A DNA stretch of 64,000 nucleotides from the NCBI RefSeq assembly GCF_010501095.1, contig NZ_QVMP01000002.1:111280-175279 (forward strand). The letters run 5' to 3'. The notes below the pieces were generated by a model, which had not been told where the DNA came from, ran no database searches, and saw nothing but the letters and a program-made list of their open reading frames with translations. The DNA comes from Dysgonomonas sp. 520. GTDB lineage: Bacteria; Bacteroidota; Bacteroidia; Bacteroidales; Dysgonomonadaceae. A program made the position numbers and the translations under genes. Each line of letters opens with the position of its first letter. Positions within the stretch are counted from its first letter, which is position 1. Positions 1-64,000 of this stretch are shown here, one piece after another.

Positions 1-1
1 A

Positions 2-271
2 GACAGCAACGCCCTAGCCGAAGTTGAACAAGAATATCTGCCTTCGGAATTGCAAGGCAAATCGAATAAAGAAATAGAAAAAGTGATAGCTGAAAAACAA
101 AAAGAACGTGAAGCTATTCAGAAAGAAATAAATGATCTGGCGAAGAAACGTCAGGAATACATTGATGCGGAAATGAAAAAAGGAAATAGCGGTGACGATT
201 TAGGCAAAGCCATCGCGGAATCCATTACAGAGTTTGCCAACAAAAAAGGATATACGATAGACAAAAACTAA
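2..271 (+). CDS. C-terminal fragment of an unidentified, possibly VWA-type, protein
   Basis: The frame is open from the left edge, so only the last 89 residues are visible and the start lies outside the window. The fragment is highly charged and helical, with a Lys/Glu-rich stretch (residues roughly 20-60) that looks like a short coiled coil, and it ends in a Lys-rich tail. The pattern (NALAEVEQEYLP near the beginning, then repeated KEI/REAI heptads) reminds me of the C-terminal tails of Bacteroides VWA-domain proteins, but the diagnostic VWA fold is not in the window. I treat that as a weak guess. No signal or membrane segment is visible in this piece. Confidence 0.45.
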   Translation, partial: DSNALAEVEQEYLPSELQGKSNKEIEKVIAEKQKEREAIQKEINDLAKKRQEYIDAEMKKGNSGDDLGKAIAESITEFANKKGYTIDKN

Positions 272-390
272 CCGAACAAAAGACGACCTTGTTTGCAAAT
301 AGCTTCCTACGAGGTTTTCGAAAACATACATATTCAGTCAAAACCCACATGTGTGATTCAAAAAATGCGCAAATTGGTGGACTAAAACAA

Positions 391-424
391 AAAAGCAACC
401 ATGTAAAATCAGATGGTTGCTTTT
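391..424 (-). terminator. Rho-independent terminator of tRNA-Pro
   Basis: A perfect 12-bp inverted repeat (391-402 with 413-424) closes a 10-base loop. Read on the minus strand it begins 8 bases after the tRNA 3' end and is followed by a T-rich tail. It can also act on the plus strand for the partial gene ending at 271. Confidence 0.8.
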
Positions 425-431
425 GCGTATG

Positions 432-504
432 TCGGGATGAGACGACTCGAACGTCCGACCTCCACGTCCCGAACGTGGCGCGCTACCAACTGTGCTACAT
501 CCCG
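432..504 (-). tRNA. tRNA-Pro (anticodon CGG)
   Basis: The minus strand folds into a full cloverleaf of 73 bases. The acceptor stem CGGGATG pairs with CATCCCG and the discriminator is A. The anticodon stem CCACG/CGTGG closes the loop TTCGGGA, giving anticodon CGG, which reads CCG (Pro). The T-loop is TTCGAGT. The CCA tail is not encoded. A Bacteroidetes promoter lies just upstream and a terminator just downstream, so it is a single-gene transcription unit. Confidence 0.95.
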
Positions 505-518
505 ATAATTTGATGAGT

Positions 519-550
519 GCAAAGTTAAATCTATTTCTAATTTTTTACAA
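519..550 (-). promoter_or_regulatory. Promoter of tRNA-Pro
   Basis: On the minus strand a TTG is followed by 20 bases and then TAACTTTGC, matching the Bacteroidetes sigma-ABfr consensus (TTG, about 20 bases, TAnnTTTG). The -7 element lies 15 bases before the tRNA 5' end. Confidence 0.75.
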
Positions 551-664
551 TAGTTTTCAATGAAAAAAAGAAATGTTATGAGAAAAATGTGGGACTGTCC
601 CCTAAAAAAGCTTTTCTGCAAAAGAGGTATTCCTGAGAAAGTTCTTTGCCTGTATTACAATAGC

Positions 665-696
665 GTTGAGCTGGATGAAGTTCATCACAGCTCAAC
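665..696. repeat. Near-perfect palindrome downstream of the macroglobulin gene
   Basis: GTTGAGCTG pairs with CAGCTCAAC, and an inner GATGAA pairs with TTCATC, giving a nearly continuous hairpin of about 15 pairs. It sits about 30 bases after the stop of the minus-strand macroglobulin gene but has no clear T-run, so it may stabilise the transcript end rather than terminate intrinsically. Confidence 0.5.
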
Positions 697-728
697 ACTA
701 ATTTCATCAATACGTTAGATGTGAACCC

Positions 729-3700
729 TTATTGTTTCACTTCCACCCACATTCCTTGGGTTCGACCTTGTTCTTCGGGTTTATACATTGCTTCGCATGC
801 AACTGCGGGCAAATAGAACCGTCCGCAATAGGCGGCTTGTAGCCTGATCTTTACGGATGTTGAATATCCTTTGTTCAGGTTGAAATAAGAATAAACCCTG
901 TCGTCTCTGATATCCTGATAATTCAGGGAAGATGCTTGCTCCGAGCCGTTGCTCATCAAACGTTCGTTAAATATTTCCCATCCTGATGCAAATACCTGAC
1001 TCAACACCAAGTCTGTGAGGTATTCACCCGAAACATTCTGAATTACGACATTTGCAAAAAACTCCGTGCCTTGCTTCAAGGATGTAACATCAATCTCTTT
1101 TCCGCTCACATCAACATATTTCACATACAACTTGATTCCTTCATCCATCATTGGTGGATTTTTATCTTCAAATGGTTGTGTGAATCCTACCAGACGGACA
1201 AACAATTCTCCCTGCCCCTTATTGGTGAAATTGATGTTGATCTTTTCCTGTGGTTTGAGCGTAATGTTCTGGAATAACAACCCTTCGTTTGTCGCTTTTT
1301 GAGGAACCCCGTTAAGCGTCCATTCGTAATCCATGTTTCCGCTACCCATTTTTTCGGCCAATTTGGACATGGCAACCAACCCGAAGGCCGCCGTTTGAGT
1401 GGAAACATATCCTGAACTCAGTTTCTCCGAGAGTTTACGAGCCAGGCCAAGCGCCTTATCCGTTTTGCCCAATAGCAAGTATGTTTCCATGATCATGGCA
1501 CGGTCACGATCCGAGTCTCCATAGGTATTGTTACTGCTAACATAAGGGTTAACCGTGTCGGAAGTATTGAGTATTAACTGGCTGGCAGCATCTTTTTTCC
1601 CTGCAACAGCATAAGCCGCAGCAAGTCTCCACCGTGCTTGCACGGAGAGGGTTTTCATCTCTTTCAGACGGTTCATCGCTCCCAGTTCGGGCGATCCGGC
1701 AAGAGCAAGGGTATACAGGCGGTATGCTTGCTGTAAATCGCTCATGGAATAGGTGTAGTAAGATTTATACAGGTCGCCTTTGTTCCAGGTTTGCGCTGTT
1801 TTCTTCTGGAATTGTATCCATTTCGAGATTACCGATTCGGGAACATTATAACCCTGCTTTTGCGCTTCGATCAGGAAGTGCCCGGCATAGGTTGTTACCC
1901 ATTCGGTCGGATACCTGTTTCCCGGCCAGTAGGCGATGCCTCCGTCGCTCAATTGGCGTGAACCTATAATCTTGATGGCTTCGTTTATGGTTGCCCTCAT
2001 CCGTGTATTCTGATCGTCTGTAAATTTAGTAAATGCACTTGCATACAACGCCGGGAATGCCCTTGAGGTAACTTGTTCCGAACATCCGTGAGGATATCCC
2101 ATCAAATATTCCAGATTACGGCTCAAGTCGACCGACGGCATACGTGAAACTTCCATCCTCACCCAGTCTTTGGGCTGTGGCGAGTCCATTTCTATCTTCA
2201 ACTCCTGCGAAGTGTTGGGCGAAACAAGAGCCTGCGAACTCAATAATACGGGTGGATTAGGATTGCGGATTTCTATATCAATGCTTTCCGTTGATACTTC
2301 GCCTCCGCTTGTTGCTTTTATACTTATCTTCTCGTATCCTGTTTTCTTGGCAGCTTTCAGTTTGAAATAGACAATCTGGTCGCCTTTTTCGGCAAAAGTT
2401 ATGGTCTTAGATGTTCCGTCAACCGGTTGAAGAAGTCCTGTCGATTGAATGTTTACAGTAACATTCTTTATATTATCTTTTGTTACAAATACATTCACCG
2501 GCAATAAGATATCCTCATCGGGTCCTGCCACACGTGGTAGTGTGGAAAGAATCATCAATGGATTGTTCACCGCAACAGCTTTCTCTGCATTTCCGTACGC
2601 ACCTTCTTCCGATCCGGCAACTACCATCACACGGACAGAACCGATATAATTGGGCAATTTTATTTTATGGCTCTTGGTTTCTCCTGCTTTCATTGTGAAT
2701 GGACCCAAAAACTCTACCACAGGCTTGAACCTGTTGAACTGATTATTCGTTCCCTTCAGTGTCTCGTCTCCTCCAATGCTTAGTAGAGGCCCCATTCGTC
2801 CGGCTTTGGCTCCTACCACCATGTCGAACATATCCCATGTGCGGACTCCAAGAGCCTGACGGGCATAAAAATCGTTCCATGCGTTAGGTGTGCGGAATGA
2901 TGTGAGGTCGAGCAGGCCTTCATCCACAATAGCCAGAGTATAAGTCATTTTTTTCTTGTTACTTTCCGATACTGAAACCGTAAATTCTTTCTCAGGACGT
3001 AGTTCATCCGGCATGGAAATGACCGGGCGTAGAATCGTGTTTCTATTTTCCACGTTAATGTTCAGTACTCCGTACATACGTATCGGGGAATCGTTCACCG
3101 TTTGCTCGTGAGGTTGCAACAGTGTAGCAAAGACATAGAAGTTGGGAGCCATGTCTTCGGTCACGGTGAATGTGTATTTCGTATCTTCCTGACTGCTGGT
3201 GTTTACCCACCTTTTTACCATTACCTTCGATCCGTTCTCGATACTTATCAATACCCGTCCATCCGAACTTTTCGGGATGATAACAGTAGCTTGTTCCCCT
3301 GCATTGTAAGTTTTTTTATCTGTTGAAAATGAGAGCATCGTCATACCTTCGGGGTTTTTCCTGTCGGAACGTCCGCGATAGGCAGGCCAATCAACATAAA
3401 CTGTTTTTCCTGCGATATGCCCGCTCTTCATGTCTTTCACCATTATCAGGTAGCGTCCATATTCAGGATATTCTATTTTGAAATCTACACGAACCTTTCC
3501 TCCTTTTGTTGCAACATCCTGATTCAATATTACTTTAGTGGAGGTGTTGTTGACATAAGACGAGAGGTCTTCCGAATTGGAATTCCACCACCACGACCAG
3601 CCTACTTTGTAAACTTTTACATTTATCTTGCTATGGTTCACAAGTTTGCCCTCCCCGTTGAGTGTAACAATGTCAATAGGATTGTTTGTATCTGTTTCCA

Positions 3701-6299
3701 ACCACGAATATTCGTCCTCGTCAGGAGTTTTCAATCCTACATACGACGAATATGGCGAGTAGTCTACGGTTTGAGTATAGAAACTGGCATCACCTCCCGA
3801 TTCGAATATACGGGAAACGATATTCGCCCTCAACATACCCGGTGCATTTCCCGCAGGAGGAAGTTTTGCGGTGAATGTGGCGTTTCCTTCGCTATCAACT
3901 TTTCCGTCGAAAAGCGTGTAAGTGTCTGACGAAAATTTATTTGCGGGATTGTTGAAGGTATATTGTTCATATCCTTTAAACGGACTGTAGGCAGGGCGGA
4001 GCGACATCTCCACATTCGCTTTCAGATTGGAGGCAGGCGCACCGTGCAGCCATTGAGACGAAAGACTGGTAACGAACGATCCTTTACTGGCATCTATCAT
4101 CTCACCTACATTCAATCTCACTTTCAGCCGGTTGGGTTTTACTGTTTCCACTCTCACCGTTTTCTGGAAAGATACTCCTCCAACTTTCACCACCGCACTC
4201 CAGCTTCCCGTTTCGGAACTTGCGTCTGTGGCAAGGTGGAACGGATAGAATCCGTCAACGCCCACGTTTTGAACCACTTTCTGATATAATTGTCCTCTAG
4301 GTGTATAGAATTCGAGCAAGACAGGGTGGTTTTTAGGTAAGGTCTTCTCTTTATCTTCAAGTATGAATGTCAGGTAGATAGAATCGCCCGGACGCCACAC
4401 GCCACGTTCGCCGTAGATGTAACCTTTAAGTCCTTTCTGTATTTGCTTGCCACCTACGTCGAAGTTGCTGAGCGACAACGACAGGTTGGATGTAACTTTC
4501 AGATATCCCTTTTCTTTATCTTTAGATACAACCACCGCAAAAGGAACACCTCCTTTGTATTCGATATCGGCAAAACCGTCGCCATTTGTTTTTCCACTGC
4601 CTATGCGTTGCATCTGGAAGTTGTAGACATCAACCGTTGCTCCCGAAACGGGAATGGTGGACAGAATATTAGAAACAGCAACCTGTATCTTCTTATCCGA
4701 ACCCATTTTGGCTATGATGCCCAGATTGGAAGCCATGACGATGCAATTGCTCCGCTTGTTGGCATAATAACTGTCTTTGCATGGGTCTTCGGCTTCGTCC
4801 CAGTTGTAGCCGTCGTACCAATAGCTGTCGTAGTAATACGAACGAGGGATGTCCCACTCTTTAGTATCTTCGTCTGTCAGGTCTTCAAATTTCTCCAGAC
4901 TTGCATCATCGGGAATCTGAGGTATTACACCCTCGCAGGGATAAAGCGAATACTCCTTCTTTATCGAGAACTGAACACGATAAATGGCTCCGGGGTCTTG
5001 TTTTATCATTTTGGCAAGATCGAGGTTAAATGTGTTCCATTCGTTCAAGCGCATGCTAGGGTCTTTATCCAAACGGACACGCGTTTTCTTGATCAGTCGC
5101 CCAAAACGCCTTAGTTCGTCACTCTCGCCAAAATTATTCGTTTGCAGATAGCCTAAAATATTATTTTCGAATATCTTAACCACCGTCACATCTACCGCCC
5201 ACAGGTTGATTGCACGGAAAGGAATGGTGAGGCTGTTGGCATTGGGCAGAATGTTTCCACCGTTAAGAATTTCCACATTCGGCTTATTCTGAGCCAACGA
5301 AAACTGATAGCTGTAATCTTGTTTAAGCGGCTTGTTGTCCTGATTTTTCAGCTCCTTGAATATTTTTACATTTACGGACGTATTGTTCTGGTTAGATTCG
5401 AGGAAAAGTTTCAGCACATTCTTCTTGACATTATACGAATAATTGCTCACTCCCGTCAAATTTACTAATCCCTGTATGTTCTGGTTTGGTGATAATGGAT
5501 CGCTGAAAGTTATTCGCACGCATTGTTGCGGGTCATACACCACCTGCGCGTCAATGATGGAAAAATTACCTTGACTTAATCCCGGAATCACAATATTCAG
5601 GGTGGTATCTCTCTCTGCTGCCACAGGCGAACCTTTTACATTCAAAGTGTAGGTTGTGTTTTCATCGTAACGTTTCAGGCTGTCGATGCTGAAAGCGTAT
5701 TGAGCCTTCACTTCCGTAGGAGTAACTTTTATTCTTCCGGTGTTTGATCCTCCCGAAACGGAAAACATCTGCTCCACTTTACTGATGTCCGCTTCATCGG
5801 CAAGTTTCAATGTTCCTTGCACCGTATTCCATGTAAGGTCATTATCTTTTGTTGGCGAATAGGGGAATACCTCGACATTGAAATTTTGTCCGGGCACCTT
5901 AAAGAAAAAGTTGAAGTTTTTGAAATCCTTATCCACCTTCATCACTTTTTCCAGTTTGAATGTAGCTTCATATTCCTGCCCGTATTTCAATTCTCCGGCT
6001 TCAGGCACAAATTTTATGGTTCGGGTGCTTGTCCAATATGCCTTACCCTTTATTGAGGGAGAAAACTCGAACAAGTCTGCATCAACTTCCTTGTCTAGCT
6101 CTACGGCAGGCATATCTTGTGTCAGCTCTATCTGGATGCTCGAAGTTGAAGATATATTGCCATAAGTGAATGCCGCTATATAACGGGCAAACTCAGGGTT
6201 TATATCGCGTGATACTTGTTTCTTACAAGAATTTGTTACAAAAAATGAAAGCAGTAATGATACGAAAATCATTGCTTTGGTGTGATTGTGCCTGCACAT
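729..6299 (-). CDS. Bacterial alpha-2-macroglobulin lipoprotein with intact thioester
   Basis: A 1856-residue protein of the bacterial alpha-2-macroglobulin (large extracellular alpha-helical protein) family. The N-terminus has a hydrophobic segment ending in a lipobox-like VTNSC, so it should be lipid-anchored facing the periplasm. A long series of MG beta domains is followed by the A2M core region near residues 1230-1330. The thioester motif YPHGCSEQ lies near residue 1405 and keeps the reactive Cys and Gln pair. An alpha/alpha-barrel-like segment and a C-terminal MG domain follow. The family traps proteases that cleave the bait region and then attach to the thioester. In many proteobacteria the gene is paired with pbpC; no penicillin-binding protein gene is next to it here. 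A second start, Met10 (6272), would also give a sensible signal peptide. Confidence 0.9.
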   Translation of the reverse strand: MCRHNHTKAMIFVSLLLSFFVTNSCKKQVSRDINPEFARYIAAFTYGNISSTSSIQIELTQDMPAVELDKEVDADLFEFSPSIKGKAYWTSTRTIKFVPEAGELKYGQEYEATFKLEKVMKVDKDFKNFNFFFKVPGQNFNVEVFPYSPTKDNDLTWNTVQGTLKLADEADISKVEQMFSVSGGSNTGRIKVTPTEVKAQYAFSIDSLKRYDENTTYTLNVKGSPVAAERDTTLNIVIPGLSQGNFSIIDAQVVYDPQQCVRITFSDPLSPNQNIQGLVNLTGVSNYSYNVKKNVLKLFLESNQNNTSVNVKIFKELKNQDNKPLKQDYSYQFSLAQNKPNVEILNGGNILPNANSLTIPFRAINLWAVDVTVVKIFENNILGYLQTNNFGESDELRRFGRLIKKTRVRLDKDPSMRLNEWNTFNLDLAKMIKQDPGAIYRVQFSIKKEYSLYPCEGVIPQIPDDASLEKFEDLTDEDTKEWDIPRSYYYDSYWYDGYNWDEAEDPCKDSYYANKRSNCIVMASNLGIIAKMGSDKKIQVAVSNILSTIPVSGATVDVYNFQMQRIGSGKTNGDGFADIEYKGGVPFAVVVSKDKEKGYLKVTSNLSLSLSNFDVGGKQIQKGLKGYIYGERGVWRPGDSIYLTFILEDKEKTLPKNHPVLLEFYTPRGQLYQKVVQNVGVDGFYPFHLATDASSETGSWSAVVKVGGVSFQKTVRVETVKPNRLKVRLNVGEMIDASKGSFVTSLSSQWLHGAPASNLKANVEMSLRPAYSPFKGYEQYTFNNPANKFSSDTYTLFDGKVDSEGNATFTAKLPPAGNAPGMLRANIVSRIFESGGDASFYTQTVDYSPYSSYVGLKTPDEDEYSWLETDTNNPIDIVTLNGEGKLVNHSKINVKVYKVGWSWWWNSNSEDLSSYVNNTSTKVILNQDVATKGGKVRVDFKIEYPEYGRYLIMVKDMKSGHIAGKTVYVDWPAYRGRSDRKNPEGMTMLSFSTDKKTYNAGEQATVIIPKSSDGRVLISIENGSKVMVKRWVNTSSQEDTKYTFTVTEDMAPNFYVFATLLQPHEQTVNDSPIRMYGVLNINVENRNTILRPVISMPDELRPEKEFTVSVSESNKKKMTYTLAIVDEGLLDLTSFRTPNAWNDFYARQALGVRTWDMFDMVVGAKAGRMGPLLSIGGDETLKGTNNQFNRFKPVVEFLGPFTMKAGETKSHKIKLPNYIGSVRVMVVAGSEEGAYGNAEKAVAVNNPLMILSTLPRVAGPDEDILLPVNVFVTKDNIKNVTVNIQSTGLLQPVDGTSKTITFAEKGDQIVYFKLKAAKKTGYEKISIKATSGGEVSTESIDIEIRNPNPPVLLSSQALVSPNTSQELKIEMDSPQPKDWVRMEVSRMPSVDLSRNLEYLMGYPHGCSEQVTSRAFPALYASAFTKFTDDQNTRMRATINEAIKIIGSRQLSDGGIAYWPGNRYPTEWVTTYAGHFLIEAQKQGYNVPESVISKWIQFQKKTAQTWNKGDLYKSYYTYSMSDLQQAYRLYTLALAGSPELGAMNRLKEMKTLSVQARWRLAAAYAVAGKKDAASQLILNTSDTVNPYVSSNNTYGDSDRDRAMIMETYLLLGKTDKALGLARKLSEKLSSGYVSTQTAAFGLVAMSKLAEKMGSGNMDYEWTLNGVPQKATNEGLLFQNITLKPQEKININFTNKGQGELFVRLVGFTQPFEDKNPPMMDEGIKLYVKYVDVSGKEIDVTSLKQGTEFFANVVIQNVSGEYLTDLVLSQVFASGWEIFNERLMSNGSEQASSLNYQDIRDDRVYSYFNLNKGYSTSVKIRLQAAYCGRFYLPAVACEAMYKPEEQGRTQGMWVEVKQ

Positions 6300-6429
6300 A
6301 TTATTATATTTTATTACGTTTTATTTGTCTGTTTACTTCAATTCTTCTAAAGTAACAGCACAATTTGTTTCATTAGAGTAATGTAAAGAAGTCATATTGA
6401 CTTTTTAATTATAATTATTTCAGGGTTTT

Positions 6430-6491
6430 GTCATATTGAACGTAAGTCAAACATCTGGAAAATACAGATCCTTCGATACTCTCAGGATGAC
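6430..6491. repeat. REP-like dispersed palindrome, copy 1
   Basis: The outer ends GTCAT and ATGAC pair, and an inner ATCTG/CAGAT hairpin sits in the middle. The right half (ACAGATCCTTC, then TCAGGATGAC) is shared with the element at 8623-8689. Both lie between genes, as expected of a small dispersed palindromic repeat. Confidence 0.6.
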
Positions 6492-6615
6492 AAAATGCAC
6501 AAAGCTAAAAGTCAAGATGACTTCAAAACTTGAGAGGGCAAACTACCACAATTAAACAAAGTTAAATCTTTTTACAAAATATTGCTCTATTTTAGCTATG
6601 TTTTATATCATTACT

Positions 6616-6623
6616 TATCTTTG
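6616..6623 (+). promoter_or_regulatory. Promoter -7 element of the glutaminyl cyclase gene
   Basis: TATCTTTG matches the TAnnTTTG consensus. Transcription would begin near 6630, which excludes the upstream ATG at 6598 and supports 6679 as the start. No well-spaced TTG -33 element is visible. Confidence 0.55.
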
Positions 6624-6678
6624 TGGCTGTCATCATTTAGTGGCAAGTTTCGAGAATACAAGTTACAAGAAGAAAGAG

Positions 6679-7671
6679 ATGAAGAAGCTCAATTTAATAT
6701 TCGTTATAGGAGCAATGTGCCTTATTGGCTGCTCGTGTGGTTCTAAAACATCTAAAACAGATGCACCCAAAGTGAACTACGAGAAAGTATCTCCAGACTT
6801 TAATGCAGACAGCGCTTATGCGTATGTGGATAAGCAGGTCGGCTTTGGGCCTCGTGTTCCCAATACCGAACAACATGTGGCTTGCGGAGATTATCTGGTG
6901 TCGATGCTGAAAGGTTTCGGGGCAGAGGTTACGGAACAAAAAGCAGATGTTAAGGCATTTGACGGTACTATATTGAAAATGAGAAATATTATCGGCTCTT
7001 ATTCTCCCGAAAAAAGAGACCGAATATTGTTGTTTGCTCATTGGGATACTCGTCCATTTGCTGATAATGAATCAGATAAAAACAAACGGCATACCCATAT
7101 CCTCGGAGCAAATGACGGGGGTAGCGGTGTTGGTGTGTTGCTCGAAATAGCACGGCAGATTCAGGTGAAGCAGCCGGGTTTGGGCATTGACATAATTTTC
7201 TTCGATGCTGAGGATTATGGAGCACCCGATTTTGCCGATAACGTTCCCGATGGAGATTGGTGGTGCCTGGGTTCTCAATACTGGTCTAAGAATCCGCACA
7301 AAACAAATTATAAAGCCCGTTTCGGTATTCTGCTCGACATGGTAGGCGGTGCAAATGCGACTTTCTACAAAGAAGCCTATTCCCAGAATTATGCTCGTGA
7401 TGCGGTTTCTAAAATATGGAATACGGCGAAGCAGTTGGGGTATGCAAACTATTTCGTTGACAAGCAGGGTGGAGCAATTATGGATGATCATGTGCCGGTT
7501 ATTCAAAATTTGAAGATACCCTGTGTAGATATTATTCAGCTCGACCCCAATACATCTTCCGGTTTTGCCGGTTATTGGCACACAGTGAATGATGATATGA
7601 GCAATGTCAGCAAAGAAACACTGAAAGCGGTAGGGCAAACAGTAATGGAAGTTATCTACAAAGAACAGTGA
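6679..7671 (+). CDS. Type II glutaminyl-peptide cyclotransferase (M28 fold) lipoprotein
   Basis: The protein closely fits the Porphyromonas-type bacterial glutaminyl cyclase, a zinc-dependent M28-fold enzyme that converts N-terminal Gln to pyroglutamate on exported proteins. In Bacteroidales signal peptidase I often leaves Gln at the new N-terminus. Visible motifs: lipobox LIGC (Cys18), HWDTRP near residue 121, GANDGGSG near 144, FFDAEDYG near 174 and HTVNDD near 300. These supply the metal and catalytic residues. The start at 6679 is preceded by a purine-rich AGAAAGAG and follows the promoter, giving 330 residues; an upstream in-frame ATG at 6598 lies before the likely transcription start. 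It ends in TGA. The alternative is an M28 aminopeptidase, but the WCLGSQYWS segment favours the cyclase. Confidence 0.8.
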   Translation: MKKLNLIFVIGAMCLIGCSCGSKTSKTDAPKVNYEKVSPDFNADSAYAYVDKQVGFGPRVPNTEQHVACGDYLVSMLKGFGAEVTEQKADVKAFDGTILKMRNIIGSYSPEKRDRILLFAHWDTRPFADNESDKNKRHTHILGANDGGSGVGVLLEIARQIQVKQPGLGIDIIFFDAEDYGAPDFADNVPDGDWWCLGSQYWSKNPHKTNYKARFGILLDMVGGANATFYKEAYSQNYARDAVSKIWNTAKQLGYANYFVDKQGGAIMDDHVPVIQNLKIPCVDIIQLDPNTSSGFAGYWHTVNDDMSNVSKETLKAVGQTVMEVIYKEQ

Positions 7672-7721
7672 AACGGTTAACAGTTATCAGTTAACAAATA
7701 AGAAGATTAAAAAGTAAAAGC

Positions 7722-8156
7722 ATGACTATAAACGAAGTACAAGACGAAATAATTGAAGAGTTTTCCATGTTTGACGATTGGATGGACAAGTATGCCCTTC
7801 TGATAGAATTGGGCAACTCTTTGGAAAAACTTGATGAAAAGTATAAAATGGAGACAAACCTCATTGAGGGTTGTCAGAGCAGGGTATGGCTTCAAGCCGA
7901 TTATGTTGATGGCAAAGTGGTTTTCAAGGCCGAAAGCGATGCCGTAATAGTAAAAGGCATTATTGCTTTGTTGATAAAGGTTTTGTCGGACCGGACGCCT
8001 GACGAGATTATTGGAGCAGACCTTTATTTTGTGGATAAAATAGGACTGAACGAGCACCTTTCTCCAACCCGATCAAATGGGCTTGTTTCGATGATAAAGC
8101 AGATACGCTTCTATGCGATGGCTTTCAAAGCGAAAGAACAAAGAGGAAACAATTAA
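7722..8156 (+). CDS. sufE: SufE family sulfur-acceptor protein
   Basis: A 144-residue protein with the SufE signature. The persulfide-accepting Cys is in GCQSRVW (near residue 51), after the typical acidic N-terminal helix. The downstream GIIALLIKVLSDRTPDEI helix and a C-terminal MVKQIR-like segment also fit. SufE takes sulfane sulfur from the cysteine desulfurase SufS and activates it for Fe-S cluster assembly in the cytosol. The gene follows the cyclase gene by 50 bases and may be co-transcribed, though the two have no obvious functional link. No suf operon partners are next to it, as is common for Bacteroidales sufE. Confidence 0.9.
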   Translation: MTINEVQDEIIEEFSMFDDWMDKYALLIELGNSLEKLDEKYKMETNLIEGCQSRVWLQADYVDGKVVFKAESDAVIVKGIIALLIKVLSDRTPDEIIGADLYFVDKIGLNEHLSPTRSNGLVSMIKQIRFYAMAFKAKEQRGNN

Positions 8157-8192
8157 TTGTTTCCTCTTCTATTTTTCCATGTATCGTTTTCG

Positions 8193-8390
8193 TTATTCCA
8201 TATTGTCGAGAATCTTTTTCACCTCCTCGTTTGTCTTGTAAAGTTTTTCCTTACACAGTTTGATTAGCTCGATAGCTTTCTTGGTTTCGATGCTAAGCAC
8301 ATCCACGTCTACATCGTCATTTTCTATTTTTGCCAGAATATCCTGCAATTCCTGCATTGCTTCTGTATATGTTTTTTCTTTTTTTGCCAT
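8193..8390 (-). CDS. xseB: Exodeoxyribonuclease VII small subunit
   Basis: A 65-residue, three-helix, acidic protein matching XseB: TYTEAMQELQDILAKIEND at the N-terminus, then a Lys/Glu-rich coiled segment ending KKILDNME. The family length is 60-80 residues, so it is complete. XseB subunits coat the XseA catalytic subunit, which degrades single-stranded DNA and processes repair intermediates. The usual upstream neighbour xseA is absent; the 380 bases upstream contain only repeats. It converges with sufE, 36 bases apart. Confidence 0.85.
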   Translation of the reverse strand: MAKKEKTYTEAMQELQDILAKIENDDVDVDVLSIETKKAIELIKLCKEKLYKTNEEVKKILDNME

Positions 8391-8432
8391 AAATTAGTTC
8401 AATTACATTAGTCGTTTTGCGTGACTCGGCAT

Positions 8433-8451
8433 AGCCTAAGTAAACTTGGCT
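8433..8451. repeat. Short hairpin within a CGGCATAGCC-type intergenic repeat
   Basis: AGCC-T-AAGT / ACTT-GGCT forms a tight hairpin within ACTCGGCATAGCC...GGCTCTGC. It resembles REP-like intergenic repeats I associate with Bacteroidales genomes. The stretch 8391-8774 holds this, an 8601-8616 CGCCG/CGGCG hairpin and the 8623-8689 palindrome, and no gene. Confidence 0.4.
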
Positions 8452-8622
8452 CTGCTCTCGCTACTTAAAACGTTCGTATTTTAACACAAAGTGCGCAAAC
8501 TCTTACTTCCTGTTTTTTTTAGTTCCTGAATTTCTTTTCAAAAATATAAAACATTCTTATCACCAGCGACATAAATCGTAAACTTTTTTTGTCATTGAGC
8601 CGCCGTCGCTTCGGCGAACGTT

Positions 8623-8689
8623 GTCATTCTGAGTGCAACGAAGAATCTATACTTTCTAAAAACAGATCCTTCACTTTGTTCAGGATGAC
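8623..8689. repeat. REP-like dispersed palindrome, copy 2
   Basis: GTCATTCTGA pairs with TCAGGATGAC at the outer ends, and GAAGAATCT pairs with AGATCCTTC inside, making a 67-base imperfect palindrome. It shares its right half with 6430-6491. Confidence 0.6.
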
Positions 8690-8774
8690 AAAACCAATAT
8701 GAATCTTATAATAAATAAGTTTACATCAAAGGCCTAAATGCACCACGGGTTAAATAGTATTTTTTGATAATTTT

Positions 8775-9038
8775 CTACTTTCTTTCTCCGGTTTTTCTCA
8801 AATTCTCCTCAAGTTCTTCTTTGAGGCTTCTTTGTTTTCTCGATCTTAAATCGTTAAGCCAGATTTTTCTGAGGAAAGTATATATAATAATGAAAAGAAT
8901 GGGAGGAATTGCGATAAGAAGTATTTTTACATAGATGGGAAGTTGGAGGAGTGAGTTTAGTATCAGGGCGATGGTCAATGACCCGCATAAAAACGATAGG
9001 GAGAGCATTCGTCTTTCGAAATAAGTAAATCTTTTCAT
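8775..9038 (-). CDS. Small two-helix membrane protein
   Basis: An 87-residue protein I do not recognise. A basic N-terminus (MKRFTYFERRM) leads into two hydrophobic segments (about residues 13-32 and 35-54). A cytoplasmic-looking, strongly charged tail rich in Arg, Lys and Glu follows, predicted helical. This layout fits a small inner-membrane hairpin protein with both ends inside. It lies directly downstream of the candidate small RNA on the same strand and may be read from the same promoter if the terminator is leaky. Confidence 0.55.
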   Translation of the reverse strand: MKRFTYFERRMLSLSFLCGSLTIALILNSLLQLPIYVKILLIAIPPILFIIIYTFLRKIWLNDLRSRKQRSLKEELEENLRKTGERK

Positions 9039-9053
9039 AGCCTATATTAATAA

Positions 9054-9250
9054 AAAAAGCATGGAACTTGCTTCACTCGCAACAAAAGGCTCTGGTAAAC
9101 CCTGAAAGACGAGATCCACAAGCCCATGCCCATACAGGCATGAACAATTGTAAACCTCTCTTGTCTTTCTTAAAATTGTACCAGAATTTTTTGTTACAAG
9201 AGAAATTAATTATTCATGTGAAATTTTTCGGCGACACTTCGCCGTTATGT
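9054..9250 (-). ncRNA. Candidate structured small RNA of about 190 bases (possibly 6S-like)
   Basis: Read on the minus strand, a TAACTTTGC promoter core (the same 9-mer as in front of tRNA-Pro) is followed at once by a perfect hairpin (9229-9244, CGGCGA/TCGCCG). A second helix follows, TCTCTTGT pairing with ACAAGAGA about 40 bases later. A long bulged hairpin comes last, in which GCATGG, CTTG and CTCG pair with CGAG, CAAG and CCATGC. The end is seven T residues. No convincing reading frame occupies it. Size and promoter-to-terminator organisation fit a 6S-type regulator, but I cannot confirm the family from memory. Confidence 0.45.
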
Positions 9251-9254
9251 CAAT

Positions 9255-9263
9255 GCAAAGTTA
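9255..9263 (-). promoter_or_regulatory. Promoter -7 element for the candidate small RNA
   Basis: The minus strand reads TAACTTTGC, identical to the core in front of tRNA-Pro. No TTG -33 element is seen at the right distance. Confidence 0.45.
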
Positions 9264-9362
9264 ACATATTTATGTTTACTCGTAGATGCTTGTTTGTTCT
9301 TTTTTCTGTTAAGTGTTGTCGTTGTATGGGATTGCAAATCCTATGCGACAGCAGTTTTGTGA

Positions 9363-9383
9363 GGGCAGGCTTCTAGTCTGCCC
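9363..9383. repeat. GGGCAG/CTGCCC hairpin in the leader region
   Basis: A 6-bp GC-rich stem with a 9-base loop in the intergenic gap between the small RNA and the TPR lipoprotein gene. It has no T-run on either side. Confidence 0.4.
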
Positions 9384-9471
9384 GAAAGATTTGCCATGAA
9401 AAAAAGTGACATACATCTTCGCCCAAATTTCAAATTTGCCAAAAGGCTATTAACTTTCACAATAAAAAAGC

Positions 9472-9479
9472 TATTTTTG
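9472..9479 (+). promoter_or_regulatory. Promoter -7 element of the TPR lipoprotein gene
   Basis: TATTTTTG fits TAnnTTTG and would start transcription about 25 bases before the TTG start codon at 9510. Confidence 0.4.
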
Positions 9480-9509
9480 TGTTTAATAGATTAGAAATTA
9501 TTCACAATA

Positions 9510-12500
9510 TTGCAGATATTGAGCAAACGCATAATCTTTAGCAAGAAAGCATTTGCAGTCAAAGCCTTATTTTTGATTGCAACGATATTGTTCGGCTCGT
9601 GTTCTTCACAGAAGAATACAAGCACTACCCGTGCATATCACTCCATCAACACCCGCTACAATATCTACTTTAATGCCTATGAGGCATATAAAGATGCGCT
9701 GAAATCGAAAAACCTGTCGAACAAAGACAACCTATCGGAAATCATATCCATCTATCCGTACGATCCTGAATGGGACGAAAGCAAAAAAGGAGGAGGCTCT
9801 TTCACCACCACCATAGATAAAGCCACAAAAGCTATAAAACTTCATTCCATCACCACAAAACCAGAGAAAGATCCCGACAAGTCGAAAGATACGAAATATC
9901 AGGAGTGGCTGAAATCGAGAGAATTCAACCCTTTCCTTAAAAATGCGTGGCTGCTGATGGGTAAAGCTGAATATCAGAACGAAGACTATCTGAAGGCGAT
10001 CACCACATTTGCGCATATCTCGCACCTCTACAACAACAATCTGGAAGTGATCACGGAGGCACGCCTGTGGATGGCATTGTCATACACACAGATGGGATGG
10101 CAGTACGAAGCTGACAATATGTTTCAGAAAGTGAAACCCGAAGGCATGTCGGAAAAATTGAAGGGCGAGTTTGCAGGGATATACGCCAACTATCTGGTGC
10201 GCATGAAGCAGTACGACGAAGCGATACCATATATTGAAGAGGCAATAAAATCGGAAAGCGACAACTATCAGAAGATACGTTTAAGGTATCTGCTTGGTCA
10301 GATATATGCCAAAAAGGGAGAAAGAGCTAAGGCTTATAAGGCATTTGGTAGTGTTCAGGGGATGAGGACTCCTTACGAATTTTCGTTTAACGCCAAAATA
10401 AGGCAGGCCGAATTATACGATTCGGGCAACAAGTCGAAAGTGATATCTTCCCTCACAAAAATGGGGAAGAACTCAAAAAACAAAGAATATCTCGATCAGG
10501 TATACTATACGCTGGGCAACGTCTACCTGAATGAAAAAGATACGGTAAAGGCAATTGATAATTATAAAATTGCAATTGAGAAAAGTACACGCAACGGTTA
10601 CGATAAAGCGATTGCCCAATTGCAATTGGGCGAAATATATTTCACCCAGAGGGAGTTTATCAAAGCACAGCCCTGCTATTCGGAAGCAATTGGTGTTTTG
10701 AGTAAAAAGCACGAGAAATATCCGCTAGCTTCGCTTCGCTCGGCAGTGTTGGACGAATTGGTGGTTCATGCCGAGGCTGTGCATCTGCAAGACAGTTTGC
10801 AACATTTGGCCGGCCTCCCCGAAAACGAAAGGCTGGCTGTGATTGAAAAACACATAAAAGACCTGAAAGAACAAGAGGCCGAGCAAAAACGACAAGAAGA
10901 ACTACTGGCAAAGGAAGAAGAAACCAAAGGACAGTTTGTTCAGCAAAATCAGCAGACCGGTTGGCCGAATCAGCAGGAATCAAGTTTCTACTTCGACAAC
11001 AGGCAAACTGTGGAGCAAGGAAAAATATCATTTAAGCGACTGTGGGGGACCCGTACGCTCGAAGATAACTGGCGACGGCAAAACAAGCAGGCGAATGTGT
11101 TTGCCGAGGATGTTCCGGGAGGACTGGATACCGACAGTCTGGCGCAGACCGGAGAAGGAGTGGAAGGTATGCCAACTCAAAACGAGACGATTGACGATAA
11201 ATACAATCCCGAATATTATTTACAGCAATTGCCACTGACACCGGAGGCAATAGAAGCGTCGGATAAGATTATAGAAAATGCCCTGTTCAACATGGGTAAA
11301 ATATATAAAGATAAGCTGACGGATTTCGATTTGGCTGTCGATGCCTTTAATACAGACCTTACACGTTTCCCTGCAACGCCCAACAAGGAGGAGATATATT
11401 ACCAGTTGTTCTTGATCTATCTGCAATTGGGAGATAAGGCGATGCAGGAACAATACCGTGCAATGCTGATGCGTGAATTCCCTGAGAATGACTATGCAGC
11501 CACATTGTCCGACCCTAATTACGAATGGAATATGCTGAATATGACACTTCTGCAAGATTCTATTTACGATGCAACCTATAATGCCTATCTCGACAGCAAG
11601 ATTAATGCCGTGAGAAATAACTACCAAAGCATTAAGGAAAAATATCCGCTGGCCAAACTGATGCCTAAATTCATGTTGTTGAATGCGCTCACTTATGCCC
11701 AGACAAACGATGAGATGAAGTTTAAAGACAATTTGCAGGAATTGGTAGATACATATCCTCAAAGCGATGTCAGCGAATATGCTTCGGGAATTCTCAAAAA
11801 CCTGCTTAGCGGCAGACGTCTGGCTTCCGACAATTCCCCAACCCGGGGCATGATCTGGGATTTGAGGTTCTCCGACGAAGAAATGGCTATGCACCCCGAC
11901 AGCATACAATTCGTGGATAACAGGGATGCAAATCATCTGTTGTTGTTCATCTACAATTCTAAAACCGTAGACCGCAACCAACTGATCTACGATGTGGCGC
12001 AATACAACTTCTCTTCGTACAACCGCCGGGTGTTCGACCTCGATTTCAGTGAGGTGGGACAGATACGTTTGTTGCAGGCAAAAGGATACAAATCGTACGA
12101 TGACATAAAGTCGTATATGACAAAAGCCTTTGCTTCCGAATCGCTGATAAGCCGAATAGACCCCACTGTGATTCCTGTGCCTATTTCGGTTGAAAACATG
12201 GCAACCCTGATGCGAGGTAAAAGTCTGGGTGAATATTTCGAATTTTTCAAAACAAACTATTCGTCCGATATGCGCACACTTATCGCCTATTGGGATAATC
12301 AGATTGATTTGGAAATCAGGAAACAGGAAGAAGAAAAAGCATTGGAGGAAGCTCAGGCCGAGCAGCAAAAACAAGAAGAAGAGAAAGCAAAAGAAATGCC
12401 TGTTACGGAACTTCCGGTCGAGGCTGCTCCGGATAAACCCGTCAAGGTGAAACCGGATGACCCTGTTGTGAAAACTGACGATAAGCCGGAAGAAGGAAAA

Positions 12501-13106
12501 GAAGCTGACCAACAACCCGATAAAGTGGAGGCGAGTGCAGCCGACTTGTTCACAGACGAACAAGCAGACAAGATAGAAGGCGTGGTGAACACTGCAACCG
12601 AAATTATCAATAATCCTGTGGATGGATTGAAAAACCTGTTCAGCAAAAAACGTGGTCAATCGAAATTGACGAAAGAAGAGCAGGAAGAACAGAAGCGGGA
12701 AAAAGAAGAGCAAAAACAGCTTGACAAGATAAGAAAAGAGACACTCAAGGCACAGCAAGATTCTGTGAAGAGGGCAGAAAAAGCCGTTCAGGATTCTATC
12801 CGTAATGCTGAGAAGCAAGCCGCCGATATACTGAAACAAGCCGAAAGACAGAAAAAAGAAGAACAAAGGTTGCTTGAAAAACAAGAAAAAGAACAGGTAG
12901 AAGCCGAGAAAAAAGCTAAAGAAGAAGCCCGTAAGCAGAAAGAAAGAGACAAGAAAGAAAGAGAGAAAAACCGGAGGGAAGAACTTAAGCGTAAAGAGAA
13001 AGAACGGAACGAAAAGCTGAAACAAAGAGAAAAAGAACGCCGCGAAAAGCTGCGGCAACGCGAAAAAGAACGTCAGGAAAGAGCCAAAGCCAAACAAAAG
13101 CGTTAG
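9510..13106 (+). CDS. SprE/PorW-like TPR lipoprotein
   Basis: A 1198-residue lipoprotein: signal segment with lipobox FGSC, then YHSINTRYNIYFNAYEAY, a hallmark of the SprE/PorW family. TPR-like helical repeats cover roughly residues 150-420 and 590-730. The C-terminal third is Lys/Glu/Gln-rich, low-complexity and coiled-coil, ending in Arg/Lys-rich repeats. SprE and PorW are accessory lipoproteins of type IX secretion and gliding in Bacteroidetes; homologues also occur where no T9SS is known, so a secretion role is inference. No in-frame ATG precedes the signal peptide. The start is a TTG at 9510 or 9519, 30-40 bases after the promoter. The basic tail creates a long open reading frame on the opposite strand that is not a gene. 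Confidence 0.75.
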   Translation: MQILSKRIIFSKKAFAVKALFLIATILFGSCSSQKNTSTTRAYHSINTRYNIYFNAYEAYKDALKSKNLSNKDNLSEIISIYPYDPEWDESKKGGGSFTTTIDKATKAIKLHSITTKPEKDPDKSKDTKYQEWLKSREFNPFLKNAWLLMGKAEYQNEDYLKAITTFAHISHLYNNNLEVITEARLWMALSYTQMGWQYEADNMFQKVKPEGMSEKLKGEFAGIYANYLVRMKQYDEAIPYIEEAIKSESDNYQKIRLRYLLGQIYAKKGERAKAYKAFGSVQGMRTPYEFSFNAKIRQAELYDSGNKSKVISSLTKMGKNSKNKEYLDQVYYTLGNVYLNEKDTVKAIDNYKIAIEKSTRNGYDKAIAQLQLGEIYFTQREFIKAQPCYSEAIGVLSKKHEKYPLASLRSAVLDELVVHAEAVHLQDSLQHLAGLPENERLAVIEKHIKDLKEQEAEQKRQEELLAKEEETKGQFVQQNQQTGWPNQQESSFYFDNRQTVEQGKISFKRLWGTRTLEDNWRRQNKQANVFAEDVPGGLDTDSLAQTGEGVEGMPTQNETIDDKYNPEYYLQQLPLTPEAIEASDKIIENALFNMGKIYKDKLTDFDLAVDAFNTDLTRFPATPNKEEIYYQLFLIYLQLGDKAMQEQYRAMLMREFPENDYAATLSDPNYEWNMLNMTLLQDSIYDATYNAYLDSKINAVRNNYQSIKEKYPLAKLMPKFMLLNALTYAQTNDEMKFKDNLQELVDTYPQSDVSEYASGILKNLLSGRRLASDNSPTRGMIWDLRFSDEEMAMHPDSIQFVDNRDANHLLLFIYNSKTVDRNQLIYDVAQYNFSSYNRRVFDLDFSEVGQIRLLQAKGYKSYDDIKSYMTKAFASESLISRIDPTVIPVPISVENMATLMRGKSLGEYFEFFKTNYSSDMRTLIAYWDNQIDLEIRKQEEEKALEEAQAEQQKQEEEKAKEMPVTELPVEAAPDKPVKVKPDDPVVKTDDKPEEGKEADQQPDKVEASAADLFTDEQADKIEGVVNTATEIINNPVDGLKNLFSKKRGQSKLTKEEQEEQKREKEEQKQLDKIRKETLKAQQDSVKRAEKAVQDSIRNAEKQAADILKQAERQKKEEQRLLEKQEKEQVEAEKKAKEEARKQKERDKKEREKNRREELKRKEKERNEKLKQREKERREKLRQREKERQERAKAKQKR

Positions 13107-13192
13107 CTTGTTTGTTAAATTAGTTGCATAACAACAGATAGAGATACCCCTATCGAATGTTTTTATTGAAATCATCTAATTCAGATATAAAC

Positions 13193-13624
13193 ATGGCAAC
13201 TAGTAAAACAAAACGTGGGCTTTGGATCACTCTGATCGTGATTCTGCTCTTAGGCTTAGGATTCTTATATTTCTGGTTTTATATTCCTTACGGAGACAGC
13301 AGTGTGAAGGCCGGCCTGCTCAACAATATGCAACACCAAGGGTATATCTTCAAAACAAACGAGGGCAGGCTTATCCAGACAGGCATTAAAACAAACGTAC
13401 AGGGAGGAATTGAGTCCAACACATTCAATTTTTCGGTTGAAGACGATGCTCTGGCCAAACAACTCGAAGGTTTGGTAGGAAAGTATGTCAGGCTACACTA
13501 CAAGCAATACTATGGAACATTGCCTTGGCGGGGATATACGAAGTATATTGTAGACAGCATAGTGGCTGTTGAGAAAAATCCGGAGGATAATGTCAATCAG
13601 ATTCCCCTCGATGCGCTTCAGTAA
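13193..13624 (+). CDS. Membrane-anchored conserved hypothetical protein
   Basis: 143 residues from the ATG at 13193 (an earlier in-frame ATG at 13157 would add an implausible polar leader). A short Lys-rich N-terminus is followed by one strong transmembrane segment (about residues 12-31), then WFYIPYGDSSVKAGLLNNM and a beta-rich soluble domain. The IPYG..SVKAG block is conserved in Bacteroidales proteins sometimes mis-annotated as 6-phosphogluconate dehydrogenase; there is no NADP-binding fold here. It is probably anchored in the inner membrane and faces the periplasm. Function unknown. Confidence 0.7.
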   Translation: MATSKTKRGLWITLIVILLLGLGFLYFWFYIPYGDSSVKAGLLNNMQHQGYIFKTNEGRLIQTGIKTNVQGGIESNTFNFSVEDDALAKQLEGLVGKYVRLHYKQYYGTLPWRGYTKYIVDSIVAVEKNPEDNVNQIPLDALQ

Positions 13625-13646
13625 GATTTAGGAACGGTATTTTTTT

Positions 13647-13654
13647 TATCTTTG
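13647..13654 (+). promoter_or_regulatory. Promoter -7 element of the rRNA methyltransferase gene
   Basis: TATCTTTG lies about 90 bases before the ATG at 13744. The leader contains the short inverted repeat CGTTTTTTAAACG. Confidence 0.45.
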
Positions 13655-13743
13655 TGTAATTTTTATTCAACGTTTTTTAAACGTAACAGGAATAAAAACG
13701 GCTAATGTAATTGATCATCAAAATACCGATTCGTATAAACAAC

Positions 13744-14934
13744 ATGGATTATAAGAAAATAACACTAAAACCGAAGAAAGAAGAAGCATTGCAACGCTTC
13801 CACCCCTGGATATTCTCAGGAGCCATAGACAAAAGAGATCAGGGATTGGCAGAAGGGGATATTGTGAATGTATATTCTTCGAAAGGTGATTTTCTGGCAA
13901 CAGGGCACTACCAGATAGGAAGCATCGAAGTGAGGGTGCTTTCATTTGTTGAGAGAGAAATTGACCGGGACTATTGGAACGAAAAAATAGCTGTCGCTTA
14001 CGATTTACGCAAAGCGATAGGAGTAGTTGCCGACAACAACAACGCTTACCGTCTGGTGCATGGAGAAGGAGACAACCTACCCGGACTGATTGTCGATATC
14101 TACGCCGACACGGCAGTCATGCAGTCACATTCGGTGGGTATGCACATGAACAGAATGGATATATGCGAAGCACTGAAAAACGTCTTAGGTGATACGATAC
14201 AGAATATCTACTACAAATCGGAAACAACATTACCTTTCAAAGCTAATCTGGATTCGGAAAACGGCTACCTTTTCGGAGGAAAAGACACTGTAAATGACGA
14301 AGCCATCGAAAACGGTCTGAAATTTCGTGCCGACTGGTTGAAGGGTCAGAAAACAGGATTCTTTGTAGATCAACGAGACAACAGGTCGCTTCTCGAAAAA
14401 TATGCAAAAGACCGTTCCGTGCTCAATATGTTTTGCTACACAGGAGGTTTTTCGTTCTATGCCATGCGGGGAGGAGCCAAAGCCGTTCACTCGGTCGACA
14501 GTTCGGGAAAAGCGATCATGCTCACCGAACAAAACGTCAAGTTGAATTTCGGCGATGATCCCCGGCATAAAGCTTTTGCCGAAGATGCCTTCAAATATCT
14601 GGGAAACATGAACAGAGGCGATTACGACCTGATTGTGCTCGACCCGCCTGCCTTTGCCAAACACAGGGGAGCAATAAAAAATGCCTTGCAAGGATATAAA
14701 CGCCTGAATGCAGTTGCTTTCGATAAAATTGCAAAAGGAGGGATCGTTTTCACATTTTCATGCTCGCAGGTGATCAGTAAAGACATGTTCCGAATGGCTG
14801 TTTTCAGCGCAGCCGCCATGTCGGGCAGAAGCGTGAAGATATTGCACCAGATGACACAACCGGCAGATCATCCCATCAACATCTACCATCCCGAAGGTGA
14901 ATACCTGAAAGGACTTGTATTGTATGTAGAATAA
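13744..14934 (+). CDS. rlmI: RlmI-type 23S rRNA (cytosine-C5) methyltransferase
   Basis: 396 residues from the ATG at 13744. The N-terminal PUA domain begins with KKEEALQRFHPWIFSGAI and covers about residues 1-80. A central RlmI-like domain with GDNLPGLIVDIY follows. The Rossmann SAM-binding domain carries LNMFCYTGGFSFYA (motif I), VDSSGKA and the DLIVLDPPAF catalytic motif, with a later TFSCSQ that supplies the Cys typical of C5-pyrimidine methyltransferases. These enzymes methylate C1962 of 23S rRNA in E. coli. The order and length match the family. The gene stands alone downstream of its own promoter; a lipoprotein gene follows 18 bases later and may share the transcript. Confidence 0.85.
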   Translation: MDYKKITLKPKKEEALQRFHPWIFSGAIDKRDQGLAEGDIVNVYSSKGDFLATGHYQIGSIEVRVLSFVEREIDRDYWNEKIAVAYDLRKAIGVVADNNNAYRLVHGEGDNLPGLIVDIYADTAVMQSHSVGMHMNRMDICEALKNVLGDTIQNIYYKSETTLPFKANLDSENGYLFGGKDTVNDEAIENGLKFRADWLKGQKTGFFVDQRDNRSLLEKYAKDRSVLNMFCYTGGFSFYAMRGGAKAVHSVDSSGKAIMLTEQNVKLNFGDDPRHKAFAEDAFKYLGNMNRGDYDLIVLDPPAFAKHRGAIKNALQGYKRLNAVAFDKIAKGGIVFTFSCSQVISKDMFRMAVFSAAAMSGRSVKILHQMTQPADHPINIYHPEGEYLKGLVLYVE

Positions 14935-14952
14935 TCTAACTAAAAATAACTT

Positions 14953-15468
14953 ATGAAAATAAAACTCACTTTTCTGACCTTTTCACTACTCTTTTTAGCT
15001 GCTTGTTCCAACAACAAAGACTATGCTTACAATCAGAAAACTACCAGCAATTATTATCTGACCAGCAAGATTTTTGAAGGTATTTACCAGAAATTTGTAG
15101 ATGGTGAATACAAAACCAATTACGAATGGGATAACGAATTCAAAGGAAATGATCTACTTACGGATGCCAACGGTCTGAAAGCCAACTCGGAAGCACATCT
15201 TGCCCAGATTGAATCGCTTGAGAGAAGTGCCGACACCGATAAATTCCATGAAAATGTATCTTTATTCTTCAAGAAAGTTGGCGGAGATTTTGTCAATGCC
15301 CTGCATTCTTATGCCGAAATAGACTGCGACTGTAAAGAGAAAAAAGACTCGATATCCAACGTTATCACTTCCCTATATGGCGAAATTTCTTCGATAGAAG
15401 ACAAGGCTCTGGAAGAACAAAAGGCATGGTTTGAAAAGGCCGGATTCAAAGGCGAAGAGAAGAAATAA
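14953..15468 (+). CDS. Hypothetical lipoprotein
   Basis: A 171-residue protein with a clear type II signal peptide (basic start, hydrophobic core, lipobox LAAC at Cys18). The mature part is polar, mainly helical and acidic, with a possible amphipathic segment near residues 60-110 and a C-terminal Glu/Lys-rich stretch. I do not recognise the family. The start is the ATG at 14953, 18 bases after the methyltransferase stop, which suggests co-transcription. A 56-base palindrome follows the gene and is its likely 3' boundary. Confidence 0.6.
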   Translation: MKIKLTFLTFSLLFLAACSNNKDYAYNQKTTSNYYLTSKIFEGIYQKFVDGEYKTNYEWDNEFKGNDLLTDANGLKANSEAHLAQIESLERSADTDKFHENVSLFFKKVGGDFVNALHSYAEIDCDCKEKKDSISNVITSLYGEISSIEDKALEEQKAWFEKAGFKGEEKK

Positions 15469-15482
15469 AAGAGATTATATAA

Positions 15483-15538
15483 ATCACCTGATGTTGCTAT
15501 CACAAGGGCGTAAAATTTTACGTCCTTAGCAAGGTGAT
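15483..15538. repeat. Long imperfect palindrome after the lipoprotein gene
   Basis: Nested complementary blocks ATCACC/GGTGAT, TTGCTA/TAGCAA and AAGG.CGTAAAA/TTTTACG.CCTT make an interrupted stem with its axis near 15515. There is no T-run, so it is more like a REP element or a transcript-stabilising structure than an intrinsic terminator. Confidence 0.55.
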
Positions 15539-15592
15539 GCATATAATTTAACACCATCCTGATTGCCATAAAAAAACCAAACACAAGCTATT

Positions 15593-16357
15593 ATGACGCT
15601 ATTTAACCGAAAAAAGAAAAAACAAACAGACTTTGACGATTTTCCGCCAATCGGTGGACTGATGGTTTCTAAAATGATTACGGACGAAGGTTGTAAGCCA
15701 ATGTTCATGTATCGAGACAAGCGCAGCAGGCCGGAAGATAGTGGCTGGCGGATTTTTTCAGGTTACGAATCAGACGAATATACCAATAACCCAGAAAATG
15801 CAGGGATATATAGTGCATCAACTATATTGAGGATTGATCCGTCGATTGCCGATCTGTTATTGAAAGGAGTTGGCTCGGTTTATGAGCGTAAATCGGAAAA
15901 ATCGGAATGGTATAAAGTCCACAACTTCAAGTTGGGAGATGACTATATGGTAAAACACCAACTCACCGATAAATGGACTCTCGAAATTAACAATCTATTT
16001 GAACGCAGACTGGAAGAAGACGGAAGCCTGCTATACACAACAGGAGATAAATCCTTAAGATTGGTTGTTTGGAATGATAAAGGGAAGAAACGCGACGATA
16101 TCTATGAGGATCATAAAATGATTGTTGAAAACAGGGATCAAAGCCGTTCCAAAACCTTAGAGACTTATGATTTTACCGATGATGCTGTTGCCAGAGTCGG
16201 CTATCTGATAAAAGAATCTGACGGGCAAAAAGAGTATGGTGTGATTTACGCTTTCTCTGTCATCGACGAAAACATATTGCAAATAGCGATTTACTTTGAC
16301 GAAGAGGCTGATAAAGATTGGGCAATCTCCACATGGAAAAATATAAAAACGGAGTAA
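15593..16357 (+). CDS. DUF2185-domain protein
   Basis: A 254-residue soluble protein. The N-terminal half carries a DUF2185-type domain: VSKMITDEGCKPMFMYRDK, then DSGWRIFSGYESDEYTNNPEN, and a later DPSIADLLLKGVGSVYER. This domain is found in stand-alone regulators and in immunity-protein-like contexts. The C-terminal half (about residues 105-254) is beta-rich with no family I know. No signal peptide. The gene ends exactly where sequence from a dead integrase begins on the other strand, so it marks the left border of the mobile region; its own 3' end may or may not be original. Confidence 0.65.
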   Translation: MTLFNRKKKKQTDFDDFPPIGGLMVSKMITDEGCKPMFMYRDKRSRPEDSGWRIFSGYESDEYTNNPENAGIYSASTILRIDPSIADLLLKGVGSVYERKSEKSEWYKVHNFKLGDDYMVKHQLTDKWTLEINNLFERRLEEDGSLLYTTGDKSLRLVVWNDKGKKRDDIYEDHKMIVENRDQSRSKTLETYDFTDDAVARVGYLIKESDGQKEYGVIYAFSVIDENILQIAIYFDEEADKDWAISTWKNIKTE

Positions 16358-16363
16358 ATCAAT

Positions 16364-16500
16364 TCGAAGTCCCAGAATTTAGGGTTTACGGATATTCCTA
16401 GACTCTTATATTTCCTTTTTCGGTCTTTTGTAACACACAGCATAAGCGGGTGTTCTCCATTTGCTAATGTTTTCGATTTGTAACACAAGATATTAACCAT
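16364..16500 (-). pseudogene. Integrase remnant: N-terminal arm-binding domain only
   Basis: The first 45 or so codons encode a protein like the N-terminus of Bacteroidetes tyrosine integrases: CYKSKTLANGEHPLMLCVTK, then RKYKSLGISVNPKFWDFE. In intact family members this continues for 350 more residues; here it stops at the junction with the DUF2185 gene. The start ATG at 16500 is preserved. This is a deletion scar marking a former element end. Confidence 0.65.
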
Positions 16501-16561
16501 GATTTTACGGTTTAACTCTTGGTTTAACTTTTATCAAAAAACCATTATTATAAACACAAAA

Positions 16562-16589
16562 AAAGACTTACAATTTACTGTAAGTCTTT
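16562..16589 (-). terminator. Strong intrinsic terminator at the island border
   Basis: A perfect 11-bp stem (AAAGACTTACA/TGTAAGTCTTT) with a 6-base loop is followed on the minus strand by seven or more T. It sits just downstream of the tRNA-like scar, the usual place for a tRNA terminator. Confidence 0.7.
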
Positions 16590-16597
16590 GATTTTCA

Positions 16598-16622
16598 AGT
16601 GGGCGTTGACGGATTTTGAATG
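16598..16622 (-). other. tRNA 3'-end-like scar (possible attachment site)
   Basis: On the minus strand, TTCAAAATCCGTCAACGCCCA looks like the T-loop, T-stem 3' strand, acceptor 3' strand and discriminator of a tRNA whose 5' acceptor strand would be GGGCGTT. The rest of a tRNA is missing. Integrative elements often recreate a tRNA 3' end at their borders. With the integrase remnant and terminator beside it, I read this as a leftover attachment site. Confidence 0.45.
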
Positions 16623-16814
16623 TCCCATCTAACCCATATACTGTCAGTCATTTAACTATCAAAGATTGTATTCTACTCACTTGTTACTCACTCCATTTTT
16701 AGAGTGATTTTTAAGAGAACTTTTCCTCTTTAAGTAATAAGGCAAAGGTAGAAATAAATTTATAGATATCCTAATACTTGTTTTATTTTTCGTTTAATAA
16801 TACATATTTTTATG

Positions 16815-16822
16815 TATCTTTG
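16815..16822 (+). promoter_or_regulatory. Promoter -7 element of the abiE-TOTE operon
   Basis: TATCTTTG fits the consensus and implies a transcript start near 16830, about 20 bases before the ATG at 16851. This rejects the earlier in-frame ATG at 16812. Confidence 0.55.
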
Positions 16823-16850
16823 TACGGGAAATAAAATAGAAGACGGGAAT

Positions 16851-17618
16851 ATGAGTAAATATATCGAAGAATTCCATAAACTCAAAATCTTCCATAAAAA
16901 AGATATTGTTGTATTGACCGGTGACGAAAATGCAGCAAAAGAACTTTTACGAAGGTATAAACAGCAAGGGTTAATATCACAAGTAAGACGAGATCTCTAC
17001 GTTGCAACAGATTTGGCAACAAAAACCAGTTCTGCTTCAAAATACGAAATAGCCAGTCAAATAAACTCTTCTTCTTACCTATCCTACCATGCTGCATTAG
17101 AATATCATGGTCTGGCTCATCAGGTATTTTATGAAATGCAGGTTTCATCCAAAGAGAGGTTCAACAACTTTGAGTACGATGGGATTAGTTATATTTATTC
17201 GGAATCGAAATCAGATGCCGGAGTTATTATTCCTCCTGCTGATACATTAATCAGAGTAACCGATTTGGAACGTACTATTTTAGATTGTATCAATCAAATA
17301 GACCGAAGTGGTGGACTGGAAGAAATGATAGAATGTTTTGCCCTTATCACTTATATCAATGAGAATAAACTACAAGACTATTTGAAGCAATTCAATAAAC
17401 AGGTTCTTTATCAAAAGACAGGATTTGTTCTTGGCTACTTTCAAAAGGAAATGAAGTTAAGTGATGCTTTCTTTGATTTTTGTAAATCCAAGATTGGGAA
17501 AAGTATCCGTTATTTGACAGGTCAACAGGAATCCAATGTGTATTTTAATGAATGGAAGCTTTACGCTCCTAAAAACATTCTTTCATTTTTAGAACAAGGA
17601 GGAAACGTCAATGTATAA
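16851..17618 (+). CDS. AbiEi-family antitoxin
   Basis: 255 residues from the ATG at 16851. An N-terminal winged-helix region (HKKDIVVLTGDENAAKELLRRY, then a short turn and RRDLYV) is followed by the AbiEi core (YLSYHAALEYHGLAHQ, then TLIRVTDLERTILDCI). AbiEi antitoxins repress their own operon and neutralise the nucleotidyltransferase toxin AbiEii in type IV abortive-infection modules. The stop codon overlaps the start of the toxin gene by 8 bases, so translation is probably coupled. Promoter position and the family's N-terminal motif agree on this start. Confidence 0.85.
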   Translation: MSKYIEEFHKLKIFHKKDIVVLTGDENAAKELLRRYKQQGLISQVRRDLYVATDLATKTSSASKYEIASQINSSSYLSYHAALEYHGLAHQVFYEMQVSSKERFNNFEYDGISYIYSESKSDAGVIIPPADTLIRVTDLERTILDCINQIDRSGGLEEMIECFALITYINENKLQDYLKQFNKQVLYQKTGFVLGYFQKEMKLSDAFFDFCKSKIGKSIRYLTGQQESNVYFNEWKLYAPKNILSFLEQGGNVNV

Positions 17619-18564
17619 TTATAGCAAAACTGATTTGGAGAGAATCGCTTCCGGTACAGATTTTATCCGGGATAATCTGGAAAAAGTGTTCCGCCTTTGT
17701 GATATCTTGAAACACTTAAATGAAAACCCGTTATTTGCCGAACATTTAGCATTAAAAGGGGGAACTGCAATTAACCTGACAGTTTTTAATCTTCCACGCT
17801 TATCGGTTGATATTGACTTGGATTTTACCAAAGAGTGTTCACGGGATGAAATGATGAAAATCCGGGAGAATATCAATCAGGATTTCCTGAACTATATGTT
17901 TACACAAGGATATGCTTTAAGTCCTAATACCAAAAGTCCGCATTCTCTTGATTCATGGGTATTTTATTTTCAGAACGCAGGAGGAAATAAAGATAACCTG
18001 AAAGTAGAGATAAACTATTCTTTGCGAAATCATATCTTGCCAATAGTTGAAAAGAAAGTGAATATAGACTTTCTACAATTTGACTCTGAAGTAAAAACAC
18101 TTTCTACCCTTGAACTATTTGGGAGTAAAATTAAAGCTCTTATTGAGCGGACAGCGCCCCGGGACTTGTATGATATTCACAATATGTTGAAATATAACAT
18201 CATCCATCCTGATGAGATGAACAAACTCCGCAAAATTATATTATTCTATCTTGCTGTAGGAGGTAGTGATAAACCGTCAAACAGCTATAGCTTTGAAAGT
18301 ATTGACAACCTGAAATTTGCACAAATCAGAAGTTCTTTACTTCCCGTCCTCAAGAAAAGCGAACGATTTGACTTTGAATCAGCAAAAGTAGAAGTGAAAG
18401 CATTTCTTATGAAACTGATGATATTTACCGAAGATGAAAAGTCATTTATCGAAAACTTCAACAACAATATCTATCGACCTGAATTATTGTTTGAAGATAC
18501 TGAAATTGTAGAGCGAATCAAAGATCATCCAATGGCAATTTGGAAGATAAGGAATAACAAATAA
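17611..18564 (+). CDS. AbiEii/AbiGii nucleotidyltransferase toxin
   Basis: A 317-residue member of the nucleotidyltransferase superfamily. The motif LKGGTAINLTVFNLPRLSVD begins near residue 48 and runs into DIDLDF, which supplies the GG and D-x-D metal-binding signature. The C-terminal half is helical. AbiEii-type toxins transfer nucleotides to tRNA or other targets and stop growth during phage attack. The gene overlaps the antitoxin gene and ends 10 bases before the TOTE gene, so toxin-antitoxin and TOTE protein appear to form one three-gene operon. No catalytic residue is obviously missing. Confidence 0.85.
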   Translation: MYNYSKTDLERIASGTDFIRDNLEKVFRLCDILKHLNENPLFAEHLALKGGTAINLTVFNLPRLSVDIDLDFTKECSRDEMMKIRENINQDFLNYMFTQGYALSPNTKSPHSLDSWVFYFQNAGGNKDNLKVEINYSLRNHILPIVEKKVNIDFLQFDSEVKTLSTLELFGSKIKALIERTAPRDLYDIHNMLKYNIIHPDEMNKLRKIILFYLAVGGSDKPSNSYSFESIDNLKFAQIRSSLLPVLKKSERFDFESAKVEVKAFLMKLMIFTEDEKSFIENFNNNIYRPELLFEDTEIVERIKDHPMAIWKIRNNK

Positions 18565-18574
18565 GAGGATTTAT

Positions 18575-21508
18575 ATGTCCGACCCCGAATTATTAAAGCG
18601 AATTGCAGAACTGGAAGCTCGAAATCTTGAGTTGCTTGCTGAAAATGATAGATTTCGGGAGATGTTAGGTTTGGCTCAAATAAACTCAATTTCTAAAGAG
18701 AAAGCTCAATTACAAGACGCTCTGAAACAGTACAATAGCATAGAAATTGCTTCCAAATCCTCAATAGATAAATACAGCACTCCTGATGAAAAAATAGAAT
18801 TGTTTCAGTCTTTATTTCGGGGACGAACTGATGTATACGCTAAACGCTGTTACAGCAAGAAGCATGGAAGTGCTTATTATATCCCTGCATGTAAAAACGA
18901 ATGGGTAAAAGGAGTTTGCGATAGAACACGTATTAAATGCAAAGATTGTAATAATCGGGATTTATTGCCACTGACAAAAGAAGTTGTCAATAGCCATTTA
19001 CGGAATAAAGATGAACATGGTGCCGGAATTGCCGGAGTTTATCCACTCTTGCCGGATGAAAGCTGTTTATTTCTTGCAGTTGATTTTGATGAAGCAAAAT
19101 GGGAAGAAGACATAAAGGTGTTTCGCTCTGTATGTAACACATATAATATTCCGGTTGCCATTGAACGTTCCCGTTCAGGAAACGGAGCTCATGCATGGAT
19201 GTTTTTTGAAGAGTCTATCTCAGCAGCGTCTGCTCGAAGACTTGGAAATGCGCTTTTAACAAAAGCCATGTCGGTTAGACATGAAATACGCTTCACTTCG
19301 TATGATAGAATGTTTCCTAATCAGGATTTTATGCCTAAAGGAGGCTTTGGAAACTTGATTGCTTTACCATTACAAGGTGGAGCTCGTGAAAATGGGAATA
19401 GTGAATTTATAGATGATAACTTTTTGAGTTATCCTGATCAATGGGCATATTTGGCCACTATCAGGAAAATGAGCTCAGACGAAATCGGGATTTTACTAGC
19501 CACTCTGTGTGATGGGAATGGGTTAGGCGAACTTGGGCATTTGGAAAATGAAGAGGAGAACTTATTCAAGCCTTGGGAAAGCAAAAAAGCGGAAAGTATT
19601 CTCGAAAAGAAAGATTTCCCAGATACATTGACTATCATTGAAGCAAACCGTTTGTATATTTCCAAAGACAAAATAAGCCCACGAGCACTCAATCGCATTA
19701 AACGATTAGCTGCATTTCAGAATCCTTTATTCTACAAAACACAAAAGATGCGGATGTCTACCTATGGTATTCCGAGGATTATCTATTCATTGGAAGAAAC
19801 GGATCAATATATCGGTATTCCTCGAGGTTGTCGTTCCTCTCTTATTCATTTGCTCGAAGAATCAAATGTAGAATATGCTTTCGATGATAAACGAAATAAA
19901 GGAAGACATATTAAGGTCAGTTTCAAAGGAATCCTTCGGGAGGAGCAGCAATCAGCAAAAGAAGTCTTGCTTCAGCACGAGAATGGCATACTATCTGTTC
20001 CTACGGCTTTCGGGAAAACTGTTATCGGAGCATCACTTATCACAAATAGAAAATGCAATACATTGATTTTAGTTCATCTACAAACTTTATGCGATCAATG
20101 GAAAAAATCATTGGAACAGTTTCTCGAAATAAATGAAATCTTACCGGAACTGGAAAAGAAGCGTGGACGAAAGAAGGTTCGTTCGATTATTGGTCAAATA
20201 GGTTCCGGTAAAAACACTTTATCCGGAATTATAGATATTGCACTTGTACAGAGTTTAGTCCATGAAAATGAAGTGGATGATATCGTAAAGAATTATGGTA
20301 TGGTAATAGTGGATGAATGCCACCATGCCTCTTCGCTTAATTATGAAAAGGTTCTTAGCGAAACGAATGCCCAATATGTCTATGGATTGACTGCAACACC
20401 AAAACGGCAGGACGGACAACATCCGGTTGTTTTTATGCAATGTGGTCCGATACGGTATAACGTTAGTGCAAAAGAACAAGCCGTCAAACGGAATTTTGAA
20501 CATTATGTTATACCATGCTTTACAGGATTTAGAAGGCCTTTCACACAAACGGAATCCGATTGGCACATAACAAAAATATATACGGCTCTAGCAGAAAATG
20601 AATTTCGCAATCAGCAGATTGCAACCGATGTATGTGAAGCTGTAACAAATGGCAGAACACCTATCATACTTACTCAACGAAAAGAGCATGTTGTGAGGTT
20701 GGCAGCTATTCTTAAAGACCAAACCAATGCACATATTATAACTCTTGTCGGAGCCGATTCCGCAAAAGTGAAAAACAAGATGATGGAATCATTAGCAGGC
20801 ATTCCACAAGAAGACAGACTCATTATAATTGCCACGGGAAAATACATTGGAGAAGGATTTGATTATCCACGCTTGGATACTTTGTTTCTTGCCTCTCCAA
20901 TCGCGTGGAAGGGAACATTGGCTCAATATGCCGGACGATTACACCGTGAATACCCCGGCAAGCAGGATGTGATTGTTTATGATTATGTGGACATTCATAT
21001 TCCGGTTTTGGAACGGATGTATCACAAACGGTTAACAGGCTACGCTCAAATCGGATATAAAGCTTTATTCTCAAAGAATGAACCGGATAAAATCAGCATG
21101 ATTTACGACAACAATACTTTTACCTCTATCATAAAGACTGATTTTGCTGAAGCGAAGAAAGAGATCAGAATTGCAAGCCCTTATATTCGCAAGGCTCAAA
21201 TTAAGGAAGTACTTGAATGGTTGAGAGCTCCTCTGGAAGCAGAAGTTTCGATTACCGTCATCACTCGTCCAATAGAATCATACAAGAAACAAGAACAGAT
21301 AAGAAAATGTATTGAAACTCTTCAAACAAAATTAACGGTCATACAAGAACCGGATATTTATCAGAAATACATCATTATAGACAATCGGCTCGTTTGGTAT
21401 GGAAGCATCAATCTCTTTGATTTCGGAAATCCGGAAGATACTATTATACGATTGGAGTCAAGAGAACTGGTGGATGAATTGAATGCTTTTGCAAAGGAAA
21501 GTATATAA
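18575..21508 (+). CDS. TOTE-type primase/SF2 helicase/PLD-like conflict protein
   Basis: 977 residues with several modules. Residues 1-60 are a coiled coil. Residues about 75-300 form the archaeo-eukaryotic-primase-like domain seen in TOTE conflict systems, with a Cys cluster (CKNEWVKGVCDRTRIKCKDC, residues 105-125) and a D-F-D metal pair near 168-170. Residues about 440-830 are an SF2 helicase with VPTAFGKT (Walker A, near 474), DECHH (near 578) and GLTATPKR (near 605). The last 120 residues resemble a PLD-type nuclease domain, but YQKYIIID has Tyr where the HKD motif has His, so this domain may be inactive or diverged. It starts 10 bases after the AbiE toxin gene. Predicted role: nucleic-acid recognition and remodelling in an anti-phage response. 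Confidence 0.8.
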   Translation: MSDPELLKRIAELEARNLELLAENDRFREMLGLAQINSISKEKAQLQDALKQYNSIEIASKSSIDKYSTPDEKIELFQSLFRGRTDVYAKRCYSKKHGSAYYIPACKNEWVKGVCDRTRIKCKDCNNRDLLPLTKEVVNSHLRNKDEHGAGIAGVYPLLPDESCLFLAVDFDEAKWEEDIKVFRSVCNTYNIPVAIERSRSGNGAHAWMFFEESISAASARRLGNALLTKAMSVRHEIRFTSYDRMFPNQDFMPKGGFGNLIALPLQGGARENGNSEFIDDNFLSYPDQWAYLATIRKMSSDEIGILLATLCDGNGLGELGHLENEEENLFKPWESKKAESILEKKDFPDTLTIIEANRLYISKDKISPRALNRIKRLAAFQNPLFYKTQKMRMSTYGIPRIIYSLEETDQYIGIPRGCRSSLIHLLEESNVEYAFDDKRNKGRHIKVSFKGILREEQQSAKEVLLQHENGILSVPTAFGKTVIGASLITNRKCNTLILVHLQTLCDQWKKSLEQFLEINEILPELEKKRGRKKVRSIIGQIGSGKNTLSGIIDIALVQSLVHENEVDDIVKNYGMVIVDECHHASSLNYEKVLSETNAQYVYGLTATPKRQDGQHPVVFMQCGPIRYNVSAKEQAVKRNFEHYVIPCFTGFRRPFTQTESDWHITKIYTALAENEFRNQQIATDVCEAVTNGRTPIILTQRKEHVVRLAAILKDQTNAHIITLVGADSAKVKNKMMESLAGIPQEDRLIIIATGKYIGEGFDYPRLDTLFLASPIAWKGTLAQYAGRLHREYPGKQDVIVYDYVDIHIPVLERMYHKRLTGYAQIGYKALFSKNEPDKISMIYDNNTFTSIIKTDFAEAKKEIRIASPYIRKAQIKEVLEWLRAPLEAEVSITVITRPIESYKKQEQIRKCIETLQTKLTVIQEPDIYQKYIIIDNRLVWYGSINLFDFGNPEDTIIRLESRELVDELNAFAKESI

Positions 21509-21550
21509 CTTGATATCAATATAATTAACGAATGTTTCTACGGATTAGCC

Positions 21551-21976
21551 TCACAAATAAGTCTTTATCTCCTCAACGAGTTTATTTAAACGAATATCTT
21601 TATTTGTTTTATTACCAATTTCACATTGCCAAACTATGATGACATTCCAACAATTTCTCTTCAATTCAGCAATGTTTTGAATATCACGTTCTATATTTCT
21701 TCCGATTTTTTCTTGCCAAAAGTCATGATTTGTTTCCGGTAATGTTCCTCGTTGACATGAATGTCCGTGCCAAAAGCATCCATGAACAAATATGACGGTT
21801 TTGTATTTAGGGAGCACAATATCCGGCTTTCCAGGCAGGATCTTTACATTCTTTCTAAATCGGAATCCCTTTGAGAACAAGAATTTTCGTACTAAAATTT
21901 CCGGCTTAGTTTCCTTACCGGAAATTTTAGACATTATATCAGAGCGCTTAGATTTTGAATATATATCGGACATCAA
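21551..21976 (-). CDS. vsr: Very-short-patch mismatch endonuclease
   Basis: A 141-residue Vsr family nuclease of the restriction-endonuclease fold. It shows the RSDIMSKISGKETKPE N-terminal motif, the catalytic core GKPDIVLPKYKTVIFVHGCF with the metal-binding Asp, and WHGHSC with the zinc or active-site His/Cys residues. Classical Vsr nicks T:G mismatches made by deamination of 5-methylcytosine, and usually accompanies a C5-methyltransferase, as here. In systems with MORC-like ATPases, Vsr is also proposed as the cleaving nuclease. It is the last gene of the leftward operon, converging with the TOTE gene 42 bases away. An alternative start 6 bases downstream (MSDIYSK) is equally good. Confidence 0.9.
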   Translation of the reverse strand: MMSDIYSKSKRSDIMSKISGKETKPEILVRKFLFSKGFRFRKNVKILPGKPDIVLPKYKTVIFVHGCFWHGHSCQRGTLPETNHDFWQEKIGRNIERDIQNIAELKRNCWNVIIVWQCEIGNKTNKDIRLNKLVEEIKTYL

Positions 21977-21985
21977 AAATTGTAA

Positions 21986-22453
21986 TTATTCATCGCTACC
22001 TTCACTCTCATCGGCATATTCATTATATTCTTGATAGTCTTCAATAAAGTCAGGACAAACAGAAACAACTTCTCCTGTAATTACCTTTTCAATGAAGTCA
22101 TAAACATCATCAAGAAAATAGATTTCATCTTCCTCCGAATCATTACCATATCCATACGAAATATTTAGAATGGTTTCAGCAAGTTGCTTTATATTATTTG
22201 TTTTCACTTCAAATAAAACACTATCATGAGCAGAAGGAGAAACATAATAATATGTGAAATCATCAGCAACTTCGTCCAATTTCTGTCCGACAAAAGCTAA
22301 CATAGCATAATCATTAGCTATATCTCTGTTTGAACTTGAGAAAGTTTGAGTTGATTTTGGTACATATATTTCAAACGGTTGTTCTTTCTCATCCAATAAG
22401 CGATTAATAATATCGTCTATGTTATTCGTTTGTATATCTTGAATCTCTATCAT
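21986..22453 (-). CDS. Unrecognised acidic protein of the defence operon
   Basis: 155 residues I do not recognise. It is acidic, especially at the C-terminus (a run of Glu, Asp and Tyr), with alternating beta and helical segments and no signal peptide or membrane segment. It begins 21 bases after the receiver-domain gene's stop and ends 9 bases before vsr, so it belongs to the operon. A small acidic partner could be an inhibitor, a substrate mimic or an assembly factor; the sequence does not decide. The ATG at 22453 is the only plausible start. Confidence 0.65.
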   Translation of the reverse strand: MIEIQDIQTNNIDDIINRLLDEKEQPFEIYVPKSTQTFSSSNRDIANDYAMLAFVGQKLDEVADDFTYYYVSPSAHDSVLFEVKTNNIKQLAETILNISYGYGNDSEEDEIYFLDDVYDFIEKVITGEVVSVCPDFIEDYQEYNEYADESEGSDE

Positions 22454-22474
22454 AATCTATTTTCTGATTTATAA

Positions 22475-24109
22475 TTAATTCCCTGCTATTCTTAACCACT
22501 CGAACTCATCAAGCCCAACACGGGAAAGAGATGAAACATAGTTTGTAACAATTCTTTGTGAATGCAAATCTTTCAAATCTAAAACCCATACATATTTTTC
22601 ACCTTCCTCATAGATTTGAGTGAAAGTATATTTTCCATTTGTATCATCCATCACTCCTTTTACTTCTCCTTCATCGCAATTGGACTTGAATTTAATGGTT
22701 TTTATTGAATATGTTTTCTTATCCAACTTAAGTTTAACCCCATCAGGTGTAAGTATGTGAAATTTATTTTCTTCTGTTTTTGTTAATGGTAGGAACAAAA
22801 ACTTTCGTTCCTCATCTCTTCCTAACCTAACGGAGTCACATCGTTGTTGGATACAAACATAGTAGTTGTCTTGATTTGAGGTACTTTTTATGATTGTTCC
22901 TAATGATAATTTTGGTGCTGTATTTTTAGGGATAAAAAGACTCTTGTGATGTGTCAATTTTGCAAATTTTTCGTTAAAGGCATCTTTATTATCTTGCTGG
23001 TCGAGATTAAGAAATAATTCTGTTGTCTTCGGATCTTTATATAGTTTTTCTATCTCTTTCTTAGATAATTTGCTATTAAATACTTCTTCAAAACGTTTTC
23101 CCACATCTTCCTTATCCGAATGTAATAATGCTTTTACAATATCTTGTGTTCTTTGAATATTTTTTCCGTTCAATGAAATATTTTCATTTGCAATATTACT
23201 CTCAATCCAAATGTCAATCAATTCCGTTTGCACTTTCTGAGGGATTGATGCATAATGCAATAAATCGGATATCGTATCTCCAAACAATTTTAGAAACAAA
23301 TCCTCCGAATCATTTTGAACCGGAAGCATGGCTTTATGCCCCATATAAGGAGCATCCAACTCTTTGGAAAATAGGCTAAGTATTTTGTGCGAATTGTCAC
23401 GAATAGAGGTCAAAGCTAATAATGCAAAATTCGATAAAAGTCCAGAAGTCATTACCGTAAGTTCAGTTAAAACGAAAGATGGTAAGTCTTCATAACGTAA
23501 TATTTTATCTTGTAAATGAGGACGTTGGGTAAAACGTGTATCTTCGGATTCTCCACTGGACTTTGCCCTGATTAATATCCGAATATTTGTAGAACAAACT
23601 TCACAATTAGCCGGCAACAACTCAAACTGCTGATTTTGTGGCAAGATATGATCATAAACACTTTGAGTTATTTCTTCTAAAATATCATCTCCCGTATAAA
23701 TAACAATCAGTTTTAAACTATTATTCCCAGAATTGTTAACCAATTCATTTATTATCTGTTTTGTGTATTGCCCTCTTGGGTCTTCTTCTTCCGCATCTTC
23801 TGTCTGGTCTTCGCCTACTGCTTCATCTTGTATTTCAATAAACCAATCAAGTATAACTACATCAGCTTTTTTTGAGATTTCTTTAAAGTCTTCAATATCA
23901 GAAACAGTCAAAGGGTTATATACTGCGCAAACCTTCTTCTCTTTGGCAAATGCTTTGGATATTTCATATGAATCGAATGCATGCTGGCTATTGTTTTGCA
24001 TTGAACCTGCAACTACATTACTCCCAAATGCTTTGTCATCAAGGAAAACAATACTCTGTAAGAATCCATTTGCTATCTCTTTGGATTTTTCAAAAAAAGC
24101 AGTACTCAT
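22475..24109 (-). CDS. Receiver-domain protein of the defence operon
   Basis: 544 residues from the ATG at 24109, 7 bases after the stop of the upstream ATPase gene; the longer frame from 24196 overlaps that gene and is not needed. The N-terminal 160 residues look like a divergent response-regulator receiver (Response_reg_2 type). QSIVFLDD gives the acidic pair Asp24-Asp25, ADVVILDWF gives the likely phospho-acceptor Asp88, and LIVIYTGDD supplies the Thr strand. An acidic insertion (EDQTEDAEEEDPRGQ) follows Asp88. The remaining 380 residues are mixed helical and beta with no known effector domain. Its upstream partner carries a histidine-kinase core, so the pair looks like a two-component relay. 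Confidence 0.65.
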   Translation of the reverse strand: MSTAFFEKSKEIANGFLQSIVFLDDKAFGSNVVAGSMQNNSQHAFDSYEISKAFAKEKKVCAVYNPLTVSDIEDFKEISKKADVVILDWFIEIQDEAVGEDQTEDAEEEDPRGQYTKQIINELVNNSGNNSLKLIVIYTGDDILEEITQSVYDHILPQNQQFELLPANCEVCSTNIRILIRAKSSGESEDTRFTQRPHLQDKILRYEDLPSFVLTELTVMTSGLLSNFALLALTSIRDNSHKILSLFSKELDAPYMGHKAMLPVQNDSEDLFLKLFGDTISDLLHYASIPQKVQTELIDIWIESNIANENISLNGKNIQRTQDIVKALLHSDKEDVGKRFEEVFNSKLSKKEIEKLYKDPKTTELFLNLDQQDNKDAFNEKFAKLTHHKSLFIPKNTAPKLSLGTIIKSTSNQDNYYVCIQQRCDSVRLGRDEERKFLFLPLTKTEENKFHILTPDGVKLKLDKKTYSIKTIKFKSNCDEGEVKGVMDDTNGKYTFTQIYEEGEKYVWVLDLKDLHSQRIVTNYVSSLSRVGLDEFEWLRIAGN

Positions 24110-24116
24110 TTCCGCA

Positions 24117-27089
24117 TTATTTATTTTTTTCGATTTTAAAACTAACTGTGCTACCTTCTTGAGGTGAAGCAACAGAAATCTCATAATTTTCTGCATTCAA
24201 AACTTCTTTACTAATGCTTAGTCCCATACCTCTACCGTTCGGTTTTCGTGAAAAACCAAGTTCGAACATACGCTCTTTATCTTGAGGTAAAATTTCTACG
24301 CCGTTATTAGAAATATAGATGCCAGTATCATCTGCATGCAATCTTATTGTTTTTTCTTCCGTATCGCTCTGTTTAAGCCAATAAATTGCATTGTCGATAA
24401 TATTTACAAATACAGGATAAAAAGTCGAACGAAATCCAAAAATTTTTCGAGAAGCATATCCTTTTGTATGCTTGAATTGAATATTATGCCTTTCAAATCT
24501 GGATTTAAACAAATCTATTAGAAATGTTTTAATTTCCAATAAAGAAATGTCTTCCCGTTTTCGATTCAACCGTCTGTTTAATGGTGTAAATAAGTTAAGA
24601 TAACCATCCAAATGGTCAAAGTTTGTTTTAATATTTTTATAAATTCCATCTATCTGCTGGTCAACATCCGACCATGCTCTTAAATCTTTGAGGCTGCTTC
24701 TTATTGATTTGACAGTACTATTGAATTCATGATTCAAGATACCGACAGCCAATCCTAACTGACTTAATTCAATATCCGTTTGTACACGTTCTCTTAGTTC
24801 TTCTAATTCTTCCGATAGAGCATCAGTGATTTGGTCATTAGTTATAATTTGTCCATCAACATCTTTCTCGATATAGAATCCTTCGAATTGACGGATGATT
24901 TTATCCATAACAAAAGTGTTTCGGCTACTAATCATCTCAATTTCATCTTCCATTGATTTTCTTTCTTTAACCAAATCAAAATCTTCAGATTCGAGCATAC
25001 TCAAATTTTTAAAACGGTCTCTGACCGTTCTGATTTGGTTGTCCAAGTCCAGTATTAAATCGGAAGTAAACTCTTTAATCTTTTTTGAGACCTCATTAAC
25101 AACTTCATTTGTCTCATTTTTCTTTTCCGTATTTGTTTTTTTAGCTTCTACGGATATAAGTTCTACAGCTTGTTCCAACCGTTTCCGCTTACTTATCTCA
25201 ATATTAAGTTTCTTTGTATATTCGGATACAATGGAATCTATTTCATTTATGGCATTTCTGAACAAGGTTTCTTCTAATATCCTAAATTCTTTCAAGTAAG
25301 TATCAAAGTCAGTTCGTGCTGATTTTGATATTGTAAAACCCTTAGGGCTGGAAACTGCAATTCTTTTCTTATAATCATTTATTTTCTGCCGAGCATCAAA
25401 TTCATAATCAATAATTTTCTGTCCGGCTTCATCCATATCTTTACAATAAACCACCGAATTGAATTTCTTTCTGGTTTCTGTTAAGATATCATTTACTGCA
25501 ATTTCAAATCTACTGGAAGTAAGATTTTTAAAAAACAAATCAAGTTCTTTCAAAAATTTATCTTTTCTTCCTTTAGCTAATTCTTCACGCCTCTTTAATG
25601 CTAAATGATGTGTGTTTATTTCATTTTTCTTTTTTACCCAAAATTCGGATTGCGGACTTTCTCCTTTTTCATCAAAGAAATCAGCTGCCAATTGTACAAA
25701 AAAGTTTTTGAGTATAGCTTGCATTTGCCTGTATGCTTTATTCTCAATAAACCCCTCTCGTCCAGCCTTTTCCACTAAATTATTGTTGTTTTTTGCTGTA
25801 ATTTCAATCGCACCAAACATTCTCCTATACGAAAAGAAATAGGTAGACATTCTTTTTGTTCGGTTTTTTTCTATATCTAAAAAATCATAATCAGAATTTC
25901 CATAAGGCAGTACTCTGATATTATTTTTATAAATATAAAGACCACCAAATTTGTCTCCTTTTGCTTTAATTATAGCCCAGTTTTCAGCATCAACTCGGGT
26001 ACTTCTTAATTCTCCTTGTAAATAAGCAAAATTGATTTTAAAAGGACCACAATTGGTCTCTTTGAAACTATTTTCTCTCCAATTTACAATATGATCATAC
26101 GTTTTTTCACCGTAAATTTTGATTGTTCCTCTGAATTGACCGAATTCATCAAATGCTCCTTGAAAATGATGGTCAGCTAACTCAAATTCTTCAGGAGTGA
26201 AGAATTGTTCTTTATCTATCAGATTATCATAGATGCCATCTTCTCCTCGATAATCTCGAAAAGAAATATCGATCGCTGGAGCCGGATGTTCCGGAGTCAT
26301 TGTATTATGAAATCCGATTAACATTTTTTCAATAGGAGTAGCTTCCGTGCTATCCTTATCACCTTCTATATCAAATGCTAATGTTTCATTTACAGGCGAT
26401 ATGTAAAAAAAAGTACCGCCTTTGTTTTCTGAAAATTCAAAATTGCCGACTAGTTTACCATTAAGCTCTAAAGGTGAGATATTGAAGTCTTCAATGGTTT
26501 TCTTTACCCTGATATAATCCTCTTCTAAAATAACATCTTCTTTCAATAAACTATCCAAAGAATTAATGACTTCATTTTTAATATTATCTATATCAGTTTT
26601 ATTCGGAAGAGACTCAAATTCTTTAACCGGGATTGTTATATCCTCCAAATTAATTCCGGGTAACTCAAATAATTCCCAGTTTATAAAAGCAACAACAATC
26701 TTATATGCTTCCTTTCTTAGTTTAGCTTTACTAATAATAAGAACTTGTTTTCCTATAGATGCAATAGCCAGTCGCCCAATTCCTTTTTCACCCATTACCG
26801 GTCTTAAGGGCTTAGAATTATCTATTGGGGGTAATGTTGTTTTCTTGTTTGCAAACTTGCTTTCCGTTCCGATAGTAAGCCATCGTGTTTCAAATTCATC
26901 TTTGGTCATTCCAAGTCCGTCATCTCTTAAAACAATCAGATTGTCTTTTCTTAAGAAATCAATATCAAACTTATCCGCATATGCATCATGAGCATTCTTT
27001 ATTAACTCATTAATTGCGGTCGGTATACCTGCAATTTGCTGTCTTCCGAGCAAATCTAATGCTCTTGCTCGTGTTTTAAACTGTGCCAT
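24117..27089 (-). CDS. Dual GHKL ATPase: paraMORC-like N-terminus plus histidine-kinase C-terminus
   Basis: 990 residues. The N-terminus is a MORC/Hsp90-like GHKL module: NELIKNAHDAYAD (N-box, near 29), VLRDDGLGMT (near 55) and MGEKGIGRLAIASIGK (near 98). The middle (about 490-760) is long, charged and coiled. Residues about 775-815 resemble a DHp helix with a candidate phospho-His in ILNHEFNSTVKS (near 784). The end is a second, kinase-type HATPase: NIIDNAIYWL (N-box), ISNNGV and GRGMGLSISKEVL. MORC-like GHKL proteins are known next to methylases and nucleases in bacterial restriction-type operons. The start overlaps the methyltransferase gene by 14 bases, implying coupled translation. The region is visibly more AT-rich than the backbone. 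Confidence 0.8.
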   Translation of the reverse strand: MAQFKTRARALDLLGRQQIAGIPTAINELIKNAHDAYADKFDIDFLRKDNLIVLRDDGLGMTKDEFETRWLTIGTESKFANKKTTLPPIDNSKPLRPVMGEKGIGRLAIASIGKQVLIISKAKLRKEAYKIVVAFINWELFELPGINLEDITIPVKEFESLPNKTDIDNIKNEVINSLDSLLKEDVILEEDYIRVKKTIEDFNISPLELNGKLVGNFEFSENKGGTFFYISPVNETLAFDIEGDKDSTEATPIEKMLIGFHNTMTPEHPAPAIDISFRDYRGEDGIYDNLIDKEQFFTPEEFELADHHFQGAFDEFGQFRGTIKIYGEKTYDHIVNWRENSFKETNCGPFKINFAYLQGELRSTRVDAENWAIIKAKGDKFGGLYIYKNNIRVLPYGNSDYDFLDIEKNRTKRMSTYFFSYRRMFGAIEITAKNNNNLVEKAGREGFIENKAYRQMQAILKNFFVQLAADFFDEKGESPQSEFWVKKKNEINTHHLALKRREELAKGRKDKFLKELDLFFKNLTSSRFEIAVNDILTETRKKFNSVVYCKDMDEAGQKIIDYEFDARQKINDYKKRIAVSSPKGFTISKSARTDFDTYLKEFRILEETLFRNAINEIDSIVSEYTKKLNIEISKRKRLEQAVELISVEAKKTNTEKKNETNEVVNEVSKKIKEFTSDLILDLDNQIRTVRDRFKNLSMLESEDFDLVKERKSMEDEIEMISSRNTFVMDKIIRQFEGFYIEKDVDGQIITNDQITDALSEELEELRERVQTDIELSQLGLAVGILNHEFNSTVKSIRSSLKDLRAWSDVDQQIDGIYKNIKTNFDHLDGYLNLFTPLNRRLNRKREDISLLEIKTFLIDLFKSRFERHNIQFKHTKGYASRKIFGFRSTFYPVFVNIIDNAIYWLKQSDTEEKTIRLHADDTGIYISNNGVEILPQDKERMFELGFSRKPNGRGMGLSISKEVLNAENYEISVASPQEGSTVSFKIEKNK

Positions 27090-28134
27090 CAGGTAAACTA
27101 TTTATTATTGACAATCCAACTCTTTTTGCATATTCCGGCGGAACAGCATTACCTATCAGTTTTGCCGTAGCGGCAATGCTTGTTGTCTTAAAGATATAAT
27201 CTTTAGGGAAAGTTTGCAGAGTGGCTCCTTCTCGTAAAGAAATAGCTCGATCTTCTTGCGGATGGGCGAATCTACCATTTGATATGCTAAAAAATTTCGT
27301 CGTTATGGTTGATGCCGGTTTATCCCAAAACATCCTACCGTATGTATCTTTGAAGCTATCATCTTTCCCTATAAAACATTTCAATTGAAGATACGGATTG
27401 TCTTTCCATGCAAACCGATCTCCTCCATTATGAGGTGTTACAGCCAACCTTTCCAAGCAAATTGACTGTAATCCTGCCGCAGTATGGTTAAAGTCAGTTG
27501 TGTCTTTATGACCTGCATTTATTCTCTTAAAGCCGTTGCTTTCCCCGATAAACATGGACAATAAAGCTTGCTTTTCATCTGCTTTTGGCAGACTTATGTT
27601 ATCACTTACTCGTGATGCGATAAGAGAAAATCGTTTTCTCGATTGGGGAACGCCATAATAACTTAAATCAACAACATTTTCACAGATTTTGTAATTCTTC
27701 TTTGTAAGAAACTTTAAAAAATCAGGGAGAATGCTTTTTTCATTTGTCTTAAGTCCGGGAACATTTTCAACGACAACAAACCCCGGATTATAATAATCAA
27801 TAAATCTTGAAAAATTACGAAGTAAGTCTTTTGATTTCTTCGATTTCTCTTTATCCGTATTTATTATACTATAAAATTGACATGGGCTACAACCGACAAG
27901 GATTAAGTAATCATCATTTTTTTGGATCCCCATTTTTTTTTCAAAATAATTGCTTCTTAACTTTTTAATATCCGATAATATAAATTTTGCTCCCGGATTA
28001 TTCAGTTCGTATGTATTTTGGGCATCCTTGTCAAAATCAACACCAGCAATAACATCAATACCTGCTTGACGAAGACCGCACGTCATACCGCCCCCACCGC
28101 AGAAGAAATCTATTGCCTTATATTTTGCTTCCAT
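27076..28134 (-). CDS. DNA cytosine-C5 methyltransferase
   Basis: 352 residues with all the key C5-MTase motifs in order: FFCGGGGMTCGLRQAG (motif I, SAM), VGCSPCQ with the nucleophile Cys85 (motif IV), VVENVPGL (motif VI), QSRKRFSLIAS (motif VIII), SLREGATLQTFP (motif IX region) and LIGNAVPPEYA (motif X). The variable target-recognition region between motifs VIII and IX is short. The recognition site cannot be read from sequence. The gene begins 4 bases after the HTH gene's stop and overlaps the ATPase gene, so it belongs to one tightly packed operon. It probably marks self DNA for the operon's nuclease. Confidence 0.92.
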   Translation of the reverse strand: MEAKYKAIDFFCGGGGMTCGLRQAGIDVIAGVDFDKDAQNTYELNNPGAKFILSDIKKLRSNYFEKKMGIQKNDDYLILVGCSPCQFYSIINTDKEKSKKSKDLLRNFSRFIDYYNPGFVVVENVPGLKTNEKSILPDFLKFLTKKNYKICENVVDLSYYGVPQSRKRFSLIASRVSDNISLPKADEKQALLSMFIGESNGFKRINAGHKDTTDFNHTAAGLQSICLERLAVTPHNGGDRFAWKDNPYLQLKCFIGKDDSFKDTYGRMFWDKPASTITTKFFSISNGRFAHPQEDRAISLREGATLQTFPKDYIFKTTSIAATAKLIGNAVPPEYAKRVGLSIINSLPDGTV

Positions 28135-28138
28135 ATAC

Positions 28139-28354
28139 TTACTCCTTAGTTTTTGTAGAAACCAATAAATCTTTTACATCAACATCAAGCATGTTCGCTA
28201 TTTCAATAAACGTTTCTATTGTTGGCTGTTTTTCGTTAGTGCACCATCGGGAAACAGTTGATTCTGTTTTCCTCAATTGTGCTGCCAGCCATTTGTTGGT
28301 CAATCTTTTCTCTGCAAGAATAACCTTAATCCGATTTATTGCTTTTTCAGACAT
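28139..28354 (-). CDS. XRE-family HTH regulator of the defence operon
   Basis: 71 residues from the ATG at 28354. A Cro/CI-type helix-turn-helix covers most of it: LTNKWLAAQLRKTESTVSRW, then PTIETFIEIANMLDVDVKDL. Such small regulators act as C-proteins in restriction-modification operons, delaying nuclease expression until methylation is established. The promoter immediately upstream leaves a leader of only about 12 bases, so the longer frame starting at 28429 is ruled out. It is the first gene of the operon. Confidence 0.85.
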   Translation of the reverse strand: MSEKAINRIKVILAEKRLTNKWLAAQLRKTESTVSRWCTNEKQPTIETFIEIANMLDVDVKDLLVSTKTKE

Positions 28355-28372
28355 ATTTATTGTTCTAGCGTG

Positions 28373-28403
28373 CAAATTTATTGTTTCTTTTTCACCTGTG
28401 CAA
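28373..28403 (-). promoter_or_regulatory. Promoter of the HTH-MTase-ATPase-receiver-Vsr operon
   Basis: On the minus strand TTG, 20 bases, then TAAATTTG matches the Bacteroidetes consensus with ideal spacing. It drives a nearly leaderless transcript for the HTH gene. Confidence 0.8.
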
Positions 28404-28474
28404 CTGTCATATAGATAACTTATCAACACTTAGATACTTACATGCTTCGCTCCATTAGTATAACCTGATCAGCT

Positions 28475-28759
28475 TTATAGTTTGCAAACATGCTCCTCCA
28501 ACCACCTCAACACCTCAGATTCTTTATACAGTATCTTCCCCTTTATCTGAATAAACGGGATTTTTCCCGTATCCCGCCAATCCTGCAAGGTTCGAGACGA
28601 GATTTGAAGCATTTGGCAAACATTTCGGTTTGACAGGAATTTTTCTCCGTTCAGGTGTGGAGCTCGGTTTTTAAGGGCTTGCCGAATGGTGTCCAACAAG
28701 TCATCCAGAGCCGAGAAGAACGAATTTATTTCCGTTGATTTTCTATCTAACATCTCCAT
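28475..28759 (-). CDS. Excisionase-type helix-turn-helix protein 1
   Basis: 94 residues of the HTH_17 family common in Bacteroides mobile elements: a helical N-terminus, LSNRNVCQMLQISSRTLQDW as the recognition helices, then DTGKIPFIQIKGKILYKESE, the winged hairpin. Such proteins regulate excision and transfer genes or act as directionality factors. It is the last gene of a leftward cluster with DUF3876 and a second HTH gene. It lies next to, but separate from, the defence operon. Confidence 0.8.
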   Translation of the reverse strand: MEMLDRKSTEINSFFSALDDLLDTIRQALKNRAPHLNGEKFLSNRNVCQMLQISSRTLQDWRDTGKIPFIQIKGKILYKESEVLRWLEEHVCKL

Positions 28760-28770
28760 TGTTGCACTTT

Positions 28771-29052
28771 TTAGTTCCGCATATAGTCGCCCAATGTGGA
28801 AATGGTTAGTATATCCAGTTTAGCATCGTGGCTGATAGCCGTCCGTTTTAGGTCGTATTTGATAAAGAATCCGTCTTCATCTTCCTGTATCTCGTAAGTG
28901 GCTGGGCTTGCCTGTTTGCTTGTTTCGTTCATGTGGATGACGCTAAGCAAATAGCCGTCTCCATTTCGGTATATGATAACTGTCGGATTCAGGTTGATAC
29001 TCTCCCAACTGCCGACCAAACTATCTAAAAAGTTGTATCTCTTTGTTTTCAT
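28771..29052 (-). CDS. DUF3876-like protein
   Basis: A 93-residue soluble protein with the pattern LDSLVGSWESINLNPTVIIY, then GDGYLLSV and a C-terminal LTISTLGDYMR. This matches DUF3876, a small beta-rich family found almost only between HTH genes in Bacteroidales conjugative and mobilizable elements. Its function is unknown. Its start overlaps the end of the next upstream HTH gene by 4 bases, so the two are translationally coupled. Confidence 0.75.
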   Translation of the reverse strand: MKTKRYNFLDSLVGSWESINLNPTVIIYRNGDGYLLSVIHMNETSKQASPATYEIQEDEDGFFIKYDLKRTAISHDAKLDILTISTLGDYMRN

Positions 29053-29333
29053 TGTTGTTCTTTGCTGATTTGTGACTGACTGATTAAATTCTCAATATCC
29101 GATACCCGGTAATAACATTTACGCCCAATCTGTGAATATGGCAGAATGCCATTGTCCCTGTAAGATTGTAACGTTCGCTTTGATGTTTGCAGAAGTCCGC
29201 AAACATCATCGTTGCCTAACCATTTTTCTTTATCCTGATTCTCCCTGCATAGATTTCTTACCTGTCGGGAAAAATCCTCAAAACGTTGCTTTACCTGTTC
29301 ATACGTTTTCTTTTCTATTGCTATTATTTCCAT
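29049..29333 (-). CDS. Excisionase-type helix-turn-helix protein 2
   Basis: 94 residues: a charged N-terminal helix, then LGNDDVCGLLQTSKRTLQSY, NGILPYSQIGRKCYYRVSD and a short polar tail. It is the same HTH family as the neighbour at 28475 but clearly divergent. The stop codon overlaps the DUF3876 start. It is probably a regulator of the mobilization module. Confidence 0.8.
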   Translation of the reverse strand: MEIIAIEKKTYEQVKQRFEDFSRQVRNLCRENQDKEKWLGNDDVCGLLQTSKRTLQSYRDNGILPYSQIGRKCYYRVSDIENLISQSQISKEQQ

Positions 29334-29352
29334 CTTACTATATTTTAGTTGA

Positions 29353-30039
29353 TTACTCCCTTATAAATTTCATATAGTCGAAAACGCTAGCTTCATTGCC
29401 AGAGATAAACTGTCTGTCATCCTCAACTCTATTCAGGATAGCCATCGCTCGTTCTTCTGCCCCATGAATCTGTTTGGTAAATTGATTATAAATATCAGCA
29501 CCCTCAATTTTAGGTATAATATGAGCAACTTGCGTTTCCTCTTCTTTCGTAATAGGATTACCTTTCAGTGTCCTAACTACCAATTCAAATTCGTCAAGGC
29601 TTGTTCCCGAACTGAATTGCGACCGTTCCTTTTCTGTTAGAACCGGAATTTCTTCTTCGTCCAAATAGTTGTCAGTATCAACGTCTGAAAGTTCTTTTCT
29701 CTCCAATGGGATAGACATAAAAGGCTTATTTTCTTCTATCATCTTGGATTGTTGCAGCACCAGTTCTTTCAGTTCGGCAATTTCTTTTTTTAGTGGGTCT
29801 TCGGGTTTTATTGGTTCCGGTTGTGTCTGCTTAGAGATGCTATTCTCTTTCAGTTTGAATTTCGATTTTCCGATAATATCCGGTATAGGATCTTTGCATG
29901 AAGCCTCTTTCTTGCTATCTTCTTTCCTTGATTGATACTTCTTATCAAACCAGTCTTTAAAGATATTCCAAAGGTTCAGGCATGCCATGAAAAAACATGC
30001 CGTCGCCAATAGAATTGCTTTTATCTTTTCTGCTTCCAT
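29353..30039 (-). CDS. Conjugation-module protein, TraD/DUF4122-like position
   Basis: 228 residues. One N-terminal membrane segment (about residues 7-26) is followed by a charged linker with a short coiled coil (KKEIAELKELVLQQSKMIEE) and an acidic C-terminal domain ending in VFDYMKFIRE. I do not see a diagnostic motif. The position directly after the ParA-like gene matches the TraD-type gene of CTnDOT-family modules, which is the basis of the call. It begins 2 bases after parA and is surely co-transcribed with it. Confidence 0.5.
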   Translation of the reverse strand: MEAEKIKAILLATACFFMACLNLWNIFKDWFDKKYQSRKEDSKKEASCKDPIPDIIGKSKFKLKENSISKQTQPEPIKPEDPLKKEIAELKELVLQQSKMIEENKPFMSIPLERKELSDVDTDNYLDEEEIPVLTEKERSQFSSGTSLDEFELVVRTLKGNPITKEEETQVAHIIPKIEGADIYNQFTKQIHGAEERAMAILNRVEDDRQFISGNEASVFDYMKFIRE

Positions 30040-30041
30040 AT

Positions 30042-30827
30042 TTACAGATTGATTGTTTTGATAATCTCCTCAACTAACAAATCCAAATTGCTGCCATTTA
30101 GCAATGGTTTATCAGGAGGGAATATTGTTGAGAGGAACAGATAATCATTTCCTTCAATGGATTGTTCCCTGTCATAACGGACACTTTGCGGGATGCGGCT
30201 CTCCATAATGGAAATACCTAATCCTAAAATAGCTTCTTCGTAATAATTGAATAGCTCTTTTCTCTCCCGATTTGTTACTCTGTTCCAGAACGGATAGATA
30301 CCCTTCAATCTAACTTGCGGATTCATGGTTATCATCTCGTTAATAGAAATGATAAATGGTAGGGTGCTTTCCATATTAATTCGAGAAGTGGTTATCGGAA
30401 CAAACAGATAATCCATCAGGAAGAATATCTCGACCACATTTTCATTGTTTACCGTTCCCGGCAAGTCGAATAATACTACATCGTATTCTTCCGATTCGTT
30501 TTCCCAAAATGCTTTTGCCCTTATCAAGGCTTGTTCCGGTTCGGTCGGAACGATAGGATAAGTAGGTTTACCTAATTTCGTGAACAGGGCTTCCGCTTTC
30601 CTTTGATAAAAAGCATTAGTTTGTAATTGTTCCGCTTCCCGCTTCCGCATCTTCTGGATACTCCATTGTGGGAAGTCGCAATCTATTACAGCCACATTAT
30701 AGTTTTTCAGATAATGTAGATAACTGGCTACTAAAGTTGTGAAGACGGATTTGCCTGCTCCTCCTTTTTGTGTACAGAAAGAAATATACACAGGTCTTGC
30801 TTGTTTTTGATTCTCTGAATTGCTCAT
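30042..30827 (-). CDS. ParA-like ATPase of the mobilization module
   Basis: 261 residues with a deviant Walker A (CTQKGGAGKSVFTTLVASYL, near 19), VAVIDCDFPQ (A' motif) and VVLFDLPGTVNN (Walker B). These features define the MinD/ParA family. CTnDOT-like elements carry such a gene (TraA) at the head of the transfer region, where it may help maintain or position the excised circle. It lies between a DUF3408 gene and the TraD-position gene in one leftward operon. Confidence 0.88.
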   Translation of the reverse strand: MSNSENQKQARPVYISFCTQKGGAGKSVFTTLVASYLHYLKNYNVAVIDCDFPQWSIQKMRKREAEQLQTNAFYQRKAEALFTKLGKPTYPIVPTEPEQALIRAKAFWENESEEYDVVLFDLPGTVNNENVVEIFFLMDYLFVPITTSRINMESTLPFIISINEMITMNPQVRLKGIYPFWNRVTNRERKELFNYYEEAILGLGISIMESRIPQSVRYDREQSIEGNDYLFLSTIFPPDKPLLNGSNLDLLVEEIIKTINL

Positions 30828-30863
30828 GATGCTTTTTTTAGTTTATACTGTTTCTGAAATGAA

Positions 30864-31322
30864 TTACTTACCGCTCCTTTTTATGGGCCTTTTGATGTTC
30901 TCTTCGTAGATACGATTGATTTCATCTTCATAGAGTTCGATATGATGGCTGATGATGTTATCAACCAATCCGCTGACGCTAATCCGTTCATTGCGTATTG
31001 AGCGGACAAGGGTTTGAAGAACTTCGTAGTTGTCTTTGCCGATATACAATCCCTGCCGATTACGAAGTTCATTACGGGAAAGAAATACCGATTCATAATC
31101 AACCGATTGTCCCCTCTTCTTTTTGGGCGGTTCTTTTGTTTTTTCTTCAATGGAGATTTCCGGTTCTGCGTTCGTTTTGTTTCCGGCAACTTCCAACTGA
31201 TTTTCTGCCTGTGTGGATTTAGGCATTTCTTCATTGCTGCCTGCAACCGCGACTTGACGGATAAATGCACTTGTGTCTATCTTCACACCTGCTTTTTTGC
31301 TTACTTGATTATCTTCTTCCAT
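30864..31322 (-). CDS. DUF3408 protein of the mobilization module
   Basis: 152 residues. The N-terminal half is a low-complexity linker rich in Glu, Lys and Pro. The C-terminal half is a DUF3408-type ribbon-helix-helix-like domain: LYIGKDNYEVLQTLVRSIRN, then VSGLVDNIISHHIELYEDEI. DUF3408 proteins accompany ParA in Bacteroidales elements and probably bind DNA. This is the first gene of the leftward transfer operon, whose promoter should lie in the hairpin-rich gap to its right. Confidence 0.82.
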   Translation of the reverse strand: MEEDNQVSKKAGVKIDTSAFIRQVAVAGSNEEMPKSTQAENQLEVAGNKTNAEPEISIEEKTKEPPKKKRGQSVDYESVFLSRNELRNRQGLYIGKDNYEVLQTLVRSIRNERISVSGLVDNIISHHIELYEDEINRIYEENIKRPIKRSGK

Positions 31323-31638
31323 ATATGAATGATTTTATGATTACCCACATTTATACAATTCTTCTTTTATTCATTAAATCAGCTATTCAGGTATCTGTTT
31401 CTGATTACTTGAACATTTGCACATCTGTCTATCTGCATACTTATCGCCAAATAGGCAAACAGACAATTTTTCTTATATCCTGACTTGCATTTTTGCTTTC
31501 ATTCCACAAAGAAAACGATAAAAGAAAGCTGATTTTGGAATCGAGTTTAAGTGGCACTGACTGACCGTTTCTGCCCGCTTATTCTGTTGTGTATAAGCGA
31601 AGTTCATCCCCTATCTTTGTCCAGCGGGAGTGAAAAGC

Positions 31639-31738
31639 CGGGAGTTATCTATGATTTAAAACTCCCGATAAATGAGTAACCGTTCCGGCTCCTATTAATG
31701 TCCGCCAATGCCGGCGGATTTTATTGTCGTCAGACAAT
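31639..31738. other. Hairpin cluster, putative oriT of element 1
   Basis: Three hairpins lie in the 540-base gap between the divergent transfer operon and mobA: 31639-31667 (8-bp CGGGAGTT/AACTCCCG), 31701-31718 (TCCGCC/GGCGGA) and 31723-31738 (ATTGTC/GACAAT). A relaxase operon starts 130 bases to the right. Divergent promoters plus tight inverted repeats next to mobA/mobB are typical of an origin of transfer. The nick site is not identified. The rest of 31323-31865 holds no gene. Confidence 0.45.
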
Positions 31739-31865
31739 AGCAAGAAGTGTTTTTGTCAGCAGAAAATTGCATTTTCTTATCTTCCAAAAACATTTCTTGC
31801 CCAAACCTAAAGTTTGGGGGCGGTTCTCCCAAGTCGAACCTTTTAAAGAATAAACTCAAAATTTA

Positions 31866-32312
31866 ATGAACATGGAACATGTTAATAATGGAGCCGGACG
31901 GCTCAAAAAGAAAAGAGGGCGTAAGCCTAAAGCGGACAAGCAGGCTTACCGCTATATGATACGCCTGAACAACAAGGATAACGAACGGTTTCTATCCTTA
32001 TTCCATAAGTCAGGACATAAAAGTAAGTCCCGGTTTATTGCAGATTGTGTACTGAATAATCCGGTAAAAATCGTTTCGATAGATGAATCTGCTATGAATT
32101 TTGCGATGTTGTTGTCCCATTTTTTTGCACAGTTTCGGGCGATAAAGACCAATTATAACCAAGCCTTTCAAGTCTTGATTCGGAATTTAGGAGAAGAAAA
32201 AGCGCGTTCAATGATGAAAATTATCGAGAAACCAACACTGGATTTTATCCTGATAAAAGGTCAAATAGAAGATATATACACTCAAATCAGAGAAAGATGC
32301 TTGCCAAAATAA
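31866..32312 (+). CDS. mobA: MobA-type relaxosome accessory protein
   Basis: 148 residues with a basic, Lys-rich N-terminus (GRLKKKRGRKPKADKQ). A ribbon-helix-helix-like segment (YMIRLNNKDNERFLSLFHKS, then SRFIADCVLN) and a helical C-terminus follow. It resembles the small MobA proteins of Bacteroides mobilizable elements, which bind oriT and recruit the relaxase. An alternative ATG lies 6 bases downstream. It overlaps the relaxase gene by 16 bases, so the two are coupled. Confidence 0.8.
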   Translation: MNMEHVNNGAGRLKKKRGRKPKADKQAYRYMIRLNNKDNERFLSLFHKSGHKSKSRFIADCVLNNPVKIVSIDESAMNFAMLLSHFFAQFRAIKTNYNQAFQVLIRNLGEEKARSMMKIIEKPTLDFILIKGQIEDIYTQIRERCLPK

Positions 32313-33577
32313 GTTCGGGTAAATCAGTATTTGGGGTATTAGCCTATAACAAAATCAAGGTGGAAGACAATCAGGCAGATGTATTGTACAGCCAGAAGAT
32401 GTTTAACTCTCCTGACGGAAAATTTTCCATCCATGATTGTATGGATTCGTTTTATCCTTATCTGGCGATGAACAATAGAACTGAAAAGATTGTATTCCAT
32501 GCTTCGCTCAATCCTGATCCAAAAGATAAACTATCGGATGAGCAGTTATCAGAGATAGCTCAGAGCTATATGGAAAAACTCGGATATGGGAACCAACCTT
32601 ATATTGTTTTTAAACATTCGGACATAGACCGGACACACGCACATCTTGTATCATTGAGGGTTGATGAAGCCGGCAGGAAGATAAGCGATAGTTATGAAGT
32701 AGCACGTTCCATGAAAATATGCAAGGAACTGGAACAGGAGTTTAATCTTGTTCCGTTGAAGAAAGGACAGCGTGAAAATGATACCCCGACAAAGAAGATA
32801 GACTACAAAACCGGAGATATAAAACATCAGATGGGTAATATAGCTAAATCGGTAATGAGTCATTTCTATTTTCAGTCATTCGGGGAATACCGGACACTAT
32901 TGGAGCAGTTCAATGTAACGGTGGAAGAAGTAAAAGGCGAATATAAAGGCAAACCGTATCAAGGGCTGATTTATTCCGTAATAGATGACAAAGGAGATAA
33001 AATCGGTGTGCCGGTTAAATCCTCCAAGTTTGGCAAATCAGTCGGCTATGATGCAATGCAAAAGTATTTTGAACACTCCAAATCAGCTATCGAGAAAAAC
33101 AGGGTAAGGGAAAACCTTCGTCCGGTAATTGCCAAAGCGATGAAAGAAGCCAATAATGTAGATGATTTTAAGTTGCTGTTGAAAGAGAAAAATATCGGTG
33201 TCATTTTCCGGCAAAACGAACAAGGACGTATTTATGGAGTTACATTTATTGACTACCGGAATCAGGTTATTCTTAACGGTTCACGTTTAGGAAAAGAGTT
33301 TTCTGCCAATCAGTTTCAGAATTTATTCAAAGACTCTCTAGTGAAAGAAGAAAGACCGGAACAACAAGCCAGTCACAAACTCCAACCGGAAAAGTCATCT
33401 TCGCCATCCCTAAATATGTCTGGTGCCACGGATGCTGCTTCAAGTCTGTTCGGCATCTTCGATATAGAGCCACAAGGTGAGAATTATGAAGACATCGCTT
33501 TTGCTAAAGAAAAAGAATATGAAGAAAAGCAGCGACAACGGAAAGCGAAAAAAAGAAAACCGGGTAGGCAGATATAA
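32297..33577 (+). CDS. mobB: Relaxase MobB
   Basis: A 426-residue mobilization nuclease. The histidine triad lies in FKHSDIDRTHAHLVSLRV (near residue 107-119), preceded by a candidate catalytic Tyr in the N-terminal strand region. LYSQKMFNSPDGKF and KIVFHASLNPDP are family-typical. The C-terminal 100 residues are polar and Lys-rich. MobB nicks oriT and pilots the single strand out through a co-resident conjugation apparatus. No coupling protein (MobC/TraG) or mating-pair genes follow, so element 1 is mobilizable, not self-transmissible, as seen here. Confidence 0.88.
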   Translation: MLAKISSGKSVFGVLAYNKIKVEDNQADVLYSQKMFNSPDGKFSIHDCMDSFYPYLAMNNRTEKIVFHASLNPDPKDKLSDEQLSEIAQSYMEKLGYGNQPYIVFKHSDIDRTHAHLVSLRVDEAGRKISDSYEVARSMKICKELEQEFNLVPLKKGQRENDTPTKKIDYKTGDIKHQMGNIAKSVMSHFYFQSFGEYRTLLEQFNVTVEEVKGEYKGKPYQGLIYSVIDDKGDKIGVPVKSSKFGKSVGYDAMQKYFEHSKSAIEKNRVRENLRPVIAKAMKEANNVDDFKLLLKEKNIGVIFRQNEQGRIYGVTFIDYRNQVILNGSRLGKEFSANQFQNLFKDSLVKEERPEQQASHKLQPEKSSSPSLNMSGATDAASSLFGIFDIEPQGENYEDIAFAKEKEYEEKQRQRKAKKRKPGRQI

Positions 33578-33625
33578 ACTCATCAATGAAATATCCAAGA
33601 TTAGGATTTAAAATGAAATATTTTC

Positions 33626-33670
33626 CTTTTCAAAGTCCCCCAAGGGGTTGGTGAGGGGACGTTCGAAAAG
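33626..33670. terminator. Interrupted hairpin between mobB and a convergent HTH gene
   Basis: CTTTTC and GTCCCC pair with GGGGAC and GAAAAG around a G-rich loop. It separates mobB from the convergent HTH gene and may act as a bidirectional terminator, though T-runs are weak. Confidence 0.4.
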
Positions 33671-33704
33671 AAAAATATTTGTTAGAGAGAGTTCTGTGTG
33701 GAAC

Positions 33705-34037
33705 TTAGGTGCTTTTACTGGAATCCGCCTGCTTTTCAAATTCCTGCCAAGTCTGGAAATCCATGTGGCTACGGACAAATTCCCGTACATCGGAAGTGCG
33801 GTAGTAGGTTTTGTGAGCGATCATGAAATAGGGTAATTTCTTACTTGTCCTATATCGTTGGAGCGTTCTATACGATACTTTCAGGAGAAATGCCAAGTCT
33901 TGGTTATCCAACAGTTTCTCCTCTTCGCTGAACACTTCACTTGTATTTATCAGTGATTTTAAGTCCTGACCGATTTCATTCAATTTCTTGGATAGCCTTT
34001 CCATCCATTTTTCAAAATCTTCGTTATTGATATACAT
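33705..34037 (-). CDS. Excisionase-type helix-turn-helix protein 3
   Basis: 110 residues. A helical N-terminus (FEKWMERLSKKLNEIGQDL) precedes LLDNQDLAFLLKVSYRTLQR and SKKLPYFMIAHKTYYRTSDV, the same HTH_17 architecture as the proteins at 28475 and 29049. Such proteins usually regulate mobility genes. The gene stands alone, convergent with mobB. Confidence 0.78.
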   Translation of the reverse strand: MYINNEDFEKWMERLSKKLNEIGQDLKSLINTSEVFSEEEKLLDNQDLAFLLKVSYRTLQRYRTSKKLPYFMIAHKTYYRTSDVREFVRSHMDFQTWQEFEKQADSSKST

Positions 34038-34197
34038 GATTTTACTTGTTTTGAAATTAATAACTCAATTAATTCCAATGCATTGGTATGACAAAGCTCG
34101 GACATTTTCGGACAAGGAAATAGGGGAGTAGATCATCTACTCCCCTATAAATTATTTGTATCAAGCTGATTGTTAGTTGATAACAAAAGTGTTAAAA

Positions 34198-34596
34198 TCA
34201 AGATTTATATCCTTTATCACTGCTTTTCTTGTGAATAAGGCTCTTAAGTTTATCTAAAAATCCGGTACGTTTAGCAGGCAGTCTTTGTAAAACCTCTTCC
34301 TCTTTTTTATAGGTATCACTAATTCGGAAGTTTAGAAAACGTTCAAACCTATTAGTCAGGCGATTTAAAGAAACGCTTTTCCCATCAGATGTTTTTATTC
34401 CTGCAAGATAAAAGAGTCCTACGATAACCTCCATAATATCAACATAGGAAATGATATCCGTATCCAAATATAAATCTGATGTTGAAGTATTGTTCTTTGT
34501 ACTAAAGAATTTCGGATACATCATGTGCTTATCTAACAAAGACAATTCAGAATCTACATAGTTAATACTCTTTTGGATATACATTTTCTTAACCAC
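34198..34596 (-). CDS. Small protein resembling the C-terminus of RteC
   Basis: 132 residues. The segment DIMEVIVGLFYLAGIKTSDG, then LTNRFERFLNFRISDTY and KRTGFLDKLKSLI, parallels the C-terminal half of RteC, the activator of excision in CTnDOT-type elements. RteC is about 280 residues, so this would be a shortened or split form. The match is from memory of motif spacing and is only moderate. It overlaps the upstream gene by 8 bases. Confidence 0.4.
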   Translation of the reverse strand: MVKKMYIQKSINYVDSELSLLDKHMMYPKFFSTKNNTSTSDLYLDTDIISYVDIMEVIVGLFYLAGIKTSDGKSVSLNRLTNRFERFLNFRISDTYKKEEEVLQRLPAKRTGFLDKLKSLIHKKSSDKGYKS

Positions 34597-34822
34597 ATTT
34601 TTCCCCCTGCTCGTGTTGATAAAAGGTTTGTAAAGCTACTAACTCAATACGAGTATTATTCAGCATTCGAAAGATTTCCGAATAATCTTGTTCGGATTTG
34701 CTGACTGTTCTTAGCTTTTCTACGAAGTCCCCATAGGCAGTTTGCATTTCTTTGTTTGTGACTTGTGTAGGGTCAGACAATAAGCTGATTAACCTCTCTC
34801 TTAATAAATCATTCATAGACAT
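34589..34822 (-). CDS. Small helical hypothetical protein
   Basis: 77 residues, all predicted helical (NDLLRERLISLLSDP, then KEMQTAYGDFVEKL), with no motif I recognise. Its stop overlaps the next gene, so the two probably work together. It may be the detached N-terminal part of a split RteC-like regulator. Confidence 0.5.
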   Translation of the reverse strand: MSMNDLLRERLISLLSDPTQVTNKEMQTAYGDFVEKLRTVSKSEQDYSEIFRMLNNTRIELVALQTFYQHEQGEKCG

Positions 34823-34907
34823 AAATTTTAATTGTGGATATTATAATCAGACCGAAGTCCTATTTTATGCTGAATGATTTTAGTGGCGGCACTTTTGTAT
34901 GGGACAA

Positions 34908-37538
34908 TTAAAAGTATATTTTCCAACTGATGCTCGGAACTATTGGAGCACTTCTTTTCTTTTCGACAGAATTTGTTTCAAGATTATAGACGTAACCTGT
35001 TTGTCTGAATCCGGTAGCATTAAGAATCATAAAAGAAAATTCATGGGCTATTTTCTTCTTATTTATACGATAGCGTAATGTCAAGTCAGAAGTAAATGAA
35101 TTCGGTAGTCTTAAGCTATATGCTTGCGCATCTATTTGCTCTACTCCTTGATTATGTTCGGATTCGTCATAGTCTATCGGTGTATATCTGTATCCACCTT
35201 GATAGGTTAGTCTGATATTTGCACTGAATGTTTTATGTCTATTCTTTCCAAAAGTCCATTCTTTTCCGGCCAATGCGTTGAGTATAAACCGTTGATCCAT
35301 TCTTGTGTTTCGCCATACTTTGTCTCCTCCTAAATATTCAGACTTAAACAAAGAACCTGTAAATAGTCCATACCAGCCATCTTTTAGATAACGTTCAAGA
35401 GTAATATCAACGCCATAATTTCGACCTTTACCTTTATTTACCAATCGTTTATCCAAGCCATAAGCATTATAATTCAAGATTGAAAATGAAGTTCCGGCTT
35501 CTACGGGAACATCATATAAGTATTGATAATAGGGTTCTATTTTTAGGAATAGCTGATCGGATAGTTTTTTACTATAAGATAATGAAAAATGATGTGCTTT
35601 GCTGAAATCTAATTTTTTATTAACAAGCTCATCTCCTGTTTCGGGAGTTTTTACATAATAATAGTCTAATCTTTCTCTTGTGCTATTAAGTCCATAAGCA
35701 AAAGCTAACGATTGTTGTTTAGGTAGTTGCCATTTAATACTTGCCCGCGGTTCTAATGTCCAGTTATTATTGAGGGTAAATACTTGCCCGGTTAATCCGA
35801 TACTGGCTTCCCAGTTGGGGCTTATCCTAAATACCGAATTTGTAAAGACAGATAGAGCATGATCTGAGCCATCTCCTTTTGCAATTTGGCGCATGGGCTC
35901 GCATAGACCAGGTTTATCACTTGTATTAAAATCAAGATTGTAGCTCAGTCTTGTAAGTGTAAAACCAGTTCTATTCGTATGGTTCCCTCTAAATTTTTTA
36001 TTGAGATAAGAGCTTAATATGATGTCGGTATGACTGTGTCGCACATCTGCCATTCGATGATAGTTAAAGTCTTTGTCTACTTGGTCGATTATGCCATGAA
36101 CTTTTGAATAGGTAGTAGCCAACGATGATTTCAGATAGGTATTGTCATTGATGTAGATTTTATGTCCAAGACCGAACATCCCTTTGGTAAACTTATTATT
36201 TGATCTTTGTTTGTCTGATGTATACTCCCATTTTGTAGAATCTTCCTCTTCTTTTTGTAAAACCTTATCCAACAAGCCTAATCCCCAAAGAGTAAACGTA
36301 CCCGCTCTTTTGGTGGGAAAATTTAGTTTGAATGCTAAGTCTTGATAATCCAATCCTTCATCTGTTCCACTTACTGCATCTGATATGCCGGAAAAAGAAT
36401 ATCTATAATTGAATAAATAGGAACTATTATGCTTTTTACTGATTGGGCCTTCTGATGCTAAATCTAATCCCCAAACTCCTACCTGAAAGGCATGTTCATA
36501 TTTGTCTGTGTTGCCATTTCGCATTGACATATCAAATACACCTCCTAACGCATTTGTATACTCGGATGGAAAGGCTCCATTGTAAAAGTCCGAGTTACCC
36601 AACACATTAGAACTTAATCCTGTTAGTAATCCTCCCCCTAAACCTGTCATATCAGCGTAATGCGTAGGATTCGGGATTTCTACATCTTCCATTCGCCATT
36701 GAGTAAACTGGGGGCTATTACCTCTAATAACAAGTGCATTGGAGTTGATTCCTCCCGAAACTCCGGCAAAAGAAGAAACTAAGCGTGCAGGATCGTCAAA
36801 TCCTCCGGCAAAACGGCTCGCTTCTTCTACAGTTAACATTCTACCTCCTGTAAGAACCATCTTATTTACAGTGGAACTTTTGTCGATATTCGGACGAACA
36901 ACAACTTCTTCTAATAAAAGAGCATTTTCTTTTAAGGAGATTTTCAGATATACTTCTTTCGCCGAAGTAACAACCACTTCTCCAATTATTCGAGGCTCGT
37001 ATCCCATAAATGTTGTTTGTATATCATACCGTCCGATAGGTACATTGCGGATGATAAAGTACCCTAAACTATCGGTGATCGCTCCTAAATTATTGCCGTT
37101 CACAATGCTTACATTTGCAAAAGCTATTGGTTGCTCGGAGGATTCATCTATCACAACCCCTTTTATCGTTTGTGTTAATGGTTTCTTTTCCTGTGGTTTT
37201 TCTTTCTCTTTTAATGGGGAAACAATGATATGATATCCTTTAATTTGATAATCATGATTTGTGCCTTTCAGAGTTTGTTTTAAGGCCTTATCTATATCCA
37301 TATCTTTGAAAGATAAGGAGATTCTTTTCTTTAAGTCCAACGTGGATTGCTCATAGGCAATACTGTACCCTGTTTGTTTTTCAATCTGGGAAAAAGCATC
37401 TTTCAAGGAGATGTTTTTATTTTGTATCGTAATCTTCTTATCTGAATTCTGGGCTGCAATGCTCGAACACAGAATAAAGAGTGAAAATATGAAAATGGTG
37501 ATTCTATATTGCTTATTATCTATTTTTATTCGTTTCAT
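34908..37538 (-). CDS. TonB-dependent receptor with N-terminal STN signalling domain
   Basis: 876 residues from the ATG at 37538. A signal peptide (ending near SSIAAQ) is followed by an STN domain (about 30-95: KITIQNKNISLKDAFSQIEK), a carboxypeptidase-regulatory-like beta sandwich (about 115-205), a plug (LVIRGNSPQFTQWRMEDVEI) and a 22-strand-type barrel ending in SWKIYF. The STN domain is the module through which transducing receptors contact a FecR anti-sigma factor; the FecR gene is just upstream. Substrate unknown. The receptor would both import a ligand and report its presence. Confidence 0.88.
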   Translation of the reverse strand: MKRIKIDNKQYRITIFIFSLFILCSSIAAQNSDKKITIQNKNISLKDAFSQIEKQTGYSIAYEQSTLDLKKRISLSFKDMDIDKALKQTLKGTNHDYQIKGYHIIVSPLKEKEKPQEKKPLTQTIKGVVIDESSEQPIAFANVSIVNGNNLGAITDSLGYFIIRNVPIGRYDIQTTFMGYEPRIIGEVVVTSAKEVYLKISLKENALLLEEVVVRPNIDKSSTVNKMVLTGGRMLTVEEASRFAGGFDDPARLVSSFAGVSGGINSNALVIRGNSPQFTQWRMEDVEIPNPTHYADMTGLGGGLLTGLSSNVLGNSDFYNGAFPSEYTNALGGVFDMSMRNGNTDKYEHAFQVGVWGLDLASEGPISKKHNSSYLFNYRYSFSGISDAVSGTDEGLDYQDLAFKLNFPTKRAGTFTLWGLGLLDKVLQKEEEDSTKWEYTSDKQRSNNKFTKGMFGLGHKIYINDNTYLKSSLATTYSKVHGIIDQVDKDFNYHRMADVRHSHTDIILSSYLNKKFRGNHTNRTGFTLTRLSYNLDFNTSDKPGLCEPMRQIAKGDGSDHALSVFTNSVFRISPNWEASIGLTGQVFTLNNNWTLEPRASIKWQLPKQQSLAFAYGLNSTRERLDYYYVKTPETGDELVNKKLDFSKAHHFSLSYSKKLSDQLFLKIEPYYQYLYDVPVEAGTSFSILNYNAYGLDKRLVNKGKGRNYGVDITLERYLKDGWYGLFTGSLFKSEYLGGDKVWRNTRMDQRFILNALAGKEWTFGKNRHKTFSANIRLTYQGGYRYTPIDYDESEHNQGVEQIDAQAYSLRLPNSFTSDLTLRYRINKKKIAHEFSFMILNATGFRQTGYVYNLETNSVEKKRSAPIVPSISWKIYF

Positions 37539-37655
37539 TATATTACTTTTGTATTGTTGATACTTCATTTACTATTCGGTTTATGAGTTTTGACATTTCA
37601 GAACCGGGGAGAGGGTCTCAAGCTACTTCCCGGTTCTTTTTATTTCATAGGCATC

Positions 37656-38627
37656 TCATTGTTTACTTGTTAATATTATATTTCTTCCTTGCCGGAGGTA
37701 GGTAAAACCAACAACCTCTTGTAATATGTTCAATACTTCTTCAGGAGTTTCATTTCTCAGAAACTTGACAGTATATAATTTCGATGCCGGAATTGCCGTA
37801 TTGTTTGTAATAGATATATCAAAACGTCTTTCCAGTGCCAGCAAAATATCTTTTAGTGAAGAGTCGTTAAATACTAACTGACCCGATAGCCAGCTATCTG
37901 TTTCATCCGATGAGACTTCTACAATATCTATGGAAGAAGTACTCCTGTCGTAACTTAATTGTTCGTTCGGTTTAAGTATATGAGATTCATTATTCGTACT
38001 GACTTCAACTTTACCGCTTGTCAATGTCGTTATTATCTTTTCATCGTTAACATAAGCTTTCACGTTGAACTTTGTACCCAAAACTTTTACGGATATTTTC
38101 TCGGTTTGAACAACAAATGGTTTCTGTTCATTCCGTTTTACAGAGAAATAAGCTTCTCCATCCAGATATATACTTCGTTCATCTCCCTTGAACTTTTTTG
38201 GATATTTTATAGTAGTACCCGCATTAAGCCATATTTCAGAACTGTCGGGTAAGAACAAATGCTTGTTTTCTCCGTATGCTACTTTTATTTCTATGAGATT
38301 ACTTCGGATAGATTGATAATATAAATATCCGCCTGCCAAAATAAATAAAGGAAGAAGTACGGCTGCAATGCGGCGTATTTTCTTATAAAGTGGAATTGTT
38401 GGAGCCTGTCTGCTATATCCGATTCTTTCATTAACTCTATTAAGGGCGGTGTATGTTTCCGAATTTTCCGATTCCTCTAATTCATCCCAATATTCAAGGG
38501 ATGCTCGTTCTTTTTCTTCTATATTATCTTCTTTGATAATCCATTTCTGAACTCTCTCTTCTGTCTCGGGTAAGAAACGACCGGATAGGTATTTTTTAAT
38601 GATTTTCGAAACGTCCTTTTTCTTCAT
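37656..38627 (-). CDS. FecR-family anti-sigma factor
   Basis: 323 residues: an N-terminal cytoplasmic region (about 1-85), one transmembrane segment (IAAVLLPLFILAGGYLYY), the periplasmic FecR domain (YGENKHLFLPDSSEIWLNAG and VKVLGTKFNVKAY) and a C-terminal DUF4974/STN-like domain (LVFNDSSLKDILLALERRFD). It holds the ECF sigma factor until the receptor at 34908 signals. It lies between the receptor and the small repeat lipoprotein on the same strand. Confidence 0.92.
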   Translation of the reverse strand: MKKKDVSKIIKKYLSGRFLPETEERVQKWIIKEDNIEEKERASLEYWDELEESENSETYTALNRVNERIGYSRQAPTIPLYKKIRRIAAVLLPLFILAGGYLYYQSIRSNLIEIKVAYGENKHLFLPDSSEIWLNAGTTIKYPKKFKGDERSIYLDGEAYFSVKRNEQKPFVVQTEKISVKVLGTKFNVKAYVNDEKIITTLTSGKVEVSTNNESHILKPNEQLSYDRSTSSIDIVEVSSDETDSWLSGQLVFNDSSLKDILLALERRFDISITNNTAIPASKLYTVKFLRNETPEEVLNILQEVVGFTYLRQGRNIILTSKQ

Positions 38628-38691
38628 TTTGCTGTCCTTTTACTATATATACAATCAAGTATCCAAAAACTCAGTGAGATAATGAGATTTT

Positions 38692-38961
38692 TCACTCTTT
38701 TTCCAATATATAACCGTTTCGGTAATTATAGACCACCTTGTTTTCTCTGTCAAACACATATCCATTTCGATAAGTGTAAACCACTTCTCGGTTTTTGTCC
38801 AATACATAACCATTGGCATAGTTATATATTACCTGTCCTTGTTTATCAAGCACATAACCGCTCGCATATGTGGAAACAATATCCTGCATCATACCGGAAG
38901 AAATAGTCCTGCATCCAGACAGGCTACATGCCAATAATAAAAAAATAATAATTCGTTTCAT
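38692..38961 (-). CDS. Small lipoprotein with a 16-residue tandem repeat
   Basis: 89 residues. Lipobox LSGC (Cys17), then about 3.5 copies of a 16-residue unit of the form NGYVLDKxxxVVYNYx (units begin with ASGYVLDK, ANGYVLDK, RNGYVFDR and RNGYILEK). The DNA shows the matching 48-base period at 38697-38870. Alternating aromatic and charged residues suggest a beta-hairpin repeat. I know no family for it. It lies between the barrel protein and FecR genes and may be a surface or periplasmic accessory of that system. Confidence 0.7.
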   Translation of the reverse strand: MKRIIIFLLLACSLSGCRTISSGMMQDIVSTYASGYVLDKQGQVIYNYANGYVLDKNREVVYTYRNGYVFDRENKVVYNYRNGYILEKE

Positions 38962-38981
38962 GTCATATAACTTTATGAGTT

Positions 38982-41270
38982 CTATTTACCAAATCGTGAA
39001 CTATCGACCTCTTTATGTTTCTTCTCCTTAAAGCCCCCAAATTTGTAAGTGAAAGATATGGAAATTCTTCTTGAGTCCGGAACCATACGCATCTGTAGGT
39101 TTTGTGTTTTATAATTCAGATTAAGATCTTTAGGAGTCCACGAATTAAATATATCATTCGCCTTTAAGAACAATTCAGCTTTGTCATTGGTAAAAGTCCA
39201 TTTTATTCCCGCATCTACACTATACATACTACTGATAGTCATTGGACCCTGAATATTCCGAGTAATACATGAACCTGATAATTCAGCTTTGATATTCGGT
39301 TTTGATGAGATATTGAATGTATTATCGATGTTGGCATAGAAGGCAAAGTTGTCTTTATCAAAACTGATATCATGATAATGTTTACTTTTCATTTTGTCGT
39401 AATAACCGTTTACGGTCAGTCTGGAATCTATAAAAGAACCTATTTTAAGCGGAACCATTATATTTAGTCCTAACTTGGCAGCATAGTCAAAGTTCAGAGT
39501 TTTGTAAATCAACACTAATTTATCGGGAGATTGATAAGGGAGCTGATTGAAATTTTTATCTGCATAGTTTGCATATAATGTGAAAATATACTTGCTCTTT
39601 AAGATATAATTTAACTGAGAGGAATAAAGTCTGGATGGTTTTAAAGTGCTGTTACCTTGTATTTCCGTATATCCGCTAAGGTAAGAAACCGCATCTTGCA
39701 TTTCCCAATAGCTGGGATAGGCTTTATCGGAAGAAACGGATAATTGGAAAATATGGCTGGGACTATTGGTATATGTCACTTCCATCCTCGGGAATAAACT
39801 CCAAAAATCAATTTCTTTATGCTTGTAATATTCACCTGTTAAAGAAGTATTTATAGAGAGTTTGTCCGAAAAGCTTTTTGAAAAGCCAGCATACAGGTCA
39901 TAAACATATTCATTTAGTTTACTGCTACTGTTGGAACTCGACCAGTCGTGACTACTCAATGAGTGGTATATTTGGGAACTTTTATCGGATGCAAAGCTAA
40001 ACTTGCCACCATAATTAAGTATCCAATCTTTTCCCAGATTATGGTTTTGATCGGCATAAAACGAAAAACGACGAATGTCTTGTTTGGCTACGGCATTGAA
40101 GACATCTTCTTTTCCGGGTTTGTTTTCCTGATAATATTGCGTTGTATGATTTTTGTAGGATGTAAAATCAATACCTGTAGTAAGCCCGAACCCTGACGTA
40201 TAATCAAGTGCAAGGTTGTGCATTTGTATGGGTTTATCCGTCCTTTTTCTATTTTCTGAATCCGAATAGATTCCTTTAGAAGAAGTGAAAGGATGTGACC
40301 ACTGCTGAATCTGTGAAGTATATGTAAAGCTGATCTTATCTTTTTCGTTCAGGAACCAGTCATTACCTAAACGGATGGTGTGGATAGGTGTCCGAGTGTG
40401 CCCTCTATCGAATTGCTCTATATCATATATTTTACCATTGTAATGATGATGCGAGAATACGTCTTCTCCCGTTCGTTCGCGATGGTAACCAAATGAGTAC
40501 ATAAAATCTGTGAATGTTTTAGGAGTACTATACACTACTGTTGCTCCTCCCTGATAATTTGCATAATGCCCCTGATTATATAGTTTATTGATTTGTCCCT
40601 GCAATTGGGGAGTATCAGAAACGCCACTTTTAAGAACGAGATTGATTACTGCCCCTCGTATATGGTATTGGGGTGGTGCGCTATACATTATTTCTGCCTG
40701 TTCAACACGTTCTTTCGGCATATTTTTCAACAAATCTTTAAGCTGGTTTTCACCCATATTCGTTACCTTGCCATTGATCACAACCGTTACCCCATTTGCA
40801 CCCGCAAGTTCTATATTTCCTCTTTGTTCATGGACTCCGGGAAGTTCCAAAACAGCCTCGTAAGCGCTACTTGCCATTTTATTCCTCAGTAAAGTTTGTA
40901 TATCATAAGTCATTCTGCCATCAATAACTCTAACAATGGGGCGTTCTCCTTTAACTACCACTTCTGACAACATTTGACTTTTTTCATCCAATTGTATATT
41001 CTCTACCTCCGACACATCATAACTATTTTGATAAGTTTCATACATAAGATGTTGAATAATTAAGAAGAAAGGCATTACTTCTGCTTTTACCTTAAAAATG
41101 CCCAATGAATCAGTATACGTAGAATTTACGTAGGATGAATCTATGGTTTGGATTACAACAGTGGCAAATTCAATCGGATTATTGTTTTTATCCGTAATTT
41201 TCCCGGTTATTTCTTGTGCTTGTACAGATACAACACACAATAGTAATAAAGTAGTTAGCCTAACTTTCAT
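38982..41270 (-). CDS. Outer-membrane beta-barrel protein (TonB-receptor-like)
   Basis: 762 residues. A signal peptide (VSVQA/QEITGK), a carboxypeptidase-regulatory-like domain (about 20-100), a plug-like region (AYEAVLELPGVHEQRGNIEL, then GVTVVINGKVTNMG) and an OMP_b-brl_3-type barrel to near the C-terminus. Unlike the receptor at 34908 it lacks an STN domain, so it would transport or bind without direct FecR contact. It is the gene next to the sigma factor, separated by 70 bases. Confidence 0.85.
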   Translation of the reverse strand: MKVRLTTLLLLCVVSVQAQEITGKITDKNNNPIEFATVVIQTIDSSYVNSTYTDSLGIFKVKAEVMPFFLIIQHLMYETYQNSYDVSEVENIQLDEKSQMLSEVVVKGERPIVRVIDGRMTYDIQTLLRNKMASSAYEAVLELPGVHEQRGNIELAGANGVTVVINGKVTNMGENQLKDLLKNMPKERVEQAEIMYSAPPQYHIRGAVINLVLKSGVSDTPQLQGQINKLYNQGHYANYQGGATVVYSTPKTFTDFMYSFGYHRERTGEDVFSHHHYNGKIYDIEQFDRGHTRTPIHTIRLGNDWFLNEKDKISFTYTSQIQQWSHPFTSSKGIYSDSENRKRTDKPIQMHNLALDYTSGFGLTTGIDFTSYKNHTTQYYQENKPGKEDVFNAVAKQDIRRFSFYADQNHNLGKDWILNYGGKFSFASDKSSQIYHSLSSHDWSSSNSSSKLNEYVYDLYAGFSKSFSDKLSINTSLTGEYYKHKEIDFWSLFPRMEVTYTNSPSHIFQLSVSSDKAYPSYWEMQDAVSYLSGYTEIQGNSTLKPSRLYSSQLNYILKSKYIFTLYANYADKNFNQLPYQSPDKLVLIYKTLNFDYAAKLGLNIMVPLKIGSFIDSRLTVNGYYDKMKSKHYHDISFDKDNFAFYANIDNTFNISSKPNIKAELSGSCITRNIQGPMTISSMYSVDAGIKWTFTNDKAELFLKANDIFNSWTPKDLNLNYKTQNLQMRMVPDSRRISISFTYKFGGFKEKKHKEVDSSRFGK

Positions 41271-41340
41271 ACAAATAGAATCTATGTTTTGTATATATAC
41301 AACTGAGTTGATAAATTCTCAGTGAAAAAAATGGATTATT

Positions 41341-41898
41341 TTATAGAAAAGTGAAAAGAAAGGATGAAATTGCTTTCCGAATCTCTTTCAGAGCAAGACT
41401 TAGTTGGCTTTCTACATTTCTTTTAGTAGTGTTCAACTTCTCTGCTATTTCAGTATTAGTGAACCCTTCATTCCGGCTTAAGATATAGATTCGCTTTCTT
41501 TGCTCTGGCATTTTATCGACAAGATCGTCTATCAGTAGACCTAATTCTTTTGCTATAAGTTCTTCTTCTGATGTAGAACTATGTTCAGTATACTGAACAT
41601 TACTTAAATAAGTATTGTGTAAATATTTGTGTTTGAGAAAATTGATTGCAGCGTTGCGGGCAATGGTATGTAGATAGAAGCCAAACGATTTCGTGGTATT
41701 TATATTTCTTCTATTCTCCCATAGGCTTACAAAGAGGTCTTCTGCTAATTCTTCCGCATCAGACTCTGATTTGAGATATCCAAATATAAAAGCTTTTGTT
41801 TTATTGTAATAAGCAATAAAGACCTTTTCGAAGGCTTTATGGTCTCCGTCTTTTAATGCCTGAAGTGTCTTTATATCAATACGATTGTTATTCTTCAT
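41341..41898 (-). CDS. ECF sigma-70 factor
   Basis: 185 residues. Region 2 is ALKDGDHKAFEKVFIAYYNK, then AEELAEDLFVSLWENR. Region 4 is KMPEQRKRIYILSRNEGFTN, then EIAEKLNTTKRNVESQLSLA. It is the Bacteroidetes FecI-like type that pairs with FecR and STN-receptors. Being first in the leftward gene order, it probably activates the whole 34.9-41.9 kb set, including itself. Confidence 0.92.
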   Translation of the reverse strand: MKNNNRIDIKTLQALKDGDHKAFEKVFIAYYNKTKAFIFGYLKSESDAEELAEDLFVSLWENRRNINTTKSFGFYLHTIARNAAINFLKHKYLHNTYLSNVQYTEHSSTSEEELIAKELGLLIDDLVDKMPEQRKRIYILSRNEGFTNTEIAEKLNTTKRNVESQLSLALKEIRKAISSFLFTFL

Positions 41899-42181
41899 CT
41901 GTCAACATCTCATGTCAAGAACAAAGTAAGCTATTTTTTATCGGATTGGAATAATTTTTAAGAATCTTATGATTTTAGAACTATTTTCGTTATCTCTACC
42001 ACTGAGAGTTGTTTGAATTGATAGTAAAACGAACCGAATAAGTTATCTCTATTCAAGATTATTATTCTCCTTACTTATAATTTGTAAACACCTTTAAAAT
42101 AGCCAAAAATGCAATTACATTTCTGTAAAAATCTATGCAAAAAAATAAGGTCGTAACAATCGACCTTAAAACTACATTTAT

Positions 42182-42444
42182 TTCCTCTGTTTATAATACT
42201 TAGCCAAGCTATCCAGTTCTCCCCTTACCTTATTCACTTCTGTGAATATTTTTTGATTCAGAACTTTCGCATAAATCTGTGTGGTAGTGATGTTTGTATG
42301 TCCTAACATCTTCGAAACGCTTTCGATAGAAACGCCCTTGGTCAGCATAATTGTACCAAAGCTGTGGCGGCCACAATGTGTTGTAAGCCTTTTGTTTATG
42401 CCGCATAAAGAAGCGATTTCCTTCAGATAGCAGCTGGTTAGAGA
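42182..42444 (-). pseudogene. Integrase remnant: C-terminal catalytic part only
   Basis: The reading frame ending at 42182 encodes YLKEIASLCGINKRLTTHC, GRHSFGTIMLTKGVSIESV, then LGHTNITTTQIYAKVLN. This is the HxxR, H and catalytic Tyr block of a tyrosine recombinase, with the usual C-terminal tail ending in KYYKQRK. Upstream an in-frame stop and what looks like a short deletion in the SNQ...YLKE junction kill it. The N-terminal 300 residues are gone. Confidence 0.8.
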
Positions 42445-42576
42445 TTATCAGCTCTTTATCAATTAATTACAGAGCGCGAATTTGGGAGAGGTAACGATTT
42501 GGTAACCGTTCTTTTGACAGCCGTTTGCATTATTTTTTGCTTCTGCCGAATAACTCACAAACAAATATATTACATT

Positions 42577-42672
42577 TTTTTATATCTGAGGTTCTACACA
42601 TCCACTTTTCGTCGTGCCTTCGAAAAACATAAAGACTACACTCCTGGCAAATATCGAAAAAGACATCAATAA
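42577..42672 (+). pseudogene. AraC-family regulator tail remnant
   Basis: One plus-strand frame reads FYTSTFRRAFEKHKDYTP, then GKYRKRHQ and a stop, the exact shape of the last helix-turn-helix of AraC regulators (F..F..AFK...G.TP..YR). No start or upstream domain survives. Confidence 0.5.
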
Positions 42673-42864
42673 CCAAACATCTATCAACTTCCGCATTCTC
42701 GAAATTTATCTTAAATGGCAAGCCTTTTTTACTGTTTGGAAAGGCGGATTTCCATTTCGAAAAACGTGTTTTCAAGCGCCGGCGAAAGAATATATTTTCG
42801 TCAACGATTTTTCGTCAGAGTGTGTGCGACCGTGAAACGCCAAATATAATACAGTATAGTTTTA

Positions 42865-43080
42865 ATAAAAATCCTCAACCGAAAAACGCTTGGAAACCCC
42901 AGTGATACAGTTCTCTGCTTAGGCGCTCCATTCATCGCAAGATATCCGAAAAATTAACAACAGCCGCCTTATACCCTAAATGCTTAAGGGGTACATACAT
43001 CAAATCGAAATGAATACCCTCCAACAAAAGATCAGTAGAGACCAATACTTTTTCCTTGCTTAACTTCGAAATTAAGATTT
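42865..43080 (-). pseudogene. thiL: thiL (thiamine-monophosphate kinase) remnant
   Basis: On the minus strand one frame reads KEKVLVSTDLLLEGIHFD, then LMYVPLKHLGYKAAVVNFSD. A single-base loss shifts the frame to AMNGAPKQRTVSLG, and another shift leads to VSKRFSVEDF. This is the ATP- and metal-binding N-terminal part of ThiL, the final kinase of thiamine pyrophosphate synthesis. The glycine-rich start and the C-terminal half are missing. It is a decayed fragment left of the IS element. Confidence 0.75.
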
Positions 43081-43239
43081 TCGTATATCAACCTTGAACC
43101 GTAGTAATGAGTGATGTTGTTACACTTGATAATAGTACTCATAAGTAACTCTTTATATAAGAAAAATCTTATCGCACATCTTCACCAATAAGATAACAGG
43201 CAAAGACACAAATTAATATAAACTAATTTTGTATGTTTT

Positions 43240-44557
43240 ATGATTAGTGTCCCGTTGAAATCGGGACGAATTAAAAATTAAATAAATTTGGCTCGTTAAG
43301 CCTGAAATGTTCTTTGTCATTTTGAAATCTAGTTTTGTTGAACAGGTCTCGAAGATTAGTTTTATCGGTCAATGATATGCTTAATATCTGCAAGACTTCG
43401 TAGGTAGTTCTACCAAGTTGCATGTCTTTCTGAACAATGGCAACAAGGCAGTAACAACATATAGCGGCATAGATTTGTATTCTTACGGCATTTTCGGTAG
43501 TGCCCCAAAACTTTTTGATTTTAAGGTGCTGCTTTAGCCATTTGAAGAAAAACTCTACTAGCCAGCGATTTTTGTAAAGTTCAGCGACTTGTAGAGAGGA
43601 AATATGCATTGTGTTAGTTAAGAAAACAAACTCACGCTTTTGTTCTTCGTCCCAATACTTCACGAGTCGAAGCTGCTTAGGATAATACTTCTTAGAGTTG
43701 ACACCAGTAAACCTGACAGTCATATCCGAAAGCACATTCTTTGGTAGTCTTCGCTTCCATTTGATGGGTTTGTATTGGAGATTTGACTTTGCCCTAATAA
43801 CGAAGTAAGCTCCTGTCTGGTCTATCCGATATAGCATCTTAAAGTGATTGTATGCTTTGTCAAATATGTAGTAAGATCCTGATTCTCAAGAAATTTCTTT
43901 CATTACTTTTGAATCGTGTACAGAAGCTTCGGTAATGTGAAAGAATGTGGGTATCTGCGTTTCAATATCATATAATGTATGTACTTTGACTCCACCTTTC
44001 TTCTTACGAAACTTTGCCCACCAAAAGACAGAGAGACACAAGTCGATCGTTGTTGAATCAAATGCATAGACGTTTCCATCAAGCTCAAAGATGTCTGCGA
44101 CTCGCTTCTCTCGTACTTCTTTTACGAGAGAGTAAGCAAACTCTTCAAAAATGCGACAATCTCTATCTTGATTGGCTCTTGCCAGATTGGATTTGGATAC
44201 GTTTCTGCCCATCCCCAAGTGATAACATTTGGTGTGATGAGTGTCAAGCGCAACAATTAAATCACGCAAACTTTCTCGATTGGAAAGTTGTCTAAACATC
44301 AAAGCAAGCAGTTGATTCCAACAAGTGAAAGACTTCACATAGCGGTTGCCTTGGTATTTGTTTACAATACGTCGGAACTTATCCTCATTCAAAAAAGAAA
44401 CCAATTGAGCAAAAACATATTTCTCTTTATTCATTGCAGTTACATAATGAACTGCAAAGTTAGAAATTGAAATCGTCGCGCTCGAAAATTGCTTGTAACT
44501 AACTAAATTTCAAATATTTCAAAGAGATGTTTTGGATTTTAACGGGACAGAAATGAT
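43240..44557 (-). mobile_element. IS4-family insertion sequence with terminal inverted repeats
   Basis: The ends carry imperfect inverted repeats: left TGTCCCGTTGAAATC (43248-43262) against the complement of right GATTTTAACGGGACA (44535-44549), with weaker similarity for about 8 bases further out. A clear target duplication is not visible, so the outer limits are uncertain by a few bases. The element encodes one transposase, interrupted by TGA. Confidence 0.75.
43271..44434 (-). pseudogene. IS4-family transposase interrupted by an in-frame TGA
   Basis: The N-terminal part (DUF4372-like: MNKEKYVFAQLVSFLNEDKF) and the DDE domain (FELDGNVYAFDSTTIDLCLS, then KVHTLYDIETQIPTFFHITE) read on through a TGA at 43886-43888. 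They continue in the same frame as ESGSYYIFDKAYNHFKML, with KNRWLVEFFFKWLKQHLKIK supplying the last acidic residue. No frameshift is needed: one codon alone breaks a 387-codon gene. A TAACTTTGC promoter core is present upstream (44454-44462, minus strand). Confidence 0.85.
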
Positions 44558-44705
44558 GTCTTATCGTTCATTTATCCTTCACACAGCGTCTTTGTACGAG
44601 ATTTTGAAGTCACGATTCATCAACCTGATAAAAAATAATAAAAAAACGACCAGACTGACCCAAAGATATTTGCAGAGAAAAGAAAAGAATATCACAAATT
44701 CTTTA

Positions 44706-44713
44706 TCTTTGAC
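44706..44713 (+). promoter_or_regulatory. Promoter -7 element of susR
   Basis: TATCTTTG lies 18 bases before the susR ATG, giving a short leader. Confidence 0.5.
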
Positions 44714-44730
44714 AAAAAACGAAAAGGCTC

Positions 44731-46371
44731 ATGTCTAAAAAGCTTATATTGCTATTAACCTTATTTTCCTTTATGTCAGCATGTTTCTGTTCGACAGACA
44801 ACGATGTAGACTCTCTGTTAAAGAAGTTAGATGTGATAATAGATAAGCGTAAGATATATTCCGATAGGAAAGAGTCGAAAATAGACGAAATAAACAATCT
44901 ACTCTCAACAACTGTTGAAGACCAATTACGTTTCGACCTTTACGGGAATTTATTCAGAGAATACAGCAATTATCAAACAGATTTTGCGCATAAAGCTGCA
45001 CTGAAGAGAATAGAAATTGCAAAAAAAATAGACCAGCCGCATGAGATTGCCGTATCGCAAATGAATATGGCTGAAGTACTCAAAACAGCAGGAATGTTTA
45101 AAGAAACACTCGACATTCTGGAAGATTTGAGGACAGACGGCCTTTACAAGGAGGATCTCAAATACTACTACCATCTCTATCATTCCCTATATTTGTTGAT
45201 GATAGATTATTCTCTATCTGAGAACGAACGGACGAAATATAAAGAACTGGCTTTTAATTACAAAGACTCTATCCTTTTGGTTTCAAAGTTGGAAGGATTT
45301 AGTTACTACACAATCCAGAGTGGAAAAAAAATAAGTCAGGGAAAATTCGACGAGGCATTGGCTTTGGCTCAAAAAAGTGAAGCCATGGCATCGGCTGCCG
45401 ACTATAACGAGGGTATAATAAACCATGTATTATCTGCAATATATCACCATAAAGGTGATTCGCAAAAAGAAAAATACTACCTCACAAAATCGGCTATTGC
45501 CGATCTACAGTCGGGTGTTAAAGAATACATTTCGCTACACAGCCTAGCTTTGATCTTGTATAATGAAGGGGATTTAGACAGAGCATATCTTTATGTAAAG
45601 TGCGCCATGGAAGACGCAATATTTTGCAATGCACCACTAAGAACACTAGAAGTTTCGCGAATGCTCCCCATCATCAACTCTACCTACGATGCAAAAATGC
45701 AAAGTGAGCAGAAAAGGCTGTATGGGATACTGATCGTAGTAGTAATACTCGCTCTGATATTGATGATAACACTATTTTACACCTACAAACAGGTAAAAAA
45801 GCTGTCATCTATCAGAAAGCATCAGAAAAAAACGAACCTCGAACTCAAAAGTATGAATACAGATCTAAATATGCTCAATTCTAAACTTTTAGATTCAGAC
45901 ATGGTAAAAGAAGAGTATATAGGGCAGATGTTTAATCTATGCTCTACATATATCGATAAACTTGAAGATTTCAGAATTGCAGTAAATAGAAAGATAAAAG
46001 CAGGGCAAATTGATGAATTAAGAAAGTCTACCTCATCATCATCTTTGGTCGACAAAGAGCTGAAAGAGTTTTATAAGAATTTTGATACCATCTTTCTAAA
46101 CATATACCCTACTTTCCGTCAAGAGTTTAACACTCTTCTAAAACCAGATGCTCAAATTACAATAAAAGAAGATGGCGATCTACTGACTACCGAACTTCGC
46201 ATTTTTGCATTGGTAAGGTTGGGCATCAACGATAGTGTTAAGATTGCAGAACTATTACACTACTCTCCCCAAACAATCTATAATTACCGGCAGAAAATCA
46301 GAAACAATCTGTCTGTCTCCCGCGAACAATTCAAAGAAGAACTGATGAAAATCGGTCGCAAAAAACTATAA
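44731..46371 (+). CDS. susR: SusR-like membrane regulator (DUF6377)
   Basis: 546 residues. An N-terminal signal or anchor segment, a periplasmic helical TPR-like domain (about 25-325), one strong transmembrane helix (YGILIVVVILALILMITLFY, near 335), a coiled linker, and a C-terminal LuxR-like helix-turn-helix (LRIFALVRLGINDSVKIAEL, then SPQTIYNYRQKIRNNL). This is the layout of Bacteroides SusR, which senses maltose or larger maltooligosaccharides in the periplasm and activates the starch genes directly across the membrane. It is followed after 258 bases by susC in the same direction. Confidence 0.85.
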   Translation: MSKKLILLLTLFSFMSACFCSTDNDVDSLLKKLDVIIDKRKIYSDRKESKIDEINNLLSTTVEDQLRFDLYGNLFREYSNYQTDFAHKAALKRIEIAKKIDQPHEIAVSQMNMAEVLKTAGMFKETLDILEDLRTDGLYKEDLKYYYHLYHSLYLLMIDYSLSENERTKYKELAFNYKDSILLVSKLEGFSYYTIQSGKKISQGKFDEALALAQKSEAMASAADYNEGIINHVLSAIYHHKGDSQKEKYYLTKSAIADLQSGVKEYISLHSLALILYNEGDLDRAYLYVKCAMEDAIFCNAPLRTLEVSRMLPIINSTYDAKMQSEQKRLYGILIVVVILALILMITLFYTYKQVKKLSSIRKHQKKTNLELKSMNTDLNMLNSKLLDSDMVKEEYIGQMFNLCSTYIDKLEDFRIAVNRKIKAGQIDELRKSTSSSSLVDKELKEFYKNFDTIFLNIYPTFRQEFNTLLKPDAQITIKEDGDLLTTELRIFALVRLGINDSVKIAELLHYSPQTIYNYRQKIRNNLSVSREQFKEELMKIGRKKL

Positions 46372-46489
46372 AAATTATTCCTGTCGATCCGCAAATCATT
46401 TACTTTTTTACACTTTACAGAAGCAAATAAAATATTGATTATTAGTTATTTACGAAAACAATCGATTTACTTTTATTTCTTACCACCCG

Positions 46490-46520
46490 TTGTTTTTACA
46501 AAATCAGTCTGATACATTTG
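46490..46520 (+). promoter_or_regulatory. Promoter of the susCDEBA operon
   Basis: TTG (46490-46492), 20 bases, then TACATTTG (46513-46520) matches the consensus with ideal spacing. The implied leader to susC is about 100 bases. The upstream 46372-46489 stretch is AT-rich and holds no gene; a SusR site may lie there. Confidence 0.65.
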
Positions 46521-46629
46521 TTTTCGAAAGGTCGTTTTGAAATTGAGCTTTTATATCGATGTAAATATTTTACTGTTATAAGACTCGATTATACAAAATC
46601 GCATAACAACAAATAAGATAATTTAAACC

Positions 46630-49600
46630 ATGAAAAAGAACATGAAAAATGTGTGGAGAAATTCATTACTTTTCTTTTTGGCCTGCATTTTTATTTCTGC
46701 CAATCTTACGGCTCAGAATGCAGCCACAATTAATGTAAGCGGTACAGTAAAAGACAACTTAGGTCCAATAACCGGAGCTACCGTTGCGATAGAAGGCACC
46801 ACTGTCGGAACAATTACGGACATTGACGGAAAGTTTTCTCTTCAGGTTCCGGCTGAAAGCATTCTTTCAGTATCGTTTATGGGATATTACTCACAGAAAA
46901 TCACGGCGAGTGGTAAGGAAATCACGGTAATATTAGAAGAAGACTCCAAATTGCTTGAAGAAATTGTAGTTATCGGCTACGGAAGTGTAAAGAAAGAAGA
47001 TGTAACGGGATCAGTCACCTCCATTAAAATTGACGAGCAAAACAAAGGGCAGGTAACCACCGCACAAGACCTTCTGGCAGGTAAAATAGCAGGTGTTTCG
47101 GTTGTGTCCAGCGGCGGACGTCCGGGTGACGGTGCTCAAATCCGTATCAGAGGAGGTTCTTCGTTGAATGCAACAAACGATCCCCTTGTCATCGTAGACG
47201 GAGTCATAATGAGCAATGACCTTCCCGGTGCATCTAACTTCTTGAGTATGGTAAACCCTAACGATATAGAGTCGTTTACAGTACTTAAAGATGCTTCGGC
47301 TACAGCTATTTACGGTTCAAGAGCATCTAATGGTGTAATTATGATTACTACCAAAAAAGGTGTTAGCGGTAAGCCTCGCATTTCGTACAATGCAACTTTC
47401 TCACTTAGTACAAAAAGAAATAGTGTAGATGTAATGGATGGTAACGAGTACCGCGAATTCATTGCAAATAAATACGCATATTCTGCGAACAAAAATGAAG
47501 TATTAGGCAAATTAGGAGCACACAATACCGATTGGCAAAAAGAAATATTCCAAACAGCTTTCGGTACCGATCATAACATAAGTTTATACGGAACAACAAA
47601 AGATATACCTTACAGAGCATCTATAGGTTACACAAACGAAGAAGGTATTCTTATGACCTCCAAGCTAGAGCGTGTAACAGGTAATCTGTCATTAACTCCA
47701 TCATTTTTTGATAATCACCTGAAATTGAATATCAACGGTAAAGGTATGTATTCTAAAACCCGTTTTGCAGAGGCAAGCGCAATAGGGGCAGCCTTATCTT
47801 TCGATCCAACGCAACCTGTTTATGACGAGAATAGCGTAACAGGAGGGTACTTCAGTTATATGAATGGCGGAGAGATAGAGTCTTTAGCACCTAGAAACCC
47901 TGTAGCGACACTAAAGATGCGCGACAATACAGCAGATGTTCGCAATTTTGTGGGTAATATACAAGCAGACTACAAACTTCACTTCTTCCCCGATTTGAAT
48001 GTAAATATGAACTTAGGATTAGACGTTGCCGAAACTAGAGGAACGGACTATAAAAATCCTTTCAACCCTGATGGATACAGATTGGATGATACAAGAAGTG
48101 GATCGCGTAAACGTTTCGAGAATTTTAGAAACAATCAGCTGTTCGAAATATACACTCAATACGTAAAAGAAGTAGAATCGATCAAAAGTAAATTTGATGT
48201 AATGGCCGGATATTCGTGGCAACGTTACAAAAAGACAAATGACGAATATACTCACTATGTATCGAAAGTAGACTTCTCTGACTTAGAAAGAACAGATGAT
48301 ACAAATCACTACAGATATAAAGAATATTATTTGATTTCTCAGTTTGGTCGTTTCAACTATACATACAATAATAAATATCTTCTGACAGTTACACTTCGTA
48401 ATGACGGTTCGTCTCGTTTCGATTCTGACAACAGATGGGGCTTATTCCCTGCAACAGCTTTTGCGTGGAGAATAAACGAAGAAGCGTTTATGAAAGATTT
48501 CACAGCATTGAGCGATCTTAAATTACGTTTGGGATGGGGTAAAACCGGTCAGCAAGATTTAGGTGACGATTACATGTATCCAGCAAAAGCTTCTTATGTA
48601 TTAGGAGGAGATTATGGATATTATCCGATGGGTGTAAATCCTGACGGAAGCATCAATTGGGTAAAACAAATGAAGCCAAAAGCTTATAATCCTAACTTGA
48701 AATGGGAAACTACTACAACATGGAATGCCGGAATAGATTACGGATTCTTGAATAACCGTATTAATGGAGCATTCGACTTCTATTTCCGTAAGACAAAAGA
48801 CTTGTTAAACAAAGAGTCTGACCTTATTGCAGGAGTTGGATTTGCAGAGCAATTACCAAGAAATATTGGAAGTCTTGAAAACAAAGGGGTTGAATTCTCT
48901 ATCAATGCAGTAGCAATACAATCTAAAGATCTTGAATGGAGCTTAGGATTTAATATTGCCTACAATAATAGTAAGATTACTCAGTTAAACGAAGTTGAAA
49001 CAGAAGGTTTCACAGGTTTAGGAGTAGGCACTACCGGTGGCGATGGAGCCGAAAAACTACAAAGATATGCAGTAGGACGTGCTCCTAGAACATTCTATGT
49101 TTTCGAGCAAGTATATGACTCTAAAGGAAATCCATTGGAAGGAGTGTATGTTGACCGCGATAAAGATGGTGTAATAACCGAGGCAGACAAATACTTCTAT
49201 AAAAAACCTGCGGCAGATGTATTAATCGGATTTAATACTAAAATTATCTACCGTAACTGGGACTTAGGTTTCAATGCCAGAGCATCTTTAGGAAACTATG
49301 TTTATGATGCAATATCGGCAAACAGAGCCGAATTAGCTAACAACTCTATCTACAAAAATGAAGTGTTGACAAATAGGCCTAATTCTGCATTTGATACCAA
49401 CTTCGAGAATAAGCAACTACTATCTGACTATTATGTGCAAAATGCTTCGTTCCTAAAAATAGATAATATTACACTCGGATATTCATTCGAAAATATATTC
49501 AAAACAGGCATGAAAGCAAGAGCTTACTTCTCTGTACAAAATCCGATAGTAATAACATCATACGATGGCTTAGATCCGGAGGTGGTAGACGGAATCGATT

Positions 49601-49656
49601 ACGACATCTATCCTCGCCCATTGAGTTTCTTAATTGGATTTAACTTGAACTTCTAA
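46630..49656 (+). CDS. susC: SusC-like TonB-dependent oligosaccharide transporter
   Basis: 1008 residues. A signal peptide (ending near NLTAQ), a CarboxypepD_reg-like domain with GTTVGTITDIDGKFSLQVP, a TonB-box-like EEIVVIGYGSVKKEDVTGSV, a plug with RIRGGSSLNATNDPLVIVDG and TVLKDASATAIYGSRASNGV, then the barrel to a C-terminal Phe. It imports maltooligosaccharides across the outer membrane using TonB energy, with SusD as its lid. It is the first gene of the operon and lies 11 bases before susD. Confidence 0.93.
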   Translation: MKKNMKNVWRNSLLFFLACIFISANLTAQNAATINVSGTVKDNLGPITGATVAIEGTTVGTITDIDGKFSLQVPAESILSVSFMGYYSQKITASGKEITVILEEDSKLLEEIVVIGYGSVKKEDVTGSVTSIKIDEQNKGQVTTAQDLLAGKIAGVSVVSSGGRPGDGAQIRIRGGSSLNATNDPLVIVDGVIMSNDLPGASNFLSMVNPNDIESFTVLKDASATAIYGSRASNGVIMITTKKGVSGKPRISYNATFSLSTKRNSVDVMDGNEYREFIANKYAYSANKNEVLGKLGAHNTDWQKEIFQTAFGTDHNISLYGTTKDIPYRASIGYTNEEGILMTSKLERVTGNLSLTPSFFDNHLKLNINGKGMYSKTRFAEASAIGAALSFDPTQPVYDENSVTGGYFSYMNGGEIESLAPRNPVATLKMRDNTADVRNFVGNIQADYKLHFFPDLNVNMNLGLDVAETRGTDYKNPFNPDGYRLDDTRSGSRKRFENFRNNQLFEIYTQYVKEVESIKSKFDVMAGYSWQRYKKTNDEYTHYVSKVDFSDLERTDDTNHYRYKEYYLISQFGRFNYTYNNKYLLTVTLRNDGSSRFDSDNRWGLFPATAFAWRINEEAFMKDFTALSDLKLRLGWGKTGQQDLGDDYMYPAKASYVLGGDYGYYPMGVNPDGSINWVKQMKPKAYNPNLKWETTTTWNAGIDYGFLNNRINGAFDFYFRKTKDLLNKESDLIAGVGFAEQLPRNIGSLENKGVEFSINAVAIQSKDLEWSLGFNIAYNNSKITQLNEVETEGFTGLGVGTTGGDGAEKLQRYAVGRAPRTFYVFEQVYDSKGNPLEGVYVDRDKDGVITEADKYFYKKPAADVLIGFNTKIIYRNWDLGFNARASLGNYVYDAISANRAELANNSIYKNEVLTNRPNSAFDTNFENKQLLSDYYVQNASFLKIDNITLGYSFENIFKTGMKARAYFSVQNPIVITSYDGLDPEVVDGIDYDIYPRPLSFLIGFNLNF

Positions 49657-49667
49657 AATCAAACCTC

Positions 49668-51236
49668 ATGAAAAAGATAATATACAATATAAAAAGAATT
49701 ATGTACATCTCTGCTGTAATAATGACATCCTTAGCGATGGTTACAGCATGTACAGATGATCTGGATACCGAAGAGAAAGGACCTAACGTAGAGCAAGACC
49801 CTTATCAAGATCCTGATAACTATCCGATACTACTATCTAAAATCTATGCAGGCTTTAGCCGTATCGGTCTTACAGGTCCTGATGGAGACGGTGACGTACC
49901 ATCATCAGCCGATCAGGGAAAAACAAACTTTCTGAGAATTTATTTCAACATGCAAGAGCTAACCTCTGACGAGGCTAAATGTGCATGGAACGATAACGAT
50001 GAGAAATACTATTCTCAGTCGATGATGATGCCCGACAATTCTATCGGTTATATGTTCTACCAACGATGTATGACTAATATTGCATTTGCAAATGAGTTTA
50101 TAAGAAACACAGCTAACCCTGTAGTAGAAGTTAATGACCTTGACCGTATGCGCGAAGAAGCACGCGTTCTAAGAGCGCTTAACTACTATTTCTTGATCGA
50201 CTTGGTAGGTAATCCGGGATGGATAACAGACGAACATCCGATAGACGGATCGTATAAGCCAAAACAAATAGGACGTGAAGGTTTATTTGACTGGATCGAA
50301 AGTGAGTTGATCGCAGTATTAGAATCAGGCACATTGAAAGATTACTCAGCCTATACCTATGGTATGGTTACTAATCAGATGGTTCAAACTATTTTGGCAA
50401 AGCTATATATCAATGCCGAAGTTTATACAGGAAAAGCAAGATGGAGCGATGCTCTTAAATATGCATCGATGGTAACATCTCATGCAGGATTGAAGCTTGA
50501 AGATAATTATCAAAATCTTTTCTGTGCAGATAACCATAGATCATCAGAGATTATTTTTGCTTTAAGTTACGATTTCGACTATGCAAGAGACTGGGGAGGT
50601 ACTAAGTTTATCATGGCAGCTTCATCTAATGCTGATGTGGTTGGCGATCTACTTAACTTTACAGATGGATGGGCAGGAAATAGAGCTACTCAACAATTAG
50701 CAAACCTTTTCTCTGGCTCAGACAAAAGAGCTTTGTTTTACAAATCGGACAGAACTAAAGAAATGGATGTGTTGGGAGACTTCAAGAGTGGATGGTCTGT
50801 TGTGAAATTTACCAATAGAGCTTGGGATGGTGCAGATAACCCACGCGGAAACACCGAATGGCCTGATACAGATTTTCCTCTATTCCGTTTAGCCGATGTT
50901 CTTTTAATTCAGGCTGAAGCAGAACTAAGATCAGGAAGCTCGAATGCGGTAAATACATTCAATAAAGTATATGCTCATAGCAGAACCGGTCTTTCACCTA
51001 AAACCTCTATAACACTACAAGATATTTTGGACGAAAGAGGACGCGAACTATATTGGGAGGCGCACAGACGTACCGACCTTATACGTTTCGGTAAATTCTC
51101 GACAGGATATAATTGGGCATGGAAAGGCGGCGTAAAAGACGGAAAAGATATAGATAAAAAATATGAACTTTTCCCTCTAAGTACAAGACACTTGACCGGT
51201 AATCCGGAATTAGAGCAAACCGAATTATACAGATAA
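49668..51236 (+). CDS. susD: SusD-like starch-binding lipoprotein
   Basis: 522 residues. Lipobox VTAC, then an Asp/Glu-rich stretch typical of surface-exported lipoproteins in Bacteroidetes. The TPR-like helical core follows (MREEARVLRALNYYFLIDLV is the RagB/SusD signature), and the C-terminal LQDILDERGRELYWEAHRRT, DLIRFGKF block is present. SusD sits over the SusC pore and binds helical starch fragments. Directly after susC, as expected. Confidence 0.93.
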   Translation: MKKIIYNIKRIMYISAVIMTSLAMVTACTDDLDTEEKGPNVEQDPYQDPDNYPILLSKIYAGFSRIGLTGPDGDGDVPSSADQGKTNFLRIYFNMQELTSDEAKCAWNDNDEKYYSQSMMMPDNSIGYMFYQRCMTNIAFANEFIRNTANPVVEVNDLDRMREEARVLRALNYYFLIDLVGNPGWITDEHPIDGSYKPKQIGREGLFDWIESELIAVLESGTLKDYSAYTYGMVTNQMVQTILAKLYINAEVYTGKARWSDALKYASMVTSHAGLKLEDNYQNLFCADNHRSSEIIFALSYDFDYARDWGGTKFIMAASSNADVVGDLLNFTDGWAGNRATQQLANLFSGSDKRALFYKSDRTKEMDVLGDFKSGWSVVKFTNRAWDGADNPRGNTEWPDTDFPLFRLADVLLIQAEAELRSGSSNAVNTFNKVYAHSRTGLSPKTSITLQDILDERGRELYWEAHRRTDLIRFGKFSTGYNWAWKGGVKDGKDIDKKYELFPLSTRHLTGNPELEQTELYR

Positions 51237-51255
51237 CAACTAAAAGTTAAGAATC

Positions 51256-52368
51256 ATGAGATACATATATATAATTTTTGCATTAGCGGCAACACTGTTT
51301 ACGTTTACCGCTTGCGAGGACGATACCGATCCTAAAATAAATGCCTCAGACACCCGTATTACAACAAATAGTATAGGCATCGATAAGTTTGAGGTAGATC
51401 AAAGAAACCTGAGCGACGAAGCTTTCAATCTTACTTGGGATGGCGAACTTGGCGAGCTTAATGTGGAGTTGAGTACAACATACGTTATTCAGTTCGATAT
51501 AGCTGGCAATGACTTTAAAGATGCCAAACAGCTAATCAATACAAACGAAAAATCGTACTCGGTAATAAGTAAAGACTTGAATAAGTTTCTGATAACAAAT
51601 TTCAGTCAGGCGTACAATACCTCACAAGATTATGAATTTAGGGTTGTGGCAGCAGTTTTGGGAAAAGACAACATCTTAGGAGTTTTGCCCGAAACAGCAA
51701 CAAACTATCAAACAATAAACATAACTGTTATCGAACTGAAAAAAGTTCCACTATTCATTGTTGGTGATGGTTTAGTAAACTGGTCTAACTCGGCAGAAAG
51801 CATAGGACAAGATCTTCAATTATTCTTCGGAGACAATAACGATGGAGATCAGCAATATACATACACTGCAAGTTTTAAATCAGGAGGAATAAAACTTATA
51901 ACACAAGCAGGTAATTGGGATACTGCTTATGGATTAGATGGTGGAAAATTAGTCTATGGTTCGGGCGATAACATTCCGGGACCTGATGCCGAAGGCATTT
52001 ACACTTTGAATGTAAATCTATCTAGCCTTACTTATGAGTTGGTTGAATATACAGGTGAGGTAACAGATTATGACGCTATAAGCCTTATTGGATCAGCTTA
52101 TATAGATTGGGATACCGATCTGACTATGACAAAAGTTGCTAATCACGTATGGGTAGCTAACAATGTAACATTACAAGCCGGAGAGTTTAAGTTCAGGGCG
52201 AATAATGGATGGAGCGAATCGTGGGGTGCAGGTAGTGATACGGAGATGCCATTTGGTATAGCTAATGGTGGCGATAACTTTATTATCGAAACCGGAGGTA
52301 CATATTATATAGCCTTTAACGATATCACTAAACACTTTGTGGTTATCCCTACAAGCGAATTGCCATAA
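51256..52368 (+). CDS. susE: SusE-like outer-membrane starch-binding lipoprotein
   Basis: 370 residues. Lipobox FTAC followed by an acidic EDDTDP surface-export-like signal. The N-terminal SusE domain has an immunoglobulin-like fold (about 35-160). Two C-terminal starch-binding-type domains begin near FIVGDGLVNW and ISLIGSAYIDW, each rich in exposed Trp and ending in a beta sandwich. Bacteroides SusE and SusF have two and three such domains; two here makes it SusE. It starts 19 bases after susD, and no susF follows. Confidence 0.82.
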   Translation: MRYIYIIFALAATLFTFTACEDDTDPKINASDTRITTNSIGIDKFEVDQRNLSDEAFNLTWDGELGELNVELSTTYVIQFDIAGNDFKDAKQLINTNEKSYSVISKDLNKFLITNFSQAYNTSQDYEFRVVAAVLGKDNILGVLPETATNYQTINITVIELKKVPLFIVGDGLVNWSNSAESIGQDLQLFFGDNNDGDQQYTYTASFKSGGIKLITQAGNWDTAYGLDGGKLVYGSGDNIPGPDAEGIYTLNVNLSSLTYELVEYTGEVTDYDAISLIGSAYIDWDTDLTMTKVANHVWVANNVTLQAGEFKFRANNGWSESWGAGSDTEMPFGIANGGDNFIIETGGTYYIAFNDITKHFVVIPTSELP

Positions 52369-52384
52369 ATATAAAATAAGTCTG

Positions 52385-52418
52385 CGGTTAGGAAGGAGAA
52401 TATTTACCTCCCTGACCG
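52385..52418 (+). terminator. Hairpin between susE and susB
   Basis: CGGT.AGG..GGAG pairs with CTCC.CTGACCG. There is no strong T-run, so it may only attenuate or protect the susCDE part of the transcript. Confidence 0.4.
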
Positions 52419-52440
52419 TGGATTTTACCATTTAAACTAA

Positions 52441-54639
<2,199 letters not shown>

Positions 54640-54662
54640 TACCGTTTCTCTCTAACGAATAA

Positions 54663-54698
54663 ATTCCCTCTACTATATTGCAACTATGTAGAGGGAAT
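54663..54698 (+). repeat. Hairpin between susB and susA
   Basis: ATTCCCTCTAC pairs perfectly with GTAGAGGGAAT, with a 14-base loop. It is followed by A residues rather than T on the sense strand, so it looks like a processing or stabilising stem, not an intrinsic terminator. Confidence 0.55.
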
Positions 54699-54712
54699 AA
54701 AAAAAACATTGA

Positions 54713-56572
<1,860 letters not shown>

Positions 56573-56650
56573 AAAAAAAGTGTCTGTTTTCTACTCTTAA
56601 AGAATTAAATAAAGAATATAAAATTACCTCTTGATCTCATAGGTTATCTG

Positions 56651-57020
56651 TCAACATTTTGCATTTTCGGGTCTAATAACTTTTCCTTTCTGCAATGAAA
56701 AGATTTGTTTTTGCTCTTCTGATACAGCATCAACAATATGTATATCAAATTCAAAATCAGCTTCCTTTACTTGCAATAATGGAAGAGTCACTAATGTTAG
56801 TAAGGGAATACTTACAGTTTGTTTATGACTATCGCCGATGTTGTCAGATATATCATACGAGAATGTCAACATTCGTAGTTTACCAATCTTACCTGTTTGT
56901 TTGTCGTATGATTAGCAATATCGAACAGATAACTCAGGTAACGTTGAGAGGCTAGTGAATCGGCATCAATGGTTGCGACCGAATGTATTTACCTGTTTTC
57001 TCAACCGTAAACACAACATT
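56651..57020 (-). pseudogene. Damaged second DUF2589 gene
   Basis: Two minus-strand frames together read like one DUF2589 protein. ATIDADSLASQRYLSYLFDI, then ANHTTNR, ends in a stop, while the +1-shifted frame continues GKIGKLRMLTFSYDISDN, then QTVSIPLLTLVTLPLLQVKE and ADFEFDIHIVDA. A frameshift near 56895 separates them, and the 5' part is fused to, or overlaps, the end of the intact DUF2589 gene. A free-standing 73-residue product from the ATG at 56872 is possible but unlikely to be functional. Confidence 0.55.
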
Positions 57021-57761
57021 GTCTCCATCTATTAATAACTCGGCATTGCCTTCTTTGAGTTTAATCTCCTTTGGATCATATAAACCATTTCCATTTTTAT
57101 AGGTAGCTATTACCATAGCTTTCTCTCCTGCTTTCAGAATTAGATTGGTCTCGCTCACTTCAAGTGTACCACTTGGATCGGATACATCTAGCGAGTTACC
57201 AAGCAATTCCAGAACTTTAGCCAATCCAGCTGGCATACTCTCCTGTCCGGCTTTTACTGCCACGTCCATTGTGTATTCAACACTGTATTTCGAATCCTGT
57301 GTGGCTTTCGAGTCCTTTTTACTGGAATAGTTAGCATTCATTTTTGCTTCCATCCTGAATGGACCGACTCTTACGCCTGCTGTAGCGTCCAATCCTGCAT
57401 CTATAGCTTGAGAAGAAGAATTTTCTTGTACAGAAGAAGATGATGCCGAAATATTTGCCTTAAAGTTGATGTCAATACTTTGAATAGCAATGTAAGGGAT
57501 GGGAACAATAGTCAAAAGAGGAACATTCAGCTGAACCATTCGTCCATTTTGCATAAACTGAAATGTAACATTTACTGCGGACTTATCTCCGGTTTTAGGA
57601 TCTGTGTTTAAACCAACTTCCTGAATAAATTTCCAAGATGTTTGTGCTGCCATTGCTTGCGCTTCTATACATGCATTTAATGGACCGCCAATCATTGAAC
57701 CGAAAGGTATCGCTTGCAACGCACTGGTTGCTACTTGCGATGGTGTTGTATCAATTGCCAT
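56952..57761 (-). CDS. DUF2589 protein
   Basis: 269 residues of the DUF2589 family: QAIPFGSMIGGPLNACIEAQ, then QLNVPLLTIVPIPYIAIQSI, a Ser-rich middle and an IDINFKANIS strand block. The C-terminal third (about 195-260) looks like an added immunoglobulin-like domain, but the last residues (KYIRSQPLMPIH) lack a natural strand end and may result from the deletion that damaged the neighbour. No signal peptide. The role of DUF2589 is not known to me; pairs of such genes are common. Confidence 0.75.
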   Translation of the reverse strand: MAIDTTPSQVATSALQAIPFGSMIGGPLNACIEAQAMAAQTSWKFIQEVGLNTDPKTGDKSAVNVTFQFMQNGRMVQLNVPLLTIVPIPYIAIQSIDINFKANISASSSSVQENSSSQAIDAGLDATAGVRVGPFRMEAKMNANYSSKKDSKATQDSKYSVEYTMDVAVKAGQESMPAGLAKVLELLGNSLDVSDPSGTLEVSETNLILKAGEKAMVIATYKNGNGLYDPKEIKLKEGNAELLIDGDNVVFTVEKTGKYIRSQPLMPIH

Positions 57762-57885
57762 AATTTTAATTGATTTTTTAATTAATAATCTGTTATGTAG
57801 AATCTACATCACAAAAGTATTGATGCAACAACCTGTAAAGAATTCTATTTTCCCAACAGCACAAATTTCTTTCCCTATGCTGTCG

Positions 57886-59124
57886 TTAGAATCCTAAGCC
57901 TCTTTTTTTGTTCTTTCTCGGAATGATTATCTGTTCTTTTTTCTCCTTTTTCGCTTCTTTTATCCGCGGATCTCTCCACGATTCTTTGTATTCTGTATCC
58001 GCTTTCTTCTCTTTCCATAGGTATGGATATTGAAAATTAATACCACCCCACCATTTAACTTTGGCTTTGGTTATATACCCATTTTCGATCAGCAATTTAT
58101 CACGGATACGCATTTCGTATCTGCCATATTTTACAAACTCGTCGGGATTCTCTTTACAGAATAAGGCTTTGTCTTTTTCGTCATTCAAGAAAATATAAGC
58201 TGAGAACGATCCTGTATAATCCTTTCTTTTCATATTTTCGAGATAAATGAAGCCACCGTCTGTCAATGTTTTCCATTGTTCGGCTGTTAATTCTATACCA
58301 CCGATGGACGGATTCTTAGGCTTAGTTTCGATTTCTTTTCTTGCATTTTGTTCAACCTGTTCTCGCAGATATTCCTCTCTGCCTCGTCGTTTGACATCTT
58401 CAATATTCTGTTCAAATGCTTTTTTGAGATTCCCGAAGCTAAATTTCCGATCAATCTGCGAGCCTTTGAACGAGATATTATTATATCGGAATGATACACC
58501 TTCAATTTCGTTGGAGTTTCTTTTATGTTTATAGTCAAGCTTAATACCCAATTCCAAAAGAGCAAATCGCAAATCCGCAGGATTCTTACAATCAGGCAAA
58601 ACCGATTTTATCGCATCATGTATGTAGTATTTTGCCTTGTCAGGATTATCCAATTTTTCTCGTTTTACCTTCTCCTTTCCCTTTCCATAAGTCAGGTTAT
58701 ATTTATCCTTTAGCTTCTTACAAACCTTGATATTTCGTTTATAATCCTGATTGACAGAGATTAATTTTAGGTCATTGTCAATGCGATTATACACAATATG
58801 CAGATGATCATTATCCGTATTATGATGTCGCACAATGATATATTGAGTATTCTTGATACCCATTTCCTGCATATATTCTTTAGCCAATTGCACCATAAAA
58901 TCATTGGTCATTCTATGTCTGTCTTCAGGAGAAAAGGACATCGGAATATGCCCGACAGGTTGCTTTATTTCTTTTCTGCCCGATCGCTGCATAGCAAAGC
59001 TTCGGATCATATCTTTGGTGCTATTTGCAAATACACCTTCGGCTTCCAATAGTTCGGCTGTGTCATTCATCACATAATTGGCACAACCTTTGAACGACTT
59101 GCCTTTGATATTTTTAGCAATCAT
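57886..59124 (-). CDS. Relaxase of element 2
   Basis: 412 residues. FKGCANYVMNDTAELLEAEG at the N-terminus with a candidate catalytic Tyr, then the histidine motif IIVRHHNTDNDHLHIVYNRI (about residues 96-115), giving the H-x-D-x-x-H-x-H-like metal site. VSFRYNNISFKGSQIDRKFS is also family-typical. The C-terminal 130 residues are Lys-rich. It is a Bacteroidales mobilization relaxase, but only distantly like the MobB at 32297. Its start overlaps mobC by 11 bases. No coupling protein is nearby. Confidence 0.85.
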   Translation of the reverse strand: MIAKNIKGKSFKGCANYVMNDTAELLEAEGVFANSTKDMIRSFAMQRSGRKEIKQPVGHIPMSFSPEDRHRMTNDFMVQLAKEYMQEMGIKNTQYIIVRHHNTDNDHLHIVYNRIDNDLKLISVNQDYKRNIKVCKKLKDKYNLTYGKGKEKVKREKLDNPDKAKYYIHDAIKSVLPDCKNPADLRFALLELGIKLDYKHKRNSNEIEGVSFRYNNISFKGSQIDRKFSFGNLKKAFEQNIEDVKRRGREEYLREQVEQNARKEIETKPKNPSIGGIELTAEQWKTLTDGGFIYLENMKRKDYTGSFSAYIFLNDEKDKALFCKENPDEFVKYGRYEMRIRDKLLIENGYITKAKVKWWGGINFQYPYLWKEKKADTEYKESWRDPRIKEAKKEKKEQIIIPRKNKKRGLGF

Positions 59125-59452
59125 CTACTAATTCCTTTATCCTATTAGCTAATACTACAAGGTCTAATCCGATTTGTAAAAACTCGTTTTGATTTATTCG
59201 TTTAGCTATTTGATTCAGATTGTTTGCCATGCCAGACAACTTTCGCATAAGGTCTAATTCCTCTAAAGTAAAGCGATCTTTGACCTTCCCTTTGAGCGTC
59301 ATCTCCCGAGCATATTGAGTGGTTTTTATCCCCAATTTTTCTGCTTTTCCTTTCACCGTTTTAAAATCTTCTTGGGTCAATTTTAGATTGATGGAAGTCG
59401 AAAGCTTGTCTTTTTCCTTAGCCGGTCTGCCGCCTTTTTTCTTATTCTCCAT
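59114..59452 (-). CDS. mobC: MobC-like relaxosome protein of element 2
   Basis: 112 residues from the ATG at 59452 (the longer frame runs through the oriT region and is not coding). A Lys-rich N-terminus (MENKKKGGRPAKEKDK), a ribbon-helix-helix segment (STSINLKLTQEDFKTVKGKA) and a helical C-terminus with LRK-type LSGMANNLNQIAKRINQN, the MobC signature. MobC helps the relaxase open oriT. Confidence 0.85.
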   Translation of the reverse strand: MENKKKGGRPAKEKDKLSTSINLKLTQEDFKTVKGKAEKLGIKTTQYAREMTLKGKVKDRFTLEELDLMRKLSGMANNLNQIAKRINQNEFLQIGLDLVVLANRIKELVDDC

Positions 59453-59518
59453 ACCATGTATTTTTAGGATTGGAAAATCTGAGTGTTTGAAGACACTCAG
59501 GCGAGCCGAAATGAAAGC

Positions 59519-59682
59519 GACCATCGGGAGTTGAAGTGGAGGATTGCTCGCAGCCTCGCAGTCAAGTGACCATCGGGAGCTGACTGTTCGGGGCTGAGCC
59601 CTCTGCAAGAGCAAGGTATGCACGGTAGTAATTCAAAAGGATGTGTAACGACTTTTGGGTTACCCGTGTGATTACCTTGCTC
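59519..59682. other. Repeat-rich region, putative oriT of element 2
   Basis: The 16-base direct repeat GACCATCGGGAG[T/C]TGA occurs at 59519-59534 and 59568-59583, and the inverted pair GAGCAAGGTA (59609-59618)/TACCTTGCTC (59673-59682) brackets 54 bases. The position, directly upstream of mobC-relaxase, is where an origin of transfer is expected. Confidence 0.45.
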
Positions 59683-59696
59683 CTTTGACGACGAGA

Positions 59697-59730
59697 AAAA
59701 AATAAAGAGGCGAAAGTCTCTTTATTTTTT
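59697..59730. terminator. Bidirectional terminator upstream of mobC
   Basis: AATAAAGAG/CTCTTTATT with an 8-base loop, extended by A residues on one side and T residues on the other, can terminate in both directions. The remainder to 60056 holds no gene I can support. Confidence 0.6.
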
Positions 59731-60056
59731 GAATCGGTGGCAACATTTGCACTCCGAAAGGAGTCTATTATCGGATACTTCCGATTGTGCAATACGGTCA
59801 GTGTATTGCCTATTGCTCTTCAAGGGTCGGCAGAGCAGTTCGTCTGTAGAACATTGATTAACTTTCTCATATAGTAGTATAAATTAGATGTATCCAACAT
59901 GGATACTTGAACAAATATAGATTCTTAATTTGATAGTTATATCATTGACAATATGATGTGTATAGCTTTGCTTGGGGATGCATTTATTTGCCGTACTACC
60001 TGATAAAACAGAGTCACTCTTATTACTTCTATTGGTAATATTACTATCTTTAGTGC

Positions 60057-61001
60057 ATGTATAATGGTGAGCAAGACATAGAACCTACGGATGTACCGGA
60101 ATCCTTCCAACTTGTACAACAGAGTCTGAATGACTTTGTAGCAATCAACTATGAAACGGCACTTGGTCTGGTCTCACAGCCACAACTCACTGAAGTGGAG
60201 ATACTCCACTATAAAAGTAAAGTATTGGATATCATCCGCAACAATCCTCCTCTGGCAAGCTTACCCAAATATCTTCGTGACGGGAGAGAGGATTATCTTT
60301 GGTACAGTGACTTTTATGATGAGATAAGCAAAGATGTTTATCATCAGTATCGTACATTTATAAAATCAACAAGTACAATAACTCCAAGCAATTATACCAC
60401 AGAGCTAATCAAAATTGACTTGCCTTATTTCAGAGAATTGGTAGACCTTGTAAGTTTGGAACGCTTATGTATAAAATATGAGAAACTTCTTCCAAAACCT
60501 AAAGTAGAGGTTATTCAAGAAAAGACACCTATACAGGAAACTACTATTGCCAAAGAGACCAAAGCTACAGTTGAGCCCAAATCTACCAAACGTTCTTACC
60601 AACCCAAACTTAGCAAAGAACAATACGTACTATTAGCCGACTGTATAGAGGCTATCAAATTGTTTCGTTCAAAAATAAAGGTCTCTGAACTAAAGAAACT
60701 TCTTTCAGGAAAACTTCCTGAACCACTGCAAGTCACCAACCAAAAGACATTGGTCTATCTCCTTGACCAACTTTGTGAACACAAATACATCAAAAATACG
60801 TGGGTATCGGTTGCCGATGGCAATAAAGACTTTATATCTTTTCGCACAGAGGGTAACAAAGAACGGTATGGCGATAACAAACACTATATTACTATGCAAC
60901 AACTACTCAACTGCCGTAACCGCAACAAACGGGAACTGATATTCGGGCTTGAAAATATAGATACCCTGATAGAGAAATTGGGGGAATGTAGCCTTCAATA
61001 G
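60057..61001 (+). CDS. Hypothetical protein of element 2
   Basis: 314 residues I do not recognise. The N-terminal half (about 1-155) is helical and acidic. A Lys/Thr/Glu linker (about 155-190) leads to a C-terminal domain with QYVLLADCIEAIKLFRSKIK and TLVYLLDQLCEHKYIKNTWV, which has the helix-turn-beta feel of a winged-helix domain, then KHYITMQQLLNCRNRNKREL. No signal peptide. Proteins of this kind occur next to mobC/relaxase pairs in Bacteroidales elements; replication or regulatory roles are both possible. Confidence 0.6.
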   Translation: MYNGEQDIEPTDVPESFQLVQQSLNDFVAINYETALGLVSQPQLTEVEILHYKSKVLDIIRNNPPLASLPKYLRDGREDYLWYSDFYDEISKDVYHQYRTFIKSTSTITPSNYTTELIKIDLPYFRELVDLVSLERLCIKYEKLLPKPKVEVIQEKTPIQETTIAKETKATVEPKSTKRSYQPKLSKEQYVLLADCIEAIKLFRSKIKVSELKKLLSGKLPEPLQVTNQKTLVYLLDQLCEHKYIKNTWVSVADGNKDFISFRTEGNKERYGDNKHYITMQQLLNCRNRNKRELIFGLENIDTLIEKLGECSLQ

Positions 61002-61228
61002 TTAAAAAATATTATCCACCTGTATTTTCTATAAATATTTCCAGTCTTTATCAAATTCAGATTCTCTGCTGTTATTCAGTATGTTACTCTATGTCTGTAG
61101 TTTGGCTATCATTTCCAAATCACTCCTTTTTGAGTATATACTCTAATTGAAACACTTTCGTAATCAACACTATACAAGCCCAACCTGTTAGGTAAGGCTG
61201 TTATGCTCACAGCGCAGAAGGTAGATAG

Positions 61229-61282
61229 TCGATATCTTGCACCCGATTTCGGAAAGCCCCGACATGCAATATTGTATATCGA
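61229..61282. repeat. Inverted repeat in the gap before the DUF3408-like gene
   Basis: TCGATAT and an inner TTGCA pair with TGCAA and ATATCGA around a GC-rich loop. It is the only structure I see in 61002-61421 and may be an operator or an excision-protein site. Confidence 0.4.
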
Positions 61283-61421
61283 TTATTCTCCCGAAAGCTA
61301 TTTACAATGAGCAAGAGCAACCGCATCAGGGATGATTGAGTTTTTATATCTCCTAAAGAAACAAGTCAAATGCAGTTAGAAATACGATCTGCATGGTATT
61401 AACAATTAAAACAAAAGAAAT

Positions 61422-61808
61422 ATGAGTGAGAATACAGAAAAAGAGAAAATAGAGATAGACGGAAAAAGTATATCCGAAATAATAGGAGATAGCACATGAA
61501 CTCCGGCATCTGCTAAAGCAAAGCCTTCTCGTAAGAAGGACGAAGAGGAATACGCTAAACGTTTTTTGGCAACACAAAAAATCAAGGATTATACTCCGGT
61601 ATATATTGATGTGCGTATGAAAGAGAAATTACAAACATTGGTTGCCTCGCTGCAACATATCGCATCGGAGATTACCCCGACTATTTTGTTGTCGAATATC
61701 CTTGCGGATCACTTGTTAACGAACAAGGACTTGATAACCCGTGCGGCTAATGAGGGCTTAAAACGCTCTTTAGCAAGTACATTTAACGAAAAAGATTTAA
61801 AAGACTAG
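61422..61808 (+). pseudogene. DUF3408-like gene interrupted by an in-frame TGA
   Basis: The frame from the ATG at 61422 is MSENTEKEKIEIDGKSISEI, IGDST, then TGA (61497-61499, codon 26). It continues unbroken as TPASAKAKPSRKKDEEEYAK, DYTPVYIDVRMKEKLQTLV and a helical C-terminus to TAG. The domain after the stop is a DUF3408-like DNA-binding fold. The first in-frame ATG after the stop is well inside the domain. Either a single nonsense mutation or a readthrough codon. Confidence 0.7.
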
Positions 61809-61813
61809 AAGTT

Positions 61814-62101
61814 ATGGAAATAGTATGTATTGATTTACACACATGGGAACTGTTGAAACGACAGATTAGTAGATTAACCTCTGATATGGCAGTATTGAAA
61901 GCTTTATATTGCACCAATCCCAGAGACGGCTGAATGGACTCGGCAGATATCTGCCGTGCATTGGGCATCTCGAAACGCACCTTGCAGACTTGGCGCAATA
62001 ATGGGAAGATACCATTTGCAATGTTGGGTGGAAAAGTCTACTACAAGGAAGAGGATATTGATAGCTTGCTCCAAACAGAAATAAAACCTGTCAAAAAGTA
62101 A
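61814..62101 (+). pseudogene. Excisionase-type HTH gene interrupted by an in-frame TGA
   Basis: Starts 5 bases after the previous gene. MEIVCIDLHTWELLKRQISR, then ALYCTNPRDG, TGA (61931-61933, codon 40), immediately ATG, and MDSADICRALGISKRTLQTW, GKIPFAMLGGKVYYKEEDID. In the family this position is usually a Trp before the first helix, so TGG to TGA is the likely change. The ATG right after the stop could restart translation of a 55-residue HTH domain. Confidence 0.75.
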
Positions 62102-62104
62102 TTT

Positions 62105-62404
62105 ATGGACAAATTTATCAATTACGAGTCCGAAGAGTTCAAGGAACTTTTAGGGCAGATAGAGCAATCTATTGAGGATGTGCAGGATGTCAGAGACAAG
62201 CATCGCCCGACATTGGCAGACGAACGTTATCTGAGTGGAGAGGAAGTGATGGAGTATCTTCATATCTCGCCTCGAACGCTTCAAACCTTGCGTGACAAGC
62301 GAATAATCTGTTATACAACGATTGGAGGAAAAATACTTTATCCCGAGAAAGAACTTCAAGAGGTATTGCATAATAACTACCAATCGCCAGAGCTGCCTTT
62401 CTAA
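62105..62404 (+). CDS. Excisionase-type helix-turn-helix protein 4
   Basis: 99 residues. An acidic helical N-terminus (EEFKELLGQIEQSIEDVQDV) precedes LSGEEVMEYLHISPRTLQTL and DKRIICYTTIGGKILYPEKE. It is the last of three closely spaced small genes (3 bases after the previous stop) and the only intact one. Likely a regulator or directionality factor for the integrase that faces it. Confidence 0.82.
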   Translation: MDKFINYESEEFKELLGQIEQSIEDVQDVRDKHRPTLADERYLSGEEVMEYLHISPRTLQTLRDKRIICYTTIGGKILYPEKELQEVLHNNYQSPELPF

Positions 62405-62475
62405 TGAAAAATAGAATAATAGATATGCAGATCTAAGGAGAGGGAGTTGAAGTTGCCTACCACGCATAAAATGAA

Positions 62476-62515
62476 AACAAGCATTCTTGATGTTAATCAG
62501 GGATGCTTGTTTTTG
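62476..62515 (+). terminator. Intrinsic terminator after the HTH genes
   Basis: AACAAGCAT/ATGCTTGTT with inner TTGAT/ATCAG pairing is followed by TTTTT. It ends the rightward HTH cluster. The rest of 62516-62735 shows no gene. Confidence 0.75.
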
Positions 62516-62735
62516 TTTAATAATATGCGTCATCGTCGGGTCGGTCGTTTTCGTTGCAGGATGCTTCTTCACACTTCGGCAAGGGAAACAAGCAAGACTC
62601 GGTGCAAAAATACGACCTGACAAGGTAGAGATTTTCGTTTCCGACCCATAGGGCTTCGGGCTTGACTGGTTTGCCTTGTAAGAAGTGATCTTCTCCTGCA
62701 ACAAAAGGGCTGACTCGATCCTTATTGTTTTTATC

Positions 62736-64000
62736 CTATTCCACCTTAGCCCATTTGGGGATGATATAAGTCGATGGATTAACAGGATTATTCTCTCTCT
62801 TTTTCCGGGGCAACATCTCTTTTTGCTTCTTGGTGATTCGTTTGATATTTCTGAAATCGGATTGAGGGCGATCTGTCTCCAATTTATACTTGTCTCCGAT
62901 TTTATCTGTCAATACTGCCATATCTTTACTAATCTTGTCATTGGTTATTTTGGCATAGATTTGCGTCGTGGTTATGCAGCTATGCCCGAGCATCTGAGAG
63001 ACTGTTTCGATGGGTACACCTTGCGAGAGGCACACGGTAGTTGCCATTGTATGGCGTCCCATATGTGACGTAACTCGCTTATTTACACCGCATAATTTAG
63101 CTATTCGTTGCAAGCAACGATTCATGTTGTCGCTGTGGCTTGGCACAGGAAAAACAAAATTATTTTTAGCAACAAGACGGTATTGTTCAATCAGTTGCTT
63201 TGCTATCGGCAATAATTTGACATAAAATGTAGCATTGGTTTTCTTGCGTTTAGCTATCAGCCACAATTCGCCATCAAAAGAGGTTTGAATATCATCGAAA
63301 GTCAATTTCTTGACATCCGCATAAGCCAAACCCGTAAATGACTGAAAAACGAAGATATCCCGAATCTGGCGTTGCTTGTATCTTCTGAGTTCTACTGTCA
63401 TAAATCTACGAAGTTCGTCTTCGGTCAAATACCCTCTATCCCGAGTCTGTGCTTTGAATCGGAAACTGGCAAAAGGATTGACATGGATATATCCTTTTCG
63501 CTGAGCAATCAACATGATCTGTTTCAACTTGGTAACAGCAGTAAGTAAAGTACTGCCAGCGAGCTTTCGTACTTCAAGCAGATAAGTATAATAGTCCTCA
63601 ACAAATTGAGGCTCTATTTCTTTAATCGGAATATCAGATAGATTGTATCTGTCCCGAAGAAACATCTCTACTCGTCTGCGATTGATAATTAGTTGCTCAT
63701 ACGAACCTTCGGTTCTATCCTTGCCTACACGCTTAGCATAGCTTTCGTAAAACTCGTCAGCAATAGAAAAGAAAGTTCGGAACTCATCGCCAAAGCCCAA
63801 ATAGGCATTTTTAACTTTTTCGGCAGAAACAAAATTGTCTTTATCGCAGATACTTTGATACTGCTTGCCGATCTGCGCTTTAATGTTCTCTAATTTCTGA
63901 TTGATTTTCTGTGCTTCGAGACTTTTGCCTGATGCTCGGTTTGCTTTGGTGTCCCACAAGTCGGGTTTGATGTTTAGCTTACAGCTAAACTGAGCCAAAC
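62736..64000 (-). CDS. Tyrosine integrase of element 2, N-terminus beyond the window
   Basis: 421 codons are visible and the frame stays open at the right edge; about 30-40 N-terminal residues are missing. Arm-binding domain (KLNIKPDLWDTKANRASGKS), SAM-like core-binding domain (about 95-210), catalytic domain with FQSFTGLAYADVKKLTFDD (Ala where classical enzymes have Arg I, as is usual in this Bacteroidetes group), the beta-hairpin Lys in RKKTNATF, SHMGRHTMAT (HxxR), LGHSCITTTQIYAKI (His and catalytic Tyr). The C-terminal 50 residues are a basic tail. It probably integrates and excises element 2. Confidence 0.92.
   Translation of the reverse strand, partial: LAQFSCKLNIKPDLWDTKANRASGKSLEAQKINQKLENIKAQIGKQYQSICDKDNFVSAEKVKNAYLGFGDEFRTFFSIADEFYESYAKRVGKDRTEGSYEQLIINRRRVEMFLRDRYNLSDIPIKEIEPQFVEDYYTYLLEVRKLAGSTLLTAVTKLKQIMLIAQRKGYIHVNPFASFRFKAQTRDRGYLTEDELRRFMTVELRRYKQRQIRDIFVFQSFTGLAYADVKKLTFDDIQTSFDGELWLIAKRKKTNATFYVKLLPIAKQLIEQYRLVAKNNFVFPVPSHSDNMNRCLQRIAKLCGVNKRVTSHMGRHTMATTVCLSQGVPIETVSQMLGHSCITTTQIYAKITNDKISKDMAVLTDKIGDKYKLETDRPQSDFRNIKRITKKQKEMLPRKKRENNPVNPSTYIIPKWAKVE

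Follow-up and report, generated by a model that had tools for sequence, protein, structure and literature searches.

A C5 methylase, a MORC-type ATPase–histidine kinase and a receiver protein as a possible mobile surveillance relay in Dysgonomonas

Three consecutive genes in the window (the whole 64,000-nucleotide stretch of Dysgonomonas sp. 520 DNA analysed here) encode a C5 cytosine DNA methyltransferase, a MORC-type ATPase joined to a histidine kinase, and a receiver protein. Elsewhere, this methylase–kinase–receiver set is the co-occurring core and is nearly constant. The set probably serves in DNA surveillance or defence, with these three genes as the essential part, and we give slightly less than an even chance to the reading that they constitute a mobile surveillance relay linked to DNA modification.

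Organisation of the locus and architecture of the core proteins

Open reading frames and profile searches place AbiEi, AbiEii and TOTE genes rightward and six genes leftward. The leftward operon (reverse strand) begins with an XRE-type, controller-like HTH regulator of 71 residues (28139–28354; HTH_26, 5.2e-9; HTH_3, 8.2e-9), whose most likely start is the ATG at 28354 and which lies 4 bases upstream of the methylase. The core follows, consisting of the C5 methyltransferase (27076–28134; 352 residues; DNA_methylase, 1.6e-51; dcm superfamily above cut-off), the MORC-type ATPase–kinase (24117–27089; 990 residues) and the Response_reg_2 receiver (22475–24109; 544 residues; PF19192, 3.2e-28). Two accessory genes complete the operon, one for an acidic orphan, ORF155 (21986–22453; 155 residues; no family match above cut-off), and the other for a Vsr mismatch endonuclease (21551–21976; 141 residues; Pfam, 1.2e-36). 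The genes are tightly packed, with intergenic gaps of 4, −14, 7, 21, and 9 bases from HTH to Vsr. For the receiver, the most probable start is the ATG at 24109 rather than 24196, where the listed ORF begins, because the first 29 codons of that ORF overlap the GHKL gene and the homologs begin at 24109. The gene content and orientations given in the first-pass annotation thus held in the ORF, Pfam, PADLOC, and NCBIfam matches, with two starts refined. A chance origin of the domain calls is excluded by their E-values (HEF_HK, 3.6e-28; Response_reg_2, 3.2e-28; Vsr, 1.2e-36) and by the same gene order in other phyla. The genome itself (3.9 Mb, 68 contigs) contains one HEF_HK gene and one Response_reg_2 gene, both at this locus, and Response_reg_2 passed its cut-off in 9 of the 395 genomes scanned from the phylum and in 4 of the 101 from the family, counts that include this genome, and in none of 14 control genomes.

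The kinase protein is composed of a GHKL and S5-like region (residues ~5–485), a coiled coil (~451–740), a DHp region with H787-E788-F789, and a C-terminal HATPase_c domain (891–988). Pfam recognised HATPase_c_3 (24–137), HEF_HK (777–843), and HATPase_c (891–988), all above cut-offs. In the alignment of 66 kinases including that of the window (A4; five of the 70 listed were left out), E28, N32, G100-G105, H787-E788-F789, N896, D899, and G952-G956 are invariant. The ATP motifs of the N-terminal GHKL and following S5 domain, the arrangement characteristic of paraMORCs, are thus intact in the alignment and the model, and the conserved DHp histidine is followed by an acidic residue, as H787-E788. 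In the predicted structure (pLDDT, 79.9; pTM, 0.57), residues 5–485 superpose on MORC3 (5ix2_A; Z-score, 17.3; 328 aligned residues; root-mean-squared deviation, 4.2), the catalytic domain on 8a7f_A (Z-score, 19.0; 142 residues), and the kinase core on HK853 (6rfv_B; Z-score, 17.4; 192 residues), and the Foldseek matches include SMCHD1 and MORC2. The model therefore supports a MORC-type ATPase and a complete histidine kinase linked by a coiled coil, in keeping with the histidine-kinase core proposed earlier within a MORC-like ATPase and recognised by Pfam as well. The family phrog_8137 (572 positions, unannotated function) matched kinase residues 385–986 with 340 bits in the PHROG search, which suggests that a virus-assigned relative lacking the MORC portion exists. 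A phage collection of 50,697 records gave four partial kinase matches, one annotated as ParaMORC3, and no receiver match. PADLOC-DB 2.0.0 gave a kinase match of only 0.028 and no model matching the receiver.

The receiver protein consists of a REC domain (~16–222) with D88, a helical middle, and a C-terminal beta-rich domain. D24, D83, D88, and K183 are invariant among 72 aligned receivers including that of the window (A3; four of the 75 listed were left out). The REC domain of the model (pLDDT, 89.4) superposes on KdpE (Z-score, 12.3; 118 residues; root-mean-squared deviation, 2.2), supporting the assignment of a true receiver domain. The suggestion that the ATPase has its own receiver protein is thereby confirmed by PF19192, the invariant D88, and the predicted fold, and the guess of a phosphotransfer relay appears correct in that all catalytic residues are kept in the sequences. 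Comparison of the receiver sequence with the PDB gave no relative and two chance-level matches only. Foldseek of the model against the PDB and a viral library gave nothing at an E-value of 0.001 or better, and the structure matches in the VIA list were all taken up by the REC domain. Over the 72 receivers, Response_reg_2 is the sole Pfam domain found in more than one member, the single weak matches being one canonical Response_reg (0.0098) and one Tox-REase-7 (0.032); in the window receiver, no other Pfam domain is above cut-off. No nuclease or other effector domain was recognised in the kinase or the receiver, of which the coiled coil and receiver residues 223–544 were barely probed by the fold searches.

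The three-gene core and its variable surroundings

The survey comprised 85 loci, namely the best 80 of 92 relatives on genome contigs, four on viral contigs, and the window; the set is partly redundant (L032 equals L035, and further repeats are present). BLAST best matches in these 85 loci (best 80 of 92) numbered 83 for the kinase, 78 for the methylase, 40 for Vsr, three each for ORF155 and TOTE, and two each for AbiEi and AbiEii. After 15 loci without a complete kinase or receiver gene had been dropped, 70 remained, and the methylase lies directly upstream on the same strand in 63 of these (best 80 of 92); of the other seven, five have a methylase on the opposite strand within two genes, one has it split, and in one the contig stops at that point. 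The methylase–kinase–receiver order is also kept in all six loci examined whose receiver is of a more divergent type. The first-pass annotation had expected the six leftward genes to recur as a fixed set, and this did not hold: in the 84 other loci (best 80 of 92), HTH relatives are found upstream of the methylase in only seven, and additionally in L031, ORF155 is found in only two, and Vsr is near about half, with the three core genes near constant.

The slot after the receiver was inspected in 76 loci (the 70 and the six above), of which eight with less than 1.5 kb downstream were dropped; the labels for the remaining 68 were set by hand. By these labels, 33 loci have Vsr and 24 another candidate effector, with an overlap of 11 (best 80 of 92). 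The 24 are composed of HNH (8), AAA (7), McrB-like (6), GHKL-REase-like (1), NOV_C (1), and DUF2806 (1) genes. No effector is recognised nearby in 22 of the 68 loci, including L029 (best 80 of 92), a number that is an upper bound because four HNH-cluster genes (in L029, L044, L096, and L099) that are more distant or on the opposite strand were left uncounted. A recurring McrBC-like pair of large genes follows the receiver in L052, L065, L066, L071, and L087, its first gene giving MrcB_N or AAA matches where scanned.

Stand-alone units of the three genes have also been found. The complete Pantoea dispersa plasmid pML.8a3 carries just the methylase, kinase, and receiver between metabolic genes, and on a Pseudoalteromonas plasmid the three genes lie 1.2 kb from a DUF86/nucleotidyltransferase pair, plasmid neighbours being taken from the PLSDB gene table, which is incomplete. 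In Neptunicella and Alteromonas (L056 and L058), the unit adjoins a glmS-like gene; glmS is a known insertion hotspot. In L081, only 22 bases separate the end of the unit from a convergent pheS-like gene, but the methylase upstream is of the N6/N4 type. At the Pantoea plasmid, L056, and L058 units, no linked nuclease was recognised by Pfam among the selected neighbours that were scanned, and nucleases encoded at other places in the genome may contribute. Core genes also occur on contigs binned as archaeal (L070, Methanosarcinaceae; L072, Prometheoarchaeum; L077, Methanosarcina), two of them with Vsr, for which contamination is possible.

Among 59 dereplicated loci, the kinase and receiver distances are correlated at 0.907, and those of the methylase at 0.587 with the kinase and 0.557 with the receiver. 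Divergence of the methylase with the kinase kept is seen between L053 and L058 (methylase, 33%; kinase, 74%), and the converse between L088 and L111 (methylase, 78%; kinase, 37%). By these sequence comparisons, the kinase and receiver are a cognate pair, and the methylase is an exchangeable partner. A region of the kinase or receiver specifying the linked methylase was considered and rejected: a partial Mantel test by domain gave 0.21 (p 0.002) for the helical middle of the receiver and about 0 for its REC and C-terminal domains, and in a sliding scan the signals were diffuse and did not exceed 0.36, several of them also lying within the ATPase and kinase domains. Since these signals are diffuse and weak, reading of the methylated site by the kinase or receiver is unsupported.

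Proposed relay and competing readings

A further reading, which we put forward as possible but tentative, is that the three genes alone make a complete immune unit, in which a clamp on unmodified DNA would be read out by a His–Asp phosphorelay, the effector would reside in the output region of the receiver, the methylase would be the exchangeable specificity part, and nucleases would be plug-ins. In the relay favoured here as the most economical reading, the C5 methylase would mark the cell's own sites, as expected for its family, and the GHKL–S5 ATPase may form an ATP-dependent dimeric clamp on DNA that responds to unmarked DNA, by analogy with its MORC and MutL relatives. The coiled coil would relay the state of the clamp to the histidine kinase, leading to phosphorylation of H787, as the conserved residues suggest, and the phosphate would pass to D88 of the receiver, a step consistent with conservation and with the joint divergence of the two proteins. 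The helical and beta-rich output of the receiver may then act as, or switch on, a putative antiviral effector, and the nuclease or ATPase gene right after the receiver in many loci would provide an extra, interchangeable one. Vsr would serve the methylase by repairing the T:G mismatches that arise when 5-methylcytosine is deaminated, ORF155 would be a dispensable acidic accessory, and AbiE and TOTE would be independent neighbours.

The alternative that survives best, although doubtful, is a regulatory two-component system controlling the methylase and nearby restriction–modification genes with no direct attack on foreign DNA, which is near to the speculation in the available text of PMC8011034. 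The absence of a DNA-binding output family recognised by Pfam in any of the 72 receivers speaks against it, as does the HTH regulator already present in some loci, and the MORC clamp input would suggest DNA, not a metabolite, as the signal. It agrees with the true kinase and receiver anatomy of the models, with a methylase linkage that persists even without nucleases, and with the loci lacking a recognised effector nearby (22 of 68 as an upper bound; best 80 of 92). It is unlikely that the pair itself restricts DNA in the manner of BbrUII/HgiDII-type GHKL restriction enzymes, with the kinase and receiver folds serving to change conformation at the expense of ATP and not to transfer phosphate. 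The N-terminus of the kinase is nearest to the NCBIfam family of these enzymes (NF050001, 1.1e-21), but the match covers residues 9–137 only, at 77.1 bits against a cut-off of 550, so that what is shared is the N-terminal GHKL and only the ATPase part matches; the invariance of the His and Asp expected to carry the phosphate points to real chemistry.

Gating of Vsr by the relay, with Vsr cutting foreign DNA, was the model first proposed for this operon, in which Vsr is the last gene and the only nuclease recognised, no site-specific endonuclease being found beside the methylase by Pfam or NCBIfam. Vsr is also the commonest gene after the receiver, both here and in the available text of PMC8011034. 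Nevertheless, the window Vsr (TIGR00632, 146.4 bits against a cut-off of 97.85; E. coli Vsr 1cw0, 1.4e-31) shares, in alignment, the features of the E. coli mismatch enzyme and looks like an ordinary mismatch-nicking Vsr. It is present in the fetched flanks of 34 of the 70 complete loci and missing near the other 36 (best 80 of 92), and where present it lies downstream on the same strand in 17, upstream on the same strand in eight, and on the opposite strand in nine. Vsr accompanies C5 methylases generally, and its ordinary role is the mending of deaminated 5-methylcytosine. The gating model is therefore very unlikely, and Vsr is probably an accessory repair companion of the methylase, judged from its sequence; the broader link drawn earlier to C5 methylation and Vsr has stood, with the methylase directly upstream in 63 and Vsr near in 34 of the 70 loci (best 80 of 92).

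ORF155 is strongly acidic (pI, 4.05; net charge, −29), and the adjoining Vsr is basic (+12); that ORF155 is a partner or restrainer of Vsr is our guess. It gave no PDB, PADLOC, PHROG, or plasmid match, none in the viral contigs, and only sub-cut-off matches in Pfam and NCBIfam. It was found in three of the 85 loci (the window, L035, and L039, where it is broken; best 80 of 92), and in two of 101 and one of 395 genomes, own genome included.

The rightward genes belong to separate systems. AbiEi (16851–17618; PADLOC, 1.4e-94; best start, ATG at 16851) is followed by AbiEii (17611–18564; PADLOC, 8.5e-117), the composition of an AbiE system in Pfam and PADLOC, and the TOTE protein (18575–21508; AEP-TOTE, 2.6e-96), a convergent neighbour of the module, combines AEP (72–304), ResIII helicase (454–611), and PLD (856–971) domains in one protein, as in TOTE conflict systems. 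A 17-kb contig of Dysgonomonas sp. 511 (L035) aligns to 16503–33338 of the window with 96.2% identity. Mismatch density delimits within it a block at 18760–29290 with 99.66% identity (36 mismatches in 10,526 bases), comprising most of TOTE except its 5′ end, all the leftward genes between and including those for Vsr and the HTH regulator, and, as far as 29333, three small genes; the left and right flanks are 92.02% (180 of 2,257 mismatched) and 89.99% (405 of 4,045) identical, respectively. The dS values are at most 0.012 for the module genes and 0.018 for TOTE, versus 0.302 for AbiEi, 0.309 for AbiEii, 0.54 for ParA, and 0.70 for the relaxase of the backbone. Because the block is 99.66% identical while the flanks are 90–92% identical, TOTE and the module moved recently as one ~10.5-kb cargo block within a mobilisable element, and AbiE is part of the older backbone. 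A single integrated system of AbiE, TOTE, and the module, as claimed in the first-pass annotation, is scarcely credible despite the arrangement common to the two near-identical copies, since AbiE shows backbone divergence and, among the 85 loci (best 80 of 92), the core is mostly found without AbiE or TOTE, AbiEi and AbiEii being limited to the window and its near-copy and TOTE to these two and a helicase-only match (27.5%) in L087. L030 has a weak AbiEii-like match (36.6 bits) several genes off.

The element common to the window and Dysgonomonas sp. 511 spans 16503–33577, its genes at 28475–33577 encoding two HTH_17 proteins, DUF3876, ParA, DUF3408, MobC, and a relaxase (Pfam; PHROG excisionase and ParA matches). 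In the Dysgonomonas sp. 511 receiver gene, the codon for the phospho-Asp (codon 88) is immediately followed by an in-frame stop, for which reason that copy may be dead or misread, through decay or a sequencing error; the window copy is intact. In L031, from the same family as the window, relatives of the relaxase, MobC, and ParA lie beside a core of the divergent type, which is accompanied by an HNH gene and Vsr. At 57886–63998 of the window, another pair of mobilisation-like genes, together with a gene for a tyrosine integrase (PF00589; 62736–63998), suggests another mobile element near the window end.

Relation to described systems and significance

In Detocs, a kinase–receiver relay is employed in defence, with the receiver fused to an effector domain. 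To our knowledge, Detocs has no methylase or MORC part, and its output domain was not recognised in the window receiver by Pfam. The window set corresponds to one already described by Bellieny-Rabelo et al. in 2021 (PMC8011034), so that the pair, methylase, and Vsr are not new, contrary to what had been supposed. In its available text, that paper defines the Pfam domains HEF_HK and Response_reg_2 as a two-component-like set linked to restriction–modification, reports kinase–receiver gene linkage of 91.6% in 644 regions (as printed), places C5 methylases upstream, finds Vsr to be the commonest gene immediately following the receiver gene and HNH_2 the most frequent endonuclease domain, and suggests that the set derives from paraMORCs; the word "phage" is absent from the main text as available. 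The window shares the HATPase_c_3, HEF_HK, and HATPase_c layout, the adjacent receiver with the conserved Asp, and the upstream methylase, and its Vsr is likewise downstream but one gene further, after ORF155. Beyond the available content of PMC8011034 are the structure-level support for the MORC, histidine-kinase, and REC parts, the exchangeable methylase, the stand-alone three-gene units, the rare acidic ORF155, the recent cargo exchange, and the loci binned as archaeal. No experimental follow-up of the HEF_HK/Response_reg_2 set was found in the open-licence literature.

Iyer et al. (2008; PMC2292703) described paraMORC and prokaryotic MORC ATPases in restriction–modification operons, and the window protein shares with them the N-terminal GHKL and S5 domains and the company of cytosine methylases and Vsr, but in addition carries a complete histidine kinase and has a receiver protein as its partner; the word "receiver" is absent from the available text of that paper. 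VcSduA (PMC12137116), a GHKL-gated nuclease with phage defence, resembles the window protein in having a GHKL ATPase that is believed to govern an antiviral response, and differs, in the text available, as a single protein with its own PD-(D/E)xK nuclease and without a kinase or receiver. HATPase and REC are among the abbreviations given, in the available part of a 2026 predictor paper, for eight predicted, unvalidated systems, which may or may not include the window set.

Altogether, the present analysis separates the core from its accessories, makes a structural case for a MORC–kinase and a true receiver, and pinpoints residues H787 and D88. If the immune-system reading is true, it would mean restriction by a signal relay, in which DNA sensing by a MORC clamp is converted into a phosphorylation event, and would explain the spread of such cassettes without an obvious nuclease. 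It would also offer a biochemical entry to the bacterial relatives of MORC proteins, whose eukaryotic kin act in gene silencing.

Follow-up and report, generated by a model that had tools for sequence, protein, structure and literature searches.

Restriction enzymes of the BbrUII/HgiDII type have a methyltransferase partner, and Detocs is a set of three genes that follows two-component logic and has an effector as its output. A published glossary lists Detocs as a defensive two-component system (PMC11249213). ParaMORC ATPases of restriction–modification (R-M) operons were described by Iyer et al. (2008) (PMC2292703), and defense by VcSduA/paraMORC3 needs GHKL ATPase activity (PMC12137116). The closest described system is the pair of families HEF_HK and Response_reg_2, for which a linkage of 91.6% was reported in 644 regions (Bellieny-Rabelo et al. 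2021) (PMC8011034). In that survey, 174 of the 222 HEF_HK proteins had the domain order HATPase_c_3, HEF_HK, HATPase_c ("group 1"), and C5 methyltransferases, Vsr, and R-M genes were found near HEF_HK loci; the N-terminal ATPase was missing in 34 of the 222, so it is not always needed. Its authors proposed that paraMORCs had given rise to a novel two-component system. We found no experimental study of the kinase–regulator pair in the literature searched, subscription journals lying outside its scope.

The locus described here lies in a stretch of 64,000 nucleotides from Dysgonomonas sp. 520, which we refer to as the window. Its kinase gene (denoted MORC-HK) is a real open reading frame (ORF) of 990 aa on the minus strand; a chance or mis-framed ORF was ruled out by full-length relatives across phyla, which align over the whole protein at 25%–81% identity. 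The gene is a further member of HEF_HK group 1, and the MORC–kinase fusion is therefore not new: The locus shares with the published system the domain order, the adjacent Response_reg_2 gene, the upstream C5 methyltransferase, and the downstream Vsr. What is new beyond the 2021 paper is the fold support for the MORC and kinase parts, a common output domain, two extra classes, and the swapping of methyltransferases. In reading order, the window operon comprises the following genes:

28139-28429, minus strand: small HTH regulator of the Cro/C1 type, encoded ahead of the methyltransferase (PF13443/PF01381), also seen in loci L019, L024, and L078
27076-28134, minus strand: C5-cytosine DNA methyltransferase (Dcm; PF00145, 176 bits), first gene of the core triad
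24117-27089, minus strand: MORC-HK, with a paraMORC-like GHKL ATPase, a coiled coil, and DHp and CA domains
22475-24109, minus strand: response-regulator-like protein of 544 aa (PF19192; AF2 model with pLDDT 84.9)
21986-22453, minus strand: 155-aa protein, outside the conserved core
21551-21976, minus strand: Vsr mismatch endonuclease (PF03852, 124.8 bits), accessory

On balance, we think that MORC-HK acts as the sensor kinase in a defensive two-component system that is linked to DNA modification and resembles Detocs. The likeness to Detocs lies in the three-gene set, the two-component logic, and the effector-like output. The components differ: Detocs has a PNP effector that cleaves ATP, whereas the window has a MORC ATPase as input, a linked DNA methyltransferase, and a Cys-Asp effector-like domain. 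The window kinase and regulator had no match in PADLOC-DB 2023.

Using kinase queries and not regulator queries, we collected MORC-kinases of three classes: A (∼990 aa; HEF_HK), B (∼790 aa), and C (∼700–750 aa). Classes B and C lie outside the published Pfam families (PF19191/PF19192); class B falls near or below the PF19191 cut-off, and the class-C protein tested was unmatched. In a sample of 395 genomes of the phylum, strong Response_reg_2 matches were present in nine out of nine genomes with strong HEF_HK matches, and 16 genomes had class-C-like proteins (E ≤ 1e-30, some class-B proteins being counted among them). There were 61 distinct full-length kinases, of which 60 were testable because enough sequence followed the gene or a regulator was visible. 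A receiver protein was found directly downstream on the same strand in 59 of these 60 (41/41 in class A, 5/5 in class B including one remnant in L047, and 13/14 in class C), counts that are descriptive since the loci are related and hence not independent, and for which the class-B and class-C regulator profiles were built partly from loci that were also counted. A C5 methyltransferase was nearby in all 42 class-A loci and in nine out of 14 class-C loci. Loci L037, L138, and L139 had another methyltransferase-like neighbor (TSPPY-type in L037), and the class-B loci L043 (12092-12913) and L093 (9911-10750) had a PAPS-reductase-like neighbor instead of a DNA methyltransferase.

Across 38 class-A loci, distances between kinases correlated with those between regulators at r = 0.96, compared with r = 0.76 for kinases and methyltransferases. 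A comparison of loci L038–L041 with L018/L025 found methyltransferases that were 63%–69% identical alongside kinases at 27%–29% and regulators at 16%–19%. The kinase and regulator diverge as a pair, and the methyltransferase is swapped. Separately, we noted that L037 holds two different MORC-kinase/receiver systems (131-4049 and 9475-15077), one with a TSPPY-type and one with a C5 methyltransferase, and that in L025 the class-A triad is immediately followed by the gene of another paraMORC-like ATPase (12655-14286), which has a Hypoth_Ymh domain at its C terminus.

The regulator was divided into a receiver and a C-terminal output domain:

23444-24109, minus strand: receiver domain, residues 1–222
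23846-23848, minus strand: putative phosphoacceptor Asp88, with the acidic pair 24–25 also in place
22478-22954, minus strand: C-terminal output domain ("CD domain"), CIQQRCDSVRL...SRVGLDE, with invariant Cys424-Asp425 and Arg530

Response_reg_2 (PF19192) matched the mechanical ORF at 22475-24196 with 99.5 bits; the mechanical ORF runs from 24196, and translation most likely begins with the ATG at 24109, seven bases past the kinase stop. The AF2 model of the receiver matched KdpE and PmrA with Z ∼12, both D24 and D88 are conserved, and Asp88 is intact in every class-A row that retains the receiver. Intact receiver proteins of all three classes end in this previously undescribed output domain, although their kinases have different modification genes as neighbors. 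The domain, which makes up the C-terminal ∼160 residues, is homologous across regulator classes by profile comparison (probabilities of 98.4% for A–C, 96.6% for A–B, and 97.6% for C–B). The Cys-Asp pair and the later Arg were invariant in 24 diverse members; the regulators of L093 and L142, both outside this 24-member alignment, have Cys-Asn instead. The domain also occurs on its own, in proteins of ∼185 aa. It had no PDB relative in profile searches and no consistent Pfam match, only scattered single weak ones, and a Foldseek search with the whole 544-residue model returned nothing at E ≤ 0.001 in PDB or BFVD. The structure matches listed for the regulator were all taken by the receiver; the whole model was used, so the output domain may have a known fold.

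Standalone Cys-Asp domains were found within three-gene sets in loci L185 (5308-6943) and L182 (5557-7113); the first gene of the L185 set, two genes before the domain, is of the TIGR04255 family. In Dysgonomonas sp. 511 (L024, 9250-10971), a region 96% identical to the window has a TGG-to-TGA change in the regulator right after the Asp88 codon. This stop and a 1-nt deletion in L079 both break the regulator and leave the kinase and methyltransferase intact. We considered such natural knock-outs as evidence of toxicity and dropped the argument, since E. coli copies break in other genes too.

The authors of the 2021 paper speculated about a regulatory role, in which the two-component system senses stress and controls the expression or activity of the linked R-M genes. 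The reported linkage to R-M genes (PMC8011034) and the methyltransferase in every class-A locus are in agreement with this. We nevertheless consider a regulatory role unlikely, because the regulator has no DNA-binding domain recognizable by Pfam or structure comparison, the operon has an HTH gene of its own (28139-28429), and the methyltransferase is the sole R-M gene of several cassettes.

The original prediction had placed a paraMORC-like ATPase at one end of MORC-HK, and the structural evidence upheld this. The N-terminal module and the linker after it are as follows:

25617-27077, minus strand: GHKL ATPase and S5-like transducer module, residues 5–491 (HATPase_c_3, MORC3 match, and motif conservation)
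24882-25739, minus strand: long helical, coiled-coil-like linker, residues 451–736 (secondary structure of the AF2 model)

The AF2 model was computed for the monomer from an alignment of 38 relatives (mean pLDDT 81.6, pTM 0.56). Compared with solved structures, its N-terminal module (residues 5–483 in the alignment) matched the MORC3 ATPase-CW structure best (Z 20.3 over 330 residues, 4.0 Å); SMCHD1, MORC4, and MORC2 also matched, with Hsp90/TRAP1 just behind, and comparison with MORC3 showed that the GHKL domain is followed by an S5-type transducer domain. HATPase_c_3 matched residues 24–137 above its cut-off (61.9 bits), and the GHKL ATP-binding motifs (E28/N32/D35, D56-DGLGM, and G100-EKGIGR) are all intact in MORC-HK and in the aligned relatives. 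MORC-HK shares the N-terminal GHKL and S5-type ATPase, the intact motifs, and the methyltransferase/Vsr context with the paraMORCs (PMC2292703) and VcSduA (PMC12137116). Those proteins carry a nuclease, TIR, or HEPN domain, whereas the window protein ends in a histidine kinase.

MORC-HK could also be the ATPase of a restriction enzyme of the HgiDII/BbrUII type, with Vsr or the output domain as the nuclease and the kinase core as a dimerization scaffold. We rate this as improbable. The N terminus is indeed most similar to that family (NF050001), a C5 methyltransferase is always linked in class A, and VcSduA/paraMORC3 sets a precedent for defense that requires GHKL ATPase activity (PMC12137116). 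However, the match to NF050001 (77.1 bits) is confined to residues 9–137 of the ATPase part, with no similarity beyond and far from the curated cut-off of 550 bits; unlike BbrUII/HgiDII, the window system has a kinase core and a separate receiver protein, and the strictly conserved His and receiver Asp point to a real relay. Considered as a type II R-M system, the window operon has the DNA methyltransferase, and Vsr is the only nuclease identified in it; Vsr is present in 15 of the 42 class-A loci and absent from the other 27, which led us to reject it as an obligatory nuclease. Because most class-A loci do without it, Vsr more plausibly accompanies the methyltransferase in a repair role than serves as an effector. 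No nuclease motif was recognized in the output domain, and no cognate restriction nuclease was identified in minimal three-gene islands. The 155-aa protein was likewise rejected as a core component, being present only in L024 and partly in L020.

At the other end of the protein, the predicted histidine kinase core was recovered as well:

24594-24839, minus strand: DHp-like helical hairpin, residues 751–832 (AF2 helices 751–809 and 811–832)
24729-24731, minus strand: codon of the invariant H787
24120-24563, minus strand: kinase catalytic (CA) domain, residues 843–990 (PF02518 and ThkA CA match)
24306-24308, minus strand: G1-box residue Asn928 (motif alignment)

Pfam matches to HEF_HK (PF19191; residues 777–843, 98.3 bits against a cut-off of 24.1) and HATPase_c (PF02518; residues 891–988, 62.5 bits, above cut-off) were accompanied by structural matches of residues 750–990 to DHp and CA structures with Z of 16.7–18.5 (18.5 for 4gcz and 16.7 for 2c2a) and of the CA domain to that of ThkA with Z 18.8 and 2.3 Å (AF2 model). 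A DHp-like helix carrying ILNHEFNSTVKS had been predicted before the second GHKL domain; the helix is real, but the histidine is residue 787 and not 784. In the monomer model, residues 773–788, which include H787, have a pLDDT <50. The prediction would have failed had the histidine varied across homologues, but H787 is invariant in all rows (38/38 in the class A/B alignment, 13/13 in class C, and 5/5 in class B). It is followed by E or D among relatives (E788 in the window protein, within the motif H787-E788-F), and the further core motifs are N896/N900, SNNGVEI at 927, the F box at 939, and GRGMGL at 952.

Both GHKL signatures had been called complete. This holds for the first; the second lacks the canonical G1-box Asp, which contacts adenine, and has Asn928 in its place, and on its sequence MORC-HK is best described as kinase-like. 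Among the 37 relatives that keep the domain, 14 have D and 23 have N here and no other residue occurs, with at least three D/N switches on the tree of relatives. Eleven other parseable kinases in the same genome have D (eight), N (two), or S (one) there; because of these N and S residues, Asn928 is no evidence of a dead kinase, and together with the conserved partner sites they ruled it out as proof of one. A kinase-dead variant, in which the second GHKL domain can no longer use ATP because of Asn928 and signaling proceeds by binding only, might explain the 23 relatives with Asn and the locus without a CA domain (L032), but it is very improbable given that the N, F, and G2 boxes, H787, and the partner Asp are conserved in the Asn clade, on top of the repeated switches and the N or S of same-genome kinases. 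In L032, the MORC-kinase (1745-4914) stops before the CA domain, and the regulator encoded by the next gene has ∼198 residues, with the Cys-Asp motif kept and the receiver Asp region gone.

If MORC-HK is the sensor of a defensive two-component system, resident DNA would be marked by the C5 methyltransferase of the operon, and the N-terminal MORC-type ATPase would serve as the input, probably closing around DNA on ATP binding and reporting DNA that is foreign (unmarked) or whose state is perturbed. The DNA-binding and methylation-sensing roles are inferred here from MORC homology and gene context. The signal would travel via the coiled coil and reposition the DHp/CA kinase core, which, judging by conservation and fold, would autophosphorylate H787. 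Adjacency, intact sites, and co-divergence suggest that the phosphate would pass to Asp88 of the neighboring regulator, and phosphorylation may then release the C-terminal Cys-Asp domain, the likely effector. Phosphotransfer is made much more plausible by the cognate receiver with an intact Asp88 downstream and by the methyltransferase partner. The earlier idea that a DNA-clamp ATPase fused to a kinase core could turn DNA sensing into phosphotransfer is borne out as far as the MORC-like ATPase module, the kinase core, and the conserved His.

More tentatively, we suggest a superfamily of phosphorelay defense systems coupled to modification and wider than HEF_HK, whose members may consist of a paraMORC-histidine kinase and a receiver with a conserved Cys-Asp/Arg effector domain, accompanied by interchangeable C5 or TSPPY methyltransferases or PAPS-reductase-like neighbors; the effector, also found standalone, would be a new enzyme or binding fold. 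This broader superfamily and its output domain look like the part that deserves follow-up. Following the kinase in three classes, the common Cys-Asp domain is a target in the search for a new effector activity. Should the relay work, bacteria would be feeding a histidine kinase with the input of a MORC-type ATPase and so converting a DNA state into a phosphorelay; elsewhere, this ATPase family is known from chromatin silencing and from restriction loci. The long-standing question of what MORC proteins sense in prokaryotes would then be directly testable by a phosphorylation readout.

Several genomes carry the system as a minimal cassette. In Pantoea dispersa, the methyltransferase, kinase, and regulator stand alone between metabolic genes with no other defense gene, and in E. 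coli GPEC349-628, a three-gene island sits amid IS debris, other defense genes being absent. A near-identical cassette was found in 205 of 5426 complete E. coli genomes and a second variant in seven; in E. coli SE15, the cassette is near a MobH relaxase gene. Searches of viral contigs with class-C and E. coli proteins gave no matches; relatives were also found on predicted viral contigs and plasmids.

The surroundings of the window operon hold further genes of interest. A plus-strand stretch (17611-21508) encodes an AbiEii-like nucleotidyltransferase, with a weak AbiEi match at 16812-17615, and a 977-aa protein in which a TOTE archaeo-eukaryotic primase, an SF2 helicase, and a PLD nuclease are fused. 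These AbiEii-like and TOTE genes are convergent with the R-M operon and apparently form a defense island. On its other side, the operon adjoins mobilization genes, with a ParA-like ATPase, a MobC-like protein, and a MobA/VirD2 relaxase at 30042-33574 and several HTH_17 genes around them (28475-34037).
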